From the NCBI GenBank assembly GCA_018716725.1, contig DVJP01000054.1, forward strand, positions 30,075 to 94,074: DNA of 64,000 nucleotides, in the 5' to 3' direction. Made by a program: the position numbers and the translations under genes. Below are positions 1 to 64,000 of this stretch, piece after piece (the stretch's first letter is position 1; each line of letters opens with the position of its first letter). The notes under the pieces were generated by a model, which saw only the letters and a program-made list of their open reading frames with translations, was not told where the DNA came from and did not search any database. This DNA is from Candidatus Merdivicinus excrementipullorum. GTDB taxonomy: Bacteria > Bacillota > Clostridia > Oscillospirales > Ruminococcaceae.

Positions 1-510
1 GTAATCCAGCAGGTTTTTCTCGTTGATGCCGCCGGTGGGCATAAACCGCAGCTGGCCGTATGGAGCCGCCATGGCCTTAATGGCTTTGATGCCGCCGTTT
101 GCCTCCGCCGGGAAAAATTTCACCACGGAAAGCCCCAGCTCTATGGCGGCTTCCATGTCGGAGGGGGTAGCGCACCCCGGCAGGACCGGGACCCCCTTTT
201 CCAGGCAGTAGGACACCACCTTGGGGTTTAACCCGGGGGAGACGATAAACTTGGCCCCGGCTTCCACAGCCTGGTCTACCTGGGCGGTGGTCAGGACAGT
301 CCCGGCCCCGACCAGCATTTCCGGACAGGCTTTGCTCATCCGGGCAATAGCTTCCTTGGCCGCGGCAGTACGGAAGGTCACTTCCGCCGCCGGAAGCCCG
401 CCTTGGCACAGGGCTTTTGCCAAAGGTTCCGCTTGGGCTGCGTCCTCGATTTTGATGACGGGGATCAGGCCGCAGGTTTCAATTTGCTGAAAAATTTGCT
501 GTTCATTCAT
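1..510 (-). CDS. eda: 2-dehydro-3-deoxyphosphogluconate (KDPG) aldolase, C-terminus truncated by window edge
   Basis: Reverse-strand reading from ATG at 510: MNEQQIFQQIETCGLIPVIKIEDAAQAEPLAKALCQGGLPAAEVTFRTAAA...VGAGTVLT...FIVSPGLNPKVV...GCATPSDMEAAIELGLSVVKFFPAE..GGIKAIKAMAAPYGQLRFMPTGGI; Eda family motifs. Not in ORF track because no stop lies inside the window. Confidence 0.95.
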   Translation of the reverse strand, partial: MNEQQIFQQIETCGLIPVIKIEDAAQAEPLAKALCQGGLPAAEVTFRTAAAKEAIARMSKACPEMLVGAGTVLTTAQVDQAVEAGAKFIVSPGLNPKVVSYCLEKGVPVLPGCATPSDMEAAIELGLSVVKFFPAEANGGIKAIKAMAAPYGQLRFMPTGGINEKNLLDY

Positions 511-663
511 GGGGATGCGCTCCTTTTTCTGATGTTATTTTTAGGATACCGCGTTTTCCTCTGGTTCTCAATTCAAAACCATCGACAAAGATTTCAGCAT
601 TTTCCTGTGCATTTTAATATAGGGGACGATGCCACAAATTTATCGAAAGGATTCAAAAAAATT

Positions 664-748
664 TGTAGGGGCGGATGCCCACATCCGCCCGTCCTCGTTT
701 GATACATTTCAGAATAATCCCGGGACGATGTGGGCATCGTCCCCTACA
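664..748. repeat. TGTAGGGG...CCCCTACA palindromic repeat unit
   Basis: tgtaggggcggatgcccacatccgccc ... gggacgatgtgggcatcgtcccctaca; terminal inverted repeats with two internal hairpins. Confidence 0.8.
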
Positions 749-754
749 ACCGGC

Positions 755-1027
755 GAACCGCCGACGGCGATTCGCCGCGGCATTATGCCTCGCGCCGGAT
801 TTATGAACGGCGGGATGAACCGCCGTTTTCGTCACAGGTTCCCCGAAACAGCATCTAGGCATACTGATTTGAAAACAGGCGGCCAATGGCCGCCCCTACA
901 GCCTTTTTCGTTAAATTTACCAAAACGGCAGAAAATGAAATCTATCCATACGGCGAATTTATTTCGCCGTCCAGCGGTCGGTGCGGGGCTGTGCGGCCGC
1001 GTCGACTTAACAGCCCGGTTACCGGGC
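755..1027. repeat. Composite intergenic repeat module (second copy at 28575-29160)
   Basis: Shares cgccg(a)gcg...ttcgccgcgg, aacggcgggatgaaccgccgtttt, caggttcccCgaaa, gaaatctaYcYatacggcgaa, ttcgccgtccagcggtYggt, gctgtgcggccgcg and cagcccgg..ccgggc, in the same order as 28575-29130. Confidence 0.75.
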
Positions 1028-1061
1028 AAATGTAAAAAATTGTGAATAGCCGCGCTTTTTC

Positions 1062-1091
1062 TTGTACTTTCGCCCCGAAATGCGGTATAAT
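1062..1091 (+). promoter_or_regulatory. Putative sigma-A promoter of mreB-like gene
   Basis: ttgtac (1062-1067), 18-nt spacer, tataat (1086-1091), about 34 nt before the start codon. Confidence 0.55.
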
Positions 1092-1124
1092 AGAAGAAAA
1101 AGATCCTTTGGAGGAGGAAGATTC

Positions 1125-2141
1125 ATGGCAGGAGTCGATTTAGGCATCGATCTTGGCACCACCAAGATCATCATATACCGCCGGGACAAGGGCATTGTCC
1201 TGGAGGAACCCAGCGTTGTGGCATACAATACCCGCAGCGGCAAGGTTGTGGCCGTGGGGCACGAAGCCCTGGCCATGCTGGGCAAAACCCCAGCGTACAT
1301 CCAAACGGAATGCCCCATCCGGGACGGCGTTATTTCCGACCACCGTTACACCGAGTACCTGGTCAAGGAATTTGTCCGGAAAGTGACCAAAAGCTACTTA
1401 ATCAAACCCCGCATCGCCATCTGCATCCCCTCGGCCATTACCCATGTGGAGGCACGGGCCGTGGTGGATGCCGCTATGAGCGCCGGCGCCCGGCAGGTTT
1501 TCTTAGTGGACGAGCCTTTGGCGGCGGCCATCGGCGCAGGGATCGACGTAACCCGGCCGGAAGGGCATATGCTGGTGGACAGCGGCGGCGGCACCTCCGA
1601 CGTGGCCGTCATTTCCCTGGGCGGCATCGTCACCGCCAATTCCCTGCGGGTGGCGGGAAACACCTTTGACGAGGCCATTATTAAGTACATCCAAAACACC
1701 TACAAACTGGCCGTGGGCACCAAGGTGGCGGAGAACCTGAAAAAGGAAATCGGCTGCGTCTTTGACCCGGAGGAATCCGTCACCGCCACAGTAAAAGGCC
1801 GGAACCTGCTGACCGGCTACCCGGAGCAGATCACCATTACCCAGACGGAGCTTTTCGAGGTTTTGCGGCCCTTTGCCGCGGAAATCGTCATGGCTGTCCG
1901 CAGCGTGCTGGAACGGACGCCGCCGGAGCTTATCGGCGACATCCACGAAAACGGCATCATCATGACCGGCGGCACTGCCCAGCTGAAAGGCTTGGCGGAG
2001 CTTATCCAGGAAAACACCGGCATCGAAACCCGTTTGGCGGAGGACCCGGTGCGCTGTGTGGGCATCGGCACCGGCACCTGCTTCGACAGCATGAGCGAGC
2101 TGAAGGAAGGCTTTGAAAATGCCGCCACCTATTCCCATTAA
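1125..2141 (+). CDS. mreB: MreB/Mbl-family rod-shape-determining actin homologue
   Basis: MAGVDLGIDLGTTKIIIYRRDKGIVLEEPSVVAYN...GDIHENGIIMTGGTAQLKGL; ggaggagg RBS before ATG 1125 (track ORF begins upstream at 1062). Confidence 0.9.
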   Translation: MAGVDLGIDLGTTKIIIYRRDKGIVLEEPSVVAYNTRSGKVVAVGHEALAMLGKTPAYIQTECPIRDGVISDHRYTEYLVKEFVRKVTKSYLIKPRIAICIPSAITHVEARAVVDAAMSAGARQVFLVDEPLAAAIGAGIDVTRPEGHMLVDSGGGTSDVAVISLGGIVTANSLRVAGNTFDEAIIKYIQNTYKLAVGTKVAENLKKEIGCVFDPEESVTATVKGRNLLTGYPEQITITQTELFEVLRPFAAEIVMAVRSVLERTPPELIGDIHENGIIMTGGTAQLKGLAELIQENTGIETRLAEDPVRCVGIGTGTCFDSMSELKEGFENAATYSH

Positions 2142-2189
2142 TGCAAGAAAACCCGGCTGAGGAATTTCCCAGCCGGGTTTTCTTGCATT
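2140..2189. terminator. Bidirectional rho-independent terminator
   Basis: Near-perfect palindrome aatgcaagaaaacccggctgaggaatttcccagccgggttttcttgcatt between convergent genes. Confidence 0.9.
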
Positions 2190-2195
2190 ATCAGA

Positions 2196-3110
2196 TTATA
2201 CCTGCGCCCAAATGGCACGGGCCATAGCCAGGGAAATTTCCGTCCCCTGCTCGCAGACTTCCATGCCCTCAAATTCCAGGGACATGTACCCGTCAAAGCC
2301 GGAAGCCTTGATGACCCGCAGGATTTCCCAGATGTCCAGATCCCCCTGGCCTAAGATGGAACCCCGGAGCATCCGGCCGCCCATGGTTTCAAACCAGCTG
2401 CCGTTGTCGCAGTTGAACATCTCCGTCTGGCCGGGAAGCTGGGACTTCTTGCGGATGTAAAAATCCTTCAGATGGATGATCTCCGCGTAAGGCAGGCATT
2501 TTTTCACCGCCGCCACGCTGTCCTCGTCCACGCACTGGAAATTCCCCACATCCAGGGTCATTTTGATGTCGTCAAAGCCGGTTTCCTGGATCAGGTGCAG
2601 AATGCGGTCGGAACCGTTGACAAAGAAGCCGTGGTTTTCCAGGGTGGTGCGGATGCCCCGTTCCCCGGTGTATTCATGCAGTTCTTTGATGCCCTCCACC
2701 ATCAGGGGCAGCTCCTTGTAAAAATTCTCCACAGTGTTGGTGGAAAAGGGCCGCCTAAAGGAGGAGGTGTCGTACCGCATCCGCTTTAAGCCAAGCCTTG
2801 CCGCCGCGTCAATGTGCCGTTTTACCCGTTCAATTTCCCGGCGGCGTTCCTCTGCGTCGGGCTTCAGCAGGTCGGCGTTGACGGAGTAGGTGGAGATTTC
2901 CAGGCCCACGTCCGCGCATTTTTCCCGGACGCTGTCAATGAGCTTTTCATCCAAAGTCAGCTCCTGGTCGTTGACAAAGGGTAGGTGGAAGGGCACAAAC
3001 TCAATGTGCTCGCAGCCGTGCTCTTTCGCGAAATCAATGACGTCGTAAACCGTTTTGCGCCCCGCCGCCATAGCCGGGGTCAGGCAGTAGGCGCTCATGC
3101 CGAATTTCAT
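2196..3110 (-). CDS. Sugar phosphate isomerase/epimerase (xylose isomerase-like TIM barrel)
   Basis: MKFGMSAYCLTPAM...CEHIEFVPFHLPF...GERGIRTTLENHGFFV...DIKMTLDVGNFQ...EIIHLKDFY...GQGDLDIWEILRVIKASGFDGYMSLEFEG. Confidence 0.85.
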   Translation of the reverse strand: MKFGMSAYCLTPAMAAGRKTVYDVIDFAKEHGCEHIEFVPFHLPFVNDQELTLDEKLIDSVREKCADVGLEISTYSVNADLLKPDAEERRREIERVKRHIDAAARLGLKRMRYDTSSFRRPFSTNTVENFYKELPLMVEGIKELHEYTGERGIRTTLENHGFFVNGSDRILHLIQETGFDDIKMTLDVGNFQCVDEDSVAAVKKCLPYAEIIHLKDFYIRKKSQLPGQTEMFNCDNGSWFETMGGRMLRGSILGQGDLDIWEILRVIKASGFDGYMSLEFEGMEVCEQGTEISLAMARAIWAQV

Positions 3111-3182
3111 AAAAAAGTCCTCCTTAAATATCCTTTTTCCTTGATTGTATCATTTCCATAACTGGCTGTCAAGAAGCCGCTG

Positions 3183-3854
3183 CTATTTTTCCTCCGACTG
3201 CAATTTGGCAAAAGCGTCGGCGAACAAATCCCCTAAGGTGGAACCGGTGCCGCTGGGGGTGGCGGGCTTAAAGACCTGCTGGATAATCCGGGTGCGCTGG
3301 GCGAAAGCCTCCTTGTCCTTAACCAGGGTCAAAAGGGAGGCGGACATTTCCGCGTCGTCCACCGCCCGGTGCTGCCGCCCCTCAAAGGACTGCTCCACGG
3401 AACCAATGGCGTTTTGCAAAGAAAGGTTGGACCGGCGGGACAATCCCACCAGCCGGGTATACACCCGCTGGAAATCCATCCAGCGCCGGAACTGCCGGGG
3501 CACATCCAGTTCCTTCAGCCAGCATTCCCCGTAAAGCTGATTAAAGTCGCTGATGCTCCAGGAATAAATCCGCACCGGCCCTTCCCCGATCCACTGGGCG
3601 AAATCCAAAAGGGCGTCGGCCAGGACGGGAGCGTTTTCTACATCCTCCTGGGTAATGCCCGTAAGGCTGGTGATTTTCTTGGTAATGGTATTCCGTTCCG
3701 GCTTTACAAATTTATCATAGCGGTCCGTCAACTGGTAGTTCTCATCCAGCTTCACCGCGCCGATCTCAATAATTTCGTGGCGCACCGGGTCGTCATATTG
3801 CCGCTGGTCCGCCGCAATGGGATTCATTTCAAAATCCAGAAAAACATGGTACAT
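3183..3854 (-). CDS. 3'-5' exonuclease, DEDDh (RNase T/DnaQ-like) family
   Basis: MYHVFLDFEMNPI...EIIEIGAVKLDE...SLTGITQEDVENAP...HRAVDDAEMSASLL; RBS ggaggg before ATG at 3854 (track ORF extends upstream). Confidence 0.85.
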   Translation of the reverse strand: MYHVFLDFEMNPIAADQRQYDDPVRHEIIEIGAVKLDENYQLTDRYDKFVKPERNTITKKITSLTGITQEDVENAPVLADALLDFAQWIGEGPVRIYSWSISDFNQLYGECWLKELDVPRQFRRWMDFQRVYTRLVGLSRRSNLSLQNAIGSVEQSFEGRQHRAVDDAEMSASLLTLVKDKEAFAQRTRIIQQVFKPATPSGTGSTLGDLFADAFAKLQSEEK

Positions 3855-3955
3855 CCATTTTCCCTCCATCTTTCGACATAATTTTATTGTACCACAAAGG
3901 GGCTTTTTCGTGAAGGGAAAAATCAGCGGTTTTCGTTTTCTTATGCGAAAAGGAT

Positions 3956-4786
3956 GTGAGAAACATGAGAACTGCCGTTTCTTTTGGCATAAAATGTATC
4001 GGATTTCTGCTGTTGTGGGGGCTTTTGGCCGTGGCGGCCATTCCTTTAAGCGAAACCGCCGCCTTTCTGACGGGAAGCGGCGCATACGCCCAGCTTTGCC
4101 GCAACGGTACCGCCCTTGCAGCCGCCGGGGTTGTCGCCTTCCTGATTTCCAAGACATTCCTGCCGGAGCAGAGCCTCCGCAGACAGATGGGCGCCCGGCC
4201 CGGCGACGGCCTTTGGATGGGGGCCGGATTCGGCGTATTCTGGGCAGCCGGGACGCTGCTTGCCTTCCGGCTGTCCGGCGGGCTGCATTTTATCCGCCAG
4301 GAAATGGCGGTTCAGGATCTGGGCGTCTGGATTGCAGCGTTGGCCTGCGGCGTGCTGACCCAGGGGATCCTGGCCCACGGGCTTTTCTACCCGGCCATGG
4401 AAGGCCAGTTTTCCAGAAATGCCGCTCTGGTTGGCTCCGCCGTTTTATTTGCGGCTTTGCATTTTCCACAATGGAAATACGGCCCCGCCGCCTTTCTCGG
4501 CCTGCTGGCCATGGGGCTTGTCCTCTCCCTGCTGCGCCGGTATTCCGGCGGGATTTTAGCCCCTGCCGCCGCCCATTTTGTGTGGGATTTCGCCGCGGGA
4601 ATCCTTTTTGGCGGGTTCCCATTTGACCCGTACCCCTCTGTCATCCAGATTTCCTTAAACGGCCCGGCGTGGCTGTCCGGCGGGCAGGCCGGCATGATGG
4701 GAAGCCTGCTGACCATGGCCGTCACCTTGGGAGCAGCGGCCCTTCTGGCGCTGTATGTTTCCCGGAAAAAACGGAAAAAAGCGTGA
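3956..4786 (+). CDS. CPBP (CAAX/bacteriocin-processing)-like intramembrane protein, probably lacking the catalytic EExxxR motif
   Basis: Multi-TM; ...TQGILAHGLFYPAMEGQFSRNAALVGSAVLFAALHFPQWKYGPAAFLGLLAMGLVLSLLRRYSGGILAPAAAHFVWDF matches CPBP topology and motif order. ATG alternative at 3965. Confidence 0.75.
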   Translation: MRNMRTAVSFGIKCIGFLLLWGLLAVAAIPLSETAAFLTGSGAYAQLCRNGTALAAAGVVAFLISKTFLPEQSLRRQMGARPGDGLWMGAGFGVFWAAGTLLAFRLSGGLHFIRQEMAVQDLGVWIAALACGVLTQGILAHGLFYPAMEGQFSRNAALVGSAVLFAALHFPQWKYGPAAFLGLLAMGLVLSLLRRYSGGILAPAAAHFVWDFAAGILFGGFPFDPYPSVIQISLNGPAWLSGGQAGMMGSLLTMAVTLGAAALLALYVSRKKRKKA

Positions 4787-4788
4787 AA

Positions 4789-5140
4789 AAAGCCGCCCTT
4801 TGGGGCGGCTTCAGCCTGTCGAAGAAGTAAATATGATTTGGCAAATTGCACAAAGGAGTGTTGTTTGCTGACGCAAATAAGCCGTGAATAAAAGCTTGGA
4901 AAATTCTAACCTGTCATTTTGCTTGCAAAATGACGTGCGCGCGTCATCAAGCCAGCTTGATGACTGCATCCGCGGCGGGTCTGCACGTCATGAATTGATA
5001 CATCAATTCATGACTCCGCTTTTTTTTGTTCGCGCCCGGGGCGCGAAGGAATTGGATTTCGTGCTCTGCGGAGCACGATGGGGGCTTTGCCCCTCAACCC
5101 CACAATTTTTCGAGAAAAATTGAGTAAAGCTTTTTCTTGT
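4789..5140. repeat. Chain-of-hairpins intergenic repeat, copy A
   Basis: Series of inverted repeats: gccgccctttggggcggc; cattttgcttgcaaaatg; gtcatcaagccagcttgatgac; catgaattgatacatcaattcatg; ttcgcgcccggggcgcgaa; gtgctctgcggagcac; ggggctttgcccc; caatttttcgagaaaaattg. Order matches copy B at 21640-21985. Confidence 0.8.
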
Positions 5141-5191
5141 CTCTTTCGTTATGTCTGCAAAAAACGAGGGAGCGCATATGCTCCCTCGTTT

Positions 5192-5917
5192 TTACAACAC
5201 TTTGGACAGGAATTCCTTTGCCCGGGGGTTCTGCGGATTAGAGAAAAAGTCCGCCGGGTTATCCGATTCTTCCATGATAATGCCTTCGTCCATGAACAGA
5301 ACCCGGTTGGCCACTTCCTTAGCGAAGCCCATTTCATGGGTGACGCAGACCATAGTCATGCCGTCGTCCGCCAAATCTTTCATCAGCTGCAAAACCTCTC
5401 CCACCATTTCCGGGTCCAGGGCGGAGGTTGGCTCGTCAAAAAGCATCACGTCCGGGTTCATGGCCAGCGCCCGGACAATGGCGATGCGCTGTTTCTGGCC
5501 GCCGGAAAGCATGGCCGGGTAGGCTTTGGCTTTGTCCGCCAGGCCGATGCGCCCCAGCAGGGTCATGGCCTTTTCCTCGGCCTCCGCTTTGGACTGGAGC
5601 TTCAGGGTGGTGGGGGCCAGGGTGATGTTTTGAAGAATAGTCAGGTGCGGGAACAGGTTAAAGTGCTGGAAAACCATCCCCATTTTCCGCCGGAGCCGGT
5701 CGATGTCGCATTTGGGGGTGTTGATCTGCTCCCCTTCAAACCAGATTTCCCCGGAGGTGGGGGTTTCCAGCAGGTTTAAGCAGCGCAGGAAGGTGCTCTT
5801 TCCCGACCCGGAGGGGCCGATGACTACAACTTTATCCCCTTTGTTGATGGTGGTGGTGATATTCTTTAAAACCTCCAAGCTGCCAAAGGACTTGGTGAGG
5901 CCGTTAATTTCGATCAC
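5192..5917 (-). CDS. Polar amino-acid ABC transporter ATP-binding protein (GlnQ/HisP type)
   Basis: Walker [10 protein letters not shown], signature LSGGQKQR, Walker [16 protein letters not shown]; gives [26 protein letters not shown]. Confidence 0.93.
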
Positions 5918-6644
5918 TTTGACGCAGCCTCCTTTCTAGGCAGGTGACGCCGGCCTGAAGAATCAGTACCAGGACCAGGTAAACGACCGCCACGGCAATC
6001 AGCGGCAGGAACGCTTCATAGGTGCGGCTGCGGATAATGTCGCCGCCTTTGGTCAGATCCTGAAGCCCGATGTAGCCCGCCACGGAAGTTTCCTTTAACA
6101 GGGTAATCATCTCGTTGCCCAGGGCGGGAAGGACGTTCTTGACCGCCTGGGGCATGATGATTTTCCAGGTGGTCTGGGTGTAGTTTAGCCCTAAGCTGCG
6201 GCCGGCTTCCATCTGGCCCGGGTCGATGCTCATGATGCCGGAACGAAAGATCTCCGCCACATAGGCCGCCGAGTTTAAGCCGAAGGCAATAATGGCCACC
6301 AGGATAATGTTGATGTCCACCGCGGCAAAGATGACGAAGTAAATAATCATCAGCTGGACCACCACAGGGGTGCCCCTGATAACAGTAAGGTAGAGCTTGG
6401 CAATGGCGTTTAAAAATTTCAGGTTGCCCGTTTTGTCGTGGGTGGTGCGGACGAGCGCGATGAGGAAGCCCAGGACGACGCCTAAAATCAAGGCCCCCAG
6501 CGTAATCAGCAGTGTGTTGGTCAGGCCGGTGGTCAGGTATTTCCAGCGGTAATCCTTGATGAAGTTATCATAAAAGGAATTCCCGAAATCCACAAACCAG
6601 GCCGCAATTGAATCCAGCAAGTCAATCCCCCTTTTCTGATACAA
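5904..6644 (-). CDS. Amino-acid ABC transporter permease (HisM family)
   Basis: [27 protein letters not shown]...[19 protein letters not shown]...[61 protein letters not shown]. True start may be an internal TTG near 6620. Confidence 0.92.
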
Positions 6645-6699
6645 GGCAAGGGACAGAAGGATAAAGCCTGCTTCTGTCCCTTTTCTGATAACTCAAATC

Positions 6700-7617
6700 T
6701 TACTCGGCGGCTGCGTCTTTGACGATAACCACCTGGATGCCGGTGCAGTAAGAATCCGTGAAGTTCACGTTTTCTTCCCGGTCAGGGGTAACGGTCATGC
6801 CGGCCGCGCCGAAGTCCGCTTTGCCGGACTGGACGGCGGGGATAATGGAATCAAAGGCGATGTCCGTGATTTCCAGCTCCATGCCCAGCTTGTCGCAGAT
6901 AGCCCGGGCAAAATCTACATCCAGGCCCACGATTTTATCTTCGCCGGAAGAACTGTCGTGATACTCATAGGGAGGGAACTCGGCGTTGGTGGCCATGGTC
7001 AGGGTGCCGTTGTAGGTGATCCCTTCGGGGGAGGTGTAAGGCTCGGCGCCTTCCACGCCGTTAATGTAGTAATCCAGCAGCTGCTGGAGGGTGCCGTCCT
7101 CTTTCAGCTCCCCAATGGCGGTGTTGAACTGCTCCAAAAGCTCGGTGTTGTCTTTGGCGATGCAGATAGCGTAATCCTCTTCCGTGTAAGCGGAGTCCAG
7201 AATCACCAGGCCCTCATTTTCCTCTACAAAGACCTTGGCAGGCTCGTTGTCGATAACCACGGCGTCCAGCTTATCCTGGAGCAGGGCCTGGACGGCTTCC
7301 ATGCCCTTGTTGTAGCGGGTCAGCTCCGCGTTGCCCAGCAGGCCGTCCGCAATATCGCCGTCGATGTACTGGTCGCCGGTGGTGCCCAGCTGCACGCCGA
7401 TGCGGGCGTCGGTGAGAACCTCAGTGGGATCTTGGGTCGCTGCATTGCCGGAAGTTTCAGCGGTGGATTCTTCGGCGGAAGATTCCGCAGCGGAAGATTC
7501 CGCGACGGAGGACTCGGTTTCAGCGGAGGAATTGCTGCCGGTATCGCCGGAGCAGGAAGCAAGGGAAACGCACAAGGCCGCAGCCAGGAACGCGGCCAGA
7601 ATCTTTTTCAGTTTCAT
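6700..7617 (-). CDS. Transporter substrate-binding lipoprotein (amino-acid ABC, SBP family 3)
   Basis: MKLKKILAAFLAAALCVSLASCSGD lipobox, Ser/Ala/Glu-rich linker, ...YEYHDSSSGEDKIVGLDVDFARAICDKLGMELEITDIAFDSIIPAVQSGKADFGAAGMTVTPDREENVNFTDSY. Confidence 0.9.
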   Translation of the reverse strand: MKLKKILAAFLAAALCVSLASCSGDTGSNSSAETESSVAESSAAESSAEESTAETSGNAATQDPTEVLTDARIGVQLGTTGDQYIDGDIADGLLGNAELTRYNKGMEAVQALLQDKLDAVVIDNEPAKVFVEENEGLVILDSAYTEEDYAICIAKDNTELLEQFNTAIGELKEDGTLQQLLDYYINGVEGAEPYTSPEGITYNGTLTMATNAEFPPYEYHDSSSGEDKIVGLDVDFARAICDKLGMELEITDIAFDSIIPAVQSGKADFGAAGMTVTPDREENVNFTDSYCTGIQVVIVKDAAAE

Positions 7618-8124
7618 ATTCAAACCCATCCTTTGTTCTGATTTTTCATTTGGTATATTCCATACTTTAGCACATCCTTCGTGGAATTGCAAGGGGATTT
7701 TTCAAAAAATCTGCATATATTTCAAAGTTTATACACAATGACAGCTTTCCTTTTGCGCCGCAGCTGGTTTTTGTAGGTTTTACAAATAGATCTTGTTTGA
7801 ATATAAGTGAATATATCAAGATGATTTTGAATAAAACCTGAATATTTGCAGTTTAATTTGGAATATTCTGTATATTCATTTTGCGATTGCGTCCCGTCAA
7901 AAAATTGGAAACTTTCTTGTTGATTTTTTTGCATAAATTCTTTGTAAAAATCTTTACAATAGAATGATATTTTGATAGAATGAATTTGTATCGTGTGCAT
8001 ACGGCTGCATGAACACGCGATAGGCCGCCGGGTTTCCCGGCACGGAGGGGATTATCAAAAAAAGAGAGAAAAAGAAAAACCAGCAAAACAGAGAAGAGCG
8101 ATTGATCATAAAGGAGGTGCTGGA

Positions 8125-10413
8125 GTGTTCTTTATCGAGCTGCCGGAATCAGTAAAACAGGCGTATGCGGAGCGTGGCGTTTCTGAGGCGGATATCCGCT
8201 ACACGGCGAAAGCCGATGTTTCCAAAGAAAACCAATATGAAGATATTTACCTGGCTTTGACAGAATACGGGCTGTGCGTCCTCTGGGGGCACGAAAAATT
8301 TGTGGACCAGAAGGGAAAGGAAACGGAAATCCGTTTCCAAGTGAGCAGCTACCGGGAAATTCCCCTTGGGGACATCCGGGAAATTGTCATCGACAGGTTG
8401 TATACCGTATCTTCTTTCATTGTCAAGACAGAGAAGGAGGAGATTCTGGTATGCAGGCTGTCGATTTCGTTTGTAGGGCTGTTTGAGAAATTCAAGAGCC
8501 GGATTTTGGCCATGCGGGACCACGAACCCATTGACGACAGCGGCTTAAAAGACGAGCATAAATGCTGCCCCAAATGCAAGCGCCCTTACCCCAACCAGGA
8601 GCGGAAGGTCTGCCCCAACTGCTTAAGCAGCCGGGCGTCCTTTCTGCGGCTTTTAAAGGAATATCTTTCCTTTAAAAAAGAAGCGGCGCTGATTTTTGTC
8701 ATGATGCTTTTGAGCAGCGTGCTGACCCTGATTGTCCCGCTGTTCAGCTCCCAGATGTTCTACGACCAGGTTCTGACCCCGCCGGGGGATGGGACCGGGC
8801 GGTTTTATGGGATGCTTTTGCAGATGATTCTGGCAATCTTTGCCATCAAGCTGTTTTCCACGGCTTTCAGTTCCATGTACGGCATTGTCCTCAGCAAAAT
8901 TTCCTGCCAGGTGCTCCACAATCTGCGGGTGAAGATTTTTTCGTCCATGCAGCGGCTTTCGGTGAACTTTTTCGCCAGCAAGGCCACCGGCACTTTGATG
9001 ACCCGCATTGACGACGACGCCGACTGGCTTTACTGGTTCTTTGTGGACATTGTGCCCATGTACATCGTCAGCGGCCTGACCTTAGTGGGGCTGATTATCG
9101 TCATGTGCACCATCAGCCTGCCCCTGACCCTGCTGATTTTTGCCTCCACCTTAGCGGTGGGATTTCTGATTACCCGGGCGGAAAAGCGCTTAAAGCAGCT
9201 GCAAAGGAAGCAGCACCGGGCCATCCGCTCCATGAAATCCACTGTTACGGATTCTTTGGGCGGCCAGAAGGTGGTCAAATCCTTTGCCCGGGAGGAGCAG
9301 GAAGTACACCGGTTTGCCGGGAAAAACCAGGGGTACTGGCAGTCCCGGATGAATATCGGCTACTATAACGCCGCCCATTTCCCGGTGATGCGGATGATTT
9401 ACCGGATGTCCGAGGTGGTGTTCCTAGGCTTAGGCGCCATTTTCGCCATCCAGGGGCATTTGACCCTAGGGGGGCTGACGGCCCTGGTGGCCTATGCCGA
9501 CATGACCTTAAACTGCATCCAGTACTTTTTAAACTCCGCAAACCCGGCGGCCAGGGCCATGGATTCCGCCTCCCGGATGTTTGAAATCCTGGACACGGAG
9601 CCTTCCGTCCGGGAAAAGGAAAACCCGGTGCGGATGCCCAAAATCAAGGGGAATATCTCCGCCCGGAACATCAGCTTTGAGTACGAAGTGGGACGGCCGG
9701 TGATTAAAAACGTCAGCTTCGATGTGGAAGCGGGCCAGATGATCGGCCTGGTGGGCAAGACCGGCGCGGGAAAATCCACCATCATCAACCTGATTTCCCG
9801 GCTTTACGACGTCACCGAAGGGGAGATCACCATTGACGGGGTGGACATCCGGGACATTGCCTTTGAAGACCTGCGGAAAAACATCGGCATCGTCACCCAG
9901 GAAACCTACCTGTTTATGGGGACCATTGCTGACAACATCCGCTACGCCAAGCCGGACGCTTCCCTAGAGGAGGTTGTGGCGGCGGCCAAGGCGGCTTTCG
10001 CCCATGACTTTATCGCCCGGTTCCCGGAAGGATACGACACCAAGGTCGGGAACGGCGGCGTGCAGCTTTCCGGCGGCGAAAAACAGCGGATTTCCATCAC
10101 CCGGGCCATTTTGCAGAACCCGCCCATCCTGATTCTCGACGAGGCCACCGCCGCCATGGACACCCAGACGGAACGGAACATCCAGACGGCTATTGAAAAG
10201 CTGCGGGCCGGGAAAACCATTATTTCCATTGCCCATAGGCTTTCCACTTTGCGGGACGCCGACCGGCTGGCGGTCATCGACGACGGGAAGCTCTGCGAAA
10301 GCGGCACCCATCAGGAGCTGCTGGAAAAACGGGGCGTGTACTTTAACCTGCACAAGATTCAGCTGGATTCTTTGAAGTTTATCAACGCCGGCGGCGAGCC
10401 GCCGCTGGCATAG
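8125..10413 (+). CDS. ABC exporter (TMD-NBD) with N-terminal beta-rich domain and zinc ribbon
   Basis: GTG start at 8125 after aaggaggtgctgga; CPKCKRPYPNQERKVCPNC zinc ribbon; GKTGAGKST Walker A, LSGGEKQR signature, ILILDEATAAMD Walker B. Confidence 0.88.
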   Translation: MFFIELPESVKQAYAERGVSEADIRYTAKADVSKENQYEDIYLALTEYGLCVLWGHEKFVDQKGKETEIRFQVSSYREIPLGDIREIVIDRLYTVSSFIVKTEKEEILVCRLSISFVGLFEKFKSRILAMRDHEPIDDSGLKDEHKCCPKCKRPYPNQERKVCPNCLSSRASFLRLLKEYLSFKKEAALIFVMMLLSSVLTLIVPLFSSQMFYDQVLTPPGDGTGRFYGMLLQMILAIFAIKLFSTAFSSMYGIVLSKISCQVLHNLRVKIFSSMQRLSVNFFASKATGTLMTRIDDDADWLYWFFVDIVPMYIVSGLTLVGLIIVMCTISLPLTLLIFASTLAVGFLITRAEKRLKQLQRKQHRAIRSMKSTVTDSLGGQKVVKSFAREEQEVHRFAGKNQGYWQSRMNIGYYNAAHFPVMRMIYRMSEVVFLGLGAIFAIQGHLTLGGLTALVAYADMTLNCIQYFLNSANPAARAMDSASRMFEILDTEPSVREKENPVRMPKIKGNISARNISFEYEVGRPVIKNVSFDVEAGQMIGLVGKTGAGKSTIINLISRLYDVTEGEITIDGVDIRDIAFEDLRKNIGIVTQETYLFMGTIADNIRYAKPDASLEEVVAAAKAAFAHDFIARFPEGYDTKVGNGGVQLSGGEKQRISITRAILQNPPILILDEATAAMDTQTERNIQTAIEKLRAGKTIISIAHRLSTLRDADRLAVIDDGKLCESGTHQELLEKRGVYFNLHKIQLDSLKFINAGGEPPLA

Positions 10414-10561
10414 TCAGCAAGCTTGCTTGATGACGCGGCGCAGCCGCACAGCCACGCGCCGGGCTTTGGCTGACGCAAACAAGTTGCGTCTCTGTCAGAG
10501 GCCCCCCGTTCCCAGCGATGGAACGGCGAGCCCGTATTTTTCAAGGCTAGATGAACCGGAT

Positions 10562-10588
10562 TGTAGGGGAGCGCATTGCGCGCCCGCC
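10562..10588. repeat. TGTAGGGG-family half unit
   Basis: tgtaggggagcgcattgcgcgcccgcc; internal palindrome gggcgcgc-type stem. Confidence 0.6.
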
Positions 10589-10686
10589 GCCTTTTCAGGA
10601 TGTTTTCGGTGATACCCGGGCGGCCGGACTGCCCCAATCATACTGGCGGCATAAACGGAAGGAATCCGCTTCAGAAAGGAGCTTTT

Positions 10687-11184
10687 ATGAGCGATTTTGC
10701 ATATCTATCCCCAGGGGAGCTGCGTTTTTCCCTGGATCAAAACGGCATCCTCTCCCTGGATTACCAGGGAAGCCATTATGAGGGGGTACAGCTGGTTCGG
10801 CTGTTTCCCTTCCAGAACCCGGACGGGATGCTGTCCGTTTCCGTACAGGACGGGGACGCCCGGAAGGAGCTGGGGATCATCGAATCCCTTTCCCAGCTTG
10901 CCCCGGCCCAACGGGAAACCCTGCAAAACTATCTGCGCTACAAATACTTTATCCCTAACATCGAAAAAATCGGGAAAATCGAGGAGAAGCTGGGGTATGT
11001 TTACATGGACATCACCACGGTTTTAGGCCCCAAAACTATCTGCATCGCCGACGTGACCTCCAACCTGCGGCTGGTGGGGGAATCCTCCGTCAGCATTGTG
11101 GACGTCCAGGGCAACCGGTACGCCATTGAGGATATTGACAAACTGAGCCGGGAAAACCGGCAGAAAATCGAGCTTTATATTTAG
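10687..11184 (+). CDS. DUF1854 domain-containing protein
   Basis: MSDFAYLSPGELRFSLDQNGILSLDYQGSHYEGVQLVRLFPFQNPDGMLSVSVQDGDARKELGIIESLSQLAPAQRETLQNYLRYKYFIPNIEKIGKI...; matches DUF1854 pattern; RBS agaaaggag. Confidence 0.85.
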   Translation: MSDFAYLSPGELRFSLDQNGILSLDYQGSHYEGVQLVRLFPFQNPDGMLSVSVQDGDARKELGIIESLSQLAPAQRETLQNYLRYKYFIPNIEKIGKIEEKLGYVYMDITTVLGPKTICIADVTSNLRLVGESSVSIVDVQGNRYAIEDIDKLSRENRQKIELYI

Positions 11185-11211
11185 TCCTCCGACAGAAAGG
11201 GAGGGATTTTG

Positions 11212-13392
11212 ATGAATTTTCAAGCATCCGGGCTGGAAGAAGTGCGGCCCCTGTTAAAGGGGGAGGCCGTTTACAGCCTGGGATTCAGCCTGGACGGCTG
11301 CGGAAGGCCGGTAAGAGGCGTCTGCGCCGCCACCAGGACGGAGCTTTGCGTGTTCCGGGATGGGGCGGAGGTGTTCCGCTGTCCTTTGGACGAGGTGGAG
11401 GAATACACCACCACCCAGCTGGTGGGAAGCGGAACCTTCGGCATTGTCCGGAACGGGAAACCGGAACAGCTGTGCATCTGCACCCAAAGCGAACTAAACG
11501 CCTTCGCCGAGCTGGGGAAGCTTTTGGAATATCACAAGGAAACCGGCGTGTTCCCGGAGCCGGACGGGGAAGAGGAGGTCAAAACCTGCCCCAAATGCGG
11601 CAGCATTCTGCCCGAGGGCAGCAGCCTTTGCTTCCGGTGCGCCCCAAAAGGTAAGTATCTGGCCCGGGCCATCGGCCTGGCCGGGCGGTACAAATGGTCC
11701 CTGCTGGGGGCGGTTTTAGCTACCGCCATGAGCCAGCTTTTATGGATTGTGTACCCTTATATGCAGCGGATCGTCATTGACGATTACATCACCCCCAAAA
11801 ACCAGGACTACAAAAGCCTGCTGATCCTGCTGGGCTGTTACCTGCTGTTCCCGGCGGTCATGATGCTCTTGGAGTTTTTCAACGAACGCTGCACAACGAA
11901 AGTCTCCATTTCCGTGGGGCGGGACCTGCGGGGGGAGCTGTTCCAAAGAATCCAGGAGCAGTCCATGAAATCCATTACCAAACGTCCCGCCGGCGAACAG
12001 ATTAAGCGGATTACCAACGACACGGAAAAGCTCCAGGAATTTGTGGCCAACTACGGCAAGGAAGCCGCGGTCCAGGTATTGTCCACCCTGGTGATCCTGA
12101 CGGTTATGCTGATCCTCAACTGGAAGCTGACGATTCTGGTGCTGATCCCGGTGCCGTTAGCAGTTTTGGCTACTCAAATCATCTTTAAATATATCCATCG
12201 AAAGTATCAGATGGTTTGGAACCGGTTTTCCCAGTCGGAATCCACCCTCCACGACATTTTAAGCGGGGTCATGGTGGTGAAGGCCTACGGCAGCGAAAAG
12301 CGGGAGATCGCCCATTACACCGGATATTCGGAGCGGTTCGCCAAGAGCATGTACCGGGCGGACAAATTCTGGTTTTTGGTGTTCCCCATTATCGGCTTTA
12401 TCATCACCATGGGGGAATACTTTTACCTGTATTTCGGCGGCCAGCAGGTCTTAGTAGGGGGCATGACCCTGGGGGCGCTGATCCAGTTCGGCGCGTATAT
12501 CGGCATGGTGTACGGCCCTCTGCGCTGGATTATCCAGCTGCCCCGGTATGTTGCCGAGGTGGCGGTCAGCGCCGCCAAGATTTACGAGGTCATCGATGAG
12601 AAGGAGGATGTTGCCGACCAGGAAAACCCGGTGGAACTGGATATCCAGGGGAAGGTCACCTTTGACAACGTGGGCTTCGGCTACAAAGTTTACAAGCCGG
12701 TTCTCAAAAACATTTCCTTTGAAGTGCAGCCCGGGGAAATGATTGGCATTGTGGGGCCTTCCGGCGTGGGAAAATCCACCCTCATCAACCTGATTATGAG
12801 GCTTTACGACGTAAGCTCCGGCTCCATCAAAATTGACGGGGTGGATTTGCGGGACATTTCCCAGCATTCCCTCCGGAGCCAGATCGGCGTGGTGCTCCAG
12901 GAAACCTATCTCTTTGAAGGGACGGTGCTGGACAATATCCTCTACGCCAAACCGGACGCCACTATGGAGGAAGTAGTGGCGGCGGCCAAAACCGCCAACG
13001 CCCACGACTTTATCTGCAAAATGCCCAACGCCTATCAGGAATATATCGGCAACAAGGGCTATAAGCTGTCCGGCGGCGAAAAACAGCGCATCGCCATTGC
13101 CAGGGCCATCCTGCGGAACCCCCGCATCCTGATTTTGGACGAAGCCACCGCCTCCCTGGACACAGAAACGGAAAAGCTCATCCAGGAGGCTTTGGGGCGG
13201 CTCACCCAGAACCGCACCACCTTCGCCATCGCCCATCGGCTTTCCACCCTTCAGCACGCCGACCGGCTGGTGGTGCTGGATAAGGGGCGGATCGCCGAAA
13301 TCGGCACCCATATGGAACTTCTCCGCAATAAATCCGTTTATTACAACCTGGTTATGGCCCAGCGCCAGACCTCCCGCCTGTCTAAAGAATAA
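11212..13392 (+). CDS. ABC exporter (TMD-NBD) with N-terminal domain and zinc ribbon, partner of 8125-10413
   Basis: CPKCGSILPEGSSLCFRC zinc ribbon; GPSGVGKST Walker A; LSGGEKQR; ILILDEATASLD. Confidence 0.88.
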   Translation: MNFQASGLEEVRPLLKGEAVYSLGFSLDGCGRPVRGVCAATRTELCVFRDGAEVFRCPLDEVEEYTTTQLVGSGTFGIVRNGKPEQLCICTQSELNAFAELGKLLEYHKETGVFPEPDGEEEVKTCPKCGSILPEGSSLCFRCAPKGKYLARAIGLAGRYKWSLLGAVLATAMSQLLWIVYPYMQRIVIDDYITPKNQDYKSLLILLGCYLLFPAVMMLLEFFNERCTTKVSISVGRDLRGELFQRIQEQSMKSITKRPAGEQIKRITNDTEKLQEFVANYGKEAAVQVLSTLVILTVMLILNWKLTILVLIPVPLAVLATQIIFKYIHRKYQMVWNRFSQSESTLHDILSGVMVVKAYGSEKREIAHYTGYSERFAKSMYRADKFWFLVFPIIGFIITMGEYFYLYFGGQQVLVGGMTLGALIQFGAYIGMVYGPLRWIIQLPRYVAEVAVSAAKIYEVIDEKEDVADQENPVELDIQGKVTFDNVGFGYKVYKPVLKNISFEVQPGEMIGIVGPSGVGKSTLINLIMRLYDVSSGSIKIDGVDLRDISQHSLRSQIGVVLQETYLFEGTVLDNILYAKPDATMEEVVAAAKTANAHDFICKMPNAYQEYIGNKGYKLSGGEKQRIAIARAILRNPRILILDEATASLDTETEKLIQEALGRLTQNRTTFAIAHRLSTLQHADRLVVLDKGRIAEIGTHMELLRNKSVYYNLVMAQRQTSRLSKE

Positions 13393-13631
13393 GCGGCTTG
13401 AAATCCCCGGGGCCATAGGCTCTGGGGGTTTTTCCTCAAAAACACGCGCATTGGCAAGCGCCAGCTCTTAAAATGCCGGTACTGTCCTTTTTGGTTCAAA
13501 AAGCAGGCCGGGAAATCCGTAAACCGTGTCAAAAAAGGGTAAAATCAGCTTGGGCCTGTCTTGCTTTTCCAAAATAAACGTGCTACAATGAGTATTACTT
13601 CGGATAATATTCTGCGGAGGTTGATTTGAGT

Positions 13632-14525
13632 ATGTTCACCAAAAAGACAAATTTCAAGGCCATGAAGGCGGACGACGTGGTTGCGGCCTACCGGAAAAAC
13701 GTCCTGATCTTCTGGATTTGCCATGGCCTGACGGCAGTGATCCTGGTGGGGGTGGCCGTTGCTCTGCTTATGCAAAAAATCACGCTGTTCAACGCGGCTC
13801 TCAGCGCTTTTTTCCTGGTGGTTCTCAATTATCTGCTTTATGTGGGCCGTACTTACCAGTACCACATGCTGAACCAGATTATGAACCAATACTGCGACCC
13901 GGTAAAAGCTGAGAAAGTATTTCAAAAGCTCCATGACAGCAAGGTAAAGAAAAACCATTCCCTGATCAATATTGCCCGGGCGCAGTGCTACCAGGGGAAA
14001 TTTGCGGAGGCTTTGGATACCCTTCAGAACGTTTCCAGGCCAAAGCCCGACTCTATCCTTGTTTTCCTGTATTACAATGTTATGGCCCTTTGCTATGAAG
14101 GCTTAGGACAGATGGACATGGTCATCGACGTCCGGGAGCGGGCCAAAAAGGTGATGAATGGGCTGAAGGAAAATTCTCCCAACCTCCGCAACGGCCAGCA
14201 GCTTTTGACCATTATCGACGGCATCCTGACCTTCCACGAGGGCAGCTTCACCCGCAGCCGGGAAATTTACGAGGAGCTGTTTGAAAATTCCTCCTTCCCC
14301 TTAAGCCGCATGACGGTTCTGTGCAAGCTGGCGAAAATGGAGCAGATGACCGGTTCCACCCGCAGCGCTATCGACCACTGCGAATATATCCTGGAATCCG
14401 GCGGGACAACCTTTTATGTAAAAGAGGCGAAAGAAATCCTGGCTCTCTGTAAGCCCAAGAAGAAAACAGCGGAACAAAAGGAGGATGCCCAGGATGGAAC
14501 TGAGCCAGATCAGGCGGAGAATTGA
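13632..14525 (+). CDS. Hypothetical membrane protein with C-terminal TPR-like region
   Basis: Two N-terminal hydrophobic helices (VLIFWICHGLTAVILVGVAVALL; FNAALSAFFLVVLNYLLYV) then helical repeats (AQCYQGKFAEALDTLQNV...YNVMALCYEGLGQMDMVIDV). Confidence 0.7.
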   Translation: MFTKKTNFKAMKADDVVAAYRKNVLIFWICHGLTAVILVGVAVALLMQKITLFNAALSAFFLVVLNYLLYVGRTYQYHMLNQIMNQYCDPVKAEKVFQKLHDSKVKKNHSLINIARAQCYQGKFAEALDTLQNVSRPKPDSILVFLYYNVMALCYEGLGQMDMVIDVRERAKKVMNGLKENSPNLRNGQQLLTIIDGILTFHEGSFTRSREIYEELFENSSFPLSRMTVLCKLAKMEQMTGSTRSAIDHCEYILESGGTTFYVKEAKEILALCKPKKKTAEQKEDAQDGTEPDQAEN

Positions 14526-15276
14526 CGAGCTGAATGGGGAACTGCTCCGGCTTTTTGAGGAACGGATGGCTTTGTGCGCCCAGGTGGCGGAGGAAAAGAA
14601 GAAAAACGGGATGGAGGTTTTCGCCCCAGTCCGGGAAGTGGAAATTTTAAACCAGGTGCGGCAGAAGGCTTCCCCGGAACTGGTGGATTATGACGTTTCC
14701 TTCTTTAACGGGCTTATGTCCCTAAGCCGGCAGTACCAGTCCCAGCTTCTGAACCTGGGGCCGGCGTCGGCGGGGATACCGTCCGGCATCCGGACAGAGC
14801 GGCTGGAGCTGTTCCCTCTGGATATGCAGGCGGCTCCCGCCGTGTATTCCCTGACCTCTAACCCGGAGGTTGCCCGTTATATGCGGTTTGACACCCATAC
14901 CTGCCCGGAACAGGCGGAGGAGCTGATCCGGGAATGGACCTCCGGCGGGAACTTATCTTATGTTATTACCCAAAATGATGGGAAATTTGTGGGGGTATTC
15001 GGCATACAGCCGGACAAAGAATCTCCCGGGGTCCTGAACATCTCCCTGTTCCTGTCGCCGGACCACTGGGGCCAGGGATACTGCGGGGAAATCACCGAAC
15101 TGGCGGTCAAAATGGCCCGGGATATTCTCCGAGGGGAATTGGTGCGGGCTTATGTCAGGGACGCTAACATTCCTTCCTGCAAGGCTCTGGAAAAGGCGGG
15201 CTTTACAAAAAGCCGGGAATTTACCGCTGAGAACGGCCCTGTGTTTGTGTATGAATACCGGCTGGAACGGCAGTAA
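14494..15276 (+). CDS. Chorismate mutase (AroQ class)-GNAT N-acetyltransferase fusion
   Basis: N-term MELSQIRRRIDELNGELLRLFEERMALCAQVAEEKKKNGMEVFAPVREVEILNQV (AroQ helix pattern); C-term IRTERLELFPLDMQAAP...VFGIQPDKESPGVLNISLFLSPDHWGQGYCGEITELAVKMARDIL...VRAYVRDANIPSCKALEKAGFTKSREF (GNAT). Confidence 0.82.
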   Translation: MELSQIRRRIDELNGELLRLFEERMALCAQVAEEKKKNGMEVFAPVREVEILNQVRQKASPELVDYDVSFFNGLMSLSRQYQSQLLNLGPASAGIPSGIRTERLELFPLDMQAAPAVYSLTSNPEVARYMRFDTHTCPEQAEELIREWTSGGNLSYVITQNDGKFVGVFGIQPDKESPGVLNISLFLSPDHWGQGYCGEITELAVKMARDILRGELVRAYVRDANIPSCKALEKAGFTKSREFTAENGPVFVYEYRLERQ

Positions 15277-15335
15277 TTTTTGGGTATGAGGATGCTCCAA
15301 AGGCTAATGCAGCGTTATCAGATCAAAACTCCGGA

Positions 15336-15371
15336 AAACCCGGCTGGCTTTTAAAAAAGCCAGCCGGGTTT
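15336..15371. terminator. Bidirectional rho-independent terminator
   Basis: aaacccggctggcttttaaaaaagccagccgggttt between convergent genes. Confidence 0.9.
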
Positions 15372-15399
15372 CGCGTGCCGCTATGCTTTTTCAAAAGAA

Positions 15400-15822
15400 T
15401 CAGCAGTACCCCATTTTTTCCAGAAGTTGGCGCACGTGCCATATCTTGCGGTAGACAGAGGTGCGGTTTACGCCAAGCTGGCGGGCGATTTCCGAAACGG
15501 CGTAGCCATCCAGCAATCGCCGCGCAATGTGCTCCAAATCCTTGGGCAGGGAACGGAGCGCCTCGTCCGCTTCCAGTTCGAGCTGGACCTCGTTCATGCT
15601 GCCGCCTTCATAATAGCCGCCCATGTTCTTTGGATCCTGGGCCTCCAGGGAGCAATGGCGGCGGGTTTCTTTATGCTGGATGTTGTACTCCTGCCGGTCC
15701 AATTCGCAGAGCTTTAAAATCCAGTCTGCTGTTTGCCCCGAAAAACTGCTCCGCGTTACTGCGGCGGTTTCCCCTGTGGCAAAGAAATAGGTGTACTGAT
15801 CGTTTGTCTGGTTCCTTTTCAT
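15400..15822 (-). CDS. Sigma-70 region 4/HTH-like DNA-binding protein
   Basis: ...ADEALRSLPKDLEHIARRLLDGYAVSEIARQLGVNRTSVYRKIWHVRQLLEKMGYC. Confidence 0.7.
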   Translation of the reverse strand: MKRNQTNDQYTYFFATGETAAVTRSSFSGQTADWILKLCELDRQEYNIQHKETRRHCSLEAQDPKNMGGYYEGGSMNEVQLELEADEALRSLPKDLEHIARRLLDGYAVSEIARQLGVNRTSVYRKIWHVRQLLEKMGYC

Positions 15823-16034
15823 GGTACATGGATTCCTCCTGGCTGCGGCGCCGGCCAGCCGTTTATGTGATATTCTGATTTTATCAGGAAATGATCTCTC
15901 TGTCTTTCAAAACACCGCGTCCGGATGTTTTAAAAATCACGATATTTTTCATAATTCATATTGTAAATATTCTTTTTATCAAGTATACTGGGATTAATGT
16001 TTGAGAGAATTACAAATAAAGGAGGAACGCAGGG

Positions 16035-17087
16035 ATGAGAACGCAGTCGGAAACAAAATCGGAGCAGATTCAGGCCGTCAAGGAACGCCTAAACCAGGAA
16101 TACAACAAATTTGCAAACAATGGAGGGACGTTATATTCGCTGCATAAGATTCTCAATGAGAGACAGGGCTTCGAGTTAAACTACGATACCCTGAGAAAAA
16201 CCTTAAACCCCAATTCATCCACCCTGGATTTCTTTTGCGTGCTGGCCCTTTGCCGGTATTGGAAGCTGGATACGGCCTATATCTTATCTCCCCCGGGAAA
16301 TACCCAAAAGCCCATGCCGCCTGCTGAGACTATGGTGGATTCTATTAAATTTAAAGCGCTGGACGATCCGGCATACCTGGGAACCTACTACGGTTTTTTA
16401 TTCTCTAACAAAAAAGACAATTCTGACCTGCACCGGTTATGCCTGAAAATAGAACCTTCCCAAGGGGGCGGCTTTGCCGCAGCTTTGACCGTGGAAAGCA
16501 ATGTTGTGGATAAGGACGGCGTCCGGCCGCTGAGAAAAGAGCTTCACGGCATCCCCATTCTTTCTGCATTCAACAGCAATATTTTTATGACTCTGACAGA
16601 CGATATGGGAAATTTCTTTTTCCTGTATATGAATTATAAGAAATATATTACGCCTCGGGTCTTTTATCGGAAAGGGGTCGCCGTCACCTCCGCCGCTACG
16701 GATGAGCGGGAACCCGTTATGCAGTCTTTTGTCTTGTTTGACCGCCCGATTCCAGAGGATAAGCTTTGCTATATTCCCGGCCTTTTGCTTCCGCCCCAGG
16801 ATTCCTGCCCCATTACAGAGGAGGCGTTGAACACGCTGAAGAGGGAGCATTCAGCTGTGGCCCGGTTTGCAGAGGAATTTGATTACATGATCAGGGAGCA
16901 CCGGGAGACGGTTTATGATGTCAATGAAATTTCAATCCTTGCGGAAAAATCGTCCATGAGCAGGGAGGAGCGCTTCAAGGCGCTGTCTTTGCTGAAAGAG
17001 AGAGCGTTAGCCGCCAACAAGTTCTTTTTTACCTCGAACTTGACAGAGAGCGTTGAGTTTGTCAGGGATTATCTGCTTACGCCATAA
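16035..17087 (+). CDS. Uncharacterised protein with N-terminal HTH-like region
   Basis: 350 aa; MRTQSETKSEQIQAVKERLNQEYNKFANNGGTLYSLHKILNERQGFELNYDTLRKTLNPNSSTLDFFCVLALCRYWKLDTAYILSP; RBS aaaggagg. Confidence 0.65.
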   Translation: MRTQSETKSEQIQAVKERLNQEYNKFANNGGTLYSLHKILNERQGFELNYDTLRKTLNPNSSTLDFFCVLALCRYWKLDTAYILSPPGNTQKPMPPAETMVDSIKFKALDDPAYLGTYYGFLFSNKKDNSDLHRLCLKIEPSQGGGFAAALTVESNVVDKDGVRPLRKELHGIPILSAFNSNIFMTLTDDMGNFFFLYMNYKKYITPRVFYRKGVAVTSAATDEREPVMQSFVLFDRPIPEDKLCYIPGLLLPPQDSCPITEEALNTLKREHSAVARFAEEFDYMIREHRETVYDVNEISILAEKSSMSREERFKALSLLKERALAANKFFFTSNLTESVEFVRDYLLTP

Positions 17088-17090
17088 ACA

Positions 17091-17130
17091 AAAGGGAACC
17101 GTCTGCTTTATCTGCGGACGGTCCCTTTTC
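17091..17130. terminator. Rho-independent terminator
   Basis: aaagggaaccgtctgctttatctgcggacggtcccttttc. Confidence 0.85.
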
Positions 17131-17257
17131 TCTTTTGAGCGATGCCCGTAATGTGATTTTTGGGAATATCGCATTATTAATTATAAAAAATATGCATTTA
17201 TCAATGTGTTTATGTAAACTCTACCATTACTTACACTAATGGTAGGAGGTTGAATCG

Positions 17258-17602
17258 ATGCAAGAAAAAAAGCAAATGAATGCAGAAATCGGCGCGCGGA
17301 TTAAAGAAGAACGAGAAAAGGCAAGACTGACCCAGGAACGCTTTTCCGAGCTGATCGGGCTGGGACCAAAAAGCGTGTCCGCTTTTGAGCGGGGAGCTGT
17401 GGGAATTTCATTTACCACTCTCAAAAAAATCTGTCAGGTGCTGTCTGTGTCCAGCGACCAGATCCTGTTTGGGAAAACAGAAGCCGACGGCAATGATTTG
17501 ACGGAGTTAGTCCATCGGCTGGAACGTCTTTCCCCCAAACAGTACGCCATCACAAAGGAAGTGATTTTTAAACTTTTAGAGGCGTTTTCTTTAGAGGAAT
17601 AA
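17258..17602 (+). CDS. XRE-family HTH transcriptional regulator
   Basis: IGARIKEEREKARLTQERFSELIGLGPKSVSAFERGAVGISFTTLKKICQVLSVSSDQILFG. Confidence 0.9.
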   Translation: MQEKKQMNAEIGARIKEEREKARLTQERFSELIGLGPKSVSAFERGAVGISFTTLKKICQVLSVSSDQILFGKTEADGNDLTELVHRLERLSPKQYAITKEVIFKLLEAFSLEE

Positions 17603-17641
17603 GATTTTGAGCAAGGGTATCTTTTGATCCTTGCTTCTTTT

Positions 17642-17959
17642 TTAGCCTCTGCCCGCCGTTTCTTCTTGCCGGAGTTTTTCCAAATAAGATTTCCGCAGCG
17701 ACTCTAATTCTTGCGAAATTTCCTCCTTTGACTTCTGAGATTCCCGGAACAGCTGGTATTCCCGGCCGGCAAGGGCCTGGTCCAGCAATTCTTCCAACAA
17801 CTCTTCCGGCGTCCTGCACAATACTGCTTCAAAGCTGTCGCAATATGGCTCCTCGTAAAACAATCGAACATATCCCCAAGATGTCTGGAGAACCTGCACG
17901 TTGGATTGTTCTCGTAAGTAATCCCCAAAAGCGTTGATGACCTGCGCATATGTGACCAT
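17642..17959 (-). CDS. Hypothetical protein
   Basis: MVTYAQVINAFGDYLREQSNVQVLQTSWGYVRLFYEEPYCDSFEAVLCRTPEELLEELLDQALAGREYQLF...; plausible codon use, no family recognised. Confidence 0.6.
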   Translation of the reverse strand: MVTYAQVINAFGDYLREQSNVQVLQTSWGYVRLFYEEPYCDSFEAVLCRTPEELLEELLDQALAGREYQLFRESQKSKEEISQELESLRKSYLEKLRQEETAGRG

Positions 17960-18228
17960 GCTGCCGTACGCCCCTTTCTCTATTCTCTTCCCTCAGAGGA
18001 ACTTCTCACCTATAAGCCACGGCAGGAGCCGTTTGTTGCGCTTAAAAGAAAGAATAATTTTTCTGCTTCAGAAATGGTTTTTCATCCAATGAGGGACGTC
18101 TGGAAAAACGGCAGTATTTGGCTTTATTCATTATTGACGAATGCTGCAAAATAGAGTATGCTGTCTATATTGCATCGTTCCATTTGGGATAAAAATGGTA
18201 TACGGAGGGCAAGAAAGGCGGTAATATT

Positions 18229-18669
18229 ATGCATCCGGAAGCAGAAAAATTCCTTATTCGGGTCAAAAGAGCCATGTGCGCCGGCGAAGAGGGAAAAACT
18301 GGATCTTCCCTGCCTGGTTCACGCAGCTGGAAATATGCTGATGGAGAATTTGATTATATGGACACCTGTTTTGGGACGGAGCAATTTACAAGGCAGGAGG
18401 TGTTATGGGAGAAAAAAACGCCTATTTGGGCGGCAAATTATGTGGGACGGATTCTTGGGAAGGATTTTCCGGCAGACTTTTTCCGGGAGGCGCTGCTGGC
18501 GGGATGCTGCCGCTTCCCGTACCGGGGAGCAGAACAGTATGAAAAGGGGGGCTGGATTTATAAATGCGCCGCCAAGGGGGACCCGGATTGGTTCTATGGA
18601 TACGAAGAAATTCTCTACCGGGATCTGCTTATGTATGAATGCGCTTTCCATGGCGGACAGCTCCGATAA
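18229..18669 (+). CDS. DUF5680-like domain protein
   Basis: FLIRVKRAMCAGEEGKTGSSLPGSRSWKYADGEFDYMDTCFGTEQFTRQEVLWEKKTPIWAANYVGRILG. Confidence 0.7.
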   Translation: MHPEAEKFLIRVKRAMCAGEEGKTGSSLPGSRSWKYADGEFDYMDTCFGTEQFTRQEVLWEKKTPIWAANYVGRILGKDFPADFFREALLAGCCRFPYRGAEQYEKGGWIYKCAAKGDPDWFYGYEEILYRDLLMYECAFHGGQLR

Positions 18670-18769
18670 AAGCGGGCATTGACGCAGCAGGGATCGCCTG
18701 ATAAAGGACAACGGGAAAGAGTGAAACAGCTTCGGGACGATCCCCGCTATTTTGAAAGGAAGAATTCAA

Positions 18770-20965
18770 ATGTACTTTAGACCAGTAGAAAAAGTTCAGC
18801 AGTATGAAGGCATTTTTTCCTCATTCCCAGTGAAAACGCCAACCGCAGGGGAGCCGGACGGCCCTCTGTTTGGCAACGGGGACATTGGCGTTGTAGCCGG
18901 CGGAACAGGGGAGGCCCTGACCTTCTGGCTCAGCAAAAATGATTTCTGGAGCTCGGCTAATATCAATCAAAGAGGAGAGCGGCTCTGCGGCGTAAAATGC
19001 CTGGGGACCCTGCGGATCTGCTCTGACGCCTTAAAAGGCGCGTCCTTTTCCGCCCGGCAGAAAATCGGGACGGCGGATGTGGAAATAGAACTCCATACAG
19101 AGGAAAAGGGCCTGCATATCAGCGCTTACGCCCCCTATCAGCAGAGCGCGGTTGTGGTGCGGCTGGAATCCCGGAAAGGCGATATTCCATTAAAAATCTG
19201 TTTGGAACCTATGGAAGATGAAGCCGCCGCCTGCTCCCAAAAAACGGAGGGCAACATGATTACGGCCGCTAAGGAGTATACAGGCGAAAACATGGAATGG
19301 GAAACAAAAGCGGCAGCCGTTTGCCGTATTTTGGAGTGGAATCAGGCAGAAGGCGTTTTGCGGGAAGGGGACAGCCTGACCCTGGCCGCGGCTGTTTATA
19401 CAAACCATGACGCCGCGAATTACCTGGAATTGGCTGAAAAAACCGTGCGTGACGTTACGCCGGAAACACTTACTCAGTACCGGTCTGAACATCTTGGCTG
19501 GTGGAAGGATTTCTGGAACACTTCTGGAATTTCCATTCCCTCGGAGCCGGATGTGGAAAAATTCTGGTATGCGTCCCATTACCTGATGGCCTGCTGCTGC
19601 AAGGAAGGGAAATTCGCCCCGGGTATCTTCGGCAACTGGATTACCACTAATAAGCCCAATTGGCAGGGGGATTATCACCTGAATTATAACTACCAGGCGC
19701 CCTGGTGGGGCGTGTTCTCCTCCAACAAGGTGGCCCTGGCCGACCCCTACGACCAGCCGTTGATGGAGTACATTCCCCAGGCCCGGAAAAACGCCCGGGA
19801 AGAACTGGGCTGCCGGGGGATTTATTCCAAAGTGGGTATTGGCCCCAAAGGCTTAGAAACTGCCCGGATGTATAATCAGGACGGCACGGAAAACCATGAA
19901 GCTCCCTACTGGGGACAAAAATCTAATTCCGCTTATGCGGCGGTAAATATGGTTATGCGGTTTTACAGCACCTGGGACAAAGAATACGCCCGGAAATACG
20001 CTCTGCCGTACCTGCGGGAGACGGCGGATTTTTGGGAAGATTATCTGAAATTCGAGGACGGCCGGTATGTGATTTACAACGACTGCATTCATGAAAACGG
20101 TTATGCCGCCAGGGGGATTTTCGATTGGGTGGATGAAAATACGCCGGACTACAGCGATGATTTTAACCCTATCCTCACTTTGGGGCTGCTGCGGCTGGTT
20201 TTCCGAGGGTTACTTGATATTTCGGAATACTTAGGGGAAGATGAAGGCCGGCGGGAGAAATGGAACCACATCCTCACTCATCTAAGCGATTTCCCCATCC
20301 AGGAAAGGGAAGGGAAAACCGTGTTCCGCTATACGGAACGGGGCATGGACTGGTGCGGCGGCAACAGCCTGGGCATCCAGCATATCTTCCCCGGCGGGTG
20401 CATCGGCCTGTCCTCCGATGAAAAGCTGCTGAAAATTGCCCGGGACACCATTACGGTCATGCACCGCTGGTCCGATTACAACGCTTTCCCCACTTTCTTT
20501 ACAGCGGCGGCCCGGGTGGGATATGACCCGGAAATTATCCTCAGCAAATTCAAGGAACAGTTTTTAAACCACTCTTTCCCCAACCTGTTCATCTATTACG
20601 GCGGCGGTGGGATCGAGTGCTGCAGCGCCGTTCCCAGCTGTATTAACGAAATGCTGTTCCAGAGCCATGAGGGGATTCTGCGGTTCTTCCCAGTATGGGA
20701 TAAAAGGAAGAACGCGTCCTTCTATCAGCTGCGGGGATACGGGGCGTTTGTGGTTTCGGCGGAACTGAAAGACGGCATTGTGGGGGAAATTGACCTGGCA
20801 AGCGAACAGGGACGGCCCTGTACTATCCTCTGCCCCTGGGAACCCGGCATGGTTGTCCTGGAAGATGGAAAGCCCGTTCCCTGCAAAATAAAGGAAATCA
20901 GGGATGGCCAAGCCTATACTTTTGAAACAAGAAAAAACCGCCATTATAAAATTGCATCAAAATAA
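18770..20965 (+). CDS. (alpha/alpha)6-type glycoside hydrolase, GH95/DUF5703-like
   Basis: GPLFGNGDIGVVAGGTGEALTFWLSKNDFW...APGIFGNWITTNKPNWQGDYHLNYNYQAPWWGVFSSNK...CGGNSLGIQHIFPGGCIGLSSDEKLL; start ATG 18770 after gaaagga. Confidence 0.75.
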   Translation: MYFRPVEKVQQYEGIFSSFPVKTPTAGEPDGPLFGNGDIGVVAGGTGEALTFWLSKNDFWSSANINQRGERLCGVKCLGTLRICSDALKGASFSARQKIGTADVEIELHTEEKGLHISAYAPYQQSAVVVRLESRKGDIPLKICLEPMEDEAAACSQKTEGNMITAAKEYTGENMEWETKAAAVCRILEWNQAEGVLREGDSLTLAAAVYTNHDAANYLELAEKTVRDVTPETLTQYRSEHLGWWKDFWNTSGISIPSEPDVEKFWYASHYLMACCCKEGKFAPGIFGNWITTNKPNWQGDYHLNYNYQAPWWGVFSSNKVALADPYDQPLMEYIPQARKNAREELGCRGIYSKVGIGPKGLETARMYNQDGTENHEAPYWGQKSNSAYAAVNMVMRFYSTWDKEYARKYALPYLRETADFWEDYLKFEDGRYVIYNDCIHENGYAARGIFDWVDENTPDYSDDFNPILTLGLLRLVFRGLLDISEYLGEDEGRREKWNHILTHLSDFPIQEREGKTVFRYTERGMDWCGGNSLGIQHIFPGGCIGLSSDEKLLKIARDTITVMHRWSDYNAFPTFFTAAARVGYDPEIILSKFKEQFLNHSFPNLFIYYGGGGIECCSAVPSCINEMLFQSHEGILRFFPVWDKRKNASFYQLRGYGAFVVSAELKDGIVGEIDLASEQGRPCTILCPWEPGMVVLEDGKPVPCKIKEIRDGQAYTFETRKNRHYKIASK

Positions 20966-20985
20966 AAACAGAAAACCTGTAAAGG

Positions 20986-21012
20986 CAGGACCCTCCAGTA
21001 AACGGAGGGTCC
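20986..21012. terminator. Hairpin terminator downstream of glycoside hydrolase
   Basis: ggaccctccagtaaacggagggtcc immediately followed by the IS-end motif tcagcctgtcgaaaaa. Confidence 0.65.
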
Positions 21013-21657
21013 TCAGCCTGTCGAAAAAGGTCACCGAAAGGTGGCCTTTTTCTCGTAATGAGAGCGAAAATGCGGTATAATGGTGTAGGGTGATAAAAAA
21101 TGCTGGTAAAAAACGCAGAAAATACGCGTTCTTTCCACTTGTTATACCCGTCCCAAAAGCAAAGAGAACGGCCATCCCTGGCGGGCGTATGTGTATGACG
21201 AATACTTTGATGATGTGATCTGCCCGGAGTACCGTGCGCTGCATTATTCCACAGGAATGTGTACTGAAAATGCCAAGTGTGAGAAAACAGTCTTGCGTCA
21301 TGTCTGGCAGAACTATGTGGAGATGGCGGTATACAAAGAGCTGTACCGTCTGCGAAAAGAGAAGATTGAGCGTGTGTTCGCCGATGCGAAGGAGAAGCAC
21401 AGTATGCGTTACACGCAGTACAGAGGCTTGGCTCAGGTAACAAACTGGGTGAAGCTTAAATTTGCTGCCATGAATCTGAAAAAACTGGCCACCTGGAAAT
21501 GGAATAGCCGCCATCCGGCGCCGGATGGCGGCAAACGCTCCGGATTCCGCGAAAATATTCCGGACATTTCGCTTCTTTTTCCCTTTTCGTTCCGATTTGC
21601 AAACCAAAAACTCCTCTGGCTTGATTGCACCAGCAGGTTTTTCGACAGGCTGAAGCC
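21013..21657 (+). mobile_element. Decayed IS1182-like insertion element (N-terminal coding part deleted)
   Basis: Ends are inverted copies of cagcctgtcgaaaaa/tttttcgacaggctg. Inside is the transposase C-terminus YTRPKSKENGHPWRAYVYDEYFDDVICPEYRALHYSTG...TVLRHVWQNYVE...LYRLRKEKIERVFADAKEKHSMRYTQYRGLAQVTNWVKLKFAAMNLKKLATW. Confidence 0.8.
21136..21520 (+). pseudogene. Truncated IS1182-family transposase
   Basis: ERVFADAKEKHSMRYTQYRGLAQV...LKFAAMNLKKLA is the C-terminal transposase signature; only about 120 aa remain. Confidence 0.8.
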
Positions 21658-21985
21658 GCCCTTTGGGGCGGCTTCAGATTTTCTCAAACCTTTCAAGACA
21701 AAAGAAAAGTTTTACTCAACTTTAATTTTTATGCTTTGCTAACGCAAATGCACCGTGGAAAAAATTTAGAAGATTCTAGAATTTGATTTTACTTTGTAAA
21801 ATCAAATCGCGGGGTCATCCGCGGCGAGCCTGCGGGCTCGCTTTTTCTTAATGTTCGCGCCCGAGGCGCGAAAGAGTAAGATTTCGCTTTCTGAGGAAAG
21901 CGACCGAGGGCCTTGCCCTCTGGACACCCACCAGCTTTTAAAAAAGCTGGACCAAAACTTTTATTTTTTCTTTTCCGCAGTTTTT
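21640..21985. repeat. Chain-of-hairpins intergenic repeat, copy B
   Basis: gccgccctttggggcggc; gattttactttgtaaaatc; gcgagcctgcgggctcgc; ttcgcgcccgaggcgcgaa; gctttctgaggaaagc; gagggccttgccctc; cagcttttaaaaaagctg; same order and spacers as copy A (4789-5140). Confidence 0.8.
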
Positions 21986-22980
21986 ACGCTTTCCAAGGCC
22001 GGATGCTGATTTCCCCGCTGTTTAAAGCGGCTATAGAGCCGTCCTCCCGGCGCACCAGGAGCCGACCTTCCCCGTCCACGTCCAGGGCCACCGCCGGGTA
22101 CTGCTCCCGCAGGCCGCACACCTGGACGGTCTGACCCAGGAAAAAGAGCTTTTCCCGGTATTTCCGGAGGATTTCCTCCCGGTTTTGGGGGAATTTTCCC
22201 TGATAAAAGTACCGTTCAAAATTCCTGCAAAGGCAGGCGGCGTAATCCGCCGGGGAAACCCGCACCCCGGAACCCATATACACCGACCCGGCGATTTCCC
22301 GCAGCTCTTCCGGGAAATCCTCCTCTTTTTGCAGCAGGTTCATGCCGATGCCCACCGCCGCGTAATCCACCGCGCCGTTTTCCCCGCTGACGGAGCACTC
22401 CGTGAGAATCCCGCAGATTTTTTTGCCTCCCATGAACAAATCGTTGGTCCATTTGATGCCGGGGCAGACGCCGGAAAGCTCTCCAATGGTGTCCGCCGCC
22501 GCAACAGCAGCAAGCAGCGTCACCAAATTCAGTTCCCCCACGGAAATTTCCGGCCGCAGGAGGATGGTTAAATAGACCCCGGCATTGGGCGGGGACTCAA
22601 ATTTCCGGGCCAAGCGCCCCCGGCCCACAGTCTGTTTCCGGGCAATAGCCACGGCTCCGCCGGGCGCGCCTTCCTGGGCTTTCTGCCGGATATAGGAATT
22701 GGTGGAATCGATTTCTTCCAGGAAATACAGCTCCCGGCCCACCACCTGGGTATCCAGCCGCCGCTGCACCTCATATCCGGAATACACCTCCCCGCCCAGA
22801 TAGCGGTAGCCCTTGTTGGCGGCGGTTTCGATTTGATACCCTTCCTCTTGAAGGGAAGCCATATTTTTCCAAACCGCAGTCCGGGAAATCCCCAGCTGCT
22901 CCGCCAATTCCCCGCCGGAAACAACCTCATCGGGCGTTTGGCGGAGCCTTTCCAAAATCTGATAACGGGTCAGCGCCATG
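21984..22980 (-). CDS. birA: Bifunctional biotin operon repressor/biotin-[acetyl-CoA-carboxylase] ligase
   Basis: MALTRYQILERLRQTPDEVVSGGELAEQLGISRTAVWKNMASLQEEGY; LEEIDSTNSYIRQKA, KQTVGRGRLARKFESPPNAGVYLTILLRP, GIKWTNDLF, AVGIGMNL. Confidence 0.95.
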
Positions 22981-22995
22981 AAACCAGCATCCTCC

Positions 22996-23349
22996 TTACC
23001 ATTCAATCTGTGCGATTGCGGAAACCACAGCCTGATATTCCGCCCGCACTGTTTCCCAAAGGCCGTCCACTTCCTTTGTTTCCCCGGCCCGCACAGCGGC
23101 CACCAGGCTGGAGCAGCTTTCGTACAATGCCATAAATCCCAGGTTTCCGGCCACGCCCTTCAGCGTATGGGCCGCCGTTTCAATGCCGGGCAGGTCCCCG
23201 TTTCCAGCCGCTTCCGCCAGCTTTCCAAAGGTGGGGTCCTGGGGGAATTTTTTGAGAAATCGCTCTAACATCATCTGGCTGCCGCCAAACCGCCGCAGGG
23301 TCCCTTCCAAGTCCCAGCGGTTTGCTTTTGCAGTTTCCTGGATATTCAT
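22996..23349 (-). CDS. Hpt (histidine phosphotransfer) domain protein
   Basis: RFGGSQMMLERFLKKFPQDPTFGKLAEAAGNGDLPGIETAAHTLKGVAGNLGFMALYESCSSLVAAVRAG; AHTLKGVAGNLG phosphoacceptor motif. Confidence 0.9.
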   Translation of the reverse strand: MNIQETAKANRWDLEGTLRRFGGSQMMLERFLKKFPQDPTFGKLAEAAGNGDLPGIETAAHTLKGVAGNLGFMALYESCSSLVAAVRAGETKEVDGLWETVRAEYQAVVSAIAQIEW

Positions 23350-23437
23350 CTATCTCATCCCTTTCCGCTATCATTCCTTTCTATTCAGTATAGCAGAAAT
23401 TCCGCGGGATTTCCAGCCCTTCGCCCTAAAAACGCTT

Positions 23438-25330
23438 CTAACGGATTTCAAAACTTCCGTCGGCCAGGTTTACGGAAACTTCCGTTCCGTCCGCAAAAAC
23501 GGATTTCTGACGCCGCCAGTCGCTTTCGTCAAATTCGTGGCGCACAAGCTCCAATTTGGCCACTTTTTCCTGCAAATCCGCTACAACCCGGTACCGGGCG
23601 ATGCTCTCGTCCAGCTCCCGGTTCCTGGCCGCATCGTCAAAGGCGCCGTCAATGCCCGGATAGGCCCCGTCTTTGTCCAGATAGGCCGCGCCGCCGTTTA
23701 TCAGGGCGTAGAGCATATAATCCTCCTGCCCTTCCCCGTGGTCCATGGGCCAGGGAAGGATCAGGCAGTCGTGATAAACCAGGTTGAAAAGGGGCACGGG
23801 AATGCCTTTCTTGGGGCTGCCGGGGGCCCGCAGCATAAAGTCATAAGGGCCGTAATGGCAGAACACCAGTTCTTTCATGGCCCAGTCGGTGACCTCCTCG
23901 GAACTGGGCATGATTCCCCGGGAGGTCAGGTATGCAAAGCAGGCAGCCCGGTATTCCAGGCACTCCTTCCGGGTCATGCGGTGTTCCGGGTGGGCGCACT
24001 CGTCCGGCTCGTTGCAGGTGAACACATCCAGGTAAGTGGCTTTCAGATGGATGCCGTGGCGGAACAGCTCCTCAAAATTCCGCTTGACATAATAAGGGGC
24101 CTGGGTGGCGCACAGGTAGGTCTGATGTCCGCCGGCCCAGCGGGCCATTTCAAAGACGCTGCCGTCCGGGGCATGGATGCCGAATTCCCGGTCAAAGGTT
24201 TTGGCGGAGAAATAATAGTCCCGATACTGGTCATGGATGCCAAAAAGGTAGCCGCATTTCTCCATGGTGTCGGACAGCTCCTTGAATCCTTCCCATCCGC
24301 CGGCTTCCTTGCAGGCCGGCAGATAGTCCGGATGCTGGTTATCGTAGCCGGGCTGACCCCAGCCGTCCAGATGCAGGTAGAGTTTTTCCACCCCTTTGCG
24401 GCGGTAATTGAGCACCTCCTGGGTCCGGTAGGAGAAGGGCACCAGAGAGTCGTTTTTCTCCGGGGCGCTGGGGTCATAGAAAGCGGAATCTTCCGCAACA
24501 TGAGTTTTGATGCCCTTGTGGACAATGGCCGCGCCGATCAGGTCATTGACCAAGGGGTTCCGGGCGGCTTTTTCCGCAAGAGTGGTGAAAAGCCCTGTTT
24601 CTTTGACATAATCTCTATAAATTTTACAAAGAGTATTATAATCGCATTCCTTGCGGAACACATACCGCACCCGGCGGCGGTAATCCATTTTGCCTAAAGT
24701 GGGAAGCCAGCGCCAGGAAAGATGGGTGTACGGGCCGCCGGCCGGATGTTCCGCCTGATACCCGGCGTCCCAGGGGGTTTCGTTGATGGCGATGTACCCT
24801 GCCCCGTCCCGCACCTGGCCGAACCAGGGCATATAAGCGGCGCAGCTGCAAAGCTGGCCGTCAAAGGGGATTCTTCCCAGCTCCTCCGGCCAGTTGTTGG
24901 GAATCAAAAGCCCCTGTTCCAGGTTTAAGAGGCTGTACCAGCGGCTGGAATCCTTTTCAAAGGAAAAAGCGTCCGGCCAGTAAACGGCTTTGATAACCAG
25001 TCCGTCCTCGTGAAGGGGCATCCACTCGAAAAACACGTCCCCGGTTCCGTTTTCCACCCAGACGATGGTTTCAAATTCCAGGCCAAGGGGCTGCCCGTCC
25101 AGGGAAAAGCCTGCATAACGGCTGCGGATGCCGGTTCCCACACCGGTTTTCCAAAGGCTGTGCTCCACCTTTTTCCCGTCCCGGAAAAGGATGTCCCGTC
25201 CGTCCTCAAATGCCACCCGGCCCTCTCCGCCGGCACGCCATTTTTCGCCCTGTGCAAAAATGGTCAGGGCGAGGGTTTGGGCGTCCAATTCCAGCCGGAT
25301 TTCATGGTTTTCTGCTGTGATGCAATTCAT
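23438..25330 (-). CDS. DUF5696 domain-containing (putative glycoside hydrolase) protein
   Basis: YLHLDGWGQPGYDNQHPDYLPACKEAGGWEGFKELSDTMEKCGYLFGIHDQYRDYY...LKATYLDVFTCNEPDECAHPEHRMTRKECLEYR; RBS aaggagg before ATG 25330. Confidence 0.72.
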   Translation of the reverse strand: MNCITAENHEIRLELDAQTLALTIFAQGEKWRAGGEGRVAFEDGRDILFRDGKKVEHSLWKTGVGTGIRSRYAGFSLDGQPLGLEFETIVWVENGTGDVFFEWMPLHEDGLVIKAVYWPDAFSFEKDSSRWYSLLNLEQGLLIPNNWPEELGRIPFDGQLCSCAAYMPWFGQVRDGAGYIAINETPWDAGYQAEHPAGGPYTHLSWRWLPTLGKMDYRRRVRYVFRKECDYNTLCKIYRDYVKETGLFTTLAEKAARNPLVNDLIGAAIVHKGIKTHVAEDSAFYDPSAPEKNDSLVPFSYRTQEVLNYRRKGVEKLYLHLDGWGQPGYDNQHPDYLPACKEAGGWEGFKELSDTMEKCGYLFGIHDQYRDYYFSAKTFDREFGIHAPDGSVFEMARWAGGHQTYLCATQAPYYVKRNFEELFRHGIHLKATYLDVFTCNEPDECAHPEHRMTRKECLEYRAACFAYLTSRGIMPSSEEVTDWAMKELVFCHYGPYDFMLRAPGSPKKGIPVPLFNLVYHDCLILPWPMDHGEGQEDYMLYALINGGAAYLDKDGAYPGIDGAFDDAARNRELDESIARYRVVADLQEKVAKLELVRHEFDESDWRRQKSVFADGTEVSVNLADGSFEIR

Positions 25331-25417
25331 ATGATTTGGCCTCCTTGTCAGGAAAATATTCTGTTTCCAGTATATCAAATTTTCCTGTCGTTTTTATCGG
25401 ATAAACGTGAAGAATTT

Positions 25418-25452
25418 TACGAAAAACCCCCGTATTCTAAAAACACGGGGGT
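25418..25452. terminator. Rho-independent terminator
   Basis: aaaaacccccgtattctaaaaacacgggggttctc. Confidence 0.7.
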
Positions 25453-25466
25453 TCTCATAAATTTTT

Positions 25467-25546
25467 TGTAGGGGCGCGCATTGCGCGCCCGATAGGTTCA
25501 CGTCATGTTTTTCTCAAAATCTCGGGCGGGCAATGCCCGCCCCTAC
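25467..25546. repeat. TGTAGGGG...CCCCTAC palindromic repeat unit
   Basis: tgtaggggcgcgcattgcgcgccc ... gggcgggcaatgcccgcccctac. Confidence 0.85.
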
Positions 25547-25572
25547 TTTTGTGACGTTTGTTAAAAAATTTT

Positions 25573-26859
25573 TTACGCGTTTTCCATGCCCAGGTAATGG
25601 AGGACAAATTCCGAGAAGATGGAATTGGACCAGGCAAACCAGGGCCGGGTGAACTGGGCGGGATCGTCCACGAAAACGCCCTCGTGCATATAGCCGGTGT
25701 CCGCGTCGCTTGCTTCCAGCATGGCCAAAAGCGTTTCCTGCTCCTCTTTGCTCTGGGAGGTCAGGCCCTGCATGGACAGGGCGATGTGCCAGACGTAACG
25801 GGGCGGCGTATGGGGGCTGCCCACGCCTTTTAAAACCTTGCCCTCATAGTAGAAGGGGTTTTCCTTGCTCAGGACATACCGGCGGGTGTTCTGATAGATT
25901 TCATCGTCCGGGGTGCACCAGCCCAGATACGGGATGGACAGGAGGCTTGGGACGTTGGCGTCGTCCATGAGGGTGTAATGGCCCATGCCGTCGGTTTCGT
26001 AGGCATAGATTTTGCCGAACTTCTCGTGCTCATAAACGCCGTATTTCCGGATGCCTTCATCGATTTCGCCTTTCAGCTTCAAAGCACGGGCAGCAAAGGC
26101 CTCGTCCTTGTAAATCTCCGTAAAAATTTCCGCCAGATAAGACAGGACAACGGACGCGAACATATTGGCAGGCACCAGATAGCCGTAGACGCAGGCGTCG
26201 TCGCTGGGCCGGAACCCGGACCAGGTCATGCCGGTATGGGCAACCGGCGCGCCCTTGCCCTCATGGGACAGGGTGTCCGTCGGCGGGCAGTTTTTGCGGA
26301 TAAAATAATAAGGGGATTTTTCACAGTGGTCCTGCTCCACTGTCCACAGGTCCAGCACCATTTCCGCGGATTTCCGGAAGGAATCCGTGAAGCAGCCGGT
26401 GCGGCCGGTAGCCTTCCAAAAGAGCCAGGACAGCTGGAAGGGGTAGCAGAGGGAGTCGATTTCATACTTCCGTTCCCAGATCCAGGGGCCTTGGGCAGGC
26501 TCGTCCCGTTCCCAGCACTGGTTGTTGTCCGTTTCGTTGTAGGCGTTGGCGTAAGGGTCCAACTGGATGCAGAACATCTGCCGGGCAATGAGGGCTTCAA
26601 TCAGCTCCGCCACCGGTTCCGAATGTTTGGCCGCGCCGATATAATGCCGCACCTGGGCCGAGGAATCCCGGAGCCACATGGCGGGGATGTCCCCGGTAAA
26701 GACAAAGGCCGTGCCGTCCTCCAAATATTTGGTGGTAGTGGCCATGGTGTTGGGATAACAGTTGCAGAAGAGCTTGGCCAGCTTGGGGCGGTCAGACAAG
26801 CGTTTTGCCGTTTCGTCCATATAGGGCTTCAGTTCTTCCAAAGGCAGTTTTTTTGCCAT
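25573..26859 (-). CDS. Glycoside hydrolase family 125 (exo-alpha-1,6-mannosidase-like)
   Basis: TFVFTGDIPAMWLRDSSAQVRHYI-type core (AFVFTGDIPAMWLRDSSAQVRHYIGAAK), EIDSLCYPFQLSW, TGMTWSGFRPSDDACVYGYLVPANMFA, MDDANVPSLLSIPYLGW, EGVFVDDPAQFTRPWFAWSNSIFSEFVL. Confidence 0.93.
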   Translation of the reverse strand: MAKKLPLEELKPYMDETAKRLSDRPKLAKLFCNCYPNTMATTTKYLEDGTAFVFTGDIPAMWLRDSSAQVRHYIGAAKHSEPVAELIEALIARQMFCIQLDPYANAYNETDNNQCWERDEPAQGPWIWERKYEIDSLCYPFQLSWLFWKATGRTGCFTDSFRKSAEMVLDLWTVEQDHCEKSPYYFIRKNCPPTDTLSHEGKGAPVAHTGMTWSGFRPSDDACVYGYLVPANMFASVVLSYLAEIFTEIYKDEAFAARALKLKGEIDEGIRKYGVYEHEKFGKIYAYETDGMGHYTLMDDANVPSLLSIPYLGWCTPDDEIYQNTRRYVLSKENPFYYEGKVLKGVGSPHTPPRYVWHIALSMQGLTSQSKEEQETLLAMLEASDADTGYMHEGVFVDDPAQFTRPWFAWSNSIFSEFVLHYLGMENA

Positions 26860-26959
26860 TTTCCTCATCCTTCCATTATATGGTCTAATTTTATTGTATT
26901 GCATCAGCAGATATTTTGCAAGAGTATTCCACCAATTCACGGGAAGAATGTGAGTTTCT

Positions 26960-27871
26960 CTAAGAATACCGTTCCCGGAGGAAGTTTTCCACCGGTTTTA
27001 AGCTCGGAAGCTCCTTAGGGGAAATCCCCAGAAACCGCGTGCAGATTTCTCCCATGAAATCCGCGCCGAAATCGTGGAGCAGAAGCCCGGCAAACAGGGC
27101 CTCCGCCAATGGTTCCGGGGATTTCCAGAACATCCGTGCCAAATCAGGGTCATAATCAAAGAGGGAAAAGCAAACGGGGGGCAGCTCATAGCAGGCCGGC
27201 GCCAGCACCGTGTCGGCAAAGTCAATGATAACCGGCACGCTTTCATCAGGAACCAGCAGATTTTCCGCTGTCAAATCCCCGTGGACGCAGACCTCCGGCA
27301 TTGCCGCCAGACTGGGAAGAAGCTTCCGGCGGCATGCTTCGGCGGCAGGAGAAATCTCTTTCCACCGGGGATTTTCCAAACTGTATCCGGCCATGTCCCG
27401 GCGGAAACCCCCATCTCCGCAAGGAGTGTTCCAGGGACGGAGGGCGTCCCGTAACCACCCGCAGAATTGCCCTTTTTGCGCTTTGCCCGCCGTTTTCAGC
27501 CAGGTTCCCGCCTCTTTTCCCGAGATGTAATCGGTAACCAGATAGTAAAACCGGTACTTGTCCTCTAAAAAGCCCGCCCCCCGGAGCTTCGGCGTGGCAA
27601 TCCCCAGAGATTCCGCCCGGCGGATGGCCGCCTGTTCCGTCCGGAAGTCGGATTCCGCATCCAGGCCGGATTCTTTGGGGGCGAAGATTTTTACCACCAA
27701 ATCATCCGCCCGGAACACCGCGTTGGTGCCTGGGGTCAATGGGGACGTTTCCCGGATGGGCGGCAGGCCCTCCTTGGCAAAAATAGCCCGGGCCAGGGGC
27801 AGAAAGGCCGGGACGTCCTGGTAAACCGCCCCCCAATCCGTCCAGTTTGCAATGGTTTTTGTAAACAGCAT
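26960..27871 (-). CDS. APH-family phosphotransferase
   Basis: VCVHGDLTAENLLVPDESVPVIIDFADTVLAPACYEL (HGDL...N...IDF motif). Confidence 0.85.
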   Translation of the reverse strand: MLFTKTIANWTDWGAVYQDVPAFLPLARAIFAKEGLPPIRETSPLTPGTNAVFRADDLVVKIFAPKESGLDAESDFRTEQAAIRRAESLGIATPKLRGAGFLEDKYRFYYLVTDYISGKEAGTWLKTAGKAQKGQFCGWLRDALRPWNTPCGDGGFRRDMAGYSLENPRWKEISPAAEACRRKLLPSLAAMPEVCVHGDLTAENLLVPDESVPVIIDFADTVLAPACYELPPVCFSLFDYDPDLARMFWKSPEPLAEALFAGLLLHDFGADFMGEICTRFLGISPKELPSLKPVENFLRERYS

Positions 27872-27892
27872 GAAAATTCCCCTCTTTATCTG

Positions 27893-28549
27893 CTAATCCA
27901 GCGCGGCGTCCCGGAGACATTCCCCGCAGAAGTCAAAAATCAGTTCCGCCCAATCCTCCGGGGCAGATTGTTCCCGCAAAGCCGTGATAATCCGGCGGCT
28001 GCCGCCGGTACACTGGGTTTCCAGAACGGACAGCCTGGCTTCATACACCCCGGTGCGGAGAAATTCCCGGGCGATGACCAAAAATTTTGCCGATTTCAGG
28101 CAGGAAAGCCCAATTTCCGGGGTGAGACGGCCGTAAATGCTCCGGTGGGTGACCTCGTGGAGCAGGTTGGCCGCCCCAACCCGGACACTTTCCAAGGCGT
28201 CCGCCAGGCCGGGCGGGTCGATGAAGTCGGAAAGGCTGCCGTAAAAAGGTTCGGTGTCGTAATACAGCCCGAAAAGGTCGTACCGGGGCCAGTTTTTCAG
28301 CTCCGCAAGGCCGCAGAGAAAACCGCAGGGCTGCGGGGTTCCCGGCAGTTCCCGGAGCATTGCCCGGTATTTAGCAAGATCGGCGTATTCTGCCCGATCC
28401 AAAATGGTTACAATATCCAGGTCGCTTTCCGGGGTCTGTTCCCCCCGGCGGTAACTGCCCTGAAACCCCAGAAACAGCAATCTTCCGGGGAAAACAGCCG
28501 TTAATTTTTCAAAAAACAGGGCCAAACGCCCTTTTGCAAATTCGTCCAT
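27893..28549 (-). CDS. Nucleotidyltransferase-domain protein
   Basis: LFLGFQGSYRRGEQTPESDLDIVTILD (GSxxxGxxxxxSDxDI); RBS aaggag. Confidence 0.85.
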   Translation of the reverse strand: MDEFAKGRLALFFEKLTAVFPGRLLFLGFQGSYRRGEQTPESDLDIVTILDRAEYADLAKYRAMLRELPGTPQPCGFLCGLAELKNWPRYDLFGLYYDTEPFYGSLSDFIDPPGLADALESVRVGAANLLHEVTHRSIYGRLTPEIGLSCLKSAKFLVIAREFLRTGVYEARLSVLETQCTGGSRRIITALREQSAPEDWAELIFDFCGECLRDAALD

Positions 28550-28696
28550 TTTATTCTCCTTGTTTTGAGAAATCGCGGGGCCGGCGAGCCGCCGGGCGCA
28601 ATTCGCCGCGGCCGTAGTACCTCACGTTAAGTTTGTGAACGGCGGGATAAACCGCCGTTTTCGGGACAGGTTCCCTGAAACGGTATCCAGGTGGAT

Positions 28697-28778
28697 TGTA
28701 GGGGACGGGTTTCCCGTCCCGCGGTTTTGTGCAAACATTTCGTGGAAATCGCGGGGCGATGTGGGCATTGCCCTCTAC
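28697..28778. repeat. TGTAGGGG-family repeat unit (degenerate right end)
   Basis: tgtaggggacgggtttcccgtccc ... gcgatgtgggcattgccctctac. Confidence 0.8.
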
Positions 28779-28893
28779 CGGCGAATCGCCGGTGATGATT
28801 CGACGCGGCCGTAGTACCTCACGTTAAGTTTGTGAACGGCGGGATAAACCGCCGTTTTCGGGACAGGTTCCCTGAAATGGTATCCAGGTGGAT

Positions 28894-28976
28894 TGTAGGG
28901 GACGGGTTTCCCGTCCCGCGGTTTTGTGCAAATATTTCGTAGAAATCGCGGGGCGATGTGGGCATCGCCCCCTACA
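28894..28976. repeat. TGTAGGGG...CCCCTACA repeat unit
   Basis: tgtaggggacgggtttcccgtccc ... gggcgatgtgggcatcgccccctaca. Confidence 0.85.
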
Positions 28977-29154
28977 ATCCCATTTCCGTTTAGTTTTGCA
29001 AAACAATAGGGAATGAAATCTACCTATACGGCGAAAATATTCGCCGTCCAGCGGTTGGTTCGACGCTGTGCGGCCGCGGCGCGTCGTCAAGCTTGCTTGA
29101 CGACAATCAGCCCGGATCCCGGGCCCGCGGCGTCTTGCCAGCGGCGGCTCGCCG

Positions 29155-29931
29155 CTAGGAGCCGGTGGAACGGTAATGCCGCAAGCCGAACCGCCAGAAA
29201 AGATACGCCGGAATCAAAAATATCAGAGTCGCCAGCGGCGAAAGTGCGTTCCAAAGGCTGTCCGTCCGGCCCAGCAGGAACAACAGGGGATAATACTGGA
29301 TCATGGCCATGGGAATGACAAAGGTCCAGAATTTGAGGATCGCTTTGCCGTAAATCACCGCCGGATAGGAGCCGAACTCCCGGCCGCCGTAAATGAAAAT
29401 GTTCAGCACTTCCAGGCCTTCAATAGTGAAAAAGCTGGCCCCGGCGTAAAAAAGGAAGAGGCCTGCGAAAATTGCGACGCCCCCCAAAAGCATCCCGCAG
29501 AGGGTCAGCGCCCGCGGCCAGGTCCATTCCACCCCGGAAGCTGGGATGGCGTAGCAGAACACCAGCACCGCCTGGAAAAATTTTCCCAGCCGGGAAAAAT
29601 CCATCTGGGCGCACAAAACCTGGAAAATGGTGCTCCGGGGCCGGATAAGGGTCCGGTCAAACTGGCCGTTGCCCAGCAAAGACGGAAACCGGTCAAACCC
29701 CCGAAAAAAGCACTCGCAAAAAGAAAAAGACAGCATCACCGAAGCAAAACAGAGGAGCACCTCCTGGTAGGTGAACCCTTCCACGGCGTGAAACCGGTCA
29801 AACAGGAAGTAGATGCTGAGAAACGCGGAAAAAGCCGTTAAAAACTGGCCGAAAAAGGTCATCCAGAAGGAGGCCGGGTACTGCATGGCGCTTCGCAGAT
29901 GGATGGAAAAATAACGTCCGTAAAGTTTCAT
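29155..29931 (-). CDS. ABC-2 type transporter permease (DUF990-like)
   Basis: MKLYGRYFSIHLRSAMQYPASFWMTFFGQFLTAFSAFLSIYFLFDRF...GFDRFPSLLGNGQFDRTLIRPRSTIFQVL. Confidence 0.85.
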   Translation of the reverse strand: MKLYGRYFSIHLRSAMQYPASFWMTFFGQFLTAFSAFLSIYFLFDRFHAVEGFTYQEVLLCFASVMLSFSFCECFFRGFDRFPSLLGNGQFDRTLIRPRSTIFQVLCAQMDFSRLGKFFQAVLVFCYAIPASGVEWTWPRALTLCGMLLGGVAIFAGLFLFYAGASFFTIEGLEVLNIFIYGGREFGSYPAVIYGKAILKFWTFVIPMAMIQYYPLLFLLGRTDSLWNALSPLATLIFLIPAYLFWRFGLRHYRSTGS

Positions 29932-30071
29932 CTTCTCAACCTCCTTACACCAGGCCTCGCCTGGAGGGAATGACGCCGCGGCCGCAGTGTTCCGCGACAG
30001 GCTTTGGTTGGCGCAAACCAGTTGCACCCCTAAAAGAGGTTCCCCGCATCTTGTTTTGAAATCTCATGTTC

Positions 30072-30893
30072 TCAACCTCCTTGTACCACGGCCCGTTGCA
30101 GGGCATTCCGGAAAATCAGCGCGCCAAGGGCAATCAATCCCGCCGTCCAGAATATTTGCAGCGCAACGCCCCAAAGAATCTCGAACCCGGCAATGTCGCC
30201 GCTGTAGATCCGGAAGGGCAGGTTCTGCACCGATGCAAAGGGCAGGATTTCCAGCACCTTCTGCACTCCATCCGGCACAAACGGCAGGGGAACCAGATCA
30301 CCGGAACAAAATTCCGCCAGAGAGGAAAAAATCGTCCGCAAACCCAGCGGCGACATGGTGTAAAAGGTAAGGCCGTATATAATCATGGTCATGGAAACGG
30401 CCAGCAACAGCGCTAAGAACATGGTAACCAAAGACAGGAGAAAGACAGGCAGACTCACCGGCAGGCTCATGCCAAAGGGTTCCGGCAGCAAAAAAGCGAT
30501 AACCAGCACCGGCAGGCACCGCAGCGCCGCTTTTGCCACCCGGTTGGCCATGCTGCGGGTAAACCAGAAAAGGTAAAGGTTCATGGGGCGGCAAAGTTCA
30601 TAAGCCACATTGCCGCCGGTAATAGCGTCAAAAATTTCGTTTTCAAAAAACCAGCTCTGATAAAGGGTGAGGAAAGCCTGCTGGAGCCAGATGTAGGATA
30701 CCAGGGCCGAAAACTCCATTGGGAAAGCGGCGGGGTCTGCCTTGTAAAAGGCCCGATACAGCAGGATCTCCATAAATCCCCAGAAAAACTGAGTGGAAAG
30801 CCCAGCCAGGGCCGCCAGCCGGTACTGCAGGCCGTTGACAAACCGGATGCGGAAAATCGAACCATATTTTGCGGCAAAATTCAAAGGAACCAC
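30072..30893 (-). CDS. ABC-2 type transporter permease
   Basis: MVPLNFAAKYGSIFRIRFVNGLQYRLAALAGLSTQFFWGFMEILLYRAFYK...NEIFDAITGGNVAYELCRPMNLYLFWF. Confidence 0.85.
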   Translation of the reverse strand: MVPLNFAAKYGSIFRIRFVNGLQYRLAALAGLSTQFFWGFMEILLYRAFYKADPAAFPMEFSALVSYIWLQQAFLTLYQSWFFENEIFDAITGGNVAYELCRPMNLYLFWFTRSMANRVAKAALRCLPVLVIAFLLPEPFGMSLPVSLPVFLLSLVTMFLALLLAVSMTMIIYGLTFYTMSPLGLRTIFSSLAEFCSGDLVPLPFVPDGVQKVLEILPFASVQNLPFRIYSGDIAGFEILWGVALQIFWTAGLIALGALIFRNALQRAVVQGG

Positions 30894-30896
30894 CCC

Positions 30897-31871
30897 CTAA
30901 ATCCGGTATTCCCGGTAGAGGTTGGCCACGATTTCGTCGATGGGGGTATCCTCCACCGAAACGTCCCGCAGCTCCACCTGGGCCGACAGGCTGGAAATGG
31001 CTTCCGATACGGAAAGCAATTCCGGAGCCAGAAGTAAAACCCCGTGGTTCTCCCCTTTTTCCTGCCAGGAAAGGCCCTTTGGCAATTCCGGGGTATTCCC
31101 CTGATACTCAATGCGGAGCGTTTTCCCGCCGGAAAATTGCTTTTTTAAGCTTTCCAGGGCGCCGTCCAACAAAATTCTACCTTTTCCGATCAAAATAACC
31201 CGGGAGGCCAGGGCTTCAATATCCTGCATATCGTGGGTGGTCAAAATTACGGTAGTGCCCCGGCGCTGGTTCAGCTCTTTGATAAAGCTCCGGACCGCCA
31301 GCTTGGAAACCGCGTCCAGGCCGATGGTAGGCTCGTCCAGAAAAAGGATTTTCGGGCTGTGGAGCAAAGACGCCGCGATTTCGCACCGCATCCGCTGGCC
31401 CAAAGATAACTGCCGGGTAGGAGTTTTGACGATTTGGGACAGATTCAAAAGTTCCACCAGCTCGTCAAAATTCCGCTTGTACTCTTCTTGAGGCACCCGG
31501 TAAATATCCCGCAGCAGTTCAAAAGAATCGATTACCGGCACATCCCACCAAAGCTGGGAACGCTGGCCGAATACTACGCCGATGTCCCGGACGTGGCTGG
31601 TCCGATCCTTCCAGGGGCAGCGGCCATTGATGTCGCACTGCCCTGTGTCCGGAGTTAAAATCCCGGACAGCACCTTAATGGTGCTGCTTTTCCCTGCGCC
31701 GTTGGGGCCGATGTACCCCACCATCTCCCCGTCCCCTATGGCAAACGAAATGTCGTTTAGGGCATGGATGGTGTCGTACTCCCGCTTCCAGAGGGCTTTC
31801 AGCGCCTCTTTCATGCCGGCATTCCTCCGGGCTACCCGAAAGGTTTTGGTGATGTGCTGCACGGTAATCAT
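30897..31871 (-). CDS. ABC transporter ATP-binding protein of the two-permease system
   Basis: GPNGAGKSSTIKVLSGILTPDTG, FGQRSQLWWDVPVIDSFELLRDIYRVP, LSLGQRMRCEIAASLLHSPKILFLDEPTIGLD. Confidence 0.93.
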   Translation of the reverse strand: MITVQHITKTFRVARRNAGMKEALKALWKREYDTIHALNDISFAIGDGEMVGYIGPNGAGKSSTIKVLSGILTPDTGQCDINGRCPWKDRTSHVRDIGVVFGQRSQLWWDVPVIDSFELLRDIYRVPQEEYKRNFDELVELLNLSQIVKTPTRQLSLGQRMRCEIAASLLHSPKILFLDEPTIGLDAVSKLAVRSFIKELNQRRGTTVILTTHDMQDIEALASRVILIGKGRILLDGALESLKKQFSGGKTLRIEYQGNTPELPKGLSWQEKGENHGVLLLAPELLSVSEAISSLSAQVELRDVSVEDTPIDEIVANLYREYRI

Positions 31872-32002
31872 TTTCTTCCTCCTTTTCTTCCGCTCCCTGC
31901 CTTTCCTCCGCTGGAGGAGGTTCAGAAAGCGGCGCAAAAACGCTTGAACGAACGTGCGCCCAAGCTGACGAAAAATATATAACCCCATAAAATGGGGAAC
32001 AA

Positions 32003-32034
32003 AAGGCCCCTGCGTAAAATCACAGGGGCCTTCT
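32003..32034. terminator. Rho-independent terminator
   Basis: aaggcccctgcgtaaaatcacaggggcctt downstream of the ugpC/msmX-like gene. Confidence 0.85.
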
Positions 32035-32066
32035 ATTCGGAATTTAGAGGTACTTATGTACGCTGC

Positions 32067-33188
32067 TTAGTTGAGGATCACTTTCTCGGTTTCTTTGTCG
32101 AACAGATGGATGTTGTTGACGTCGATAGCCATCTTGATGACATCGCCGGCACGAGCAGTGTTGCGGGGAGAAACACGGGCGGTCAGGTTGACGCCGGCGC
32201 AGTTCAGGTACAGATAGGTTTCCGCACCCATCAGCTCGGTAACTTCTACATCACAGTCGATCAGGCCGGTAGAAGCGGAGTTGATGATAACTTCCTCGTC
32301 TTTCAGGTTTTCAGGACGGACGCCCAGGACAACCTCTTTGCCAACATATTCTTTCAGCAGATCGTTCTTCTTGCTTTCAGGAACAACCACTTCATATTTA
32401 TGGGTTTCATCGCCGAACTGGATCGCAAAACGGCCGTCTTTTTCAGCCAGGGTAGCGTCGATGAAGTTCATCTGGGGAGAACCAATGAAGCCGGCAACGA
32501 ACATATTGCAGGGCTTGGTGTACAGGTTCTGAGGAGTGTCAACCTGCTGGATGAAGCCGTCCTTCATAACCACGATGCGGGTACCCATGGTCATAGCCTC
32601 GGTCTGGTCGTGGGTTACGTAAATGAAGGTAGTACCCAGTTTCAGGTGCAGTTTGGACAGCTCGGTTCTCATCTGAGCACGGAGCTTTGCGTCCAAGTTG
32701 GACAGCGGCTCGTCAAGGAGGAATACCTGAGGCTCACGGACGATAGCACGGCCCAGCGCAACACGCTGACGCTGACCACCGGACAAAGCTTTCGGTTTAC
32801 GGTCCAGCAGATGGGTGATGTCCAGGATGCGGGCAGCTTCCTCAACGCGGCGTTTGATCTCATCCTTAGGAGTCTTGCGGAGCTTCAGGCCGAACGCCAT
32901 GTTCTCAAAAACGGTCATATGGGGATACAGAGCGTAGTTCTGGAACACCATTGCAATGTCGCGGTCTTTGGGCGCAACATCGTTGACCAGCTTATCGCCG
33001 ATGTACAGTTCGCCTTCGGAAATTTCTTCCAGACCGGCGATCATACGCAGGGTGGTGGATTTACCGCAGCCGGAAGGACCAACCAGAATAATAAATTCCT
33101 TGTCCTCAATGTCCAGGTTGAAATCAGATACCGCGGTTACGCCGCCGGCGTATTTTTTATAAATGCCTTTTAAAGTTAAGCTTGCCAT
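32067..33188 (-). CDS. Carbohydrate (sn-glycerol-3-phosphate/multi-sugar) ABC transporter ATP-binding protein, UgpC/MsmX family
   Basis: MASLTLKGIYKKYAGGVTAVSDFNLDIEDKEFIILVGPSGCGKSTTLRMIAGLEEIS; LSGGQRQRVALGRAIVREPQVFLLDEPLSNLDAKLR; C-terminal TOBE-like region. Confidence 0.95.
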   Translation of the reverse strand: MASLTLKGIYKKYAGGVTAVSDFNLDIEDKEFIILVGPSGCGKSTTLRMIAGLEEISEGELYIGDKLVNDVAPKDRDIAMVFQNYALYPHMTVFENMAFGLKLRKTPKDEIKRRVEEAARILDITHLLDRKPKALSGGQRQRVALGRAIVREPQVFLLDEPLSNLDAKLRAQMRTELSKLHLKLGTTFIYVTHDQTEAMTMGTRIVVMKDGFIQQVDTPQNLYTKPCNMFVAGFIGSPQMNFIDATLAEKDGRFAIQFGDETHKYEVVVPESKKNDLLKEYVGKEVVLGVRPENLKDEEVIINSASTGLIDCDVEVTELMGAETYLYLNCAGVNLTARVSPRNTARAGDVIKMAIDVNNIHLFDKETEKVILN

Positions 33189-33378
33189 AAAGTAACCTCC
33201 TAATTTTTCTGCTGTAAATTGCCTTGATAATACTATATCAAATTTTTCCCATTCTGCCTAGCCATGGATTACCCAAACTTTTAAAAAACGATTTGTGTAT
33301 ATTGCTAACCGACAAAAATCCGTATTTTCAACGGTTTTTTCAAATATTTTTTGGATTTTTAGGGAATATCTTCGGATT

Positions 33379-33834
33379 TTATTGATTTTCAGAACTTTCC
33401 TTTGAAAATCCATGCATAAATCCGTCCAATGCCAGGGAGCTAATGTCCCCGCCTATAATTTCCCCTTCATAAACCAATAAATTTGCACGAATTGTTTCCG
33501 AAAAATTTGGATAGTTCATAACCTGATACTGATAATGCTCCACCTTCTTCCCTGCGTAAGGACGCAAATCTTTTCCCTGCTCCAGCTGAATTTGATTATA
33601 CCGGCTGTATACTTCGCCAAACTCCTCGGGGATCTGTATAGTTCTGGTTTCTAAAGGCTCCGGACTGACCTTCCAGCCGAATTTTTCCAGAAAAGCGGTT
33701 TGTTCCGCCGTGTTTCTCCCCCAGTCTGTTTTCTGCCCGGCCCCCGGCAATACCAGGAGCGCAAGGGCCAGCGCTGTTATGCCGCAGAGAAGGCAGACCC
33801 ACCCTCTCCTGCACAATTTATGCAAGGCTTTCAT
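33379..33834 (-). CDS. DUF4830-like membrane-anchored protein
   Basis: MKALHKLCRRGWVCLLCGITALALALL...AFLEKFGWKVSPEPLETRTIQIPEEFGEVYSRYNQIQLEQGKDLRPYAGKKVEHYQYQVMNYP. Confidence 0.75.
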   Translation of the reverse strand: MKALHKLCRRGWVCLLCGITALALALLVLPGAGQKTDWGRNTAEQTAFLEKFGWKVSPEPLETRTIQIPEEFGEVYSRYNQIQLEQGKDLRPYAGKKVEHYQYQVMNYPNFSETIRANLLVYEGEIIGGDISSLALDGFMHGFSKESSENQ

Positions 33835-33890
33835 CCCGTGCAGCACCTCCATTTTATGGATATGCCGCACAGGATGAGGTTAGCACATCA

Positions 33891-35957
33891 TTATGCTTCC
33901 GAAGTCAGCCGTTTGGAATTGGCGATAACTGCGGCTTCCAGATTAGAGGGCAGGGGGTCGTAACGGGAAAATTCCAATGTGAAGCTGCCGCTTCCCTGGG
34001 TCATCTGGCGCACCAGGGTGGCAAAATCCTGCATTTCGCTCATGGGGGCCTCCGCCTCGATTTCGGTCATGCCTTCCCCAATGGAATTCATGCCCAAAAC
34101 CCGGCCGCGGCGCTTATTCAGCTCGCCCATCATGTCGCCGGTGGTGTCGTCGGGCACCTGTACCTTTAAAGAGCCGATGGGTTCCAGGATAATGGGGGAA
34201 GCCTCCTGAAGGCCGGCTTTGTAAGCCAGGCTGGCGGCTGTCTTAAAGGCCATTTCCGAAGAGTCAACGGGATGGTAGGAGCCGTCCACCAGGGTCGCTT
34301 TCAGGCCCACTACCGGGTATCCGGCCAGCACGCCTTTCTTCACGCAGTCCTGAAGGCCCTTTTCCACTGCCGGGAAGAAGTTCCGGGGCACCGCGCCGCC
34401 GAAAACATTCTCCGCAAAGACCAGTTCCTCGCTGTCGCAGGGTTCAAATTCGATCCACACATCGCCGTACTGGCCGTGGCCGCCGCTCTGTTTCTTATGC
34501 TTGCCCTGGACCTTGACCTTCTTGCGGATGGTTTCCCGGTAAGCTACGGTAGGCTTCTCCAGCTTCACGTCCACGCCGAATTTATTTTTGAGCTTGGCAA
34601 TGGTGACATCCAAGTGCTGCTCGCCCAGGCCGCTGAGGACCTGTTCTTTTGTTTCCGTATTCAAAACAAAGGACAGAGTGGGATCTTCTTCCAAAAGGCG
34701 GGACATACCCTGGGAGATCTTGCCCTCGTCCCCTTTCCCCACAGGCTTCACCGCCATAGAGTAGCAGGGAGCCGGGAATTCTATCTTGGCCAGTTCCACC
34801 TTCCGGCTGGGGGCGCAGAGGGTGTCGCAGGTATTGGCGCCCAGTTTGCTGACGGCGCAGATATCGCCGGCCAGCACTTCTTTTGCTTCCTCCTGCTTTT
34901 TCCCCCGGACATACAAGAGCTTGCCCAGCTTTTCCGGCTGCCCGGTAGTCATATTCACCAGTTCCGTATCGGCGGTGAGCTTGCCCGCAACCACCTTCAC
35001 ATAAGACAGTTTGCCAACAAAGGGATCGGCAATGGTTTTAAACACATAAGCCACCGCAGGGTCTTCCGCATTGCAGGGGATTTCCACAACATCGCCGTCC
35101 ATTTCCCCTTCTTCCGGGATTTCCTCGGCAGCGGAGGGGAACATGGAAACAATAGCGCCGCCCAAAAGGCTTAAGCCCTCCAGGTTGGCGGCGGAACCGC
35201 AGAATACGGGGGTAATGGAGCCGTCCCGGACGCCCTTATGGATGCCCCGGATCATCTCCAGCATGGTGAACTGCTCGCCGGAGAAATATTTGTCCATGAG
35301 CTCCTCGTCGGTTTCGGCAACGGCCTCAGAAATAGCGTTGATTAAGCCTTCTTCCCGATGGCCCAGGTCGGGCATAACAATTTCTGCCCGGTGGCCGCTT
35401 TCATAGGAATAAGCCTTCATGCCGATCAAGTCGATATAGCATTTTACCTTGTGATCCTCCACATAGGGCACCACCAGGGGGCAGACGGAGGGTCCGAATT
35501 CCGTTTTCAGCTGTTCTAAGACTTTATAGAAATCCGCGTGGTCGCTGTCCATTTTGCTGACAAAGAAAGCCCGGGGCTTTCCCGCCTTTACCGCCGCCTT
35601 ATAAGCTTTTTTGGCCCCAACGGTGACGCCGGATTTGCCGGAAACCACAATGAGGACGCTGCCTGCCGCGCGGATGGCTTCCGCCTGGCCCAGAGCGAAA
35701 TCAAACAGGCCCGGGGCGTCTAAAAAGTTGATTTTCACATTGTTATATTCCACCGGAACGATGGAGAGGTTCAGCGAAGCCTTCCGTTTGACCTCTTCCG
35801 GGTCATAGTCGGAAACGGTATTCCCGTCGGCGATTTTCCCCAAACGGTCGGTAGCGCCGGTGCGGTAAAGAAGTGCTTCAATCAGGCTGGTCTTTCCGCT
35901 GCTGCCGTGGCCGGCAACCGCTACATTCCGGATATCATTTGCCTCATACTGTCTCAT
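33891..35957 (-). CDS. Elongation factor G-like translational GTPase (paralogue)
   Basis: NVAVAGHGSSGKTSLIEALLYRTGATDRLGKI...FLDAPGLFDF...GLGEQHLDVTIAKLKNKFGVDV...GHGQYGDVWIEFEP...GRVLGMNSIGEGMTEIEAEAPMSEM. Confidence 0.92.
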   Translation of the reverse strand: MRQYEANDIRNVAVAGHGSSGKTSLIEALLYRTGATDRLGKIADGNTVSDYDPEEVKRKASLNLSIVPVEYNNVKINFLDAPGLFDFALGQAEAIRAAGSVLIVVSGKSGVTVGAKKAYKAAVKAGKPRAFFVSKMDSDHADFYKVLEQLKTEFGPSVCPLVVPYVEDHKVKCYIDLIGMKAYSYESGHRAEIVMPDLGHREEGLINAISEAVAETDEELMDKYFSGEQFTMLEMIRGIHKGVRDGSITPVFCGSAANLEGLSLLGGAIVSMFPSAAEEIPEEGEMDGDVVEIPCNAEDPAVAYVFKTIADPFVGKLSYVKVVAGKLTADTELVNMTTGQPEKLGKLLYVRGKKQEEAKEVLAGDICAVSKLGANTCDTLCAPSRKVELAKIEFPAPCYSMAVKPVGKGDEGKISQGMSRLLEEDPTLSFVLNTETKEQVLSGLGEQHLDVTIAKLKNKFGVDVKLEKPTVAYRETIRKKVKVQGKHKKQSGGHGQYGDVWIEFEPCDSEELVFAENVFGGAVPRNFFPAVEKGLQDCVKKGVLAGYPVVGLKATLVDGSYHPVDSSEMAFKTAASLAYKAGLQEASPIILEPIGSLKVQVPDDTTGDMMGELNKRRGRVLGMNSIGEGMTEIEAEAPMSEMQDFATLVRQMTQGSGSFTLEFSRYDPLPSNLEAAVIANSKRLTSEA

Positions 35958-36199
35958 GTCCTATCGCTCCTTGTACTAAAATTCCATGCTTGCAGAATTG
36001 TAAATCAAATTTCCTGCTGTCATGCTCGCAAGGGCCATTATACATTGTATATAAAAAACCCATTTTCGATATTTGTATTATATCATAAATAGCTATGAAG
36101 TACAAGAACGAAAAAAGGGATTCTCTGCATTTTCCGGCTTTTTCAGCGTAAAACTTTCCGGGGCGCTCATGTGCACTTTTTACAAAATACAAAAAAAAA

Positions 36200-36232
36200 C
36201 AAACACGCAGTTCTATGAAACTGCGTGTTTGT
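36200..36232. terminator. Rho-independent terminator
   Basis: caaacacgcagttctatgaaactgcgtgtttg. Confidence 0.85.
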
Positions 36233-36233
36233 T

Positions 36234-37103
36234 TCAGTGAATAACATCCAAAGACCGGGCCATAGACAGGGCGTCCCGGTAAAAAATTGGGAAGGCCTCC
36301 TCAGAAGCGGTGTAGCAGATTTCCGCCCAGCCTTCGTCAAAGGACAAAAGCCAGAGAGTACTTATAATTTCCGGCTGGTCCGGCAGGGTTGTCTGAACCG
36401 TAACCTGCAGGGCTTCCCGAGCCTGGGTTCCCTGCACCGGGGATACCGGGAAAATAGTAAACAGCGGATCCTCCCCATCGTTAAAGAAGGAAAAGAGCGC
36501 CCTCAAGCTGGTTTCCAGGCTTTCCTGATCCAGAGGAACCGCTTCTCCCTGGAAGGGGAGGTAGACAGCCAGAATATTGGCGTCCTGCATCCCTTCCTCA
36601 TTGGGGAGCATCATCAGCAGATCCTCTGACCAAAAGGACACCCAGCCGCCGGGGTGGGTAAAGGACAAATTTTTCAGGTCTGCAGGGCGCAAATAGGAAA
36701 ACCGGCCGTTTTCATCAAAGCCGTAGGCCTCCGCCCCCAAAACCAGCTCGTCAGTACACATGCCGCCCCACTCGTCAAAGTAATAAAGCCCGTCCTCCAG
36801 CTGGAGCATCCCGGTAACCATGGCCCCCTGGGGCAGGGTTTCCCCAGTTTCCGGGTTAAAATACCGCCAGCGGCCGTCCACCAGCCGCCAGCCGGTTGCC
36901 ATGCGCCCGTCTCCGTCAAAATAATACCAATGGTCGTGCACCAGTTTCCACTGTCCTGCCGCATACTCCCCGCCGGATTCCTGGTACCGCCAGGAATCCC
37001 CGTCTCTCTGCCAGCCCTCCGCCGCGGAAACCGGGGCCGCCAGGCTGACGCAGGCCGCCGTCATCGCCAGAAAAGCCGCGCACTTCTTCCAGATATGCTT
37101 CAT
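36234..37103 (-). CDS. Secreted protein with cell-wall/choline-binding-type repeats
   Basis: Signal peptide MKHIWKKCAAFLAMTAACVSLAAPVSAA; repeats GQWKLVHDHWYYFDGDGRMATGWRLVDGRWRYFNPETG. Confidence 0.85.
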   Translation of the reverse strand: MKHIWKKCAAFLAMTAACVSLAAPVSAAEGWQRDGDSWRYQESGGEYAAGQWKLVHDHWYYFDGDGRMATGWRLVDGRWRYFNPETGETLPQGAMVTGMLQLEDGLYYFDEWGGMCTDELVLGAEAYGFDENGRFSYLRPADLKNLSFTHPGGWVSFWSEDLLMMLPNEEGMQDANILAVYLPFQGEAVPLDQESLETSLRALFSFFNDGEDPLFTIFPVSPVQGTQAREALQVTVQTTLPDQPEIISTLWLLSFDEGWAEICYTASEEAFPIFYRDALSMARSLDVIH

Positions 37104-37290
37104 GATGCCCCTCCTTCTGTTCAAAAATTTATCTATTCTTATTATACCTGATTGCACAGAAATTTCAATAGATATCGTGAAAAACAAGAAAAACACGCAT
37201 ATTTTTCGCATTTATCCCATTTACAGAAAAGAAACGGCCGGCAGCATCACGCCGCCGGCCGAGTGGAAAGATCAGAAATAGAATGGTTTG

Positions 37291-39093
37291 TCAGTTTGTA
37301 ATGGACTCCTGGGTTTCGGCCTGCCCGGTTCTCTGGGCAGTGTACAGCTTGTAGTAATCGCCCTTCTTGGCCAGCAATTCCTCATGGCTGCCGCATTCGG
37401 AGATCCCCTTGTTGGAGATATACATAATCTTGTCGCAGTTTTTGATGGTGGACAAGCGGTGGGCGATGATGAAGGAGGTTCTGCCCTTTAACAGCTCGTT
37501 TAAGGCAGTCTGCACCATTTTCTCCGTCTTAGCGTCGATGGAGGAAGTAGCTTCGTCCAAAATCAGGATCTTGGGATCGGCAAGGAGGGTTCTGGCGAAG
37601 GAGATCAGCTGCCGCTGGCCCTGGGACAGCCGGGAACCCCGCTCGTTGACCTCGGTCATGTAACCTTTTTCCATTTCCTGGATAAATTCGTCGGCGCAGA
37701 CAGTCCTGCATGCCTGCCGCACTTCCTCGTCGGTAGCGTCCTGCCGGGCGTACTTGATGTTGTCCAGCAGGGTCCCGGAGAAGATGAAGCTGTCCTGGAG
37801 CATAATGCCCATCTGGGAACGGAGGGAATGGAGGGTGACTTTGGAGATGTCGTGGCCGTCCACCAGCACCCGGCCGCCGGTCAGGTCGTAGAACCGGGAA
37901 ATCAGGTTGACAATGGTGGATTTGCCGGCGCCTGTGGGGCCTACCAAAGCGATGCTTTCGCCGGGCTTCACGTCAAAGGAAACGTGCTCCAAAATGTTCC
38001 GGGGGGGCTCATAGGCGAAAGTCACGTCCTCAAAGGTAACGCGGCCTTCGATTTTGGGCAGCTCGTAAGCGTCCGGGGCGTCCTTGATATCCACCGGCTC
38101 GTCGATCATCTCAAAGATACGTTCCAGGTAAGCGATGCCGTTGACGAAGGTGTTATACAGGTTTGACAGGTTCAAAAGGGGCTGCCAGAACCGCCAGGCA
38201 TAGTTGGACACCGCTACGATGGTACCGAAGGATGCCATAGGCCGCATGACCAGGATACCCACAATGTACATGGCGCTGACAACCCAGGTGGACACGTTGT
38301 CTACCGTGACCCACACGCAGTTGGAGATCCGCTGGGCCTTATTCCACAGGCGGAAATAGTCCATATTGAGCCGGTCGAAAATGCCGGCGTTCTGCTCCTC
38401 ACGGGTAAAAAGCTGGGTGATTTTCGCGCCGTCCAAGCTTTCCTGCAAATAGGCGTTCATATTGGAACCTTTGTTGGAAACCTGCTGCCATACCCGGCGC
38501 TGGGCGGGCTTGATAATCATGATAACCGTCACGAAAACCGGGATACCGGCGGCCACCACCAATGACAGCTTCACATCCACGGCAAACATGAAGATGGCAA
38601 TAACGATCAGGTTGAAGATTTCCAGCACAAAGTTGATGACGCCGTTGGAGAGCATATCCGATACGTTGTTGACGTAATGGATGACACGGGTCAGGATTTT
38701 CCCATGGGGACGGCTGTCGTAGAAGGAAAAGGGCAGTTCCTGCAAATGGTCAAAAAGGTCTTTGCGCATATCATAGATGATGCCCTGGCCAACCCGAGCC
38801 ATGATCTTGGCCCGAATGGTAATCATGGCCACACTCAGCAGGATGGTGAGAATCAGGAGGACTGTCAGCAAAATCAGCTGGGAGTAGCTCTTGTTGGGGA
38901 TGGTCACGTCAAAGGCATATTTCAGAATCAGAGGGTAAACCTGAGCAGCCAGAGCCGAAACCATACTGGCCGCCAAAGCGGCAATCATCAGTTTCGAGTG
39001 TTTTTTGGCGTAAACCGCGGCCCGTTTGAAATGCTTTATATTAAAAGGCGATTCCAGGGTTTCGTCCACGTCGTATTTGTTGCGGGTTGCCAT
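37291..39093 (-). CDS. ABC exporter half-transporter (canonical NBD)
   Basis: GPTGAGKST, LSQGQRQLISFARTLL, ILILDEATSSID; translationally coupled to the upstream partner (TAATG overlap at 39091-39095). Confidence 0.93.
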   Translation of the reverse strand: MATRNKYDVDETLESPFNIKHFKRAAVYAKKHSKLMIAALAASMVSALAAQVYPLILKYAFDVTIPNKSYSQLILLTVLLILTILLSVAMITIRAKIMARVGQGIIYDMRKDLFDHLQELPFSFYDSRPHGKILTRVIHYVNNVSDMLSNGVINFVLEIFNLIVIAIFMFAVDVKLSLVVAAGIPVFVTVIMIIKPAQRRVWQQVSNKGSNMNAYLQESLDGAKITQLFTREEQNAGIFDRLNMDYFRLWNKAQRISNCVWVTVDNVSTWVVSAMYIVGILVMRPMASFGTIVAVSNYAWRFWQPLLNLSNLYNTFVNGIAYLERIFEMIDEPVDIKDAPDAYELPKIEGRVTFEDVTFAYEPPRNILEHVSFDVKPGESIALVGPTGAGKSTIVNLISRFYDLTGGRVLVDGHDISKVTLHSLRSQMGIMLQDSFIFSGTLLDNIKYARQDATDEEVRQACRTVCADEFIQEMEKGYMTEVNERGSRLSQGQRQLISFARTLLADPKILILDEATSSIDAKTEKMVQTALNELLKGRTSFIIAHRLSTIKNCDKIMYISNKGISECGSHEELLAKKGDYYKLYTAQRTGQAETQESITN

Positions 39094-40838
39094 TATTCCT
39101 CACCTCCGATCGCTTCCTGAAGGCGGCAGATTTCCGCGTAATAGCCGTTGCCCTTGGACAGTTCCTCGTGGGTGCCCATTTCCGAAATTTCGCCGTCCTT
39201 TAAGACAATGACCCGGTCGGCGCGGCGGGTGGTGGAAATACGCTGGGCAACGATGAGTTTGGTGCAGGGGAAGTCCAGGTGGCTTAAGCTCTCCTGGATA
39301 AAGTGTTCGGTTTCCATGTCAACAGCCGAGGTAGTATCGTCCAAAATCAGGATAGCCGGACGCACCGCCAAAGCACGGGCCAGGGCGATCCGCTGCTTCT
39401 GGCCGCCGGAAAGGCCCACGCCCCGTTCGCCGACAATGGTGTCAAAGCCCTGCTCCATTTTATAGATAAAGTCCGCGGCGGAAATGTGGGCGTAATGATG
39501 AGTCATTTCCTCGCTCATGCTGGAATCGCCGTAAGCGATGTTGCCGTCTACCGTATCCGAGAACAGGAATACGTCCTGGGTGGCCATGCCGATATTGTGC
39601 CGCAGGGTGTGGAGGTCCCACTCCTTAATGGGCAGGCCGTCGATTTTTAAGGTCCCGCCGGTAATATCGTAAAGCCGGGGGATCAGGTTCATCAAAAGGG
39701 TCTTGCCGGAACCGGTATTGCCCATAATGGCCACCGTTTCGCCGGGCTTGATATGTAGATTGATGTGTTTTAACAGCTCGTGGCCCTTAATGTTCAGGGA
39801 AACGTCCTCAAAGGAAATGTCACCTTTCAGACGCTCGTCCGTGGCCTTGCAGTCGTAACGGTTGACAATGGTGGGACGGGTGTAGTAAAGCTCGATTACC
39901 TTGGAGGCGCTGGCCATAAACCGCTGGGCGTCGTTTAAAAGGTTGCCCAGATTGCGGATGGGGTTGGAGAAAGTCCATACCAGCCCGCTGAAAGCCATGA
40001 GCTGGCCCATAGTGAGCCGCCCGCTCATGACAAACAGGCCGCCCAGCAGCAGAACCGCGATGTTCATAGCCTGGGCCGTCATTTCGATGGCCGGGTAATA
40101 TTTCAGCCAGAAATCGTTGGCCCGGAGGTTGGCGTCGTGGTAATCCATGTTGCATTTGTCAAAGAGGCTCTTTTCATATTCCTCTTTGGCAAAGGCCTTG
40201 ACCACCCGGTTGCCCGCGATATTTTCCTGGGCCCGGGAGTTTAAAACCGCCAGCTTTTCCCGCTGGTCCGCGTAAAGGGGGCGGGCCTTCCGGGAGTAGT
40301 TATAGCTGATAAAGTACATCACCGGGAACAGGCAGCAGAGGGCCAGGGTAAAGACCACGTCCGTACACAGGAAGTAGATGAGCACCGCAATAAAGGACAC
40401 CAGGGAGTCAATACTAATGCGGACGGAAAACGCTGTCACATAACGCACCACATCCAAGTCTCCGGTGAGCCGGGTCATCAGGTCGCCGGTGCGGTTCCGG
40501 TCAAAAAAGCTCATATCCTGCTTCTGCATATTCCGGTAAATATACTCGCGGATTCGCGTCGCCACATAAATACCGGCTTTTTCAAAGGTAATGACCATCA
40601 AATACCCGATTCCTGTGCGGAACAAAGTAAAGCCGACCATCAGCAAAACCAACGGGATGAGCATATTAATCTCCCGCTGCGCTTCCGAGGGGGGAACCAG
40701 CACCCGGTCTACAATCTGCTGGGAAATCAACGGGTTCGCCAGGTTCAGCGTTGCCGTGACAACGACCATGCAGATGGCCAGAACGTACTGTTTCCGGTAT
40801 CCTTTGAGGTTTTCCCAAACCCATTTCAAAGGAAACAT
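39093..40838 (-). CDS. ABC exporter half-transporter (degenerate catalytic site)
   Basis: [35 protein letters not shown] (Asp replaces the catalytic Glu). Confidence 0.93.
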   Translation of the reverse strand: MFPLKWVWENLKGYRKQYVLAICMVVVTATLNLANPLISQQIVDRVLVPPSEAQREINMLIPLVLLMVGFTLFRTGIGYLMVITFEKAGIYVATRIREYIYRNMQKQDMSFFDRNRTGDLMTRLTGDLDVVRYVTAFSVRISIDSLVSFIAVLIYFLCTDVVFTLALCCLFPVMYFISYNYSRKARPLYADQREKLAVLNSRAQENIAGNRVVKAFAKEEYEKSLFDKCNMDYHDANLRANDFWLKYYPAIEMTAQAMNIAVLLLGGLFVMSGRLTMGQLMAFSGLVWTFSNPIRNLGNLLNDAQRFMASASKVIELYYTRPTIVNRYDCKATDERLKGDISFEDVSLNIKGHELLKHINLHIKPGETVAIMGNTGSGKTLLMNLIPRLYDITGGTLKIDGLPIKEWDLHTLRHNIGMATQDVFLFSDTVDGNIAYGDSSMSEEMTHHYAHISAADFIYKMEQGFDTIVGERGVGLSGGQKQRIALARALAVRPAILILDDTTSAVDMETEHFIQESLSHLDFPCTKLIVAQRISTTRRADRVIVLKDGEISEMGTHEELSKGNGYYAEICRLQEAIGGEE

Positions 40839-41157
40839 AAAATCACCGCCATTCTGTCATAGTTGCAAAATATTCTGTTCATACCTTATTATACCGGCTT
40901 CAAAAAAAATGAAAAGCCCTTTTTCAAAAAAAGATTGCACAAGAATCCCGTCAATTTTTTGGTAAAAAATGTACTTCCGAAAAAAACACCTGTAAACAGA
41001 AGGCCATTATAATAAAGTAGGGAAAATTTGCGCAATCCGGCCGGGACTGGTAAATATTTTAAGAAATTCTTTCCTTTTTGTAAAAAACATGTTATAATGG
41101 GGATATCTGCCAGCCTGTCCAGCCCGGACGGCTGAGCCGTCCAAGGGAGGTAGTGAG

Positions 41158-42456
41158 ATGAAACAGGAAGGGAGTGCCTGGGCGTTGCTGCCCATCGGCA
41201 TATTTTTGGTTTTGTTTATCGGGGTAGGGCTTTGGGCCTCGGACTTTTCCGCCATGCCGGCTGTGGTTGGGCTTTTAATCGCCCTCATGGCCGCTTTGCT
41301 GCAAAACCGGAAGGTTCCCTTCGACCGGAAGCTCACCGCCATGTCCCAAGGGGCCGGAGAAGAAAACATTATGGTCATGTGCGTCATTTTTCTCCTGGCC
41401 GGGGCTTTTTCCGGAGCCGTAACTGCCGCCGGCGGTGCGGACAGCGTGGTAAACATGGGGCTTTCGGTGCTGCCGCCCCGGTTTGCCGTGGCGGGTATTT
41501 TCGTCATCGCCTGCTTTATCTCCCTATCTATGGGCACCTCTATGGGGACTATCGCGGCCTTAGCGCCCATTGCCGCCGGGATCAGTGAAAAGGCCGGGAT
41601 TTCCTTGGCCGTCTGCACCGGGGCGGTGGTCTGCGGCGCCATGTTTGGGGACAACCTTTCCATGATTTCCGACACTACCATCGCCGCCACCCGCACCCAG
41701 GGCTGCGCCATGAAGGACAAGTTCCGGGTAAATTTTTTCATCGTCCTGCCCGCCGCCGTCATCACGGTCATCATTTTCCTGGCCCTCACCTGGAACAGCT
41801 CCTTTGAGCTGGCCGAAGAGCTTCCTTTCAACGTCTTTCAGTCTTTGCCCTACCTGTTTGTGCTGATCGCGGCTCTCATGGGCCTCAACGTCTTTTTTGT
41901 CCTGTCGGCCGGGACCGTCCTTTCCCTTGTTGCCGGGGTAGCCACCGGGGCTTTGCCGGTTTCCGAGATTTTCACCAGCGTGGGGAACGGCGTCGGCGGG
42001 ATGTTTGAAATCACGGTCATTTCCATCCTGGTGGCGGGGATTGTGGGGATTGTCCGCTTTAACGGCGGCGTCGATTTCTTAATCCGCTTAATCAGCAAAC
42101 GCATCCGCACTCAGAAAGGGGCGGAACTGGGGATTGCCGGGCTGATTTCCGTCATGGACATGGCCACCGCCAACAACACCATCGCCATTGTCATGACCGG
42201 CCCTATTGCCAAAGAAATCAGCGACGAATTTGGCGTCGAACCCAAACGAACCGCATCCATCCTGGATATTTTCGCCTCTGTCTGGCAGGGAGTCCTGCCC
42301 TACGGCGCCCAGCTGCTTTCGGCGGCCAAGCTGACGGGCCTAACCCCTTTTGCCATCCTCCCCTACCTGTTCTACCCGATTTTGATGGGCATCAGCGGCC
42401 TGATTTCCATTTTATTCCGCAAACGGACAGGCAAAGCAGGCTCCGCAAACGGCTAA
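41158..42456 (+). CDS. Na+/H+ antiporter NhaC family protein
   Basis: SMGTSMGTIAALAPIAAGISEKAGISLAVCTGAVVCGAMFGDNLSMISDTTIAATRTQGCAMKDKFRVNF. Confidence 0.9.
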   Translation: MKQEGSAWALLPIGIFLVLFIGVGLWASDFSAMPAVVGLLIALMAALLQNRKVPFDRKLTAMSQGAGEENIMVMCVIFLLAGAFSGAVTAAGGADSVVNMGLSVLPPRFAVAGIFVIACFISLSMGTSMGTIAALAPIAAGISEKAGISLAVCTGAVVCGAMFGDNLSMISDTTIAATRTQGCAMKDKFRVNFFIVLPAAVITVIIFLALTWNSSFELAEELPFNVFQSLPYLFVLIAALMGLNVFFVLSAGTVLSLVAGVATGALPVSEIFTSVGNGVGGMFEITVISILVAGIVGIVRFNGGVDFLIRLISKRIRTQKGAELGIAGLISVMDMATANNTIAIVMTGPIAKEISDEFGVEPKRTASILDIFASVWQGVLPYGAQLLSAAKLTGLTPFAILPYLFYPILMGISGLISILFRKRTGKAGSANG

Positions 42457-42893
42457 TACGCCTCCAGTTCGTCCAGCTCGTCCCAGGCATTTAAGCCTTC
42501 CACCACATACTGGAACAGCTGGCGGGTCATTTCCAGAAGCCGTCCCACCTGCTCGTCGGATATTTCAGTGGGAATATCGGTAGGGTAACGGGTTTCAATG
42601 TAAAACTTGTTCAAAGCCGCCGATTCGTCCAGCCACTGGGAGAACTCCGGGTCAATGCGGCAGGCCCTTTTGCACAGCCAGGTTAAGTTGTGGCCGTCCA
42701 CCGCCTGTTCATCCCGGGCCAGGATATACCCTTTCAGGACCTTTTCGGCGCACTGCTGGCAGTGGAAGGCCGTGGCGTTGTGGAGGGTGTCGTCCTGGAT
42801 CAGCAGTTCCGCTGCCCGCAGGTCGTCGTAAGCTGCGTTGAGCCAATCCTGAAAGCGGCGGCTGTCCGTGGGGTTATGTCTCCGCCTGGTCAT
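42453..42893 (-). CDS. HEPN domain-containing protein
   Basis: DWLNAAYDDLRAAELLIQDDTLHNATAFHCQQCAEKVLKGYILARDEQAVDGHNLTWLCKRA. Confidence 0.88.
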   Translation of the reverse strand: MTRRRHNPTDSRRFQDWLNAAYDDLRAAELLIQDDTLHNATAFHCQQCAEKVLKGYILARDEQAVDGHNLTWLCKRACRIDPEFSQWLDESAALNKFYIETRYPTDIPTEISDEQVGRLLEMTRQLFQYVVEGLNAWDELDELEAY

Positions 42894-43188
42894 AGAGCAG
42901 CACCCCCTTTTCCCGGATGGTCCCGGCAAAGGAATGGGGGTTTTGCATACACGCCTCCCATTCTTCCGGCGTATACAGGGACAGATCATAGGGGATGTCG
43001 CAGTCCAGTTCCAGATAGATCCGCCGTTCCAGGGCGGCCTTGTCCCCGGTTTCCGCCACAACGCAGATTTTAAAGCTGGTGACCTGCTGGTTCAGGTCAA
43101 ATTTCGCATGATACAAATAAATTTTTTCCGGTGAGCACAGGGCGCGGATCTCCGCGGCCAAGCGCTGTACATGGGGTGAAATTTCCAT
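42874..43188 (-). CDS. Degenerate nucleotidyltransferase-like protein partnered with HEPN
   Basis: MEISPHVQRLAAEIRALCSPEKIYLYHAKFDLNQQVTSFKICVVAETGDKAALERRIYLELDCDIPYDLSLYTPEEWEACMQNPHSFAGTIREKGVLLYD: MNT-like layout without the GSxxxG...DxD core; overlaps the HEPN start. Confidence 0.75.
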   Translation of the reverse strand: MEISPHVQRLAAEIRALCSPEKIYLYHAKFDLNQQVTSFKICVVAETGDKAALERRIYLELDCDIPYDLSLYTPEEWEACMQNPHSFAGTIREKGVLLYDQAET

Positions 43189-43248
43189 CAGGACCGACCT
43201 CCTTTTCACCCCCATTATACGCCTTTTTTCAAAAAAATGGAAGGGGGT

Positions 43249-43497
43249 TCAGCGGGAAAAAGGCTCCCTTTGCAGCCCTTTCCGCCGGGCTTCCCTGAGC
43301 AGGCGGCTATACTGGATGGAAAGGGCCTTGAGCTTATAGCAGCAGGCCTCGATGACCTCCCCGTCCTCTGCCATTTCAAACTGGTTGAGGGCAGTGTCCA
43401 GCTGCAACCGCAAATCCGAAAGCTCCTCCCAAAACCCATCCTCTTTTCCTTTTGCCCGGACAGCCAGCCCGGGTATTTTTTCCGCAAGCGCAATCAT
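43249..43497 (-). CDS. DUF2508 (YaaL-like) small protein
   Basis: FWEELSDLRLQLDTALNQFEMAEDGEVIEACCYKLKALSIQYSRLLREARRKG. Confidence 0.65.
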   Translation of the reverse strand: MIALAEKIPGLAVRAKGKEDGFWEELSDLRLQLDTALNQFEMAEDGEVIEACCYKLKALSIQYSRLLREARRKGLQREPFSR

Positions 43498-43645
43498 GCC
43501 GGTTCCTCCTTTGCTTTTTTCAACGGAAGGATTGGCAATATTGTCCACTATTATGCGATTGCTGGATTTTTTCTCCTGCGGTTCTAACCCGCGCCCGTTC
43601 CTCATAGGATAATACTATCAAACAGGAAAACAAAGGAGGACGCAT

Positions 43646-43819
43646 ATGGAAAACCGGACGTTTGAAATCCGATACTGCTTAAAAGAGGGGCAGAATATCT
43701 GCGTGGAGGTCACCACTCGTCAAGGGGAAGCCCAGGCCGTGAAGCGGTGCCTGTATCAGGAGGAAAACTGCCCGCCCTGCCCCTTGGCCGCATCCTGCCC
43801 GGCGCATAATAACACATAA
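43646..43819 (+). CDS. Small Cys-rich protein (57 aa)
   Basis: aaaggaggacgcatATG; MENRTFEIRYCLKEGQNICVEVTTRQGEAQAVKRCLYQEENCPPCPLAASCPAHNNT*; followed by terminator gccgccctgtcagagggcggctgttt. Below the ORF-track length cut-off. Confidence 0.75.
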   Translation: MENRTFEIRYCLKEGQNICVEVTTRQGEAQAVKRCLYQEENCPPCPLAASCPAHNNT

Positions 43820-43823
43820 AGGA

Positions 43824-43856
43824 AGCCGCCCTGTCAGAGGGCGGCTGTTTCTCTTT
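43824..43856. terminator. Rho-independent terminator
   Basis: aagccgccctgtcagagggcggctgtttctcttt. Confidence 0.75.
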
Positions 43857-44604
43857 ACAGGAATTTCTCATCCAGCATCCGCAGCAGGCGGGAAGCCCCG
43901 TAGCAGGCCGCAGCCGGGATCAGCATAGTCAGCCAGGCGCAGACCTCGATGAGCAGCACCGTCCCTGCAAACAGCGCCAGGGAAATGAGAATCAGCACCG
44001 GCACCACCACATAATAATTGACTTCCGCGCCCATTTCCCGGTAAACCTGCACCAGCGCCATTAAAACGCTGGCATTGCTCCCGCCTTTCAGAAACAGGCC
44101 CTTGATCCCCAGCAGCAGCCGGAGCAGGCCGTGGAAAGCGCCATATCCCGCCGTATTGCTGTCCAAAAGGGTTTGACAGGTTGTGCCGACAAACAGGTCC
44201 ACCGGCCCCAGCAGGAAGGCCGCAAACCCAAACCGCACCAAAACAACTCCATAAACTCCCAGAAACAGGGCCGGCATCCCCACCCATTTGAGAATCAAGG
44301 CAAAGGGCCGCCCCACTTTTTTCCCCAGGACAAAGGACCCTGCCAGGATCACAATCCCCAAAAACAAAAGCAGCAGATCCTTACCCTTAATAAAGTCCAA
44401 AACCCCATATACATTTAAGGAAAAGAGGAACCCGGCCAAACCGAATACAACGGCAAACAGCATGACCCTTGCAATCAGCGACGCCGGGCCAATCTGGAAG
44501 ATTTCCCGTACAGTCATGGGTTCCGGGTAATCAATCCGGTAAAGGCCGGACGCGCCGGCGGCGCCTTTCCAATTCTTTGTGCGATGCTCTGTTTTCCGTT
44601 CCAT
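43855..44604 (-). CDS. Hypothetical multi-TM membrane protein
   Basis: About 6 hydrophobic segments; RBS aaaggagg before ATG 44604. Confidence 0.7.
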   Translation of the reverse strand: MERKTEHRTKNWKGAAGASGLYRIDYPEPMTVREIFQIGPASLIARVMLFAVVFGLAGFLFSLNVYGVLDFIKGKDLLLLFLGIVILAGSFVLGKKVGRPFALILKWVGMPALFLGVYGVVLVRFGFAAFLLGPVDLFVGTTCQTLLDSNTAGYGAFHGLLRLLLGIKGLFLKGGSNASVLMALVQVYREMGAEVNYYVVVPVLILISLALFAGTVLLIEVCAWLTMLIPAAACYGASRLLRMLDEKFL

Positions 44605-44622
44605 GGGAACCTCCTTTGATGT

Positions 44623-45375
44623 CTAAATCTTCTGCGCCTCCGCCGCGAACTGGTGCTCCCGGCAGGACAGAATACCGCTTTGTTCCAACTGCTGCTGCAA
44701 TTTCCAAAAGGCGTCCTCCTGCTTTTCCACGGAAAAATCCAGGGGCTGCCATCCAGCCGCATGGATCCAGTAAGCCAAGGCCCCCACATCCCGGAACCGG
44801 ATTTCCGGCCGGGCTTCCTGCCCCTTCAATACCAAAAAACCAGCGTCTTCCAGACGGGTAATCATACTGTTTAAATCGTCCGCCCCGGCCGTTTCCTTCC
44901 AGCCGGGAAACAGTTTCCCGTTAAACCGCCCGTCAATCCCGCCGGACTGCTGGGTTAGGAAATACCCGCCTTTTTTCAAAACCCGGCAGACCTCCGAAGG
45001 GTCAAACCGGCCGTTGCGGGTATACACTAAGTCAAATTTCTCATCGCTGAAGGGCAAATCCTTTTGGTCCACCACCTGCCGCACCTCCACGCCGTATGGC
45101 TTAAACCGCTGGCGCAGGATAGCGGCCGTCCCCTCGTCCTCCTCGCCGTAAAAGGCGCAGCCGGGGGCCGGGTCCAGGGAAAGGAGGAAGCTGACGCTGC
45201 CGCTTCCCAGATCCAAAAAGACGCTTCGGCCAGTGAGCCGGGAACGCAGCATATGCTGGAAATCCCATGGCAGGGAATCGGAAAACCACCGCCCATTCAG
45301 ATGGGTGCTCCCTTTCCCGCCGTAAAATGCTTTTTCTTCCGCCGCGCACAACAATCTGCATTCCGACCGGGTCAT
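44623..45375 (-). CDS. Class I SAM-dependent methyltransferase
   Basis: VFLDLGSGSVSFLLSLDPAPGCAFYGEEDEGTAA...DLPFSDEKFDLVYTRNGRFDPSEVCRVLKKGGYFLTQQSGG. Confidence 0.85.
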   Translation of the reverse strand: MTRSECRLLCAAEEKAFYGGKGSTHLNGRWFSDSLPWDFQHMLRSRLTGRSVFLDLGSGSVSFLLSLDPAPGCAFYGEEDEGTAAILRQRFKPYGVEVRQVVDQKDLPFSDEKFDLVYTRNGRFDPSEVCRVLKKGGYFLTQQSGGIDGRFNGKLFPGWKETAGADDLNSMITRLEDAGFLVLKGQEARPEIRFRDVGALAYWIHAAGWQPLDFSVEKQEDAFWKLQQQLEQSGILSCREHQFAAEAQKI

Positions 45376-45483
45376 AACGACTCACCCTTTCTTTTCTTTA
45401 TTGATTTTATTGTACCAATTTTTCCAATAAAATGCAAGGCGTTTCCGAATTTTTCATCAAAATCTCTCCAAAAAAGGGCGAAA

Positions 45484-46149
45484 CTATTCCCGTATCAGCT
45501 GAGGCTGAGATTTTAAGGCCTCCAAAAGCTCCCGGCTGGAGCGGACAGGTACCGGGGTCAGAATGCCGCCGGTGCCGCAGGAATCCACATAATGGGAATC
45601 AGAACCGCTAATCTGCAACAGCCCGTATCTTTCCGCCCAGCTTTGGGCGATGTCGTTGCGGGAATCGTGGCCTTTGTGGCCGTTATAGACCTCGATCCCG
45701 TCCAGACACCGGGGGTCGATAACCGTCATCCGGTCCCGGAAAGGGTGGGCCTGGAAAATCATGCAGCCGTTTTCATGGGCCAGCTCCGAAAATGACGCCG
45801 GGTTCATTTCCATCATTTCCGGGTGGGCCAGCAAAAATTCCGGCGTAATGCCGTACACCAGATAATCGTTGTCATTTTCATCAAACCGCAGCTCCATCCC
45901 CAGCATTACAAACAGCCGGTCCCCGGCGGCCTTTTGGAACCGTTCCCAGCCGGAAATAAAATGCTTCACCATAGTTTCCCAAGGCGTTCCTTCCGGGAAA
46001 TCCCGGAAAGTCCAGCGGTTCATGTGGTCGGTTACCACCACTCCGGCATATCCCGCTTCTATATAAAGGCGGGCCGCTTCCTCCGGGGGGCATTTCCCGC
46101 AGACGCTGACGCCCTGGGTATGGCAGTGCAATTCGGTACGGTAGAGCAT
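45484..46149 (-). CDS. PHP-domain phosphoesterase
   Basis: MLYRTELHCHTQGVSVCGKCPPEEAARLYIEAGYAGVVVTDHMNRW...MLGMELRFDEND...IFQAHPFRD...ISGSDSHYVD. Confidence 0.9.
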   Translation of the reverse strand: MLYRTELHCHTQGVSVCGKCPPEEAARLYIEAGYAGVVVTDHMNRWTFRDFPEGTPWETMVKHFISGWERFQKAAGDRLFVMLGMELRFDENDNDYLVYGITPEFLLAHPEMMEMNPASFSELAHENGCMIFQAHPFRDRMTVIDPRCLDGIEVYNGHKGHDSRNDIAQSWAERYGLLQISGSDSHYVDSCGTGGILTPVPVRSSRELLEALKSQPQLIRE

Positions 46150-46267
46150 GAAATCTTCCTCCTGCAAATCCTGATTTTCCCTTCTATTGTACCAATTTTT
46201 CGCAAAAAGCGCAAGACAAAAAGCCCCCTGCGGATTCCCGCGGGAGGCTTCTCATAAAAACCGGGAT

Positions 46268-46660
46268 TTATCTTACCCATGCGCCTGTGGCGTCGACAGT
46301 ATAGCCGTCCACAGTGGTGTTGACAGCCATAGAGCCGTTTCCATAGAAGTAATAGCAGTTGCCGCCAATCCACTTCCAGGCGTTGGACACCATCTTGCCG
46401 TCGTTTTCCAGATAATACCAGACGTCGCCGTTCTGGAGCCAGCCGGTTTTCAGCTGACCGGTGGTGAAATCACGATAATACCAGCCGATTTTCTCCGCGT
46501 CCCAGAACCAGCCGTTCACGTTTACCGCGCCTTCCGGTCCGCTGGAAGCGGCGATGGAATTGTTGGCAGCAGTGGTAACGTCCGCGGCAAAAACGGGTGC
46601 GGCCGCCGCCACAGCAAGCATAGCCGCCAAAGATAAAGACACCATTTTTTTCAAGACCAT
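46268..46660 (-). CDS. Small secreted cell-wall-binding-repeat protein
   Basis: Signal peptide MVLKKMVSLSLAAMLAVAAAAPVFAA; GWFWDAEKIGWYYRDFTTGQLKTGWLQNGDVWYYLENDGKMVSNAWKWIGGNCYYF. Confidence 0.85.
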   Translation of the reverse strand: MVLKKMVSLSLAAMLAVAAAAPVFAADVTTAANNSIAASSGPEGAVNVNGWFWDAEKIGWYYRDFTTGQLKTGWLQNGDVWYYLENDGKMVSNAWKWIGGNCYYFYGNGSMAVNTTVDGYTVDATGAWVR

Positions 46661-46933
46661 AAATAAAACCTCCTGAGTTCCGGCAGCGGCATTCTTTTCC
46701 GCACCGGATCATAGTCGGATAGAAACGGATGAAGCATCCGTTTACCGCAGTTCCTATTATATGACAGTTTCGGCAAAAAAGCAATGGATAAATTTTGTAT
46801 TTTTGGAAAGCAGGCATATTTTTTGTAAAATGATGGAATTTCTTCGGCAAAATGCTGAAAAATTAGCGTCGGACGTTCTGTTTCAGCGCCGCCGCTTCCA
46901 TAAGCGGCGGTCTCCGCACCGAATTTTCCGCCT

Positions 46934-47575
46934 TTATACAGCGCCCTGTTCCTTTAAAATCATGTCCTTCACCTTCATGAGCCGGGTGACGTTGCTGCGC
47001 TCGTTGTCCTCCAGCTTCATAGTGATGAACTTAATGGCCTGCTGGGTTTCGGGGATCATCACATGCTCCAGGGCGTTGACCCGGCGTCGGGTTTTCTCAA
47101 TTTCGTCCGCCAGCATGGAGCAGGTCTTTTCCACCTGGGCCAGCTCAATAAGCTTGGGCATCAAATCCGCCAGGTCCAGCACCGCCCCGTCCAGTTCCGC
47201 CGAAGTGAAAGCGAAGCTGTAAGGCAGGCCGGTGAACTGGCCGCCCTCCTGGGATGCAAAGGTGGGGACGGTGACCCCCATAATGTTCCGCTCTCCTGTC
47301 TCCACCGACAGGTTCCCGGCGGCTTCGGAAAGCAAAGCCTCGCCGATACCGGCCTCCCCCATCCGGGCGGAAGCCACGGCGACCCGCTTCATGTCCCGGC
47401 CCAGGGCCTCCTCCACCTCAGCCCGCAGCTCCCGGTTTTTGCGGATATAGAGCATAAACTGCCGCACCATCTCATCCCGCTTGTCCTTTAGGAGCTTGTG
47501 GCCCTTGACGGCGGTTTTCAGCCGCTTTTTCAGGCGGGTCAGCTCCATCCGGGTGGGGTTTACGCGAATGGCCAT
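46934..47575 (-). CDS. ntpD: V-type ATP synthase subunit D
   Basis: MAIRVNPTRMELTRLKKRLKTAVKGHKLLKDKRDEMVRQFM...EIEKTRRRVNALEHVMIPETQQAIKFITMKLEDNERSNVTRLMKVKD. Confidence 0.97.
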   Translation of the reverse strand: MAIRVNPTRMELTRLKKRLKTAVKGHKLLKDKRDEMVRQFMLYIRKNRELRAEVEEALGRDMKRVAVASARMGEAGIGEALLSEAAGNLSVETGERNIMGVTVPTFASQEGGQFTGLPYSFAFTSAELDGAVLDLADLMPKLIELAQVEKTCSMLADEIEKTRRRVNALEHVMIPETQQAIKFITMKLEDNERSNVTRLMKVKDMILKEQGAV

Positions 47576-47581
47576 GGCAGA

Positions 47582-48967
47582 TCACTCCTTTTCGCCGGAT
47601 TTGGGATAGTAGAGGTCCAGGTACTCGTCCTTTATGCGCTTCAGCTCGCTGCGGGGCAGGATGCCCAGCAGTTTCCAGCCCATGTCCAGGGTTTCCTCAA
47701 TGGTGCGGTTTGTCTGGTACCCCTGGGAAACGTATTCCTTTTCAAAGGCGTCGGCGAATTTGGCGTAGAGCTTATCCATGCTGGACAGGGCTGCTTCGCC
47801 CAAGATCACCGCCAGTTCTCTCGCTTCCTTGCCCCGGGCGTAAGCGGAGAACAGCTGGTTCATGACGCCGGAATGGTCGGCCCGGGTTTTCCCTTCCCCG
47901 ATTCCCTTGTCCTTCAGACGGGACAAAGAGGGCAGCACGTCAATGGGGGGCATGACGCCCTTGTGGTAAAGTTCCCGGGACAGAATAATCTGTCCCTCGG
48001 TGATATAGCCGGTCAGGTCGGGGATGGGATGGGTCTTGTCGTCCTCGGGCATGGTGAGGATAGGCAGCTGGGTAATGGAGCCTTGCTTCCCCCGGATGCG
48101 CCCGGCCCGTTCATACAAAGAGGCCAGGTCGGTATACAGATAGCCCGGGTATCCCCGGCGGCCGGGGACTTCCTTCCGTGCCGCAGAAACCTCCCGCAGG
48201 GCTTCAGCGTAGTTGGTGATGTCGGTGAGGATGACCAAAACGTGCATGCCCAGCCCATAGGCCAGGTATTCGGCGCAGGTAATGGCCATACGGGGGGTGG
48301 CGATACGCTCTACGGCCGGGTCGTTGGCCAGGTTCATAAAGAGGACGGCCCGGTCGATGGCGCCGGTGCGGCGGAAATCCTTGATAAAGAAGTCCGCTTC
48401 CTCAAAGGTGATGCCGATGGCCCCGAAAACCACGGCGAATTTCTCGCCGGTGCCCCGCACCTGGGCCTGCCTTGCAATTTGGGCCGCCAGCTGGGCGTGG
48501 GGCAGGCCGGAGCCGGAGAAAACCGGCAGCTTCTGCCCCCGGACCAGGGTGTTTAGGCCGTCAATGGCGGACACGCCGGTCTGGATAAATTCCGCCGGGT
48601 AGTCCCGGGCAGCAGGGTTGATGGGGGAACCGTTGATGTTCATCCGGGCCTCGGGGATGATCTCCGGCCCGCCGTCAATGGGGTTGCCCATACCGTCAAA
48701 AATCCGCCCCAGCATGTCGGGGCTTACCTTCAGTTCGGTGCCGTGGCCCAAAAAACGGGCCTTGGAATCGGCAATGCGCAGCCCCTGGGAGCTTTCAAAC
48801 AGCTGGACCATGGCCCGGTCCCGGTCCACTTCCAGCACCTTGCCCACCCGGATTTCCCCGTCGGCCTGCTCAATTTCCACCAGTTCGTCGTATTTGACCC
48901 CGGCGACGCCGTCCACCAGCATCAGGGGACCCACGACTTCCCGGATGGTTTTATATTCTTTACGCAT
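47582..48967 (-). CDS. ntpB: V-type ATP synthase subunit B
   Basis: [32 protein letters not shown]...[23 protein letters not shown]...[33 protein letters not shown]. Confidence 0.98.
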
Positions 48968-50756
48968 GATCGGCTTCCTCCTCCATGAGCCCGGCAAACT
49001 GGGCTTCCAGTTCCCCGGTAACTGCGGCGTAATGGGCGTCCCACTGATCCTCCGGGACACGTTTGAGCCGCCCGATTTTTTCCATTACCGGCATGGTGAG
49101 AATCTGTTCCAAGGGGACTTCCGCCGCCACAGCTTCCTCCCCCTTGTGGTACCAGGCGAGGATGAGCTTTAACATCCCGTACTGCTTTTTGGGGGAAGTA
49201 TAAGTGTCCACATCGTCAAAGGCGATCTGGTGCAGGAAATCCTCCCGGACGGAACGGGCCGCCTCCAGGGTCATCCGGTCCTTTAAGGCCAGGGCGTCCA
49301 CGCCCACCAGCCGGACGATTTCCTGAAGCTCCGCCTCCTCCTGCAAAATCCGGCGGACCTCCGCCACCTGGGCGGACCAGCCGGGAGCAACTGCCCGGTC
49401 GAAATATTCCGACAGATTGTCGCTGTACAAAGAATAGCTGGTGAGCCAGTCAATGGCCGGGAAATGCCGCTTGTAAGCTAAGTCCGAAGAAAGGCCCCAG
49501 AACACCTTGACAATCCGCAGGGTTGCCTGGGAAACCGGCTCCGAGGTGTCGCCGCCGGGAGGGGATACCGCCCCGATGGCGGAAATGGCCCCGGTGCGCC
49601 CGTCGGAACCCAGGCACCGGACAAAGCCCGCCCGCTCGTAGAATTCCGCCAGACGGGACCCCAGGTAAGCCGGGTACCCTTCCTCGCCGGGCATTTCCTC
49701 CAAACGGCCGGACATTTCCCGCAAAGCCTCGGCCCAGCGGGAGGTGGAGTCCGCCATAATGGCCACCTTATAGCCCATATCCCGGAAATACTCGGCGATG
49801 GTGATGCCGCTGTAAATGGAAGCTTCCCGGGCGGCCACCGGCATATCGGAGGTGTTGGCGATAAGCACCGTCCGCTTCATCAGGGAAAGGCCGGTGCGGG
49901 GGTCGTGAAGCTCGGGGAATTCCAGCAGAACGTCGGTCATCTCGTTGCCCCGTTCGCCGCAGCCAATGTAAACGATAATGTCCGCGTCCGCCCATTTGGC
50001 CAGCTGATGCTGCACCACGGTTTTGCCGGAGCCGAAAGGCCCGGGGATGGCGGCGATGCCCCCTTTGGCAATGGGGAACAGGGTGTCGATAACCCGCTGT
50101 CCTGTGACCATGGGCTCTTCCGGGGCGATTTTTTCCGCCGTAGGGCGGCCCCGGCGGACAGGCCATTTTTGCAGCATGGGGAGCTCCAGCAGTTCCCCGT
50201 TTTCCTTGCGGATCCTGGCGATAGGCTCCACAATGGTGGCCTCCCCCTCAAAAATCCATTCCAGGGTGCCGGACGCTTTGGGGGGCATCATGATTTTATG
50301 GAGGACAGCCGGGGTTTCCTGGACTGTGCCCAGGATGTCGCCGGGAACCAGCTTGTCCCCGACTTTGGCTTTCGGCACAAAGGCCCATTTTTTCTCCCGG
50401 TTCAGTTTGGGCACCTCAACGCCCCGGGTAATCCGGTCGCCGGCGGTTTCGTAAATCACGTTCAAGGGCCGCTGGATACCGTCAAAAATCCCCTCGATGA
50501 GACCCGGGGCCAGCTCCACGGATAAAGGCTCGCCGGTGCCGTAAACCGGTTCTCCGGGGCCTAAACCCGCCGTTTCCTCATATACCTGAATGGAAGCCCG
50601 GTCCCCCCGCAGCTCGATGACCTCCCCGATTAAGCGCTTTTCGCTGACCCGGACCACGTCGAACATCTGGACGCCGCCCATGCCTTCCGCCACAATCAGA
50701 GGGCCGGCCACCTTGCGGATAACTCCGCGGGCTTCCTGTTCCTTTGGACTGTTCAT
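48960..50756 (-). CDS. ntpA: V-type ATP synthase subunit A
   Basis: [27 protein letters not shown]...[18 protein letters not shown]...[21 protein letters not shown]...[44 protein letters not shown]. Confidence 0.98.
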
Positions 50757-50779
50757 ATTCTTCTCCTTCTATCGGCAGA

Positions 50780-51106
50780 CTATTGCAGGTCCATTCCGAC
50801 CGCTTTATAGATATTGCTCTGAATTTGCTCCCGGCCGAAGCCGTCGGCCCCCTTGCTTCCGGGGATAGGGATAATGGCCGGGCAGGTCCGGGCCTGGTAC
50901 CGGGCAAGCTCCTCGGGAACCAGCCGGGCAAGCCCCTCGGTGATATAGATAATGGAGCAGCCCTCCCGGGCCAGCTTATGGATGGCCCGGGCCGCTTCCT
51001 CCGCCGTTTCGGCTGGGAAAGTCTCAATCCCCAGCACCCGGAACAGCATCACCGATTCCCGGTCGCCGATGACGGCAATGCCGCCCCCCTGTTTTTCCTG
51101 GCTCAC
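50780..51106 (-). CDS. V-type ATP synthase subunit F
   Basis: GGIAVIGDRESVMLFRVLGIETFPAETAEEAARAIHKLAREGCSIIYITEGLA...AIIPIPGSKG; operon position between C and A subunits. Confidence 0.92.
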   Translation of the reverse strand: MSQEKQGGGIAVIGDRESVMLFRVLGIETFPAETAEEAARAIHKLAREGCSIIYITEGLARLVPEELARYQARTCPAIIPIPGSKGADGFGREQIQSNIYKAVGMDLQ

Positions 51107-51127
51107 AGGGAACCCCTCCTTTCCAAG

Positions 51128-52045
51128 CTACGTTTTCTGGGCAAAGAGCACCCGCAGCTCCCTTGCCTCGTTTTCCCGCCGCATCAGATAGCAGGCGATT
51201 GGCCCGATGCTGAAGGCGTCGTCCTGCCCTTCGTTCAAAAGGGCGATGCGCTCCTGTGTAAAACGCTTTTCCGCTTCCACCAGCTGCCCGTCCCGGGCAT
51301 AGTCCTCCAGCGCCCGCTGGATGATGGAGGAAAACTCCCCTTTGCAGAGTATCGGGATAAACTGGCCCGAAGCCAGAGCCTCTGGAAACGCCTCCTCCGG
51401 GATGGTCCCGCCGGGAAGGAGCACCTTTTCTAGGGTTTCCCGGTCCCATTTTAACGCCGCCGCCCGCAGGACGCTTAAGACGTTGGTAAAATCCGCCTGG
51501 GCGGAAAAATACCGGGACAAAAGGGGATTTTTCTTCTTTTTCAGGACAAGCCGGATCTGTTCGAACACCGCCCGGTCCACCGCCGCGCTGAAGGAAAGCA
51601 GGCTGTCAAAATGATCTGCCTCCTCCAATACCGCCCGGAAGGCCTCCGGGAGCATGGAGTATTCCCCGGTTTCCACCGAAAGGCGCATGATTTCCGGCTG
51701 GACAGTCCCGCCCTCCGTCAAAAGGCGGGAAACATCCTGGGAAAGGCGTTTCCCCTTATAAGCCGCTTTCAGGTTGTGGGCGTCAATGGGCAGAAGGAAC
51801 AGGTCCGTCCAGGCCGGTTCCGGGGAAAGCTCGGCAATCACCCGGCGGGTTTCTTCCTCCTCCGCCCGGATCATGGCTTCCGGGTCGTCCTTGGGGGCGC
51901 CGTTCCCGTAGCCGGTTTCCGAAAGGAGCCGCGCCGCTTCTTCCCGGCCCGCTTCCCGGAGGCGCGCCCACCGGGGAGCGTCGATAAGCTTCAGCTCCAG
52001 CGCCCGGATGCGGCCTACGGCAAAGGGATAGCTGACTGTTGCCAT
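51128..52045 (-). CDS. V-type ATP synthase subunit C (AC39-like)
   Basis: MATVSYPFAVGRIRALELKLIDAPRWARLREAG...PIDAHNLKAAYKGKRL...LLSRYFSAQADFTNVLSVLRA; operon position. Confidence 0.92.
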   Translation of the reverse strand: MATVSYPFAVGRIRALELKLIDAPRWARLREAGREEAARLLSETGYGNGAPKDDPEAMIRAEEEETRRVIAELSPEPAWTDLFLLPIDAHNLKAAYKGKRLSQDVSRLLTEGGTVQPEIMRLSVETGEYSMLPEAFRAVLEEADHFDSLLSFSAAVDRAVFEQIRLVLKKKKNPLLSRYFSAQADFTNVLSVLRAAALKWDRETLEKVLLPGGTIPEEAFPEALASGQFIPILCKGEFSSIIQRALEDYARDGQLVEAEKRFTQERIALLNEGQDDAFSIGPIACYLMRRENEARELRVLFAQKT

Positions 52046-52060
52046 CTTCCCACCCCCTTC

Positions 52061-52702
52061 TTACTCGTCTTTGGGATACAAAATCCGGTAAATTTCCTGC
52101 TCCCAGTCCTCCCGGGCCTGGGAGAGCAAAGCGTCAAAGGACGCGTCCACGTCGTAAACCGGCCCCATAAGCCGGAACCCGCCGGTGACATTGGCGGGAG
52201 CGTCCGCAAGGGTCAGCTTCCCTTCCCGGCCGGATTCCTTCAAAGCGGCGTTTAAGCGTTTGAAAAAACTCTTTTCGCCGATAATGGGCAGGTTCCCTTC
52301 CGGCGTCCACTCATATTTCTCCCGGTCAGCCGCCGGGACTTCCATAATTTCCGCGCCGGTTTCCGCCGCTTCCAGCAAAAGCCGGGTGATCAGGGCTTCC
52401 CACCGTTCCTTGGGCAAGTCCGCCAGCTGCTCCCCGGCAAGTGAAAAGGCCTCGTCCATCACCGCCCGGCGGGCCGCCAGGGTATTTTTCCGGATTTGAA
52501 GCCCCGCCATCAGCCGTTCCCGCTTTTCCAGCTCCTCCGCCCTTTGGCGGGCGTTTCCGAGAATCGCGGCCGCTTCCGCTTCGGCGTCCGCCCGGATTTT
52601 ACCGGCGGCGGCTTCAGCCTTTTCCTCCCCCTGTTTTGCCAGGGCGGCGGCCTCCTCCTCCGCGTTTTTGCGGATTTTTTCTAAAATCGCTTCCGCACCC
52701 AA
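52061..52702 (-). CDS. V-type ATP synthase subunit E
   Basis: Coiled-coil ILEKIRKNAEEEAAALAKQGEEKAEAAAGKIRADAEAEAAAILGNARQRAEELEKRERLMAGLQIRKNTLAARRAVMDEAF; operon position. Confidence 0.9.
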   Translation of the reverse strand: MGAEAILEKIRKNAEEEAAALAKQGEEKAEAAAGKIRADAEAEAAAILGNARQRAEELEKRERLMAGLQIRKNTLAARRAVMDEAFSLAGEQLADLPKERWEALITRLLLEAAETGAEIMEVPAADREKYEWTPEGNLPIIGEKSFFKRLNAALKESGREGKLTLADAPANVTGGFRLMGPVYDVDASFDALLSQAREDWEQEIYRILYPKDE

Positions 52703-52714
52703 ATCAATTCCCCC

Positions 52715-55054
<2,340 letters not shown>

Positions 55055-55058
<4 letters not shown>

Positions 55059-55363
55059 GGCCGTTCCATCCTTTCTACAATCCGCGCCGCCGCTTTGGGC
55101 AGGTTCATCCGGGCCTTTTCCGCCTCCAAAGCGTCCCGCCCAGCAGCTGCGGACAGCATCTCGCCGGTTTCCTGCTCCATGCGTTTTTGGGCTTCTTCCA
55201 GGATCTCTTCCGCCTGTCTCCTGGCCGCTTCAAGGATCTGCGCCGCATCGGCCCGGGCGGATTCCTGGGCTTTGGCGAGCTTTATGCGGTTTTCCTCCAA
55301 AACAGCCGCCTTTTTCTGCCTGGCTTTTTCCTCCTCCGCCTGGAGCGTTTCCAAAACTGACAT
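55055..55363 (-). CDS. V-type ATP synthase peripheral-stalk subunit G/H-like
   Basis: Coiled coil MSVLETLQAEEEKARQKKAAVLEENRIKLAKAQESARADAAQILEAARRQAEEILEEAQ at the head of the operon. Confidence 0.85.
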
Positions 55364-55547
55364 CCTTTCACCACCTTTGCCTGCAAAGCCGCCCCATTAG
55401 GATTTCCCAGCGGCCATGTATATAAGAGATATTATAACAAATATAACTTAAAATTACAAGGATATTTTTGACAAAATACGGAATATTACAAAAACCGTAA
55501 GGTTTCCTGATATTCTGACCGGCTGCGATAAAATTTGTAAAATACCC

Positions 55548-55576
55548 TTGACAAGGGGGTGTATTATGGATATAAT
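55548..55576 (+). promoter_or_regulatory. Consensus sigma-A promoter of gntR-ABC operon
   Basis: TTGACA (55548-55553), 17-nt spacer, TATAAT (55571-55576). Confidence 0.85.
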
Positions 55577-55579
55577 ACA
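55560..55579. promoter_or_regulatory. GntR/YtrA-type operator palindrome
   Basis: TGTATTAT-GGAT-ATAATACA perfect 8-bp inverted repeat overlapping the -10 element. Confidence 0.75.
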
Positions 55580-55608
55580 GTTAGAGAATACAGAAAGGGG
55601 ATGATCTT

Positions 55609-55983
55609 CTGGATGTCTGGTTTGGATTTCAGTTAAACCGGAAAGAGCCGGTGTATTTGCAGCTGGTCCGGCGGGTCAAGCAGCTGCTGGTTTCCGGCGG
55701 GCTTCAAGACGGGGAACTGCTGCCTTCCCGGCGGGAAACGGCTGCGCGGCTGGAAATCAACCCCAACACCGTCCAAAAGGCCTACAAACAGCTGGAAGAC
55801 GAGGGGATCCTTTCCACAGACAGCGGCGGCAGCCGCGTTGCCTGCCCGGAGGACACCCGGCTTCGGCTCCGAGAGGAATGGGTCCGGGAAATCGGGGCGG
55901 AGTTTGTGCAAAACCTTCAGAATCTGGGCTTTTCCTTTAAGGACGCCGTGGGCCTTTTAAGCGAATTGTGGGAAGAATCGTAA
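55609..55983 (+). CDS. GntR family (YtrA-like) transcriptional regulator
   Basis: Frame extends upstream of track ORF (55651): LDVWFGFQLNRKEPVYLQLVRRVKQLLVSGGLQDGELLPSRRETAARLEINPNTVQKAYKQLEDEGILSTDSGGSRV; start uncertain (CTG at 55609 after aaagggg). Confidence 0.87.
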   Translation: MDVWFGFQLNRKEPVYLQLVRRVKQLLVSGGLQDGELLPSRRETAARLEINPNTVQKAYKQLEDEGILSTDSGGSRVACPEDTRLRLREEWVREIGAEFVQNLQNLGFSFKDAVGLLSELWEES

Positions 55984-55997
55984 TTCCCGGCCCAATG

Positions 55998-56017
55998 TGT
56001 ATGAATCGTATAATACA
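55998..56017. promoter_or_regulatory. Second, imperfect GntR-type operator
   Basis: TGTATGAATCGTATAATACA, close to the 55560 palindrome, directly upstream of the ABC genes. Confidence 0.5.
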
Positions 56018-56033
56018 GAAAGGATGATGCAAG

Positions 56034-56792
56034 ATGGCAAAGCCTTTTGTTTCCCTTTTGCGGCGGGAATTTTCCGGCCGGGTTTGGCAGATGTGGGGAT
56101 TTTTTCTGGCGGCGCTGCTTTTTCAGCCATTGGTGTTCTGGTTTCAGATCAAGGACCAGTACCAGCCCAAGCGGTTTGAGGAAGTGTACCTGGATTCCGC
56201 CGCGCCGGTGCTTTTGGCGGTATTTTTCGCAGGGATTGTGGGCTGGATGATTTGGCTGAGCCTGCGGGACTGCGGAAACGGCAGCATCTGCACGCTGATG
56301 ACCCTGCCCGGCGGCCGGGGGCAGCTCTTTTGGTCCAAGCTGCTGGGATATACTGGGGCGGTGCTCCTGCTGCTGGCGGGGGTGCTGGCGGGGATTCTGC
56401 TCTGTTACCCGGTTTATCTCTCCTGGCAGGCGGAGCTGGCCCAGCGGACCAACGCGGATTTGACCCTAAACGCCGGGCTGTGGCTGGCCCTGAACCAGAC
56501 GCCCCTGTTCCGGCTTCTCTGCCCCATGACCTTCCAGGAGATGGCGGCCAGCCTTCTTTTGCTGCTGGCCCTGCCGGTGTGGGCCTGTGATACCGGCTGG
56601 CGGATTGCCGGGCGGCATTGGATACGGGGCGGAATCTTGAGCCTGTCCACAGCGGTATGCTGGGCGCTGGTGTTCCGGGGGCGGCTGACGGAGGCGTGGC
56701 TTTTGGAAATCCCCAGCCTGATTGTTTTAGCGGCGCTGGTGATTCTCATGGCCGCCGACAGCCTTTGGCTCCTGCACCGGGGCGACATATAG
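56034..56792 (+). CDS. ABC transporter permease-like membrane protein
   Basis: Multi-TM MAKPFVSLLRREFSGRVWQMWGFFLAALLFQPLVFWF...TLMTLPGGRGQLFWSKLLGYTGAVLLLLAGVLAGILLCYPV. Confidence 0.78.
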   Translation: MAKPFVSLLRREFSGRVWQMWGFFLAALLFQPLVFWFQIKDQYQPKRFEEVYLDSAAPVLLAVFFAGIVGWMIWLSLRDCGNGSICTLMTLPGGRGQLFWSKLLGYTGAVLLLLAGVLAGILLCYPVYLSWQAELAQRTNADLTLNAGLWLALNQTPLFRLLCPMTFQEMAASLLLLLALPVWACDTGWRIAGRHWIRGGILSLSTAVCWALVFRGRLTEAWLLEIPSLIVLAALVILMAADSLWLLHRGDI

Positions 56793-56805
56793 GGAGGTGG
56801 CACAT

Positions 56806-58134
56806 ATGCTGCGATTCATCCGCAAATACAAAGGAGTTTTGTCCCTCGGCGCGGCGGCGCTGGTCATTGGCGGCGTTTACCTGGCGGCCTGGCTGCCGGT
56901 TTTCGGGGAAGGGTTCCAGATTTCCGTTGAAAAGGAATGGGGCCGCCCCAGCGCACTGGGCGAATTTGCCCTGACCGGCTCCGTTACCGACGGCCGGTCG
57001 GAAACGGTATTCACCTTGGACCAAACCGGCCTTTCCCAGAAATCCCGGGCAATCCCGCCGGAAACCGCGGAAGAGGACTTCACCGCATTTTCCCAAAAGG
57101 CGTACTACCTTCCCGGAGAGATTGAACGGGAGGAGCTTTTGGCCGCTCCAGACGAAGAGGAATACAACTACCAGCTAACCCAGCGGACATGGAGTGAAGA
57201 TACCCAGCTTATTTGGGAAATCCAGCGGTTTCATTTTAACACGCAGTCCGACTGCCATGTCCGGCTGAACACCGGCCTCACCTACCCTGGAATCGTCTGC
57301 CTGCTGAAGACCGCCACCACTATGTTTGACCCCGCTCCTTCGGACGAGGAAATCCGGGAGTTTTTGGAGCCCAATGATTTCTCCCCTAACAAAAATCTGC
57401 TGGACGCGGTATTCGGGGAATCCACAAGGCCGAATTTGGACAGTATAGCAGAAGCAAACGGCACCTTCTACTTTGTCCCCACGGTTTCCCAGGAGTGGGA
57501 AGGGACCCGGTATATTTACCGGGTTGACCAGGGGGAACCCTGGATTGCCACAGCTTTTGTGGATGCTTCCGAGCCCATTGGCCAGGCAACGCCTATCGCA
57601 GAGGTGCAAAGAGGGAGAGATTTGGACATTTGGGGGCTTTACGCCACCCTGGACGGCGCCCTGGTGCTGGTGGGGCAATATATGGGGACGCCCATTTTCC
57701 AGATATACGACCCGGAAACCGGGGAAATGACCGGGGAAGTGACCGCCCCGGGGCTTTATCTCTCCGACAAATCGAGTTTCCTGTTTTTCCCTCAGGGAAA
57801 CGGCTTCTGCGCCGGGTTTGCAGACTGGGAAACGGAAATCTCCTCCCTGGTAGCCATGCATAATGACATTGCCTGGCGGAAAATCCAGCCGGTGCGGCAG
57901 GTGCCCTTTTATTTGGAGCACGCCGTATCCGACGGGGAAAACCTGGCGGCCATTGGCAGCAAAAGGCAGATTCTCCGCACAAAGGACGTGGTCTGCGGAG
58001 CGGTCTGGGATCACGACGGCCTGGCCTATCAGGTTCATTTGAGCACCCCTATCCAGCAGGACGAAAAGTATGAAGGCGGCGAGCACCGGTATCTGGACAA
58101 TTTTCAGGTGAAAAGGAGGGGTTCCCGTGATTGA
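56806..58134 (+). CDS. Membrane-anchored extracytoplasmic protein of the ABC operon
   Basis: MLRFIRKYKGVLSLGAAALVIGGVYLAAWLPVF single N-terminal TM then large soluble region; overlaps the downstream ATPase start. Confidence 0.72.
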   Translation: MLRFIRKYKGVLSLGAAALVIGGVYLAAWLPVFGEGFQISVEKEWGRPSALGEFALTGSVTDGRSETVFTLDQTGLSQKSRAIPPETAEEDFTAFSQKAYYLPGEIEREELLAAPDEEEYNYQLTQRTWSEDTQLIWEIQRFHFNTQSDCHVRLNTGLTYPGIVCLLKTATTMFDPAPSDEEIREFLEPNDFSPNKNLLDAVFGESTRPNLDSIAEANGTFYFVPTVSQEWEGTRYIYRVDQGEPWIATAFVDASEPIGQATPIAEVQRGRDLDIWGLYATLDGALVLVGQYMGTPIFQIYDPETGEMTGEVTAPGLYLSDKSSFLFFPQGNGFCAGFADWETEISSLVAMHNDIAWRKIQPVRQVPFYLEHAVSDGENLAAIGSKRQILRTKDVVCGAVWDHDGLAYQVHLSTPIQQDEKYEGGEHRYLDNFQVKRRGSRD

Positions 58135-58849
58135 GGTCAAAAATGTGGAAAAAACCTATCCGGTGACGGGCCGGGTCCTTACTGACATCAGCTTCACTAT
58201 CCCGGACGGGCAGATTGTGGGGCTTTTGGGCCGCAACGGCGTGGGCAAGACCACCCTGTTAAAGCGGATGGCGGGCATCACCGGCGGAGGCGGGGAGGTT
58301 CTCTACGACGGCAGGCCCCCGGAAAAATGCCGGGAAGATGTGGCCTTTTTAAGCGGCGACGGCACCTTTTTCCCGGAAATGACCCCCTTGGAATACGGGG
58401 AGTTCCTCTGCGGGTTCTATCCCCGGTTTGACCGGGAACGGTTCACCAGGCTTTTGGACTTTTTCGAACTGGGGCTTTCCCTGCGCCAGCGGGCCGGAAG
58501 CCTTTCCAAGGGCCAGAAAACCCGGCTGGAGCTGGCGGCGGGGTTTTCCCGGGGGGCCAAATATCTGTTGCTGGACGAACCTTTTTCCGGCAAGGACGTT
58601 TTTTCCCGGAAGGATTTTTTAAAGCTTTTGACTGCCGGGCTGACCAAGGGGGAAACCTTAGTCATCTCCACCCACGATGTGGAGGAGATGGAAAACATTT
58701 TTGACCGGGCCATCCTCCTGCGGTACGGCGGGGTGAAAGCGGACCTGATGGCGGAGGAATGGCAGGAGGGCGGCGTTTCCCTGGCGGACCTTTATGCGGA
58801 CGCCATGGGCTACGACCCAAACCGCTACCGGGAATTTTTGGAACCCTAA
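58127..58849 (+). CDS. ABC transporter ATP-binding protein
   Basis: GLLGRNGVGKTTLLKRMAGI, LSKGQKTRLELAAGFSRGAKYLLLDEPFSGKDVFSRKDF, VISTHDVEEME. Confidence 0.93.
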   Translation: MIEVKNVEKTYPVTGRVLTDISFTIPDGQIVGLLGRNGVGKTTLLKRMAGITGGGGEVLYDGRPPEKCREDVAFLSGDGTFFPEMTPLEYGEFLCGFYPRFDRERFTRLLDFFELGLSLRQRAGSLSKGQKTRLELAAGFSRGAKYLLLDEPFSGKDVFSRKDFLKLLTAGLTKGETLVISTHDVEEMENIFDRAILLRYGGVKADLMAEEWQEGGVSLADLYADAMGYDPNRYREFLEP

Positions 58850-58888
58850 AACCTTTTCTGGGCGTTTATAGACAGAGAAAAACAACGA

Positions 58889-58922
58889 AGCCCGGACGTC
58901 TGAAACAGGCGTCCGGGTTTTG
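58889..58922. terminator. Rho-independent terminator between convergent genes
   Basis: aagcccggacgtctgaaacaggcgtccgggttttg. Confidence 0.85.
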
Positions 58923-58931
58923 CTGCATTTT

Positions 58932-59543
58932 TTATCCTGCGGTTTTTCCCTGAAGCAGGGGGGAGAGTTTTTTGTACACCAGCATGGTGACAATCACGCT
59001 GCACATGCCTTTGATAAAGGTAAAGGGCATATTGAACACCCACAAAGCCTGCCAAAGGTTCTCCACCTTGGGGTTGATGGCCTGGTACATGCCCATAATG
59101 GCCTCCATGGGCATAAACTGGGTGTAAATGGGGTACACGATGAAGTAGTTGGTGAACACGCTGAGGACCGCCATGGCCACCGCCCCGGCCAATGCGCCAA
59201 TCAACGCGCTGGCGCGGGTTTTCCGGTACCGGTAGATAAGCCCTGCGGGCAGCACGAAGCAGCACCCCAGCAGGAAATTGGACAGTTCCCCTACCCCGCC
59301 GGTTTGAGAGGCAAAGAGGTTTAAGAGGTTCTTAATGAGGCAGACCACTACCCCGCTGACCGGCCCTAAACTGAAAGCGGCAATCAGCGCCGGAAGCTCG
59401 GAGAAATCCATGGAAATAAAGCTGGGCATCAGGGGCACTTTGAAGCTGAAGAGCATCAGCACCGCTGAAATTGCCCCCAAAAGGGCGGTCATGGTCATTT
59501 TGCGGATGTTTACACGGTTTCGAATAGTTGCATTGGTTTTCAT
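58932..59543 (-). CDS. ribU: Riboflavin ECF transporter S component
   Basis: MTALLGAISAVLMLFSFKVPLMPSFISMDFSELPALIAAFSLGPVSGVVVCLIKNLLNLF...TGGVGELSNFLLGCCFVLPAGLIYRYRKTR; FMN riboswitch upstream. Confidence 0.95.
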   Translation of the reverse strand: MKTNATIRNRVNIRKMTMTALLGAISAVLMLFSFKVPLMPSFISMDFSELPALIAAFSLGPVSGVVVCLIKNLLNLFASQTGGVGELSNFLLGCCFVLPAGLIYRYRKTRASALIGALAGAVAMAVLSVFTNYFIVYPIYTQFMPMEAIMGMYQAINPKVENLWQALWVFNMPFTFIKGMCSVIVTMLVYKKLSPLLQGKTAG

Positions 59544-59588
59544 GGCAGTTCCTTTCCGCGGGGTGTCCCGTTTAAGGGAGGTTGGGAA

Positions 59589-59622
59589 AGAAAAACGCCC
59601 GCCGGATATGCTCCCGCGGGCG
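59589..59622 (-). terminator. Riboswitch expression-platform terminator
   Basis: Minus strand cgcccgcgggagcatatccggcgggcgtttttc between riboswitch and ribU. Confidence 0.8.
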
Positions 59623-59663
59623 AATACATCGAATATCCCCGCCAAAACCGGCAGGAACTTTTA

Positions 59664-59775
59664 GGATGTTTCTTTCATCCGGACTGTAACCGTCGGCCCC
59701 GGAATTTCACCGGGTCAACGCCAAAGGCGCTCGCGGGCTTTACCGCCGGTGGAGAATTTCACTCCGCCCCGAAAC
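59664..59775 (-). ncRNA. FMN riboswitch (RFN element)
   Basis: Minus strand gtttcggggcggagtgaaattctccaccggcggtaaagcccgcgagcgcctttggcgttgacccggtgaaattccggggccgacggttacagtccggatgaaagaaacatcc: all RFN consensus blocks present. Confidence 0.98.
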
Positions 59776-59805
59776 ATAAAATTTTAAAGGTGTGAATGGA
59801 TGCGC

Positions 59806-60258
59806 TTATTTGCAGTCGCAGCCGCCCTGCTCCTGGCCGCAGTCACAGCCGTCCAGGCCCAGGTCAAACTCCAACTCCTGGCCGCAGGCGGGGCATTTCA
59901 TCTCGCCTTCGTCCAGCATTTCCTCATCGATATAGAGGGTGTTGCCGCAGGTAGGGCAGGTAACCTCGTAGGTTTCCTCATCACCGCAGCAATCGCAGTC
60001 GTCGTCGCAGCAATCGCACTCGTCGTCCTCGTCCTCGTCGCCGAAAACGTAGTCGCGGACATCGTCCAGGTCCTCGTCCATGGCTTCGATGACGTTGCAC
60101 AGCTCGTCGGTTTCCTCTTCCAGATCGGTCACCGTCGCGGCCATTTCATCCAGGGTATCCAAGATGGCGTTAAAGAGCTTGGTTTCCTTCTTATCGGGAT
60201 CCAGCTCCATGCCGTTCATTAAGCCTTTCAGGTATGCGACTTTTTCCATCAGTTCCAT
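59806..60258 (-). CDS. CD1247-N-terminal-domain protein with acidic Cys-rich C-terminus
   Basis: MELMEKVAYLKGLMNGMELDPDKKETKLFNAILDTLDEMAATVTDLEEE...DEDEDDECDCCDDDCDCCGDEETYEVTCPTCGNTLYIDEEMLDEGEMKCPACG...DGCDCGQEQGGCDCK. Confidence 0.85.
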   Translation of the reverse strand: MELMEKVAYLKGLMNGMELDPDKKETKLFNAILDTLDEMAATVTDLEEETDELCNVIEAMDEDLDDVRDYVFGDEDEDDECDCCDDDCDCCGDEETYEVTCPTCGNTLYIDEEMLDEGEMKCPACGQELEFDLGLDGCDCGQEQGGCDCK

Positions 60259-60299
60259 TGCAGGTTACCTCCTATCCAAAGCAAAGAATACAAACTGAA

Positions 60300-60857
60300 T
60301 TATGCGCGCTGCATATACTCGCCGGTGCGGGTATCCACGCGGATCACTTCGCCCTCGTCGATAAACAGGGGGACTTTGATTTCCGCGCCGGTTTCCAGCG
60401 TAGCGGGTTTGGTAGCGTTGGTAGCGGTGTTGCCCTTAAAGCCGGGGTCGGTTTTCACAACCTGAAGCTCCACAAAGTTGGGGGGCTCCACGCCGAAGAC
60501 TACGCCCTTGTAGGACAGGACCTTTACCACAGTGTTCTCTTTTACAAAACGGAAGCCGTCGCCCAGGTGCTGGCTGTCAATGGCCTGCTGCTCGTAGGTT
60601 TCGGTGTCCATAAAGTAATAGAGATTGTCGTCGCTGTAAAGATATTCCATCTCTCTGCGTTCAATATACGCTTCCGGGAATTTCTCGGTGGGGTTGAAAG
60701 TCTTTTCCGTCACGGCGCCGGTAATCACGTTGCGGATTGTGGTCCGGACAAAAGCCGCGCCTTTGCCGGGCTTTACATGCTGGAACTCGACGATCTGCAT
60801 GACGTCACCGTCCATATCAAAGGTAAGCCCATTTTTAAAATCGCCTGCTGAGATCAT
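60300..60857 (-). CDS. efp: Elongation factor P
   Basis: [60 protein letters not shown]. Confidence 0.98.
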
Positions 60858-61035
60858 GTAGAAACCTCCATATGCTTATCGCAGTTTTTTGGGAAGCTGC
60901 CCCCCAGATCTCTCCCGGGGCAGACCCTTTTCCTTATTTATTTTACCGTAAATCCCAAAATATTGCAAGGGATATTTGTAAATTTTCCGATTTTTCCTTT
61001 TTAAGGGGAAATGCCGCCTGATTTTCAGCCATTTC

Positions 61036-61473
61036 CTACATGATGCGGGAAAGGCCTTCCAGGGCCAGCAGGTAGCTGTATTTGCCGAAGCCGCACACCA
61101 CCCCGGCGCAGACCGGCGCGATGACGGAAGTGTGCCGGAACTCCTCCCGGCTGTGGACGTTGGAGAAATGCACCTCGATGCAGGGGAGCTTGACGCTGGC
61201 AATGGCGTCCCGGATGGCGATGGAATAGTGGGTATACGCCCCCATATTGGCCGCGATGCCGTCCACGTCGTGGCGGCGCTCCTGGATTTTGTCGATGATG
61301 GCCCCTTCGCTGTTGGACTGGAAAATCTCCACTAATTCCAGCCCCAGCTGGGCGGCCCAGTTTTGGATGTCCTCGTTGATGGTGTCAATGGTTTCCTTGC
61401 CGTAGACCCCCACTTCCCGTTCGCCGGTTAAATTGATGTTGGGGCCGTGGATGACCAGCACCCGCTTTTTCAT
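61036..61473 (-). CDS. aroQ: Type II 3-dehydroquinate dehydratase
   Basis: MKKRVLVIHGPNINLTGEREVGVYGKETIDTINEDIQNWAAQLGLELVEIFQSNSEGAIIDKIQE...NMGAYTHYSIAIRDAI...IEVHFSNVHSREEFRHTSVIAPVCAGVVCGFG. Confidence 0.97.
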   Translation of the reverse strand: MKKRVLVIHGPNINLTGEREVGVYGKETIDTINEDIQNWAAQLGLELVEIFQSNSEGAIIDKIQERRHDVDGIAANMGAYTHYSIAIRDAIASVKLPCIEVHFSNVHSREEFRHTSVIAPVCAGVVCGFGKYSYLLALEGLSRIM

Positions 61474-61485
61474 AGCAAACCCTCC

Positions 61486-62346
61486 TTATCTGGCCAGGGC
61501 CGCCGCGTAGGCGTCCCGCATACTGGCGGCGTCCTCCGCCTGGGTCCCTGCCGACTCGCAGATGAACCGGGGCGACCAGCCCTTTTTGGCGATCAGCTCC
61601 ATGAGCGGCTCAAAATCCGGGCCGTAGAGAGTGTCGGCAAAAGTTAAATGGCGTTTTTCCCCGCCTTTTTCGGTGTATTCGATTTTGGAAAAGTGGGAAT
61701 GGAACCGGGAAGCCCGGTCGTGGCCCAGCTCCTTTTCCATCAGTTCCAGCATGGCCCTATAATCTTCCGCCCCTTGGATGCCGCCGAAGGTCCGGGCGTT
61801 TAGGTGGCCGAAATCCACGCAGGGCAGCAGCCGTTCGTTTTCCCGGCACAGGTCCAGCACCTCGGAAAGGGTTCCCAGCTGATTTACCTTGCCCATGGTT
61901 TCCGGGCAGAGGGTGATGTCGGAATATCCCAGCTCGTCCAGCCTTTCCACAGCCCGGCGCAGAGTCTGGGCGGCCAGAGCCATCCCCTCCTCCCGGGACA
62001 TTTTCCCGCAGGAGCCGGTGTGGACCACAATCCTGTCGGCCCCCATGAGCCTGGCGGCCTTGGCGCAGTCAACAAGATATTGGATGGAATTTTCCCGTTT
62101 TTCCTCCTCGGCGGAGGACAGGGAGATGTAGTAAGGGGAATGGATACTCAGCCGGATGCCCGCGGCTTTGGCCTTTTCCCCGAAAGCCGCGACAACGCTT
62201 TCCGTATACCGGACGCCCCGGCCGAACTGGTACTCAAAGGCCGTCAGGCCAAAGGTTTGCAGGTAGTCCGGCAGCTGCTCCGTTTTTTTGTAGCCCATTG
62301 CTTCAAAGCTGTCCGGCCTTCCGGCCGGGCCAAAAACTGCGCTCAA
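61486..62346 (-). CDS. Endonuclease IV/xylose isomerase-like TIM-barrel protein
   Basis: LSIHSPYYISLSSAEEEKRENSIQYLVDCAKAARLMGADRIVVHTGSCGKMSREEG...LCPETMGKVNQLGTLSEVLDLC...PCVDFGHLNARTFG; TTG start at 62346 after ggagaa. Confidence 0.88.
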   Translation of the reverse strand: MSAVFGPAGRPDSFEAMGYKKTEQLPDYLQTFGLTAFEYQFGRGVRYTESVVAAFGEKAKAAGIRLSIHSPYYISLSSAEEEKRENSIQYLVDCAKAARLMGADRIVVHTGSCGKMSREEGMALAAQTLRRAVERLDELGYSDITLCPETMGKVNQLGTLSEVLDLCRENERLLPCVDFGHLNARTFGGIQGAEDYRAMLELMEKELGHDRASRFHSHFSKIEYTEKGGEKRHLTFADTLYGPDFEPLMELIAKKGWSPRFICESAGTQAEDAASMRDAYAAALAR

Positions 62347-62849
62347 AGGGATTCTCCTTTCTTTTGGCGGTACCGGCGGATGATGGGGCGTTCCAGCCGA
62401 CGTTTCAGCCGGAAGGACCACTTGTGCTCCAATTCATAAGGCTCCACCAAAACGGTCAGGACGCCTTTTAAATTCCCGCCTACAATATCCGTAAAAATCT
62501 GGTCGCCGATGAGGCAGACCTGCCGGGGCTTTAAGCCGTACCGGCGGCAGGCCCTTGTCAGGCCGAATGTCAAGGGCTTGCAGGCCATGGAAATGAAATC
62601 CAGCCCCAGTTTCCGGGCGAAAGGCTCCACTCGTTCCCGGTAATTGTTGGAAAGGATGGTAAGGCAAAGCCCCGCCGCCTGCATTTGCGAAATCCACTCC
62701 GGCACGCCCTGGGCCGGCACCGGGTTTCCGTGGGTCGTCAGGGTATTATCCACATCCAGCACCACCGCCTTGACCCCCCGGCTTACAAAAAATTTCGGGG
62801 AAAGGTCGGTGACGTGCTTTGCCATTTCCTTAGGCAGAAACAGCGGCAT
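62343..62849 (-). CDS. yqeG: YqeG family HAD IIIA-type phosphatase
   Basis: FLPKEMAKHVTDLSPKFFVSRGVKAVVLDVDNTLTTHGNPVPAQGVPEWISQMQAAGLCLTILSNNYRERVEPFARKLGLDFISMACKPLTFGLTRACRRYGLKPRQVCLIGDQIFTDIVGGN. Confidence 0.95.
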   Translation of the reverse strand: MPLFLPKEMAKHVTDLSPKFFVSRGVKAVVLDVDNTLTTHGNPVPAQGVPEWISQMQAAGLCLTILSNNYRERVEPFARKLGLDFISMACKPLTFGLTRACRRYGLKPRQVCLIGDQIFTDIVGGNLKGVLTVLVEPYELEHKWSFRLKRRLERPIIRRYRQKKGESL

Positions 62850-62877
62850 CCCAGTCCCTCCTTCCATTGTCCGCAGC

Positions 62878-62912
62878 AAAAAAGCGGACGATCCGAAACC
62901 GCCCGCTTTTTG
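62878..62912 (-). terminator. Rho-independent terminator downstream of rpsU
   Basis: Minus strand caaaaagcgggcggtttcggatcgtccgctttttt. Confidence 0.8.
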
Positions 62913-62915
62913 TAC

Positions 62916-63092
62916 TTATTTAAATTTGCGCTTCCGAGCAGCCTCAGATTTCTTTTTGCGCTTTACAGAAGGCTTCTCGTAATGCTCTCTTTTACGAACT
63001 TCGGCGAGCACACCGGATTTCGCGCAAGATCTTTTAAATCTTTTAAGAGCGTTGTCCAGAGATTCGTTCTCTTTGACTCTGATTTCTGACAT
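62916..63092 (-). CDS. rpsU: 30S ribosomal protein S21
   Basis: [58 protein letters not shown] (58 aa); below ORF-track cut-off. Confidence 0.97.
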
Positions 63093-63407
63093 CCCAATTC
63101 CCTCCCTTTGCCGAACGGCAGGGGACTAAAGGCCGACCCTGCCCGCAGATTTTTCCGTAAAACCAACCTCTGTTCCGCGCAAACACGCGGGATTTCACGG
63201 AAGGCCGCAGGACAAAACCAGCATTTGTACTTTCTATTATATATCAGACCGGCGGGGAATGTCAAGGGTTTTCCGCAGTTTTCCGGAGAATTTTCAAAAA
63301 GATCATCCCCGGCAAAATTTTTTCGGTTATGGGGGTTATATCCCCTTAACCGGCAGACCAAAAAGCCTTATAATATCAGTCGAAATTTTCATTTGGAAGA
63401 TGACAGC

Positions 63408-63665
63408 ATGTGCAGAAATTATACACCCGACGGCCGCCGCAATTTGTGCGGCAAAAAGATTGCAAAGCTCCGCAGACAACGGACGCCGCCTTTGTCCCAG
63501 CGGATGCTGGCCGTTCAGTTACAGCTTCGCGGAATCGATCTGGATAAAAACGCCATTCACCGGATAGAAAACGGCAAACGGTTCGTGCGGGACATGGAAC
63601 TCAAGGTCTTTGCGGAAATCCTGCACACCACCTTGACGGATTTAATGCAGGACGATTCCCAATAA
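63408..63665 (+). CDS. Small XRE-family HTH protein
   Basis: GKKIAKLRRQRTPPLSQRMLAVQLQLRGIDLDKNAIHRIENGKRFVRDMELKVFAEILHTTLTDLM. Confidence 0.85.
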   Translation: MCRNYTPDGRRNLCGKKIAKLRRQRTPPLSQRMLAVQLQLRGIDLDKNAIHRIENGKRFVRDMELKVFAEILHTTLTDLMQDDSQ

Positions 63666-63670
63666 AATTT

Positions 63671-64000
63671 TGTAGGGGCCGGGTCCCCCGGCCCGCATGA
63701 AACGCCGGAACATTCTGGAAAAAAACGGCGGGACGGGAAACCCGTCCCCTACAATTCTCCCGGAAGGTTTGGGGACATTTGTAGGGGCCGGGTCCCCCGG
63801 CCCGCATGAAACGCCGGAACGTTCTGGAAAAAACGGCGGGACGGGAAACCCGTCCCCTACAATTCTCCCGGAAGGTTTTGGGGACATTTGTAGGGGCCGG
63901 GTCCCCCGGCCCGCATGAAACGCCGGAACGTTCTGGAAAAACGGCGGGACGGGAAACTCGTCCCCTACAATTCTCCCGGAAGGTTTGGGGATATTTGTAG
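63671..64000. repeat. ~109-bp tandem array of TGTAGGGG...CCCCTACA palindromic units (runs off window)
   Basis: Units start at 63671, 63780, 63889 and 63996: tgtaggggccgggtcccccggcccgcatgaaacgccggaacRttctggaaaa(a)acggcgggacgggaaacYcgtcccctacaattctcccggaaggttt(t)gggga. Confidence 0.95.

Follow-up and report, generated by a model that had tools for sequence, protein, structure and literature searches.

Introduction

When a chain of hairpins changes its stems in complementary pairs from one copy to the next, is it an RNA or a DNA structure that is being preserved? The question is raised by two non-coding stretches, copies A and B, in the window, by which we mean the whole 64,000-nucleotide stretch of the Candidatus Merdivicinus excrementipullorum genome that was analysed. 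Each consists of consecutive hairpins, P1 to P9, with conserved spacers between them (Table 1). Covariation of this kind is usually taken as proof of a functional RNA. A sequence-only reading had paired the two copies and proposed an element defined by its structure, either an RNA or a cruciform-forming DNA. Both copies lie where it placed them, and the stems that it listed are present and perfectly paired. As to its alternative, the evidence leans towards DNA, but the reading did not foresee a mobile element, most likely of IS1182 type, that sits in terminators.

Results

A many-copied family whose halves differ in distribution

Searched against the 2.78-Mb host genome, the core pattern of P6 matched 35 times forward and 34 times in reverse and the reversed control pattern never, most copies being matched twice because the core is near-palindromic. 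From six genomes of the genus Ca. Merdivicinus we extracted 78 distinct copies (39 of the 78 from the host genome), and two covariance models were used, R1 for the 5' half (P1-P5) and R2 for the 3' half (P6-P9). The R1 search found 55 copies in the host genome (G000), 46 in G004 (Ca. Merdivicinus intestinigallinarum), 16 in G002 and 0-3 in each of the four other congeners, and had no match among 54 further genera of the order. R2 found at least 64 copies in the host genome and at least 64 in G004; of 61 genomes it matched 22, belonging to 16 genera that include other families of the order, and it was also found patchily in other families of the class. These distributions indicate a genus-specific 5' half, and in P7-P8-P9 a module that is older or has spread horizontally. 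Both copies first noticed are thus real, but in the host genome their family numbers at least 55 (R1) to 64 (R2) and not two; with more than 50 copies there, a two-copy coincidence was rejected.

A known Rfam RNA was also rejected, since no Rfam family matched the element at the gathering score and relaxed thresholds gave only chance-level matches. So was a protein-coding cause of the linked bases, the P8 variants shifting the frame and stops being present (read by eye), and a phage or plasmid element, phage records being without a match and one plasmid record matching partially.

Table 1. Positions in the window of copies A and B, their parts and their immediate surroundings
Feature	Position	Strand	Basis or remark
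Terminator hairpin AAGCCGCCCTTTGGGGCGGCTT of the upstream Rce1-like gene (3956-4786)	4790-4811	+	target or target duplication, outside the element
Copy A, left terminal repeat CAGCCTGTCGAAGAA	4812-4826	+	sequence; consensus CAG..TGTCGAAAAA
Copy A, element	4812-5149	+	right terminal repeat lost or decayed
Copy A, P1 hairpin TTTGC-TGAC-GCAAA	4864-4877	+	invariant pairs, alignment A2
Copy A, P2 weak hairpin TTGGA-AAAT-TCTAA, contains G-U	4896-4909	+	sequence; not called by RNAalifold
Copy A, P3 GTCATTTTGC/GCAAAATGAC	4913-4934	+	alignment A2; loop inversions among copies
Copy A, P4, 22-nt palindrome (4943-4964) nested in loop	4935-4974	+	
Copy A, P5 probable terminator stem, 28-nt palindrome nested (4987-5014), then T-tract	4975-5027	+	
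Copy A, P6 TTCGCGCCCGGGGCGCGAA	5029-5047	+	core pattern; alignment
Copy A, P7 TCGTGCTC-TGCG-GAGCACGA	5059-5078	+	alignment
Copy A, P8 GGGGC-TTT-GCCCC and candidate third strand CCCC (5098-5101)	5081-5102	+	covariation
Copy A, A5102 after P8	5102	+	covaries with loop T5087
Copy A, P9 CAATTTTTC/GAAAAATTG	5103-5122	+	alignment
IS1182-family IS remnant, directly upstream of copy B	21014-21652	+	left end 21014-21028, right end 21638-21652
Transposase C-terminal fragment in the IS remnant	~21149-21496	+	66 bits to NF033551, below the 270-bit cut-off
Terminator hairpin AAGCCGCCCTTTGGGGCGGCTT, identical to 4790-4811	21653-21674	+	
Copy B, element	21675-21975	+	both ends decayed
Copy B, P3 ATTTGATTTTAC/GTAAAATCAAAT	21781-21807	+	
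Copy B, P5 probable terminator GCGAGCC-TGCG-GGCTCGC and T-tract	21824-21846	+	
Copy B, P6 TTCGCGCCCGAGGCGCGAA	21854-21872	+	core pattern
Copy B, P7 TCGCTTTC-TGAG-GAAAGCGA	21884-21903	+	
Copy B, P8 GAGGGC-CTT-GCCCTC and candidate third strand ACCC (21926-21929), A21930	21906-21930	+	
Copy B, P9 CCAGCTTTT/AAAAGCTGG	21931-21950	+	

The hairpin array had been recognized correctly, but its first hairpin in each copy, AAGCCGCCCTTTGGGGCGGCTT, is the target terminator and lies outside the element; in G004 the orthologous element likewise has this hairpin on its left. Genes neighbouring the copies encode an Rce1-like protease, an ABC ATPase and a biotin protein ligase. In G004 the Rce1-like gene (left of A) and the biotin ligase gene (right of B) are adjacent, with one element and a duplicated terminator between them, whereas in the host genome a block of ~16.5 kb (window 5140-21640) separates copies A and B, which suggests an element-associated rearrangement. 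Additional palindromes sit in the loops of some helices, among them P4 and P5 of copy A. A second family of small palindromes (approximately GTCRTSAA..TTSAYGAC, 20-28 nt) is found in the P4, P5, P7, P8 or P9 loops of some copies and also stands alone outside the element; in the window it occurs, for example, at 29083 and as the two nested palindromes of copy A.

Ends, duplicated terminators and an intact partner

Complete copies start with CAG..TGTCGAAAAA and finish with its complement. This sequence occurs at 32 sites in the host genome, mostly as element ends, and nearly all of them are flush with a perfect rho-independent terminator. Young copies measure 323-358 bp between the ends and contain no gene and no transposase. 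The whole terminator hairpin (23-35 bp) is present as a direct repeat at both ends of the element, the palindrome measuring 35 bp beside an element of 358 bp (L068), ~30 bp beside 358 bp (L079) and 23 bp beside 323 bp (L077). In contig pairs split inside an element the palindromes were identical at 31 and 25 bp and near-identical at ~28 bp. Copies A and B have lost one or both ends. Two joined-flank searches for an empty site with a single terminator returned no intact uninterrupted site, one locus being rearranged and the other absent from the relatives.

An intact IS1182-family IS (L243) was found in the congener G003, with an open frame of 478 codons (396 bits against the 270-bit cut-off of NF033551), ends CAGTCTGTCGAAAAA/TTATTCGACAGACTG, and an exact 31-bp palindromic duplication on both sides. 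The terminal repeats of the element equal the ends of this IS and those of an N-terminal transposase fragment (L054) in the host genome. Insertion of IS1182-family elements into palindromic targets has been published, and in the model for IS1272, a member of that family, joining at the 5' foot of a stem-loop leads to duplication of the whole stem-loop (PMC5678879). Since an IS in a congener shares both the ends and the hairpin duplication, the most likely identity of the element is an IS1182-type MITE, whose transposition we infer from these features. The IS1182-family elements themselves (L243, L244 and the remnant in the window) have a terminator-like hairpin just inside the left end (at 21029-21052 in the window), e.g. 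GGTCACCGAAAGGTGGCCTTTTT, possibly an insulation device.

With respect to neighbouring genes, 29 of 62 copies stand between convergent, 28 between co-directional and 5 between divergent pairs. In co-directional pairs the element points with transcription in 12 cases and against it in 16, i.e. in no preferred direction. Such placement fits terminator targeting, not a strand-specific cis element.

Paired changes almost free of intermediates

In fixed alignments 99.6-99.7% of the cells pair, as against 80-85% when columns were shuffled and 38-52% when partners were slid, which bears out the claim that the element is defined by its structure. The stem swaps reported between copies A and B are likewise genuine, complementary pairs replacing complementary pairs: in alignments A2 and A3 both sides were changed in 180 cells (P1-P5) and 203 cells (P6-P9), 383 in total, and one side in only 3. 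Across genera, P7-P9 displayed 277 double and 2 one-sided changes. The only Rfam match in the window is an FMN riboswitch (59663-59780, minus strand, 116 bits), and its homologues served as the control family. In a 29-sequence alignment with the RNAalifold pair table, by which such counts were also made for the element, the FMN control from the same clade gave 84 double and 16 one-sided changes (Fisher p = 2e-9 versus the element). The 3002 pairs in six hairpin windows comprised 2963 Watson-Crick, 23 G-U, 13 A-C and 3 other pairs, and the near-equality of G-U and A-C is as predicted by strand-symmetric, DNA-level maintenance.

The loop of P3 occurs both as a given sequence and as its reverse complement (GCAAGC 25/GCTTGC 6, GCTTTGC 5/GCAAAGC 4, GTAAAC 4/GTTTAC 1, ACTTCGT 2/ACGAAGT 1), and 3 flips were seen among 15 closely related pairs, one copy being common to all three. 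Palindrome-mediated strand exchange leaves such inverted loops as its footprint. Recent stem mismatches do exist, for example in P7 of L100.

Exchange of whole hairpins at orthologous loci

Orthologous elements in the host genome, G004 and G002 have P1-P4 in common and differ in P5-P9 by whole hairpins with abrupt edges. Stretches of 33-63 nt in the exchanged blocks are identical to other copies, which is what ectopic conversion would predict. Flanks of the orthologues that exchange whole hairpins are 90-99% identical; the orthologue pair L004/L100 displayed no hairpin exchange. In five pairs between the host genome and G004, identity was 98.7% in P1-P4, 79% in P5-P9 and 74% at the 5' edge, with 93.7-94.1% in the flanks of 500-600 bp. 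P1-P4 are conserved even in copies with decayed ends, and we argue that this reflects a constraint beyond mobility. The element is reversed in the sister species at four orthologous loci (L003/L078, L031/L089, L035/L121 and L037/L108), which could reflect an in-place inversion or separate insertions into one and the same terminator.

Taken together, the lack of one-sided G-U intermediates, the inverted loops, the neutral orientation and the block exchange speak more for exchange or correction in the DNA than for classical selection on RNA. Template switching can create and maintain perfect hairpins (PMC8794818), and correction by this route would account for both the near-absent one-sided changes and the inverted loops.

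Signals at the RNA level

Of 70 copies, 55 fold better as the plus strand than as the minus strand, TGCG loops of the UNCG type cap P5 and P7, and a T-rich tract (at least 6 T in 8) follows P5 in 75 of 75 copies. The loop and the T-tract make P5 a likely internal intrinsic terminator, and thus a part of the element that would act at the RNA level. Plus-strand folding, TGCG loops and the kept T-tract point to an RNA role for at least part of the element, and count against the explanation that we prefer. Scanned for promoters, the surroundings of copy A showed no consensus match, and those of copy B two minus-strand matches, close to the chance expectation.

A candidate third strand at P8

Column analysis revealed that the bases 3' of P8 covary with its purine arm in parallel register. 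At a fixed offset the rule (G to C; A to T or A) holds for 423 of 448 positions in 112 copies, against a mean of 308 and a maximum of 334 in 2000 shuffles, and an antiparallel register, tried as a control, fails. Counted over 17 distinct haplotypes, the rule holds for 55 of 68 positions (mean 41; 0 of 2000 shuffles as high). Moreover, the base after the third strand complements the middle base of the P8 loop (C-G 82, T-A 28, 2 exceptions). Because on the plus strand A faces A or T and G faces C, the minus strand reads the purine-motif triplex code, G-GC and A/T-AT (PMC4666352), which suggests that P8 and its 3' spacer may form an intrastrand DNA triplex. Intrastrand triplex motifs have been linked to unstable loci (PMC4666352). 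The third strand that follows the rule is only ~4 nt long, below the 6-nt minimum of ITxF motifs. Three bases after P9 (ACC, ACG, AGT; window 5103-5125 and 21931-21953) also vary with the middle bases of the P9 stem, in a manner that fits neither Watson-Crick pairing nor a triplex register.

Discussion

We consider it probable, though by no means assured, that the element is a non-autonomous IS1182-type MITE whose hairpins are maintained at the DNA level. According to this explanation an IS1182-family transposase, acting in trans, would join the element ends at the feet of a palindrome, in this case a rho-independent terminator, and the whole target hairpin would be duplicated on both sides, so that neighbouring genes keep their terminators. 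The internal tandem array of hairpins, with the putative terminator among them, would insulate the element from transcription. Arm complementarity would be maintained chiefly in the DNA: blocks of whole hairpins are swapped between copies, as the mosaics at orthologous loci show, and replication or repair templated by the hairpin may correct or invert the palindromes. P8, with the spacer 3' of it, follows a third-strand code and may fold as an intrastrand DNA triplex, and P1-P4 is under additional constraint. As judged from sequence, the roles of the element would be mobility and, as a candidate function, insulation.

The strong covariation would conventionally be read as compensatory mutation under selection for pairing, in a family of structured non-coding RNAs, independent or in 3' UTRs, spread by transposition. 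Better folding of the plus strand, the UNCG-type loops, the invariable T-tract, near-identity of P1-P4 between species and the occurrence of P7-P9 across the class would all fit such a family. However, selection on RNA pairing leaves one-sided intermediates, as in the FMN riboswitch (16 of 100 changed cells), and the element has 3 of 386; G-U pairs scarcely outnumber A-C pairs, loops are inverted, copy A lacks a consensus promoter, and orientation to co-directional genes goes either way. We therefore regard the RNA family as unlikely. Remove selection on structure altogether, and gene conversion with template switching in a dead MITE family could by themselves make all of the covariation; one-sided changes near zero, inverted loops and mosaics are what such neutrality predicts, and template switching is able to create and maintain perfect hairpins (PMC8794818). 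It is less well suited to conserved features that are not palindromic, namely the P1-P4 spacers, the T-tract, the third-strand rule and the P7-P9 module with its class-wide conservation, and we think pure neutrality rather improbable.

The 98.7% identity of P1-P4 in orthologous, apparently immobile copies is above the expectation for a dead MITE and counts against our best explanation. Set against ~94% in the flanking genes at fixed loci, it would suit a DNA structure that serves the host, as REP/BIME repeats are proposed to do (supercoiling, nucleoid, or insulation between convergent genes), once mobile and now domesticated, as would the enrichment between convergent genes and the third-strand constraint at P8. 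Yet the hairpin content of a locus differs between sister species, copy number ranges from 0-3 to 55 within one genus, and terminator targeting alone explains the convergent enrichment, so that domestication appears doubtful to us, if conceivable.

Our results add complexity to covariation-based RNA discovery insofar that the copies of this element, in a setting where DNA-level maintenance is favored, stand as a warning. Being both paralogous and orthologous, they also offer a natural data set in which DNA-level correction and exchange of palindromes can be separated from RNA selection. The duplication of the target terminator would represent an insertion strategy that leaves the neighbouring genes terminated, and P8 with its spacer is a testable candidate for a DNA triplex in vivo.

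Among known systems the IS1182 family (NF033551; IS1272 and relatives) is closest in that the terminal repeats match an intact congener IS, the target is palindromic, and models of IS1272 relatives include duplication of the whole hairpin as an outcome (PMC5678879). The element differs in its 323-358 bp, without transposase and with an internal hairpin array, and IS1272 replaces the hairpin whereas the element duplicates it. By analogy it resembles the MITEs BOX/RUP of pneumococci, bcr1 of Bacillus cereus, ERIC and Correia/NEMIS, which are small, intergenic, high-copy and hairpin-rich, and mobilised in trans as the element is proposed to be; unlike these, it swaps whole hairpins with essentially no one-sided intermediates, targets terminators, and has one half that is patchy across the class. 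As in REP/BIME, palindromes are clustered between genes, and the small palindromes nested in its loops are similar to REP units; the element has, in contrast, IS1182-type ends and target duplications. According to PMC3733652, the marks of REP/BIME are a RAYT gene and a tag, GTAG or CGTC. Rfam structured RNAs likewise have a consensus secondary structure with covarying stems, but the element has no gathering-score match among them.

The ITxF motifs of Holder et al. 2015 (PMC4666352) share with P8 and its spacer a purine arm, a pyrimidine arm and a parallel third strand; P8 with the spacer would correspond to class III and the complementary strand to class I (PMC4666352). Dissimilar are the short third strand, the position within a mobile hairpin array, and the kind of support, which here is covariation. 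It is a tentative and rather doubtful extension of our explanation that P7-P8-P9 is a class-wide DNA module, with a triplex at P8, carried on terminator-targeting mobile elements, in which hairpins act as cassettes, palindromes are corrected at the DNA level, and covariation arises without RNA selection.

One further locus is of note with regard to distribution. The flanks of one copy in the congener G005 (L062, contig C11) are 99.85% identical to those of a copy in the host genome (L006, contig C11), the two being distinct species-level genomes, and outside this locus G005 has only 3-4 element copies; the contig is possibly misbinned, or the transfer possibly recent.
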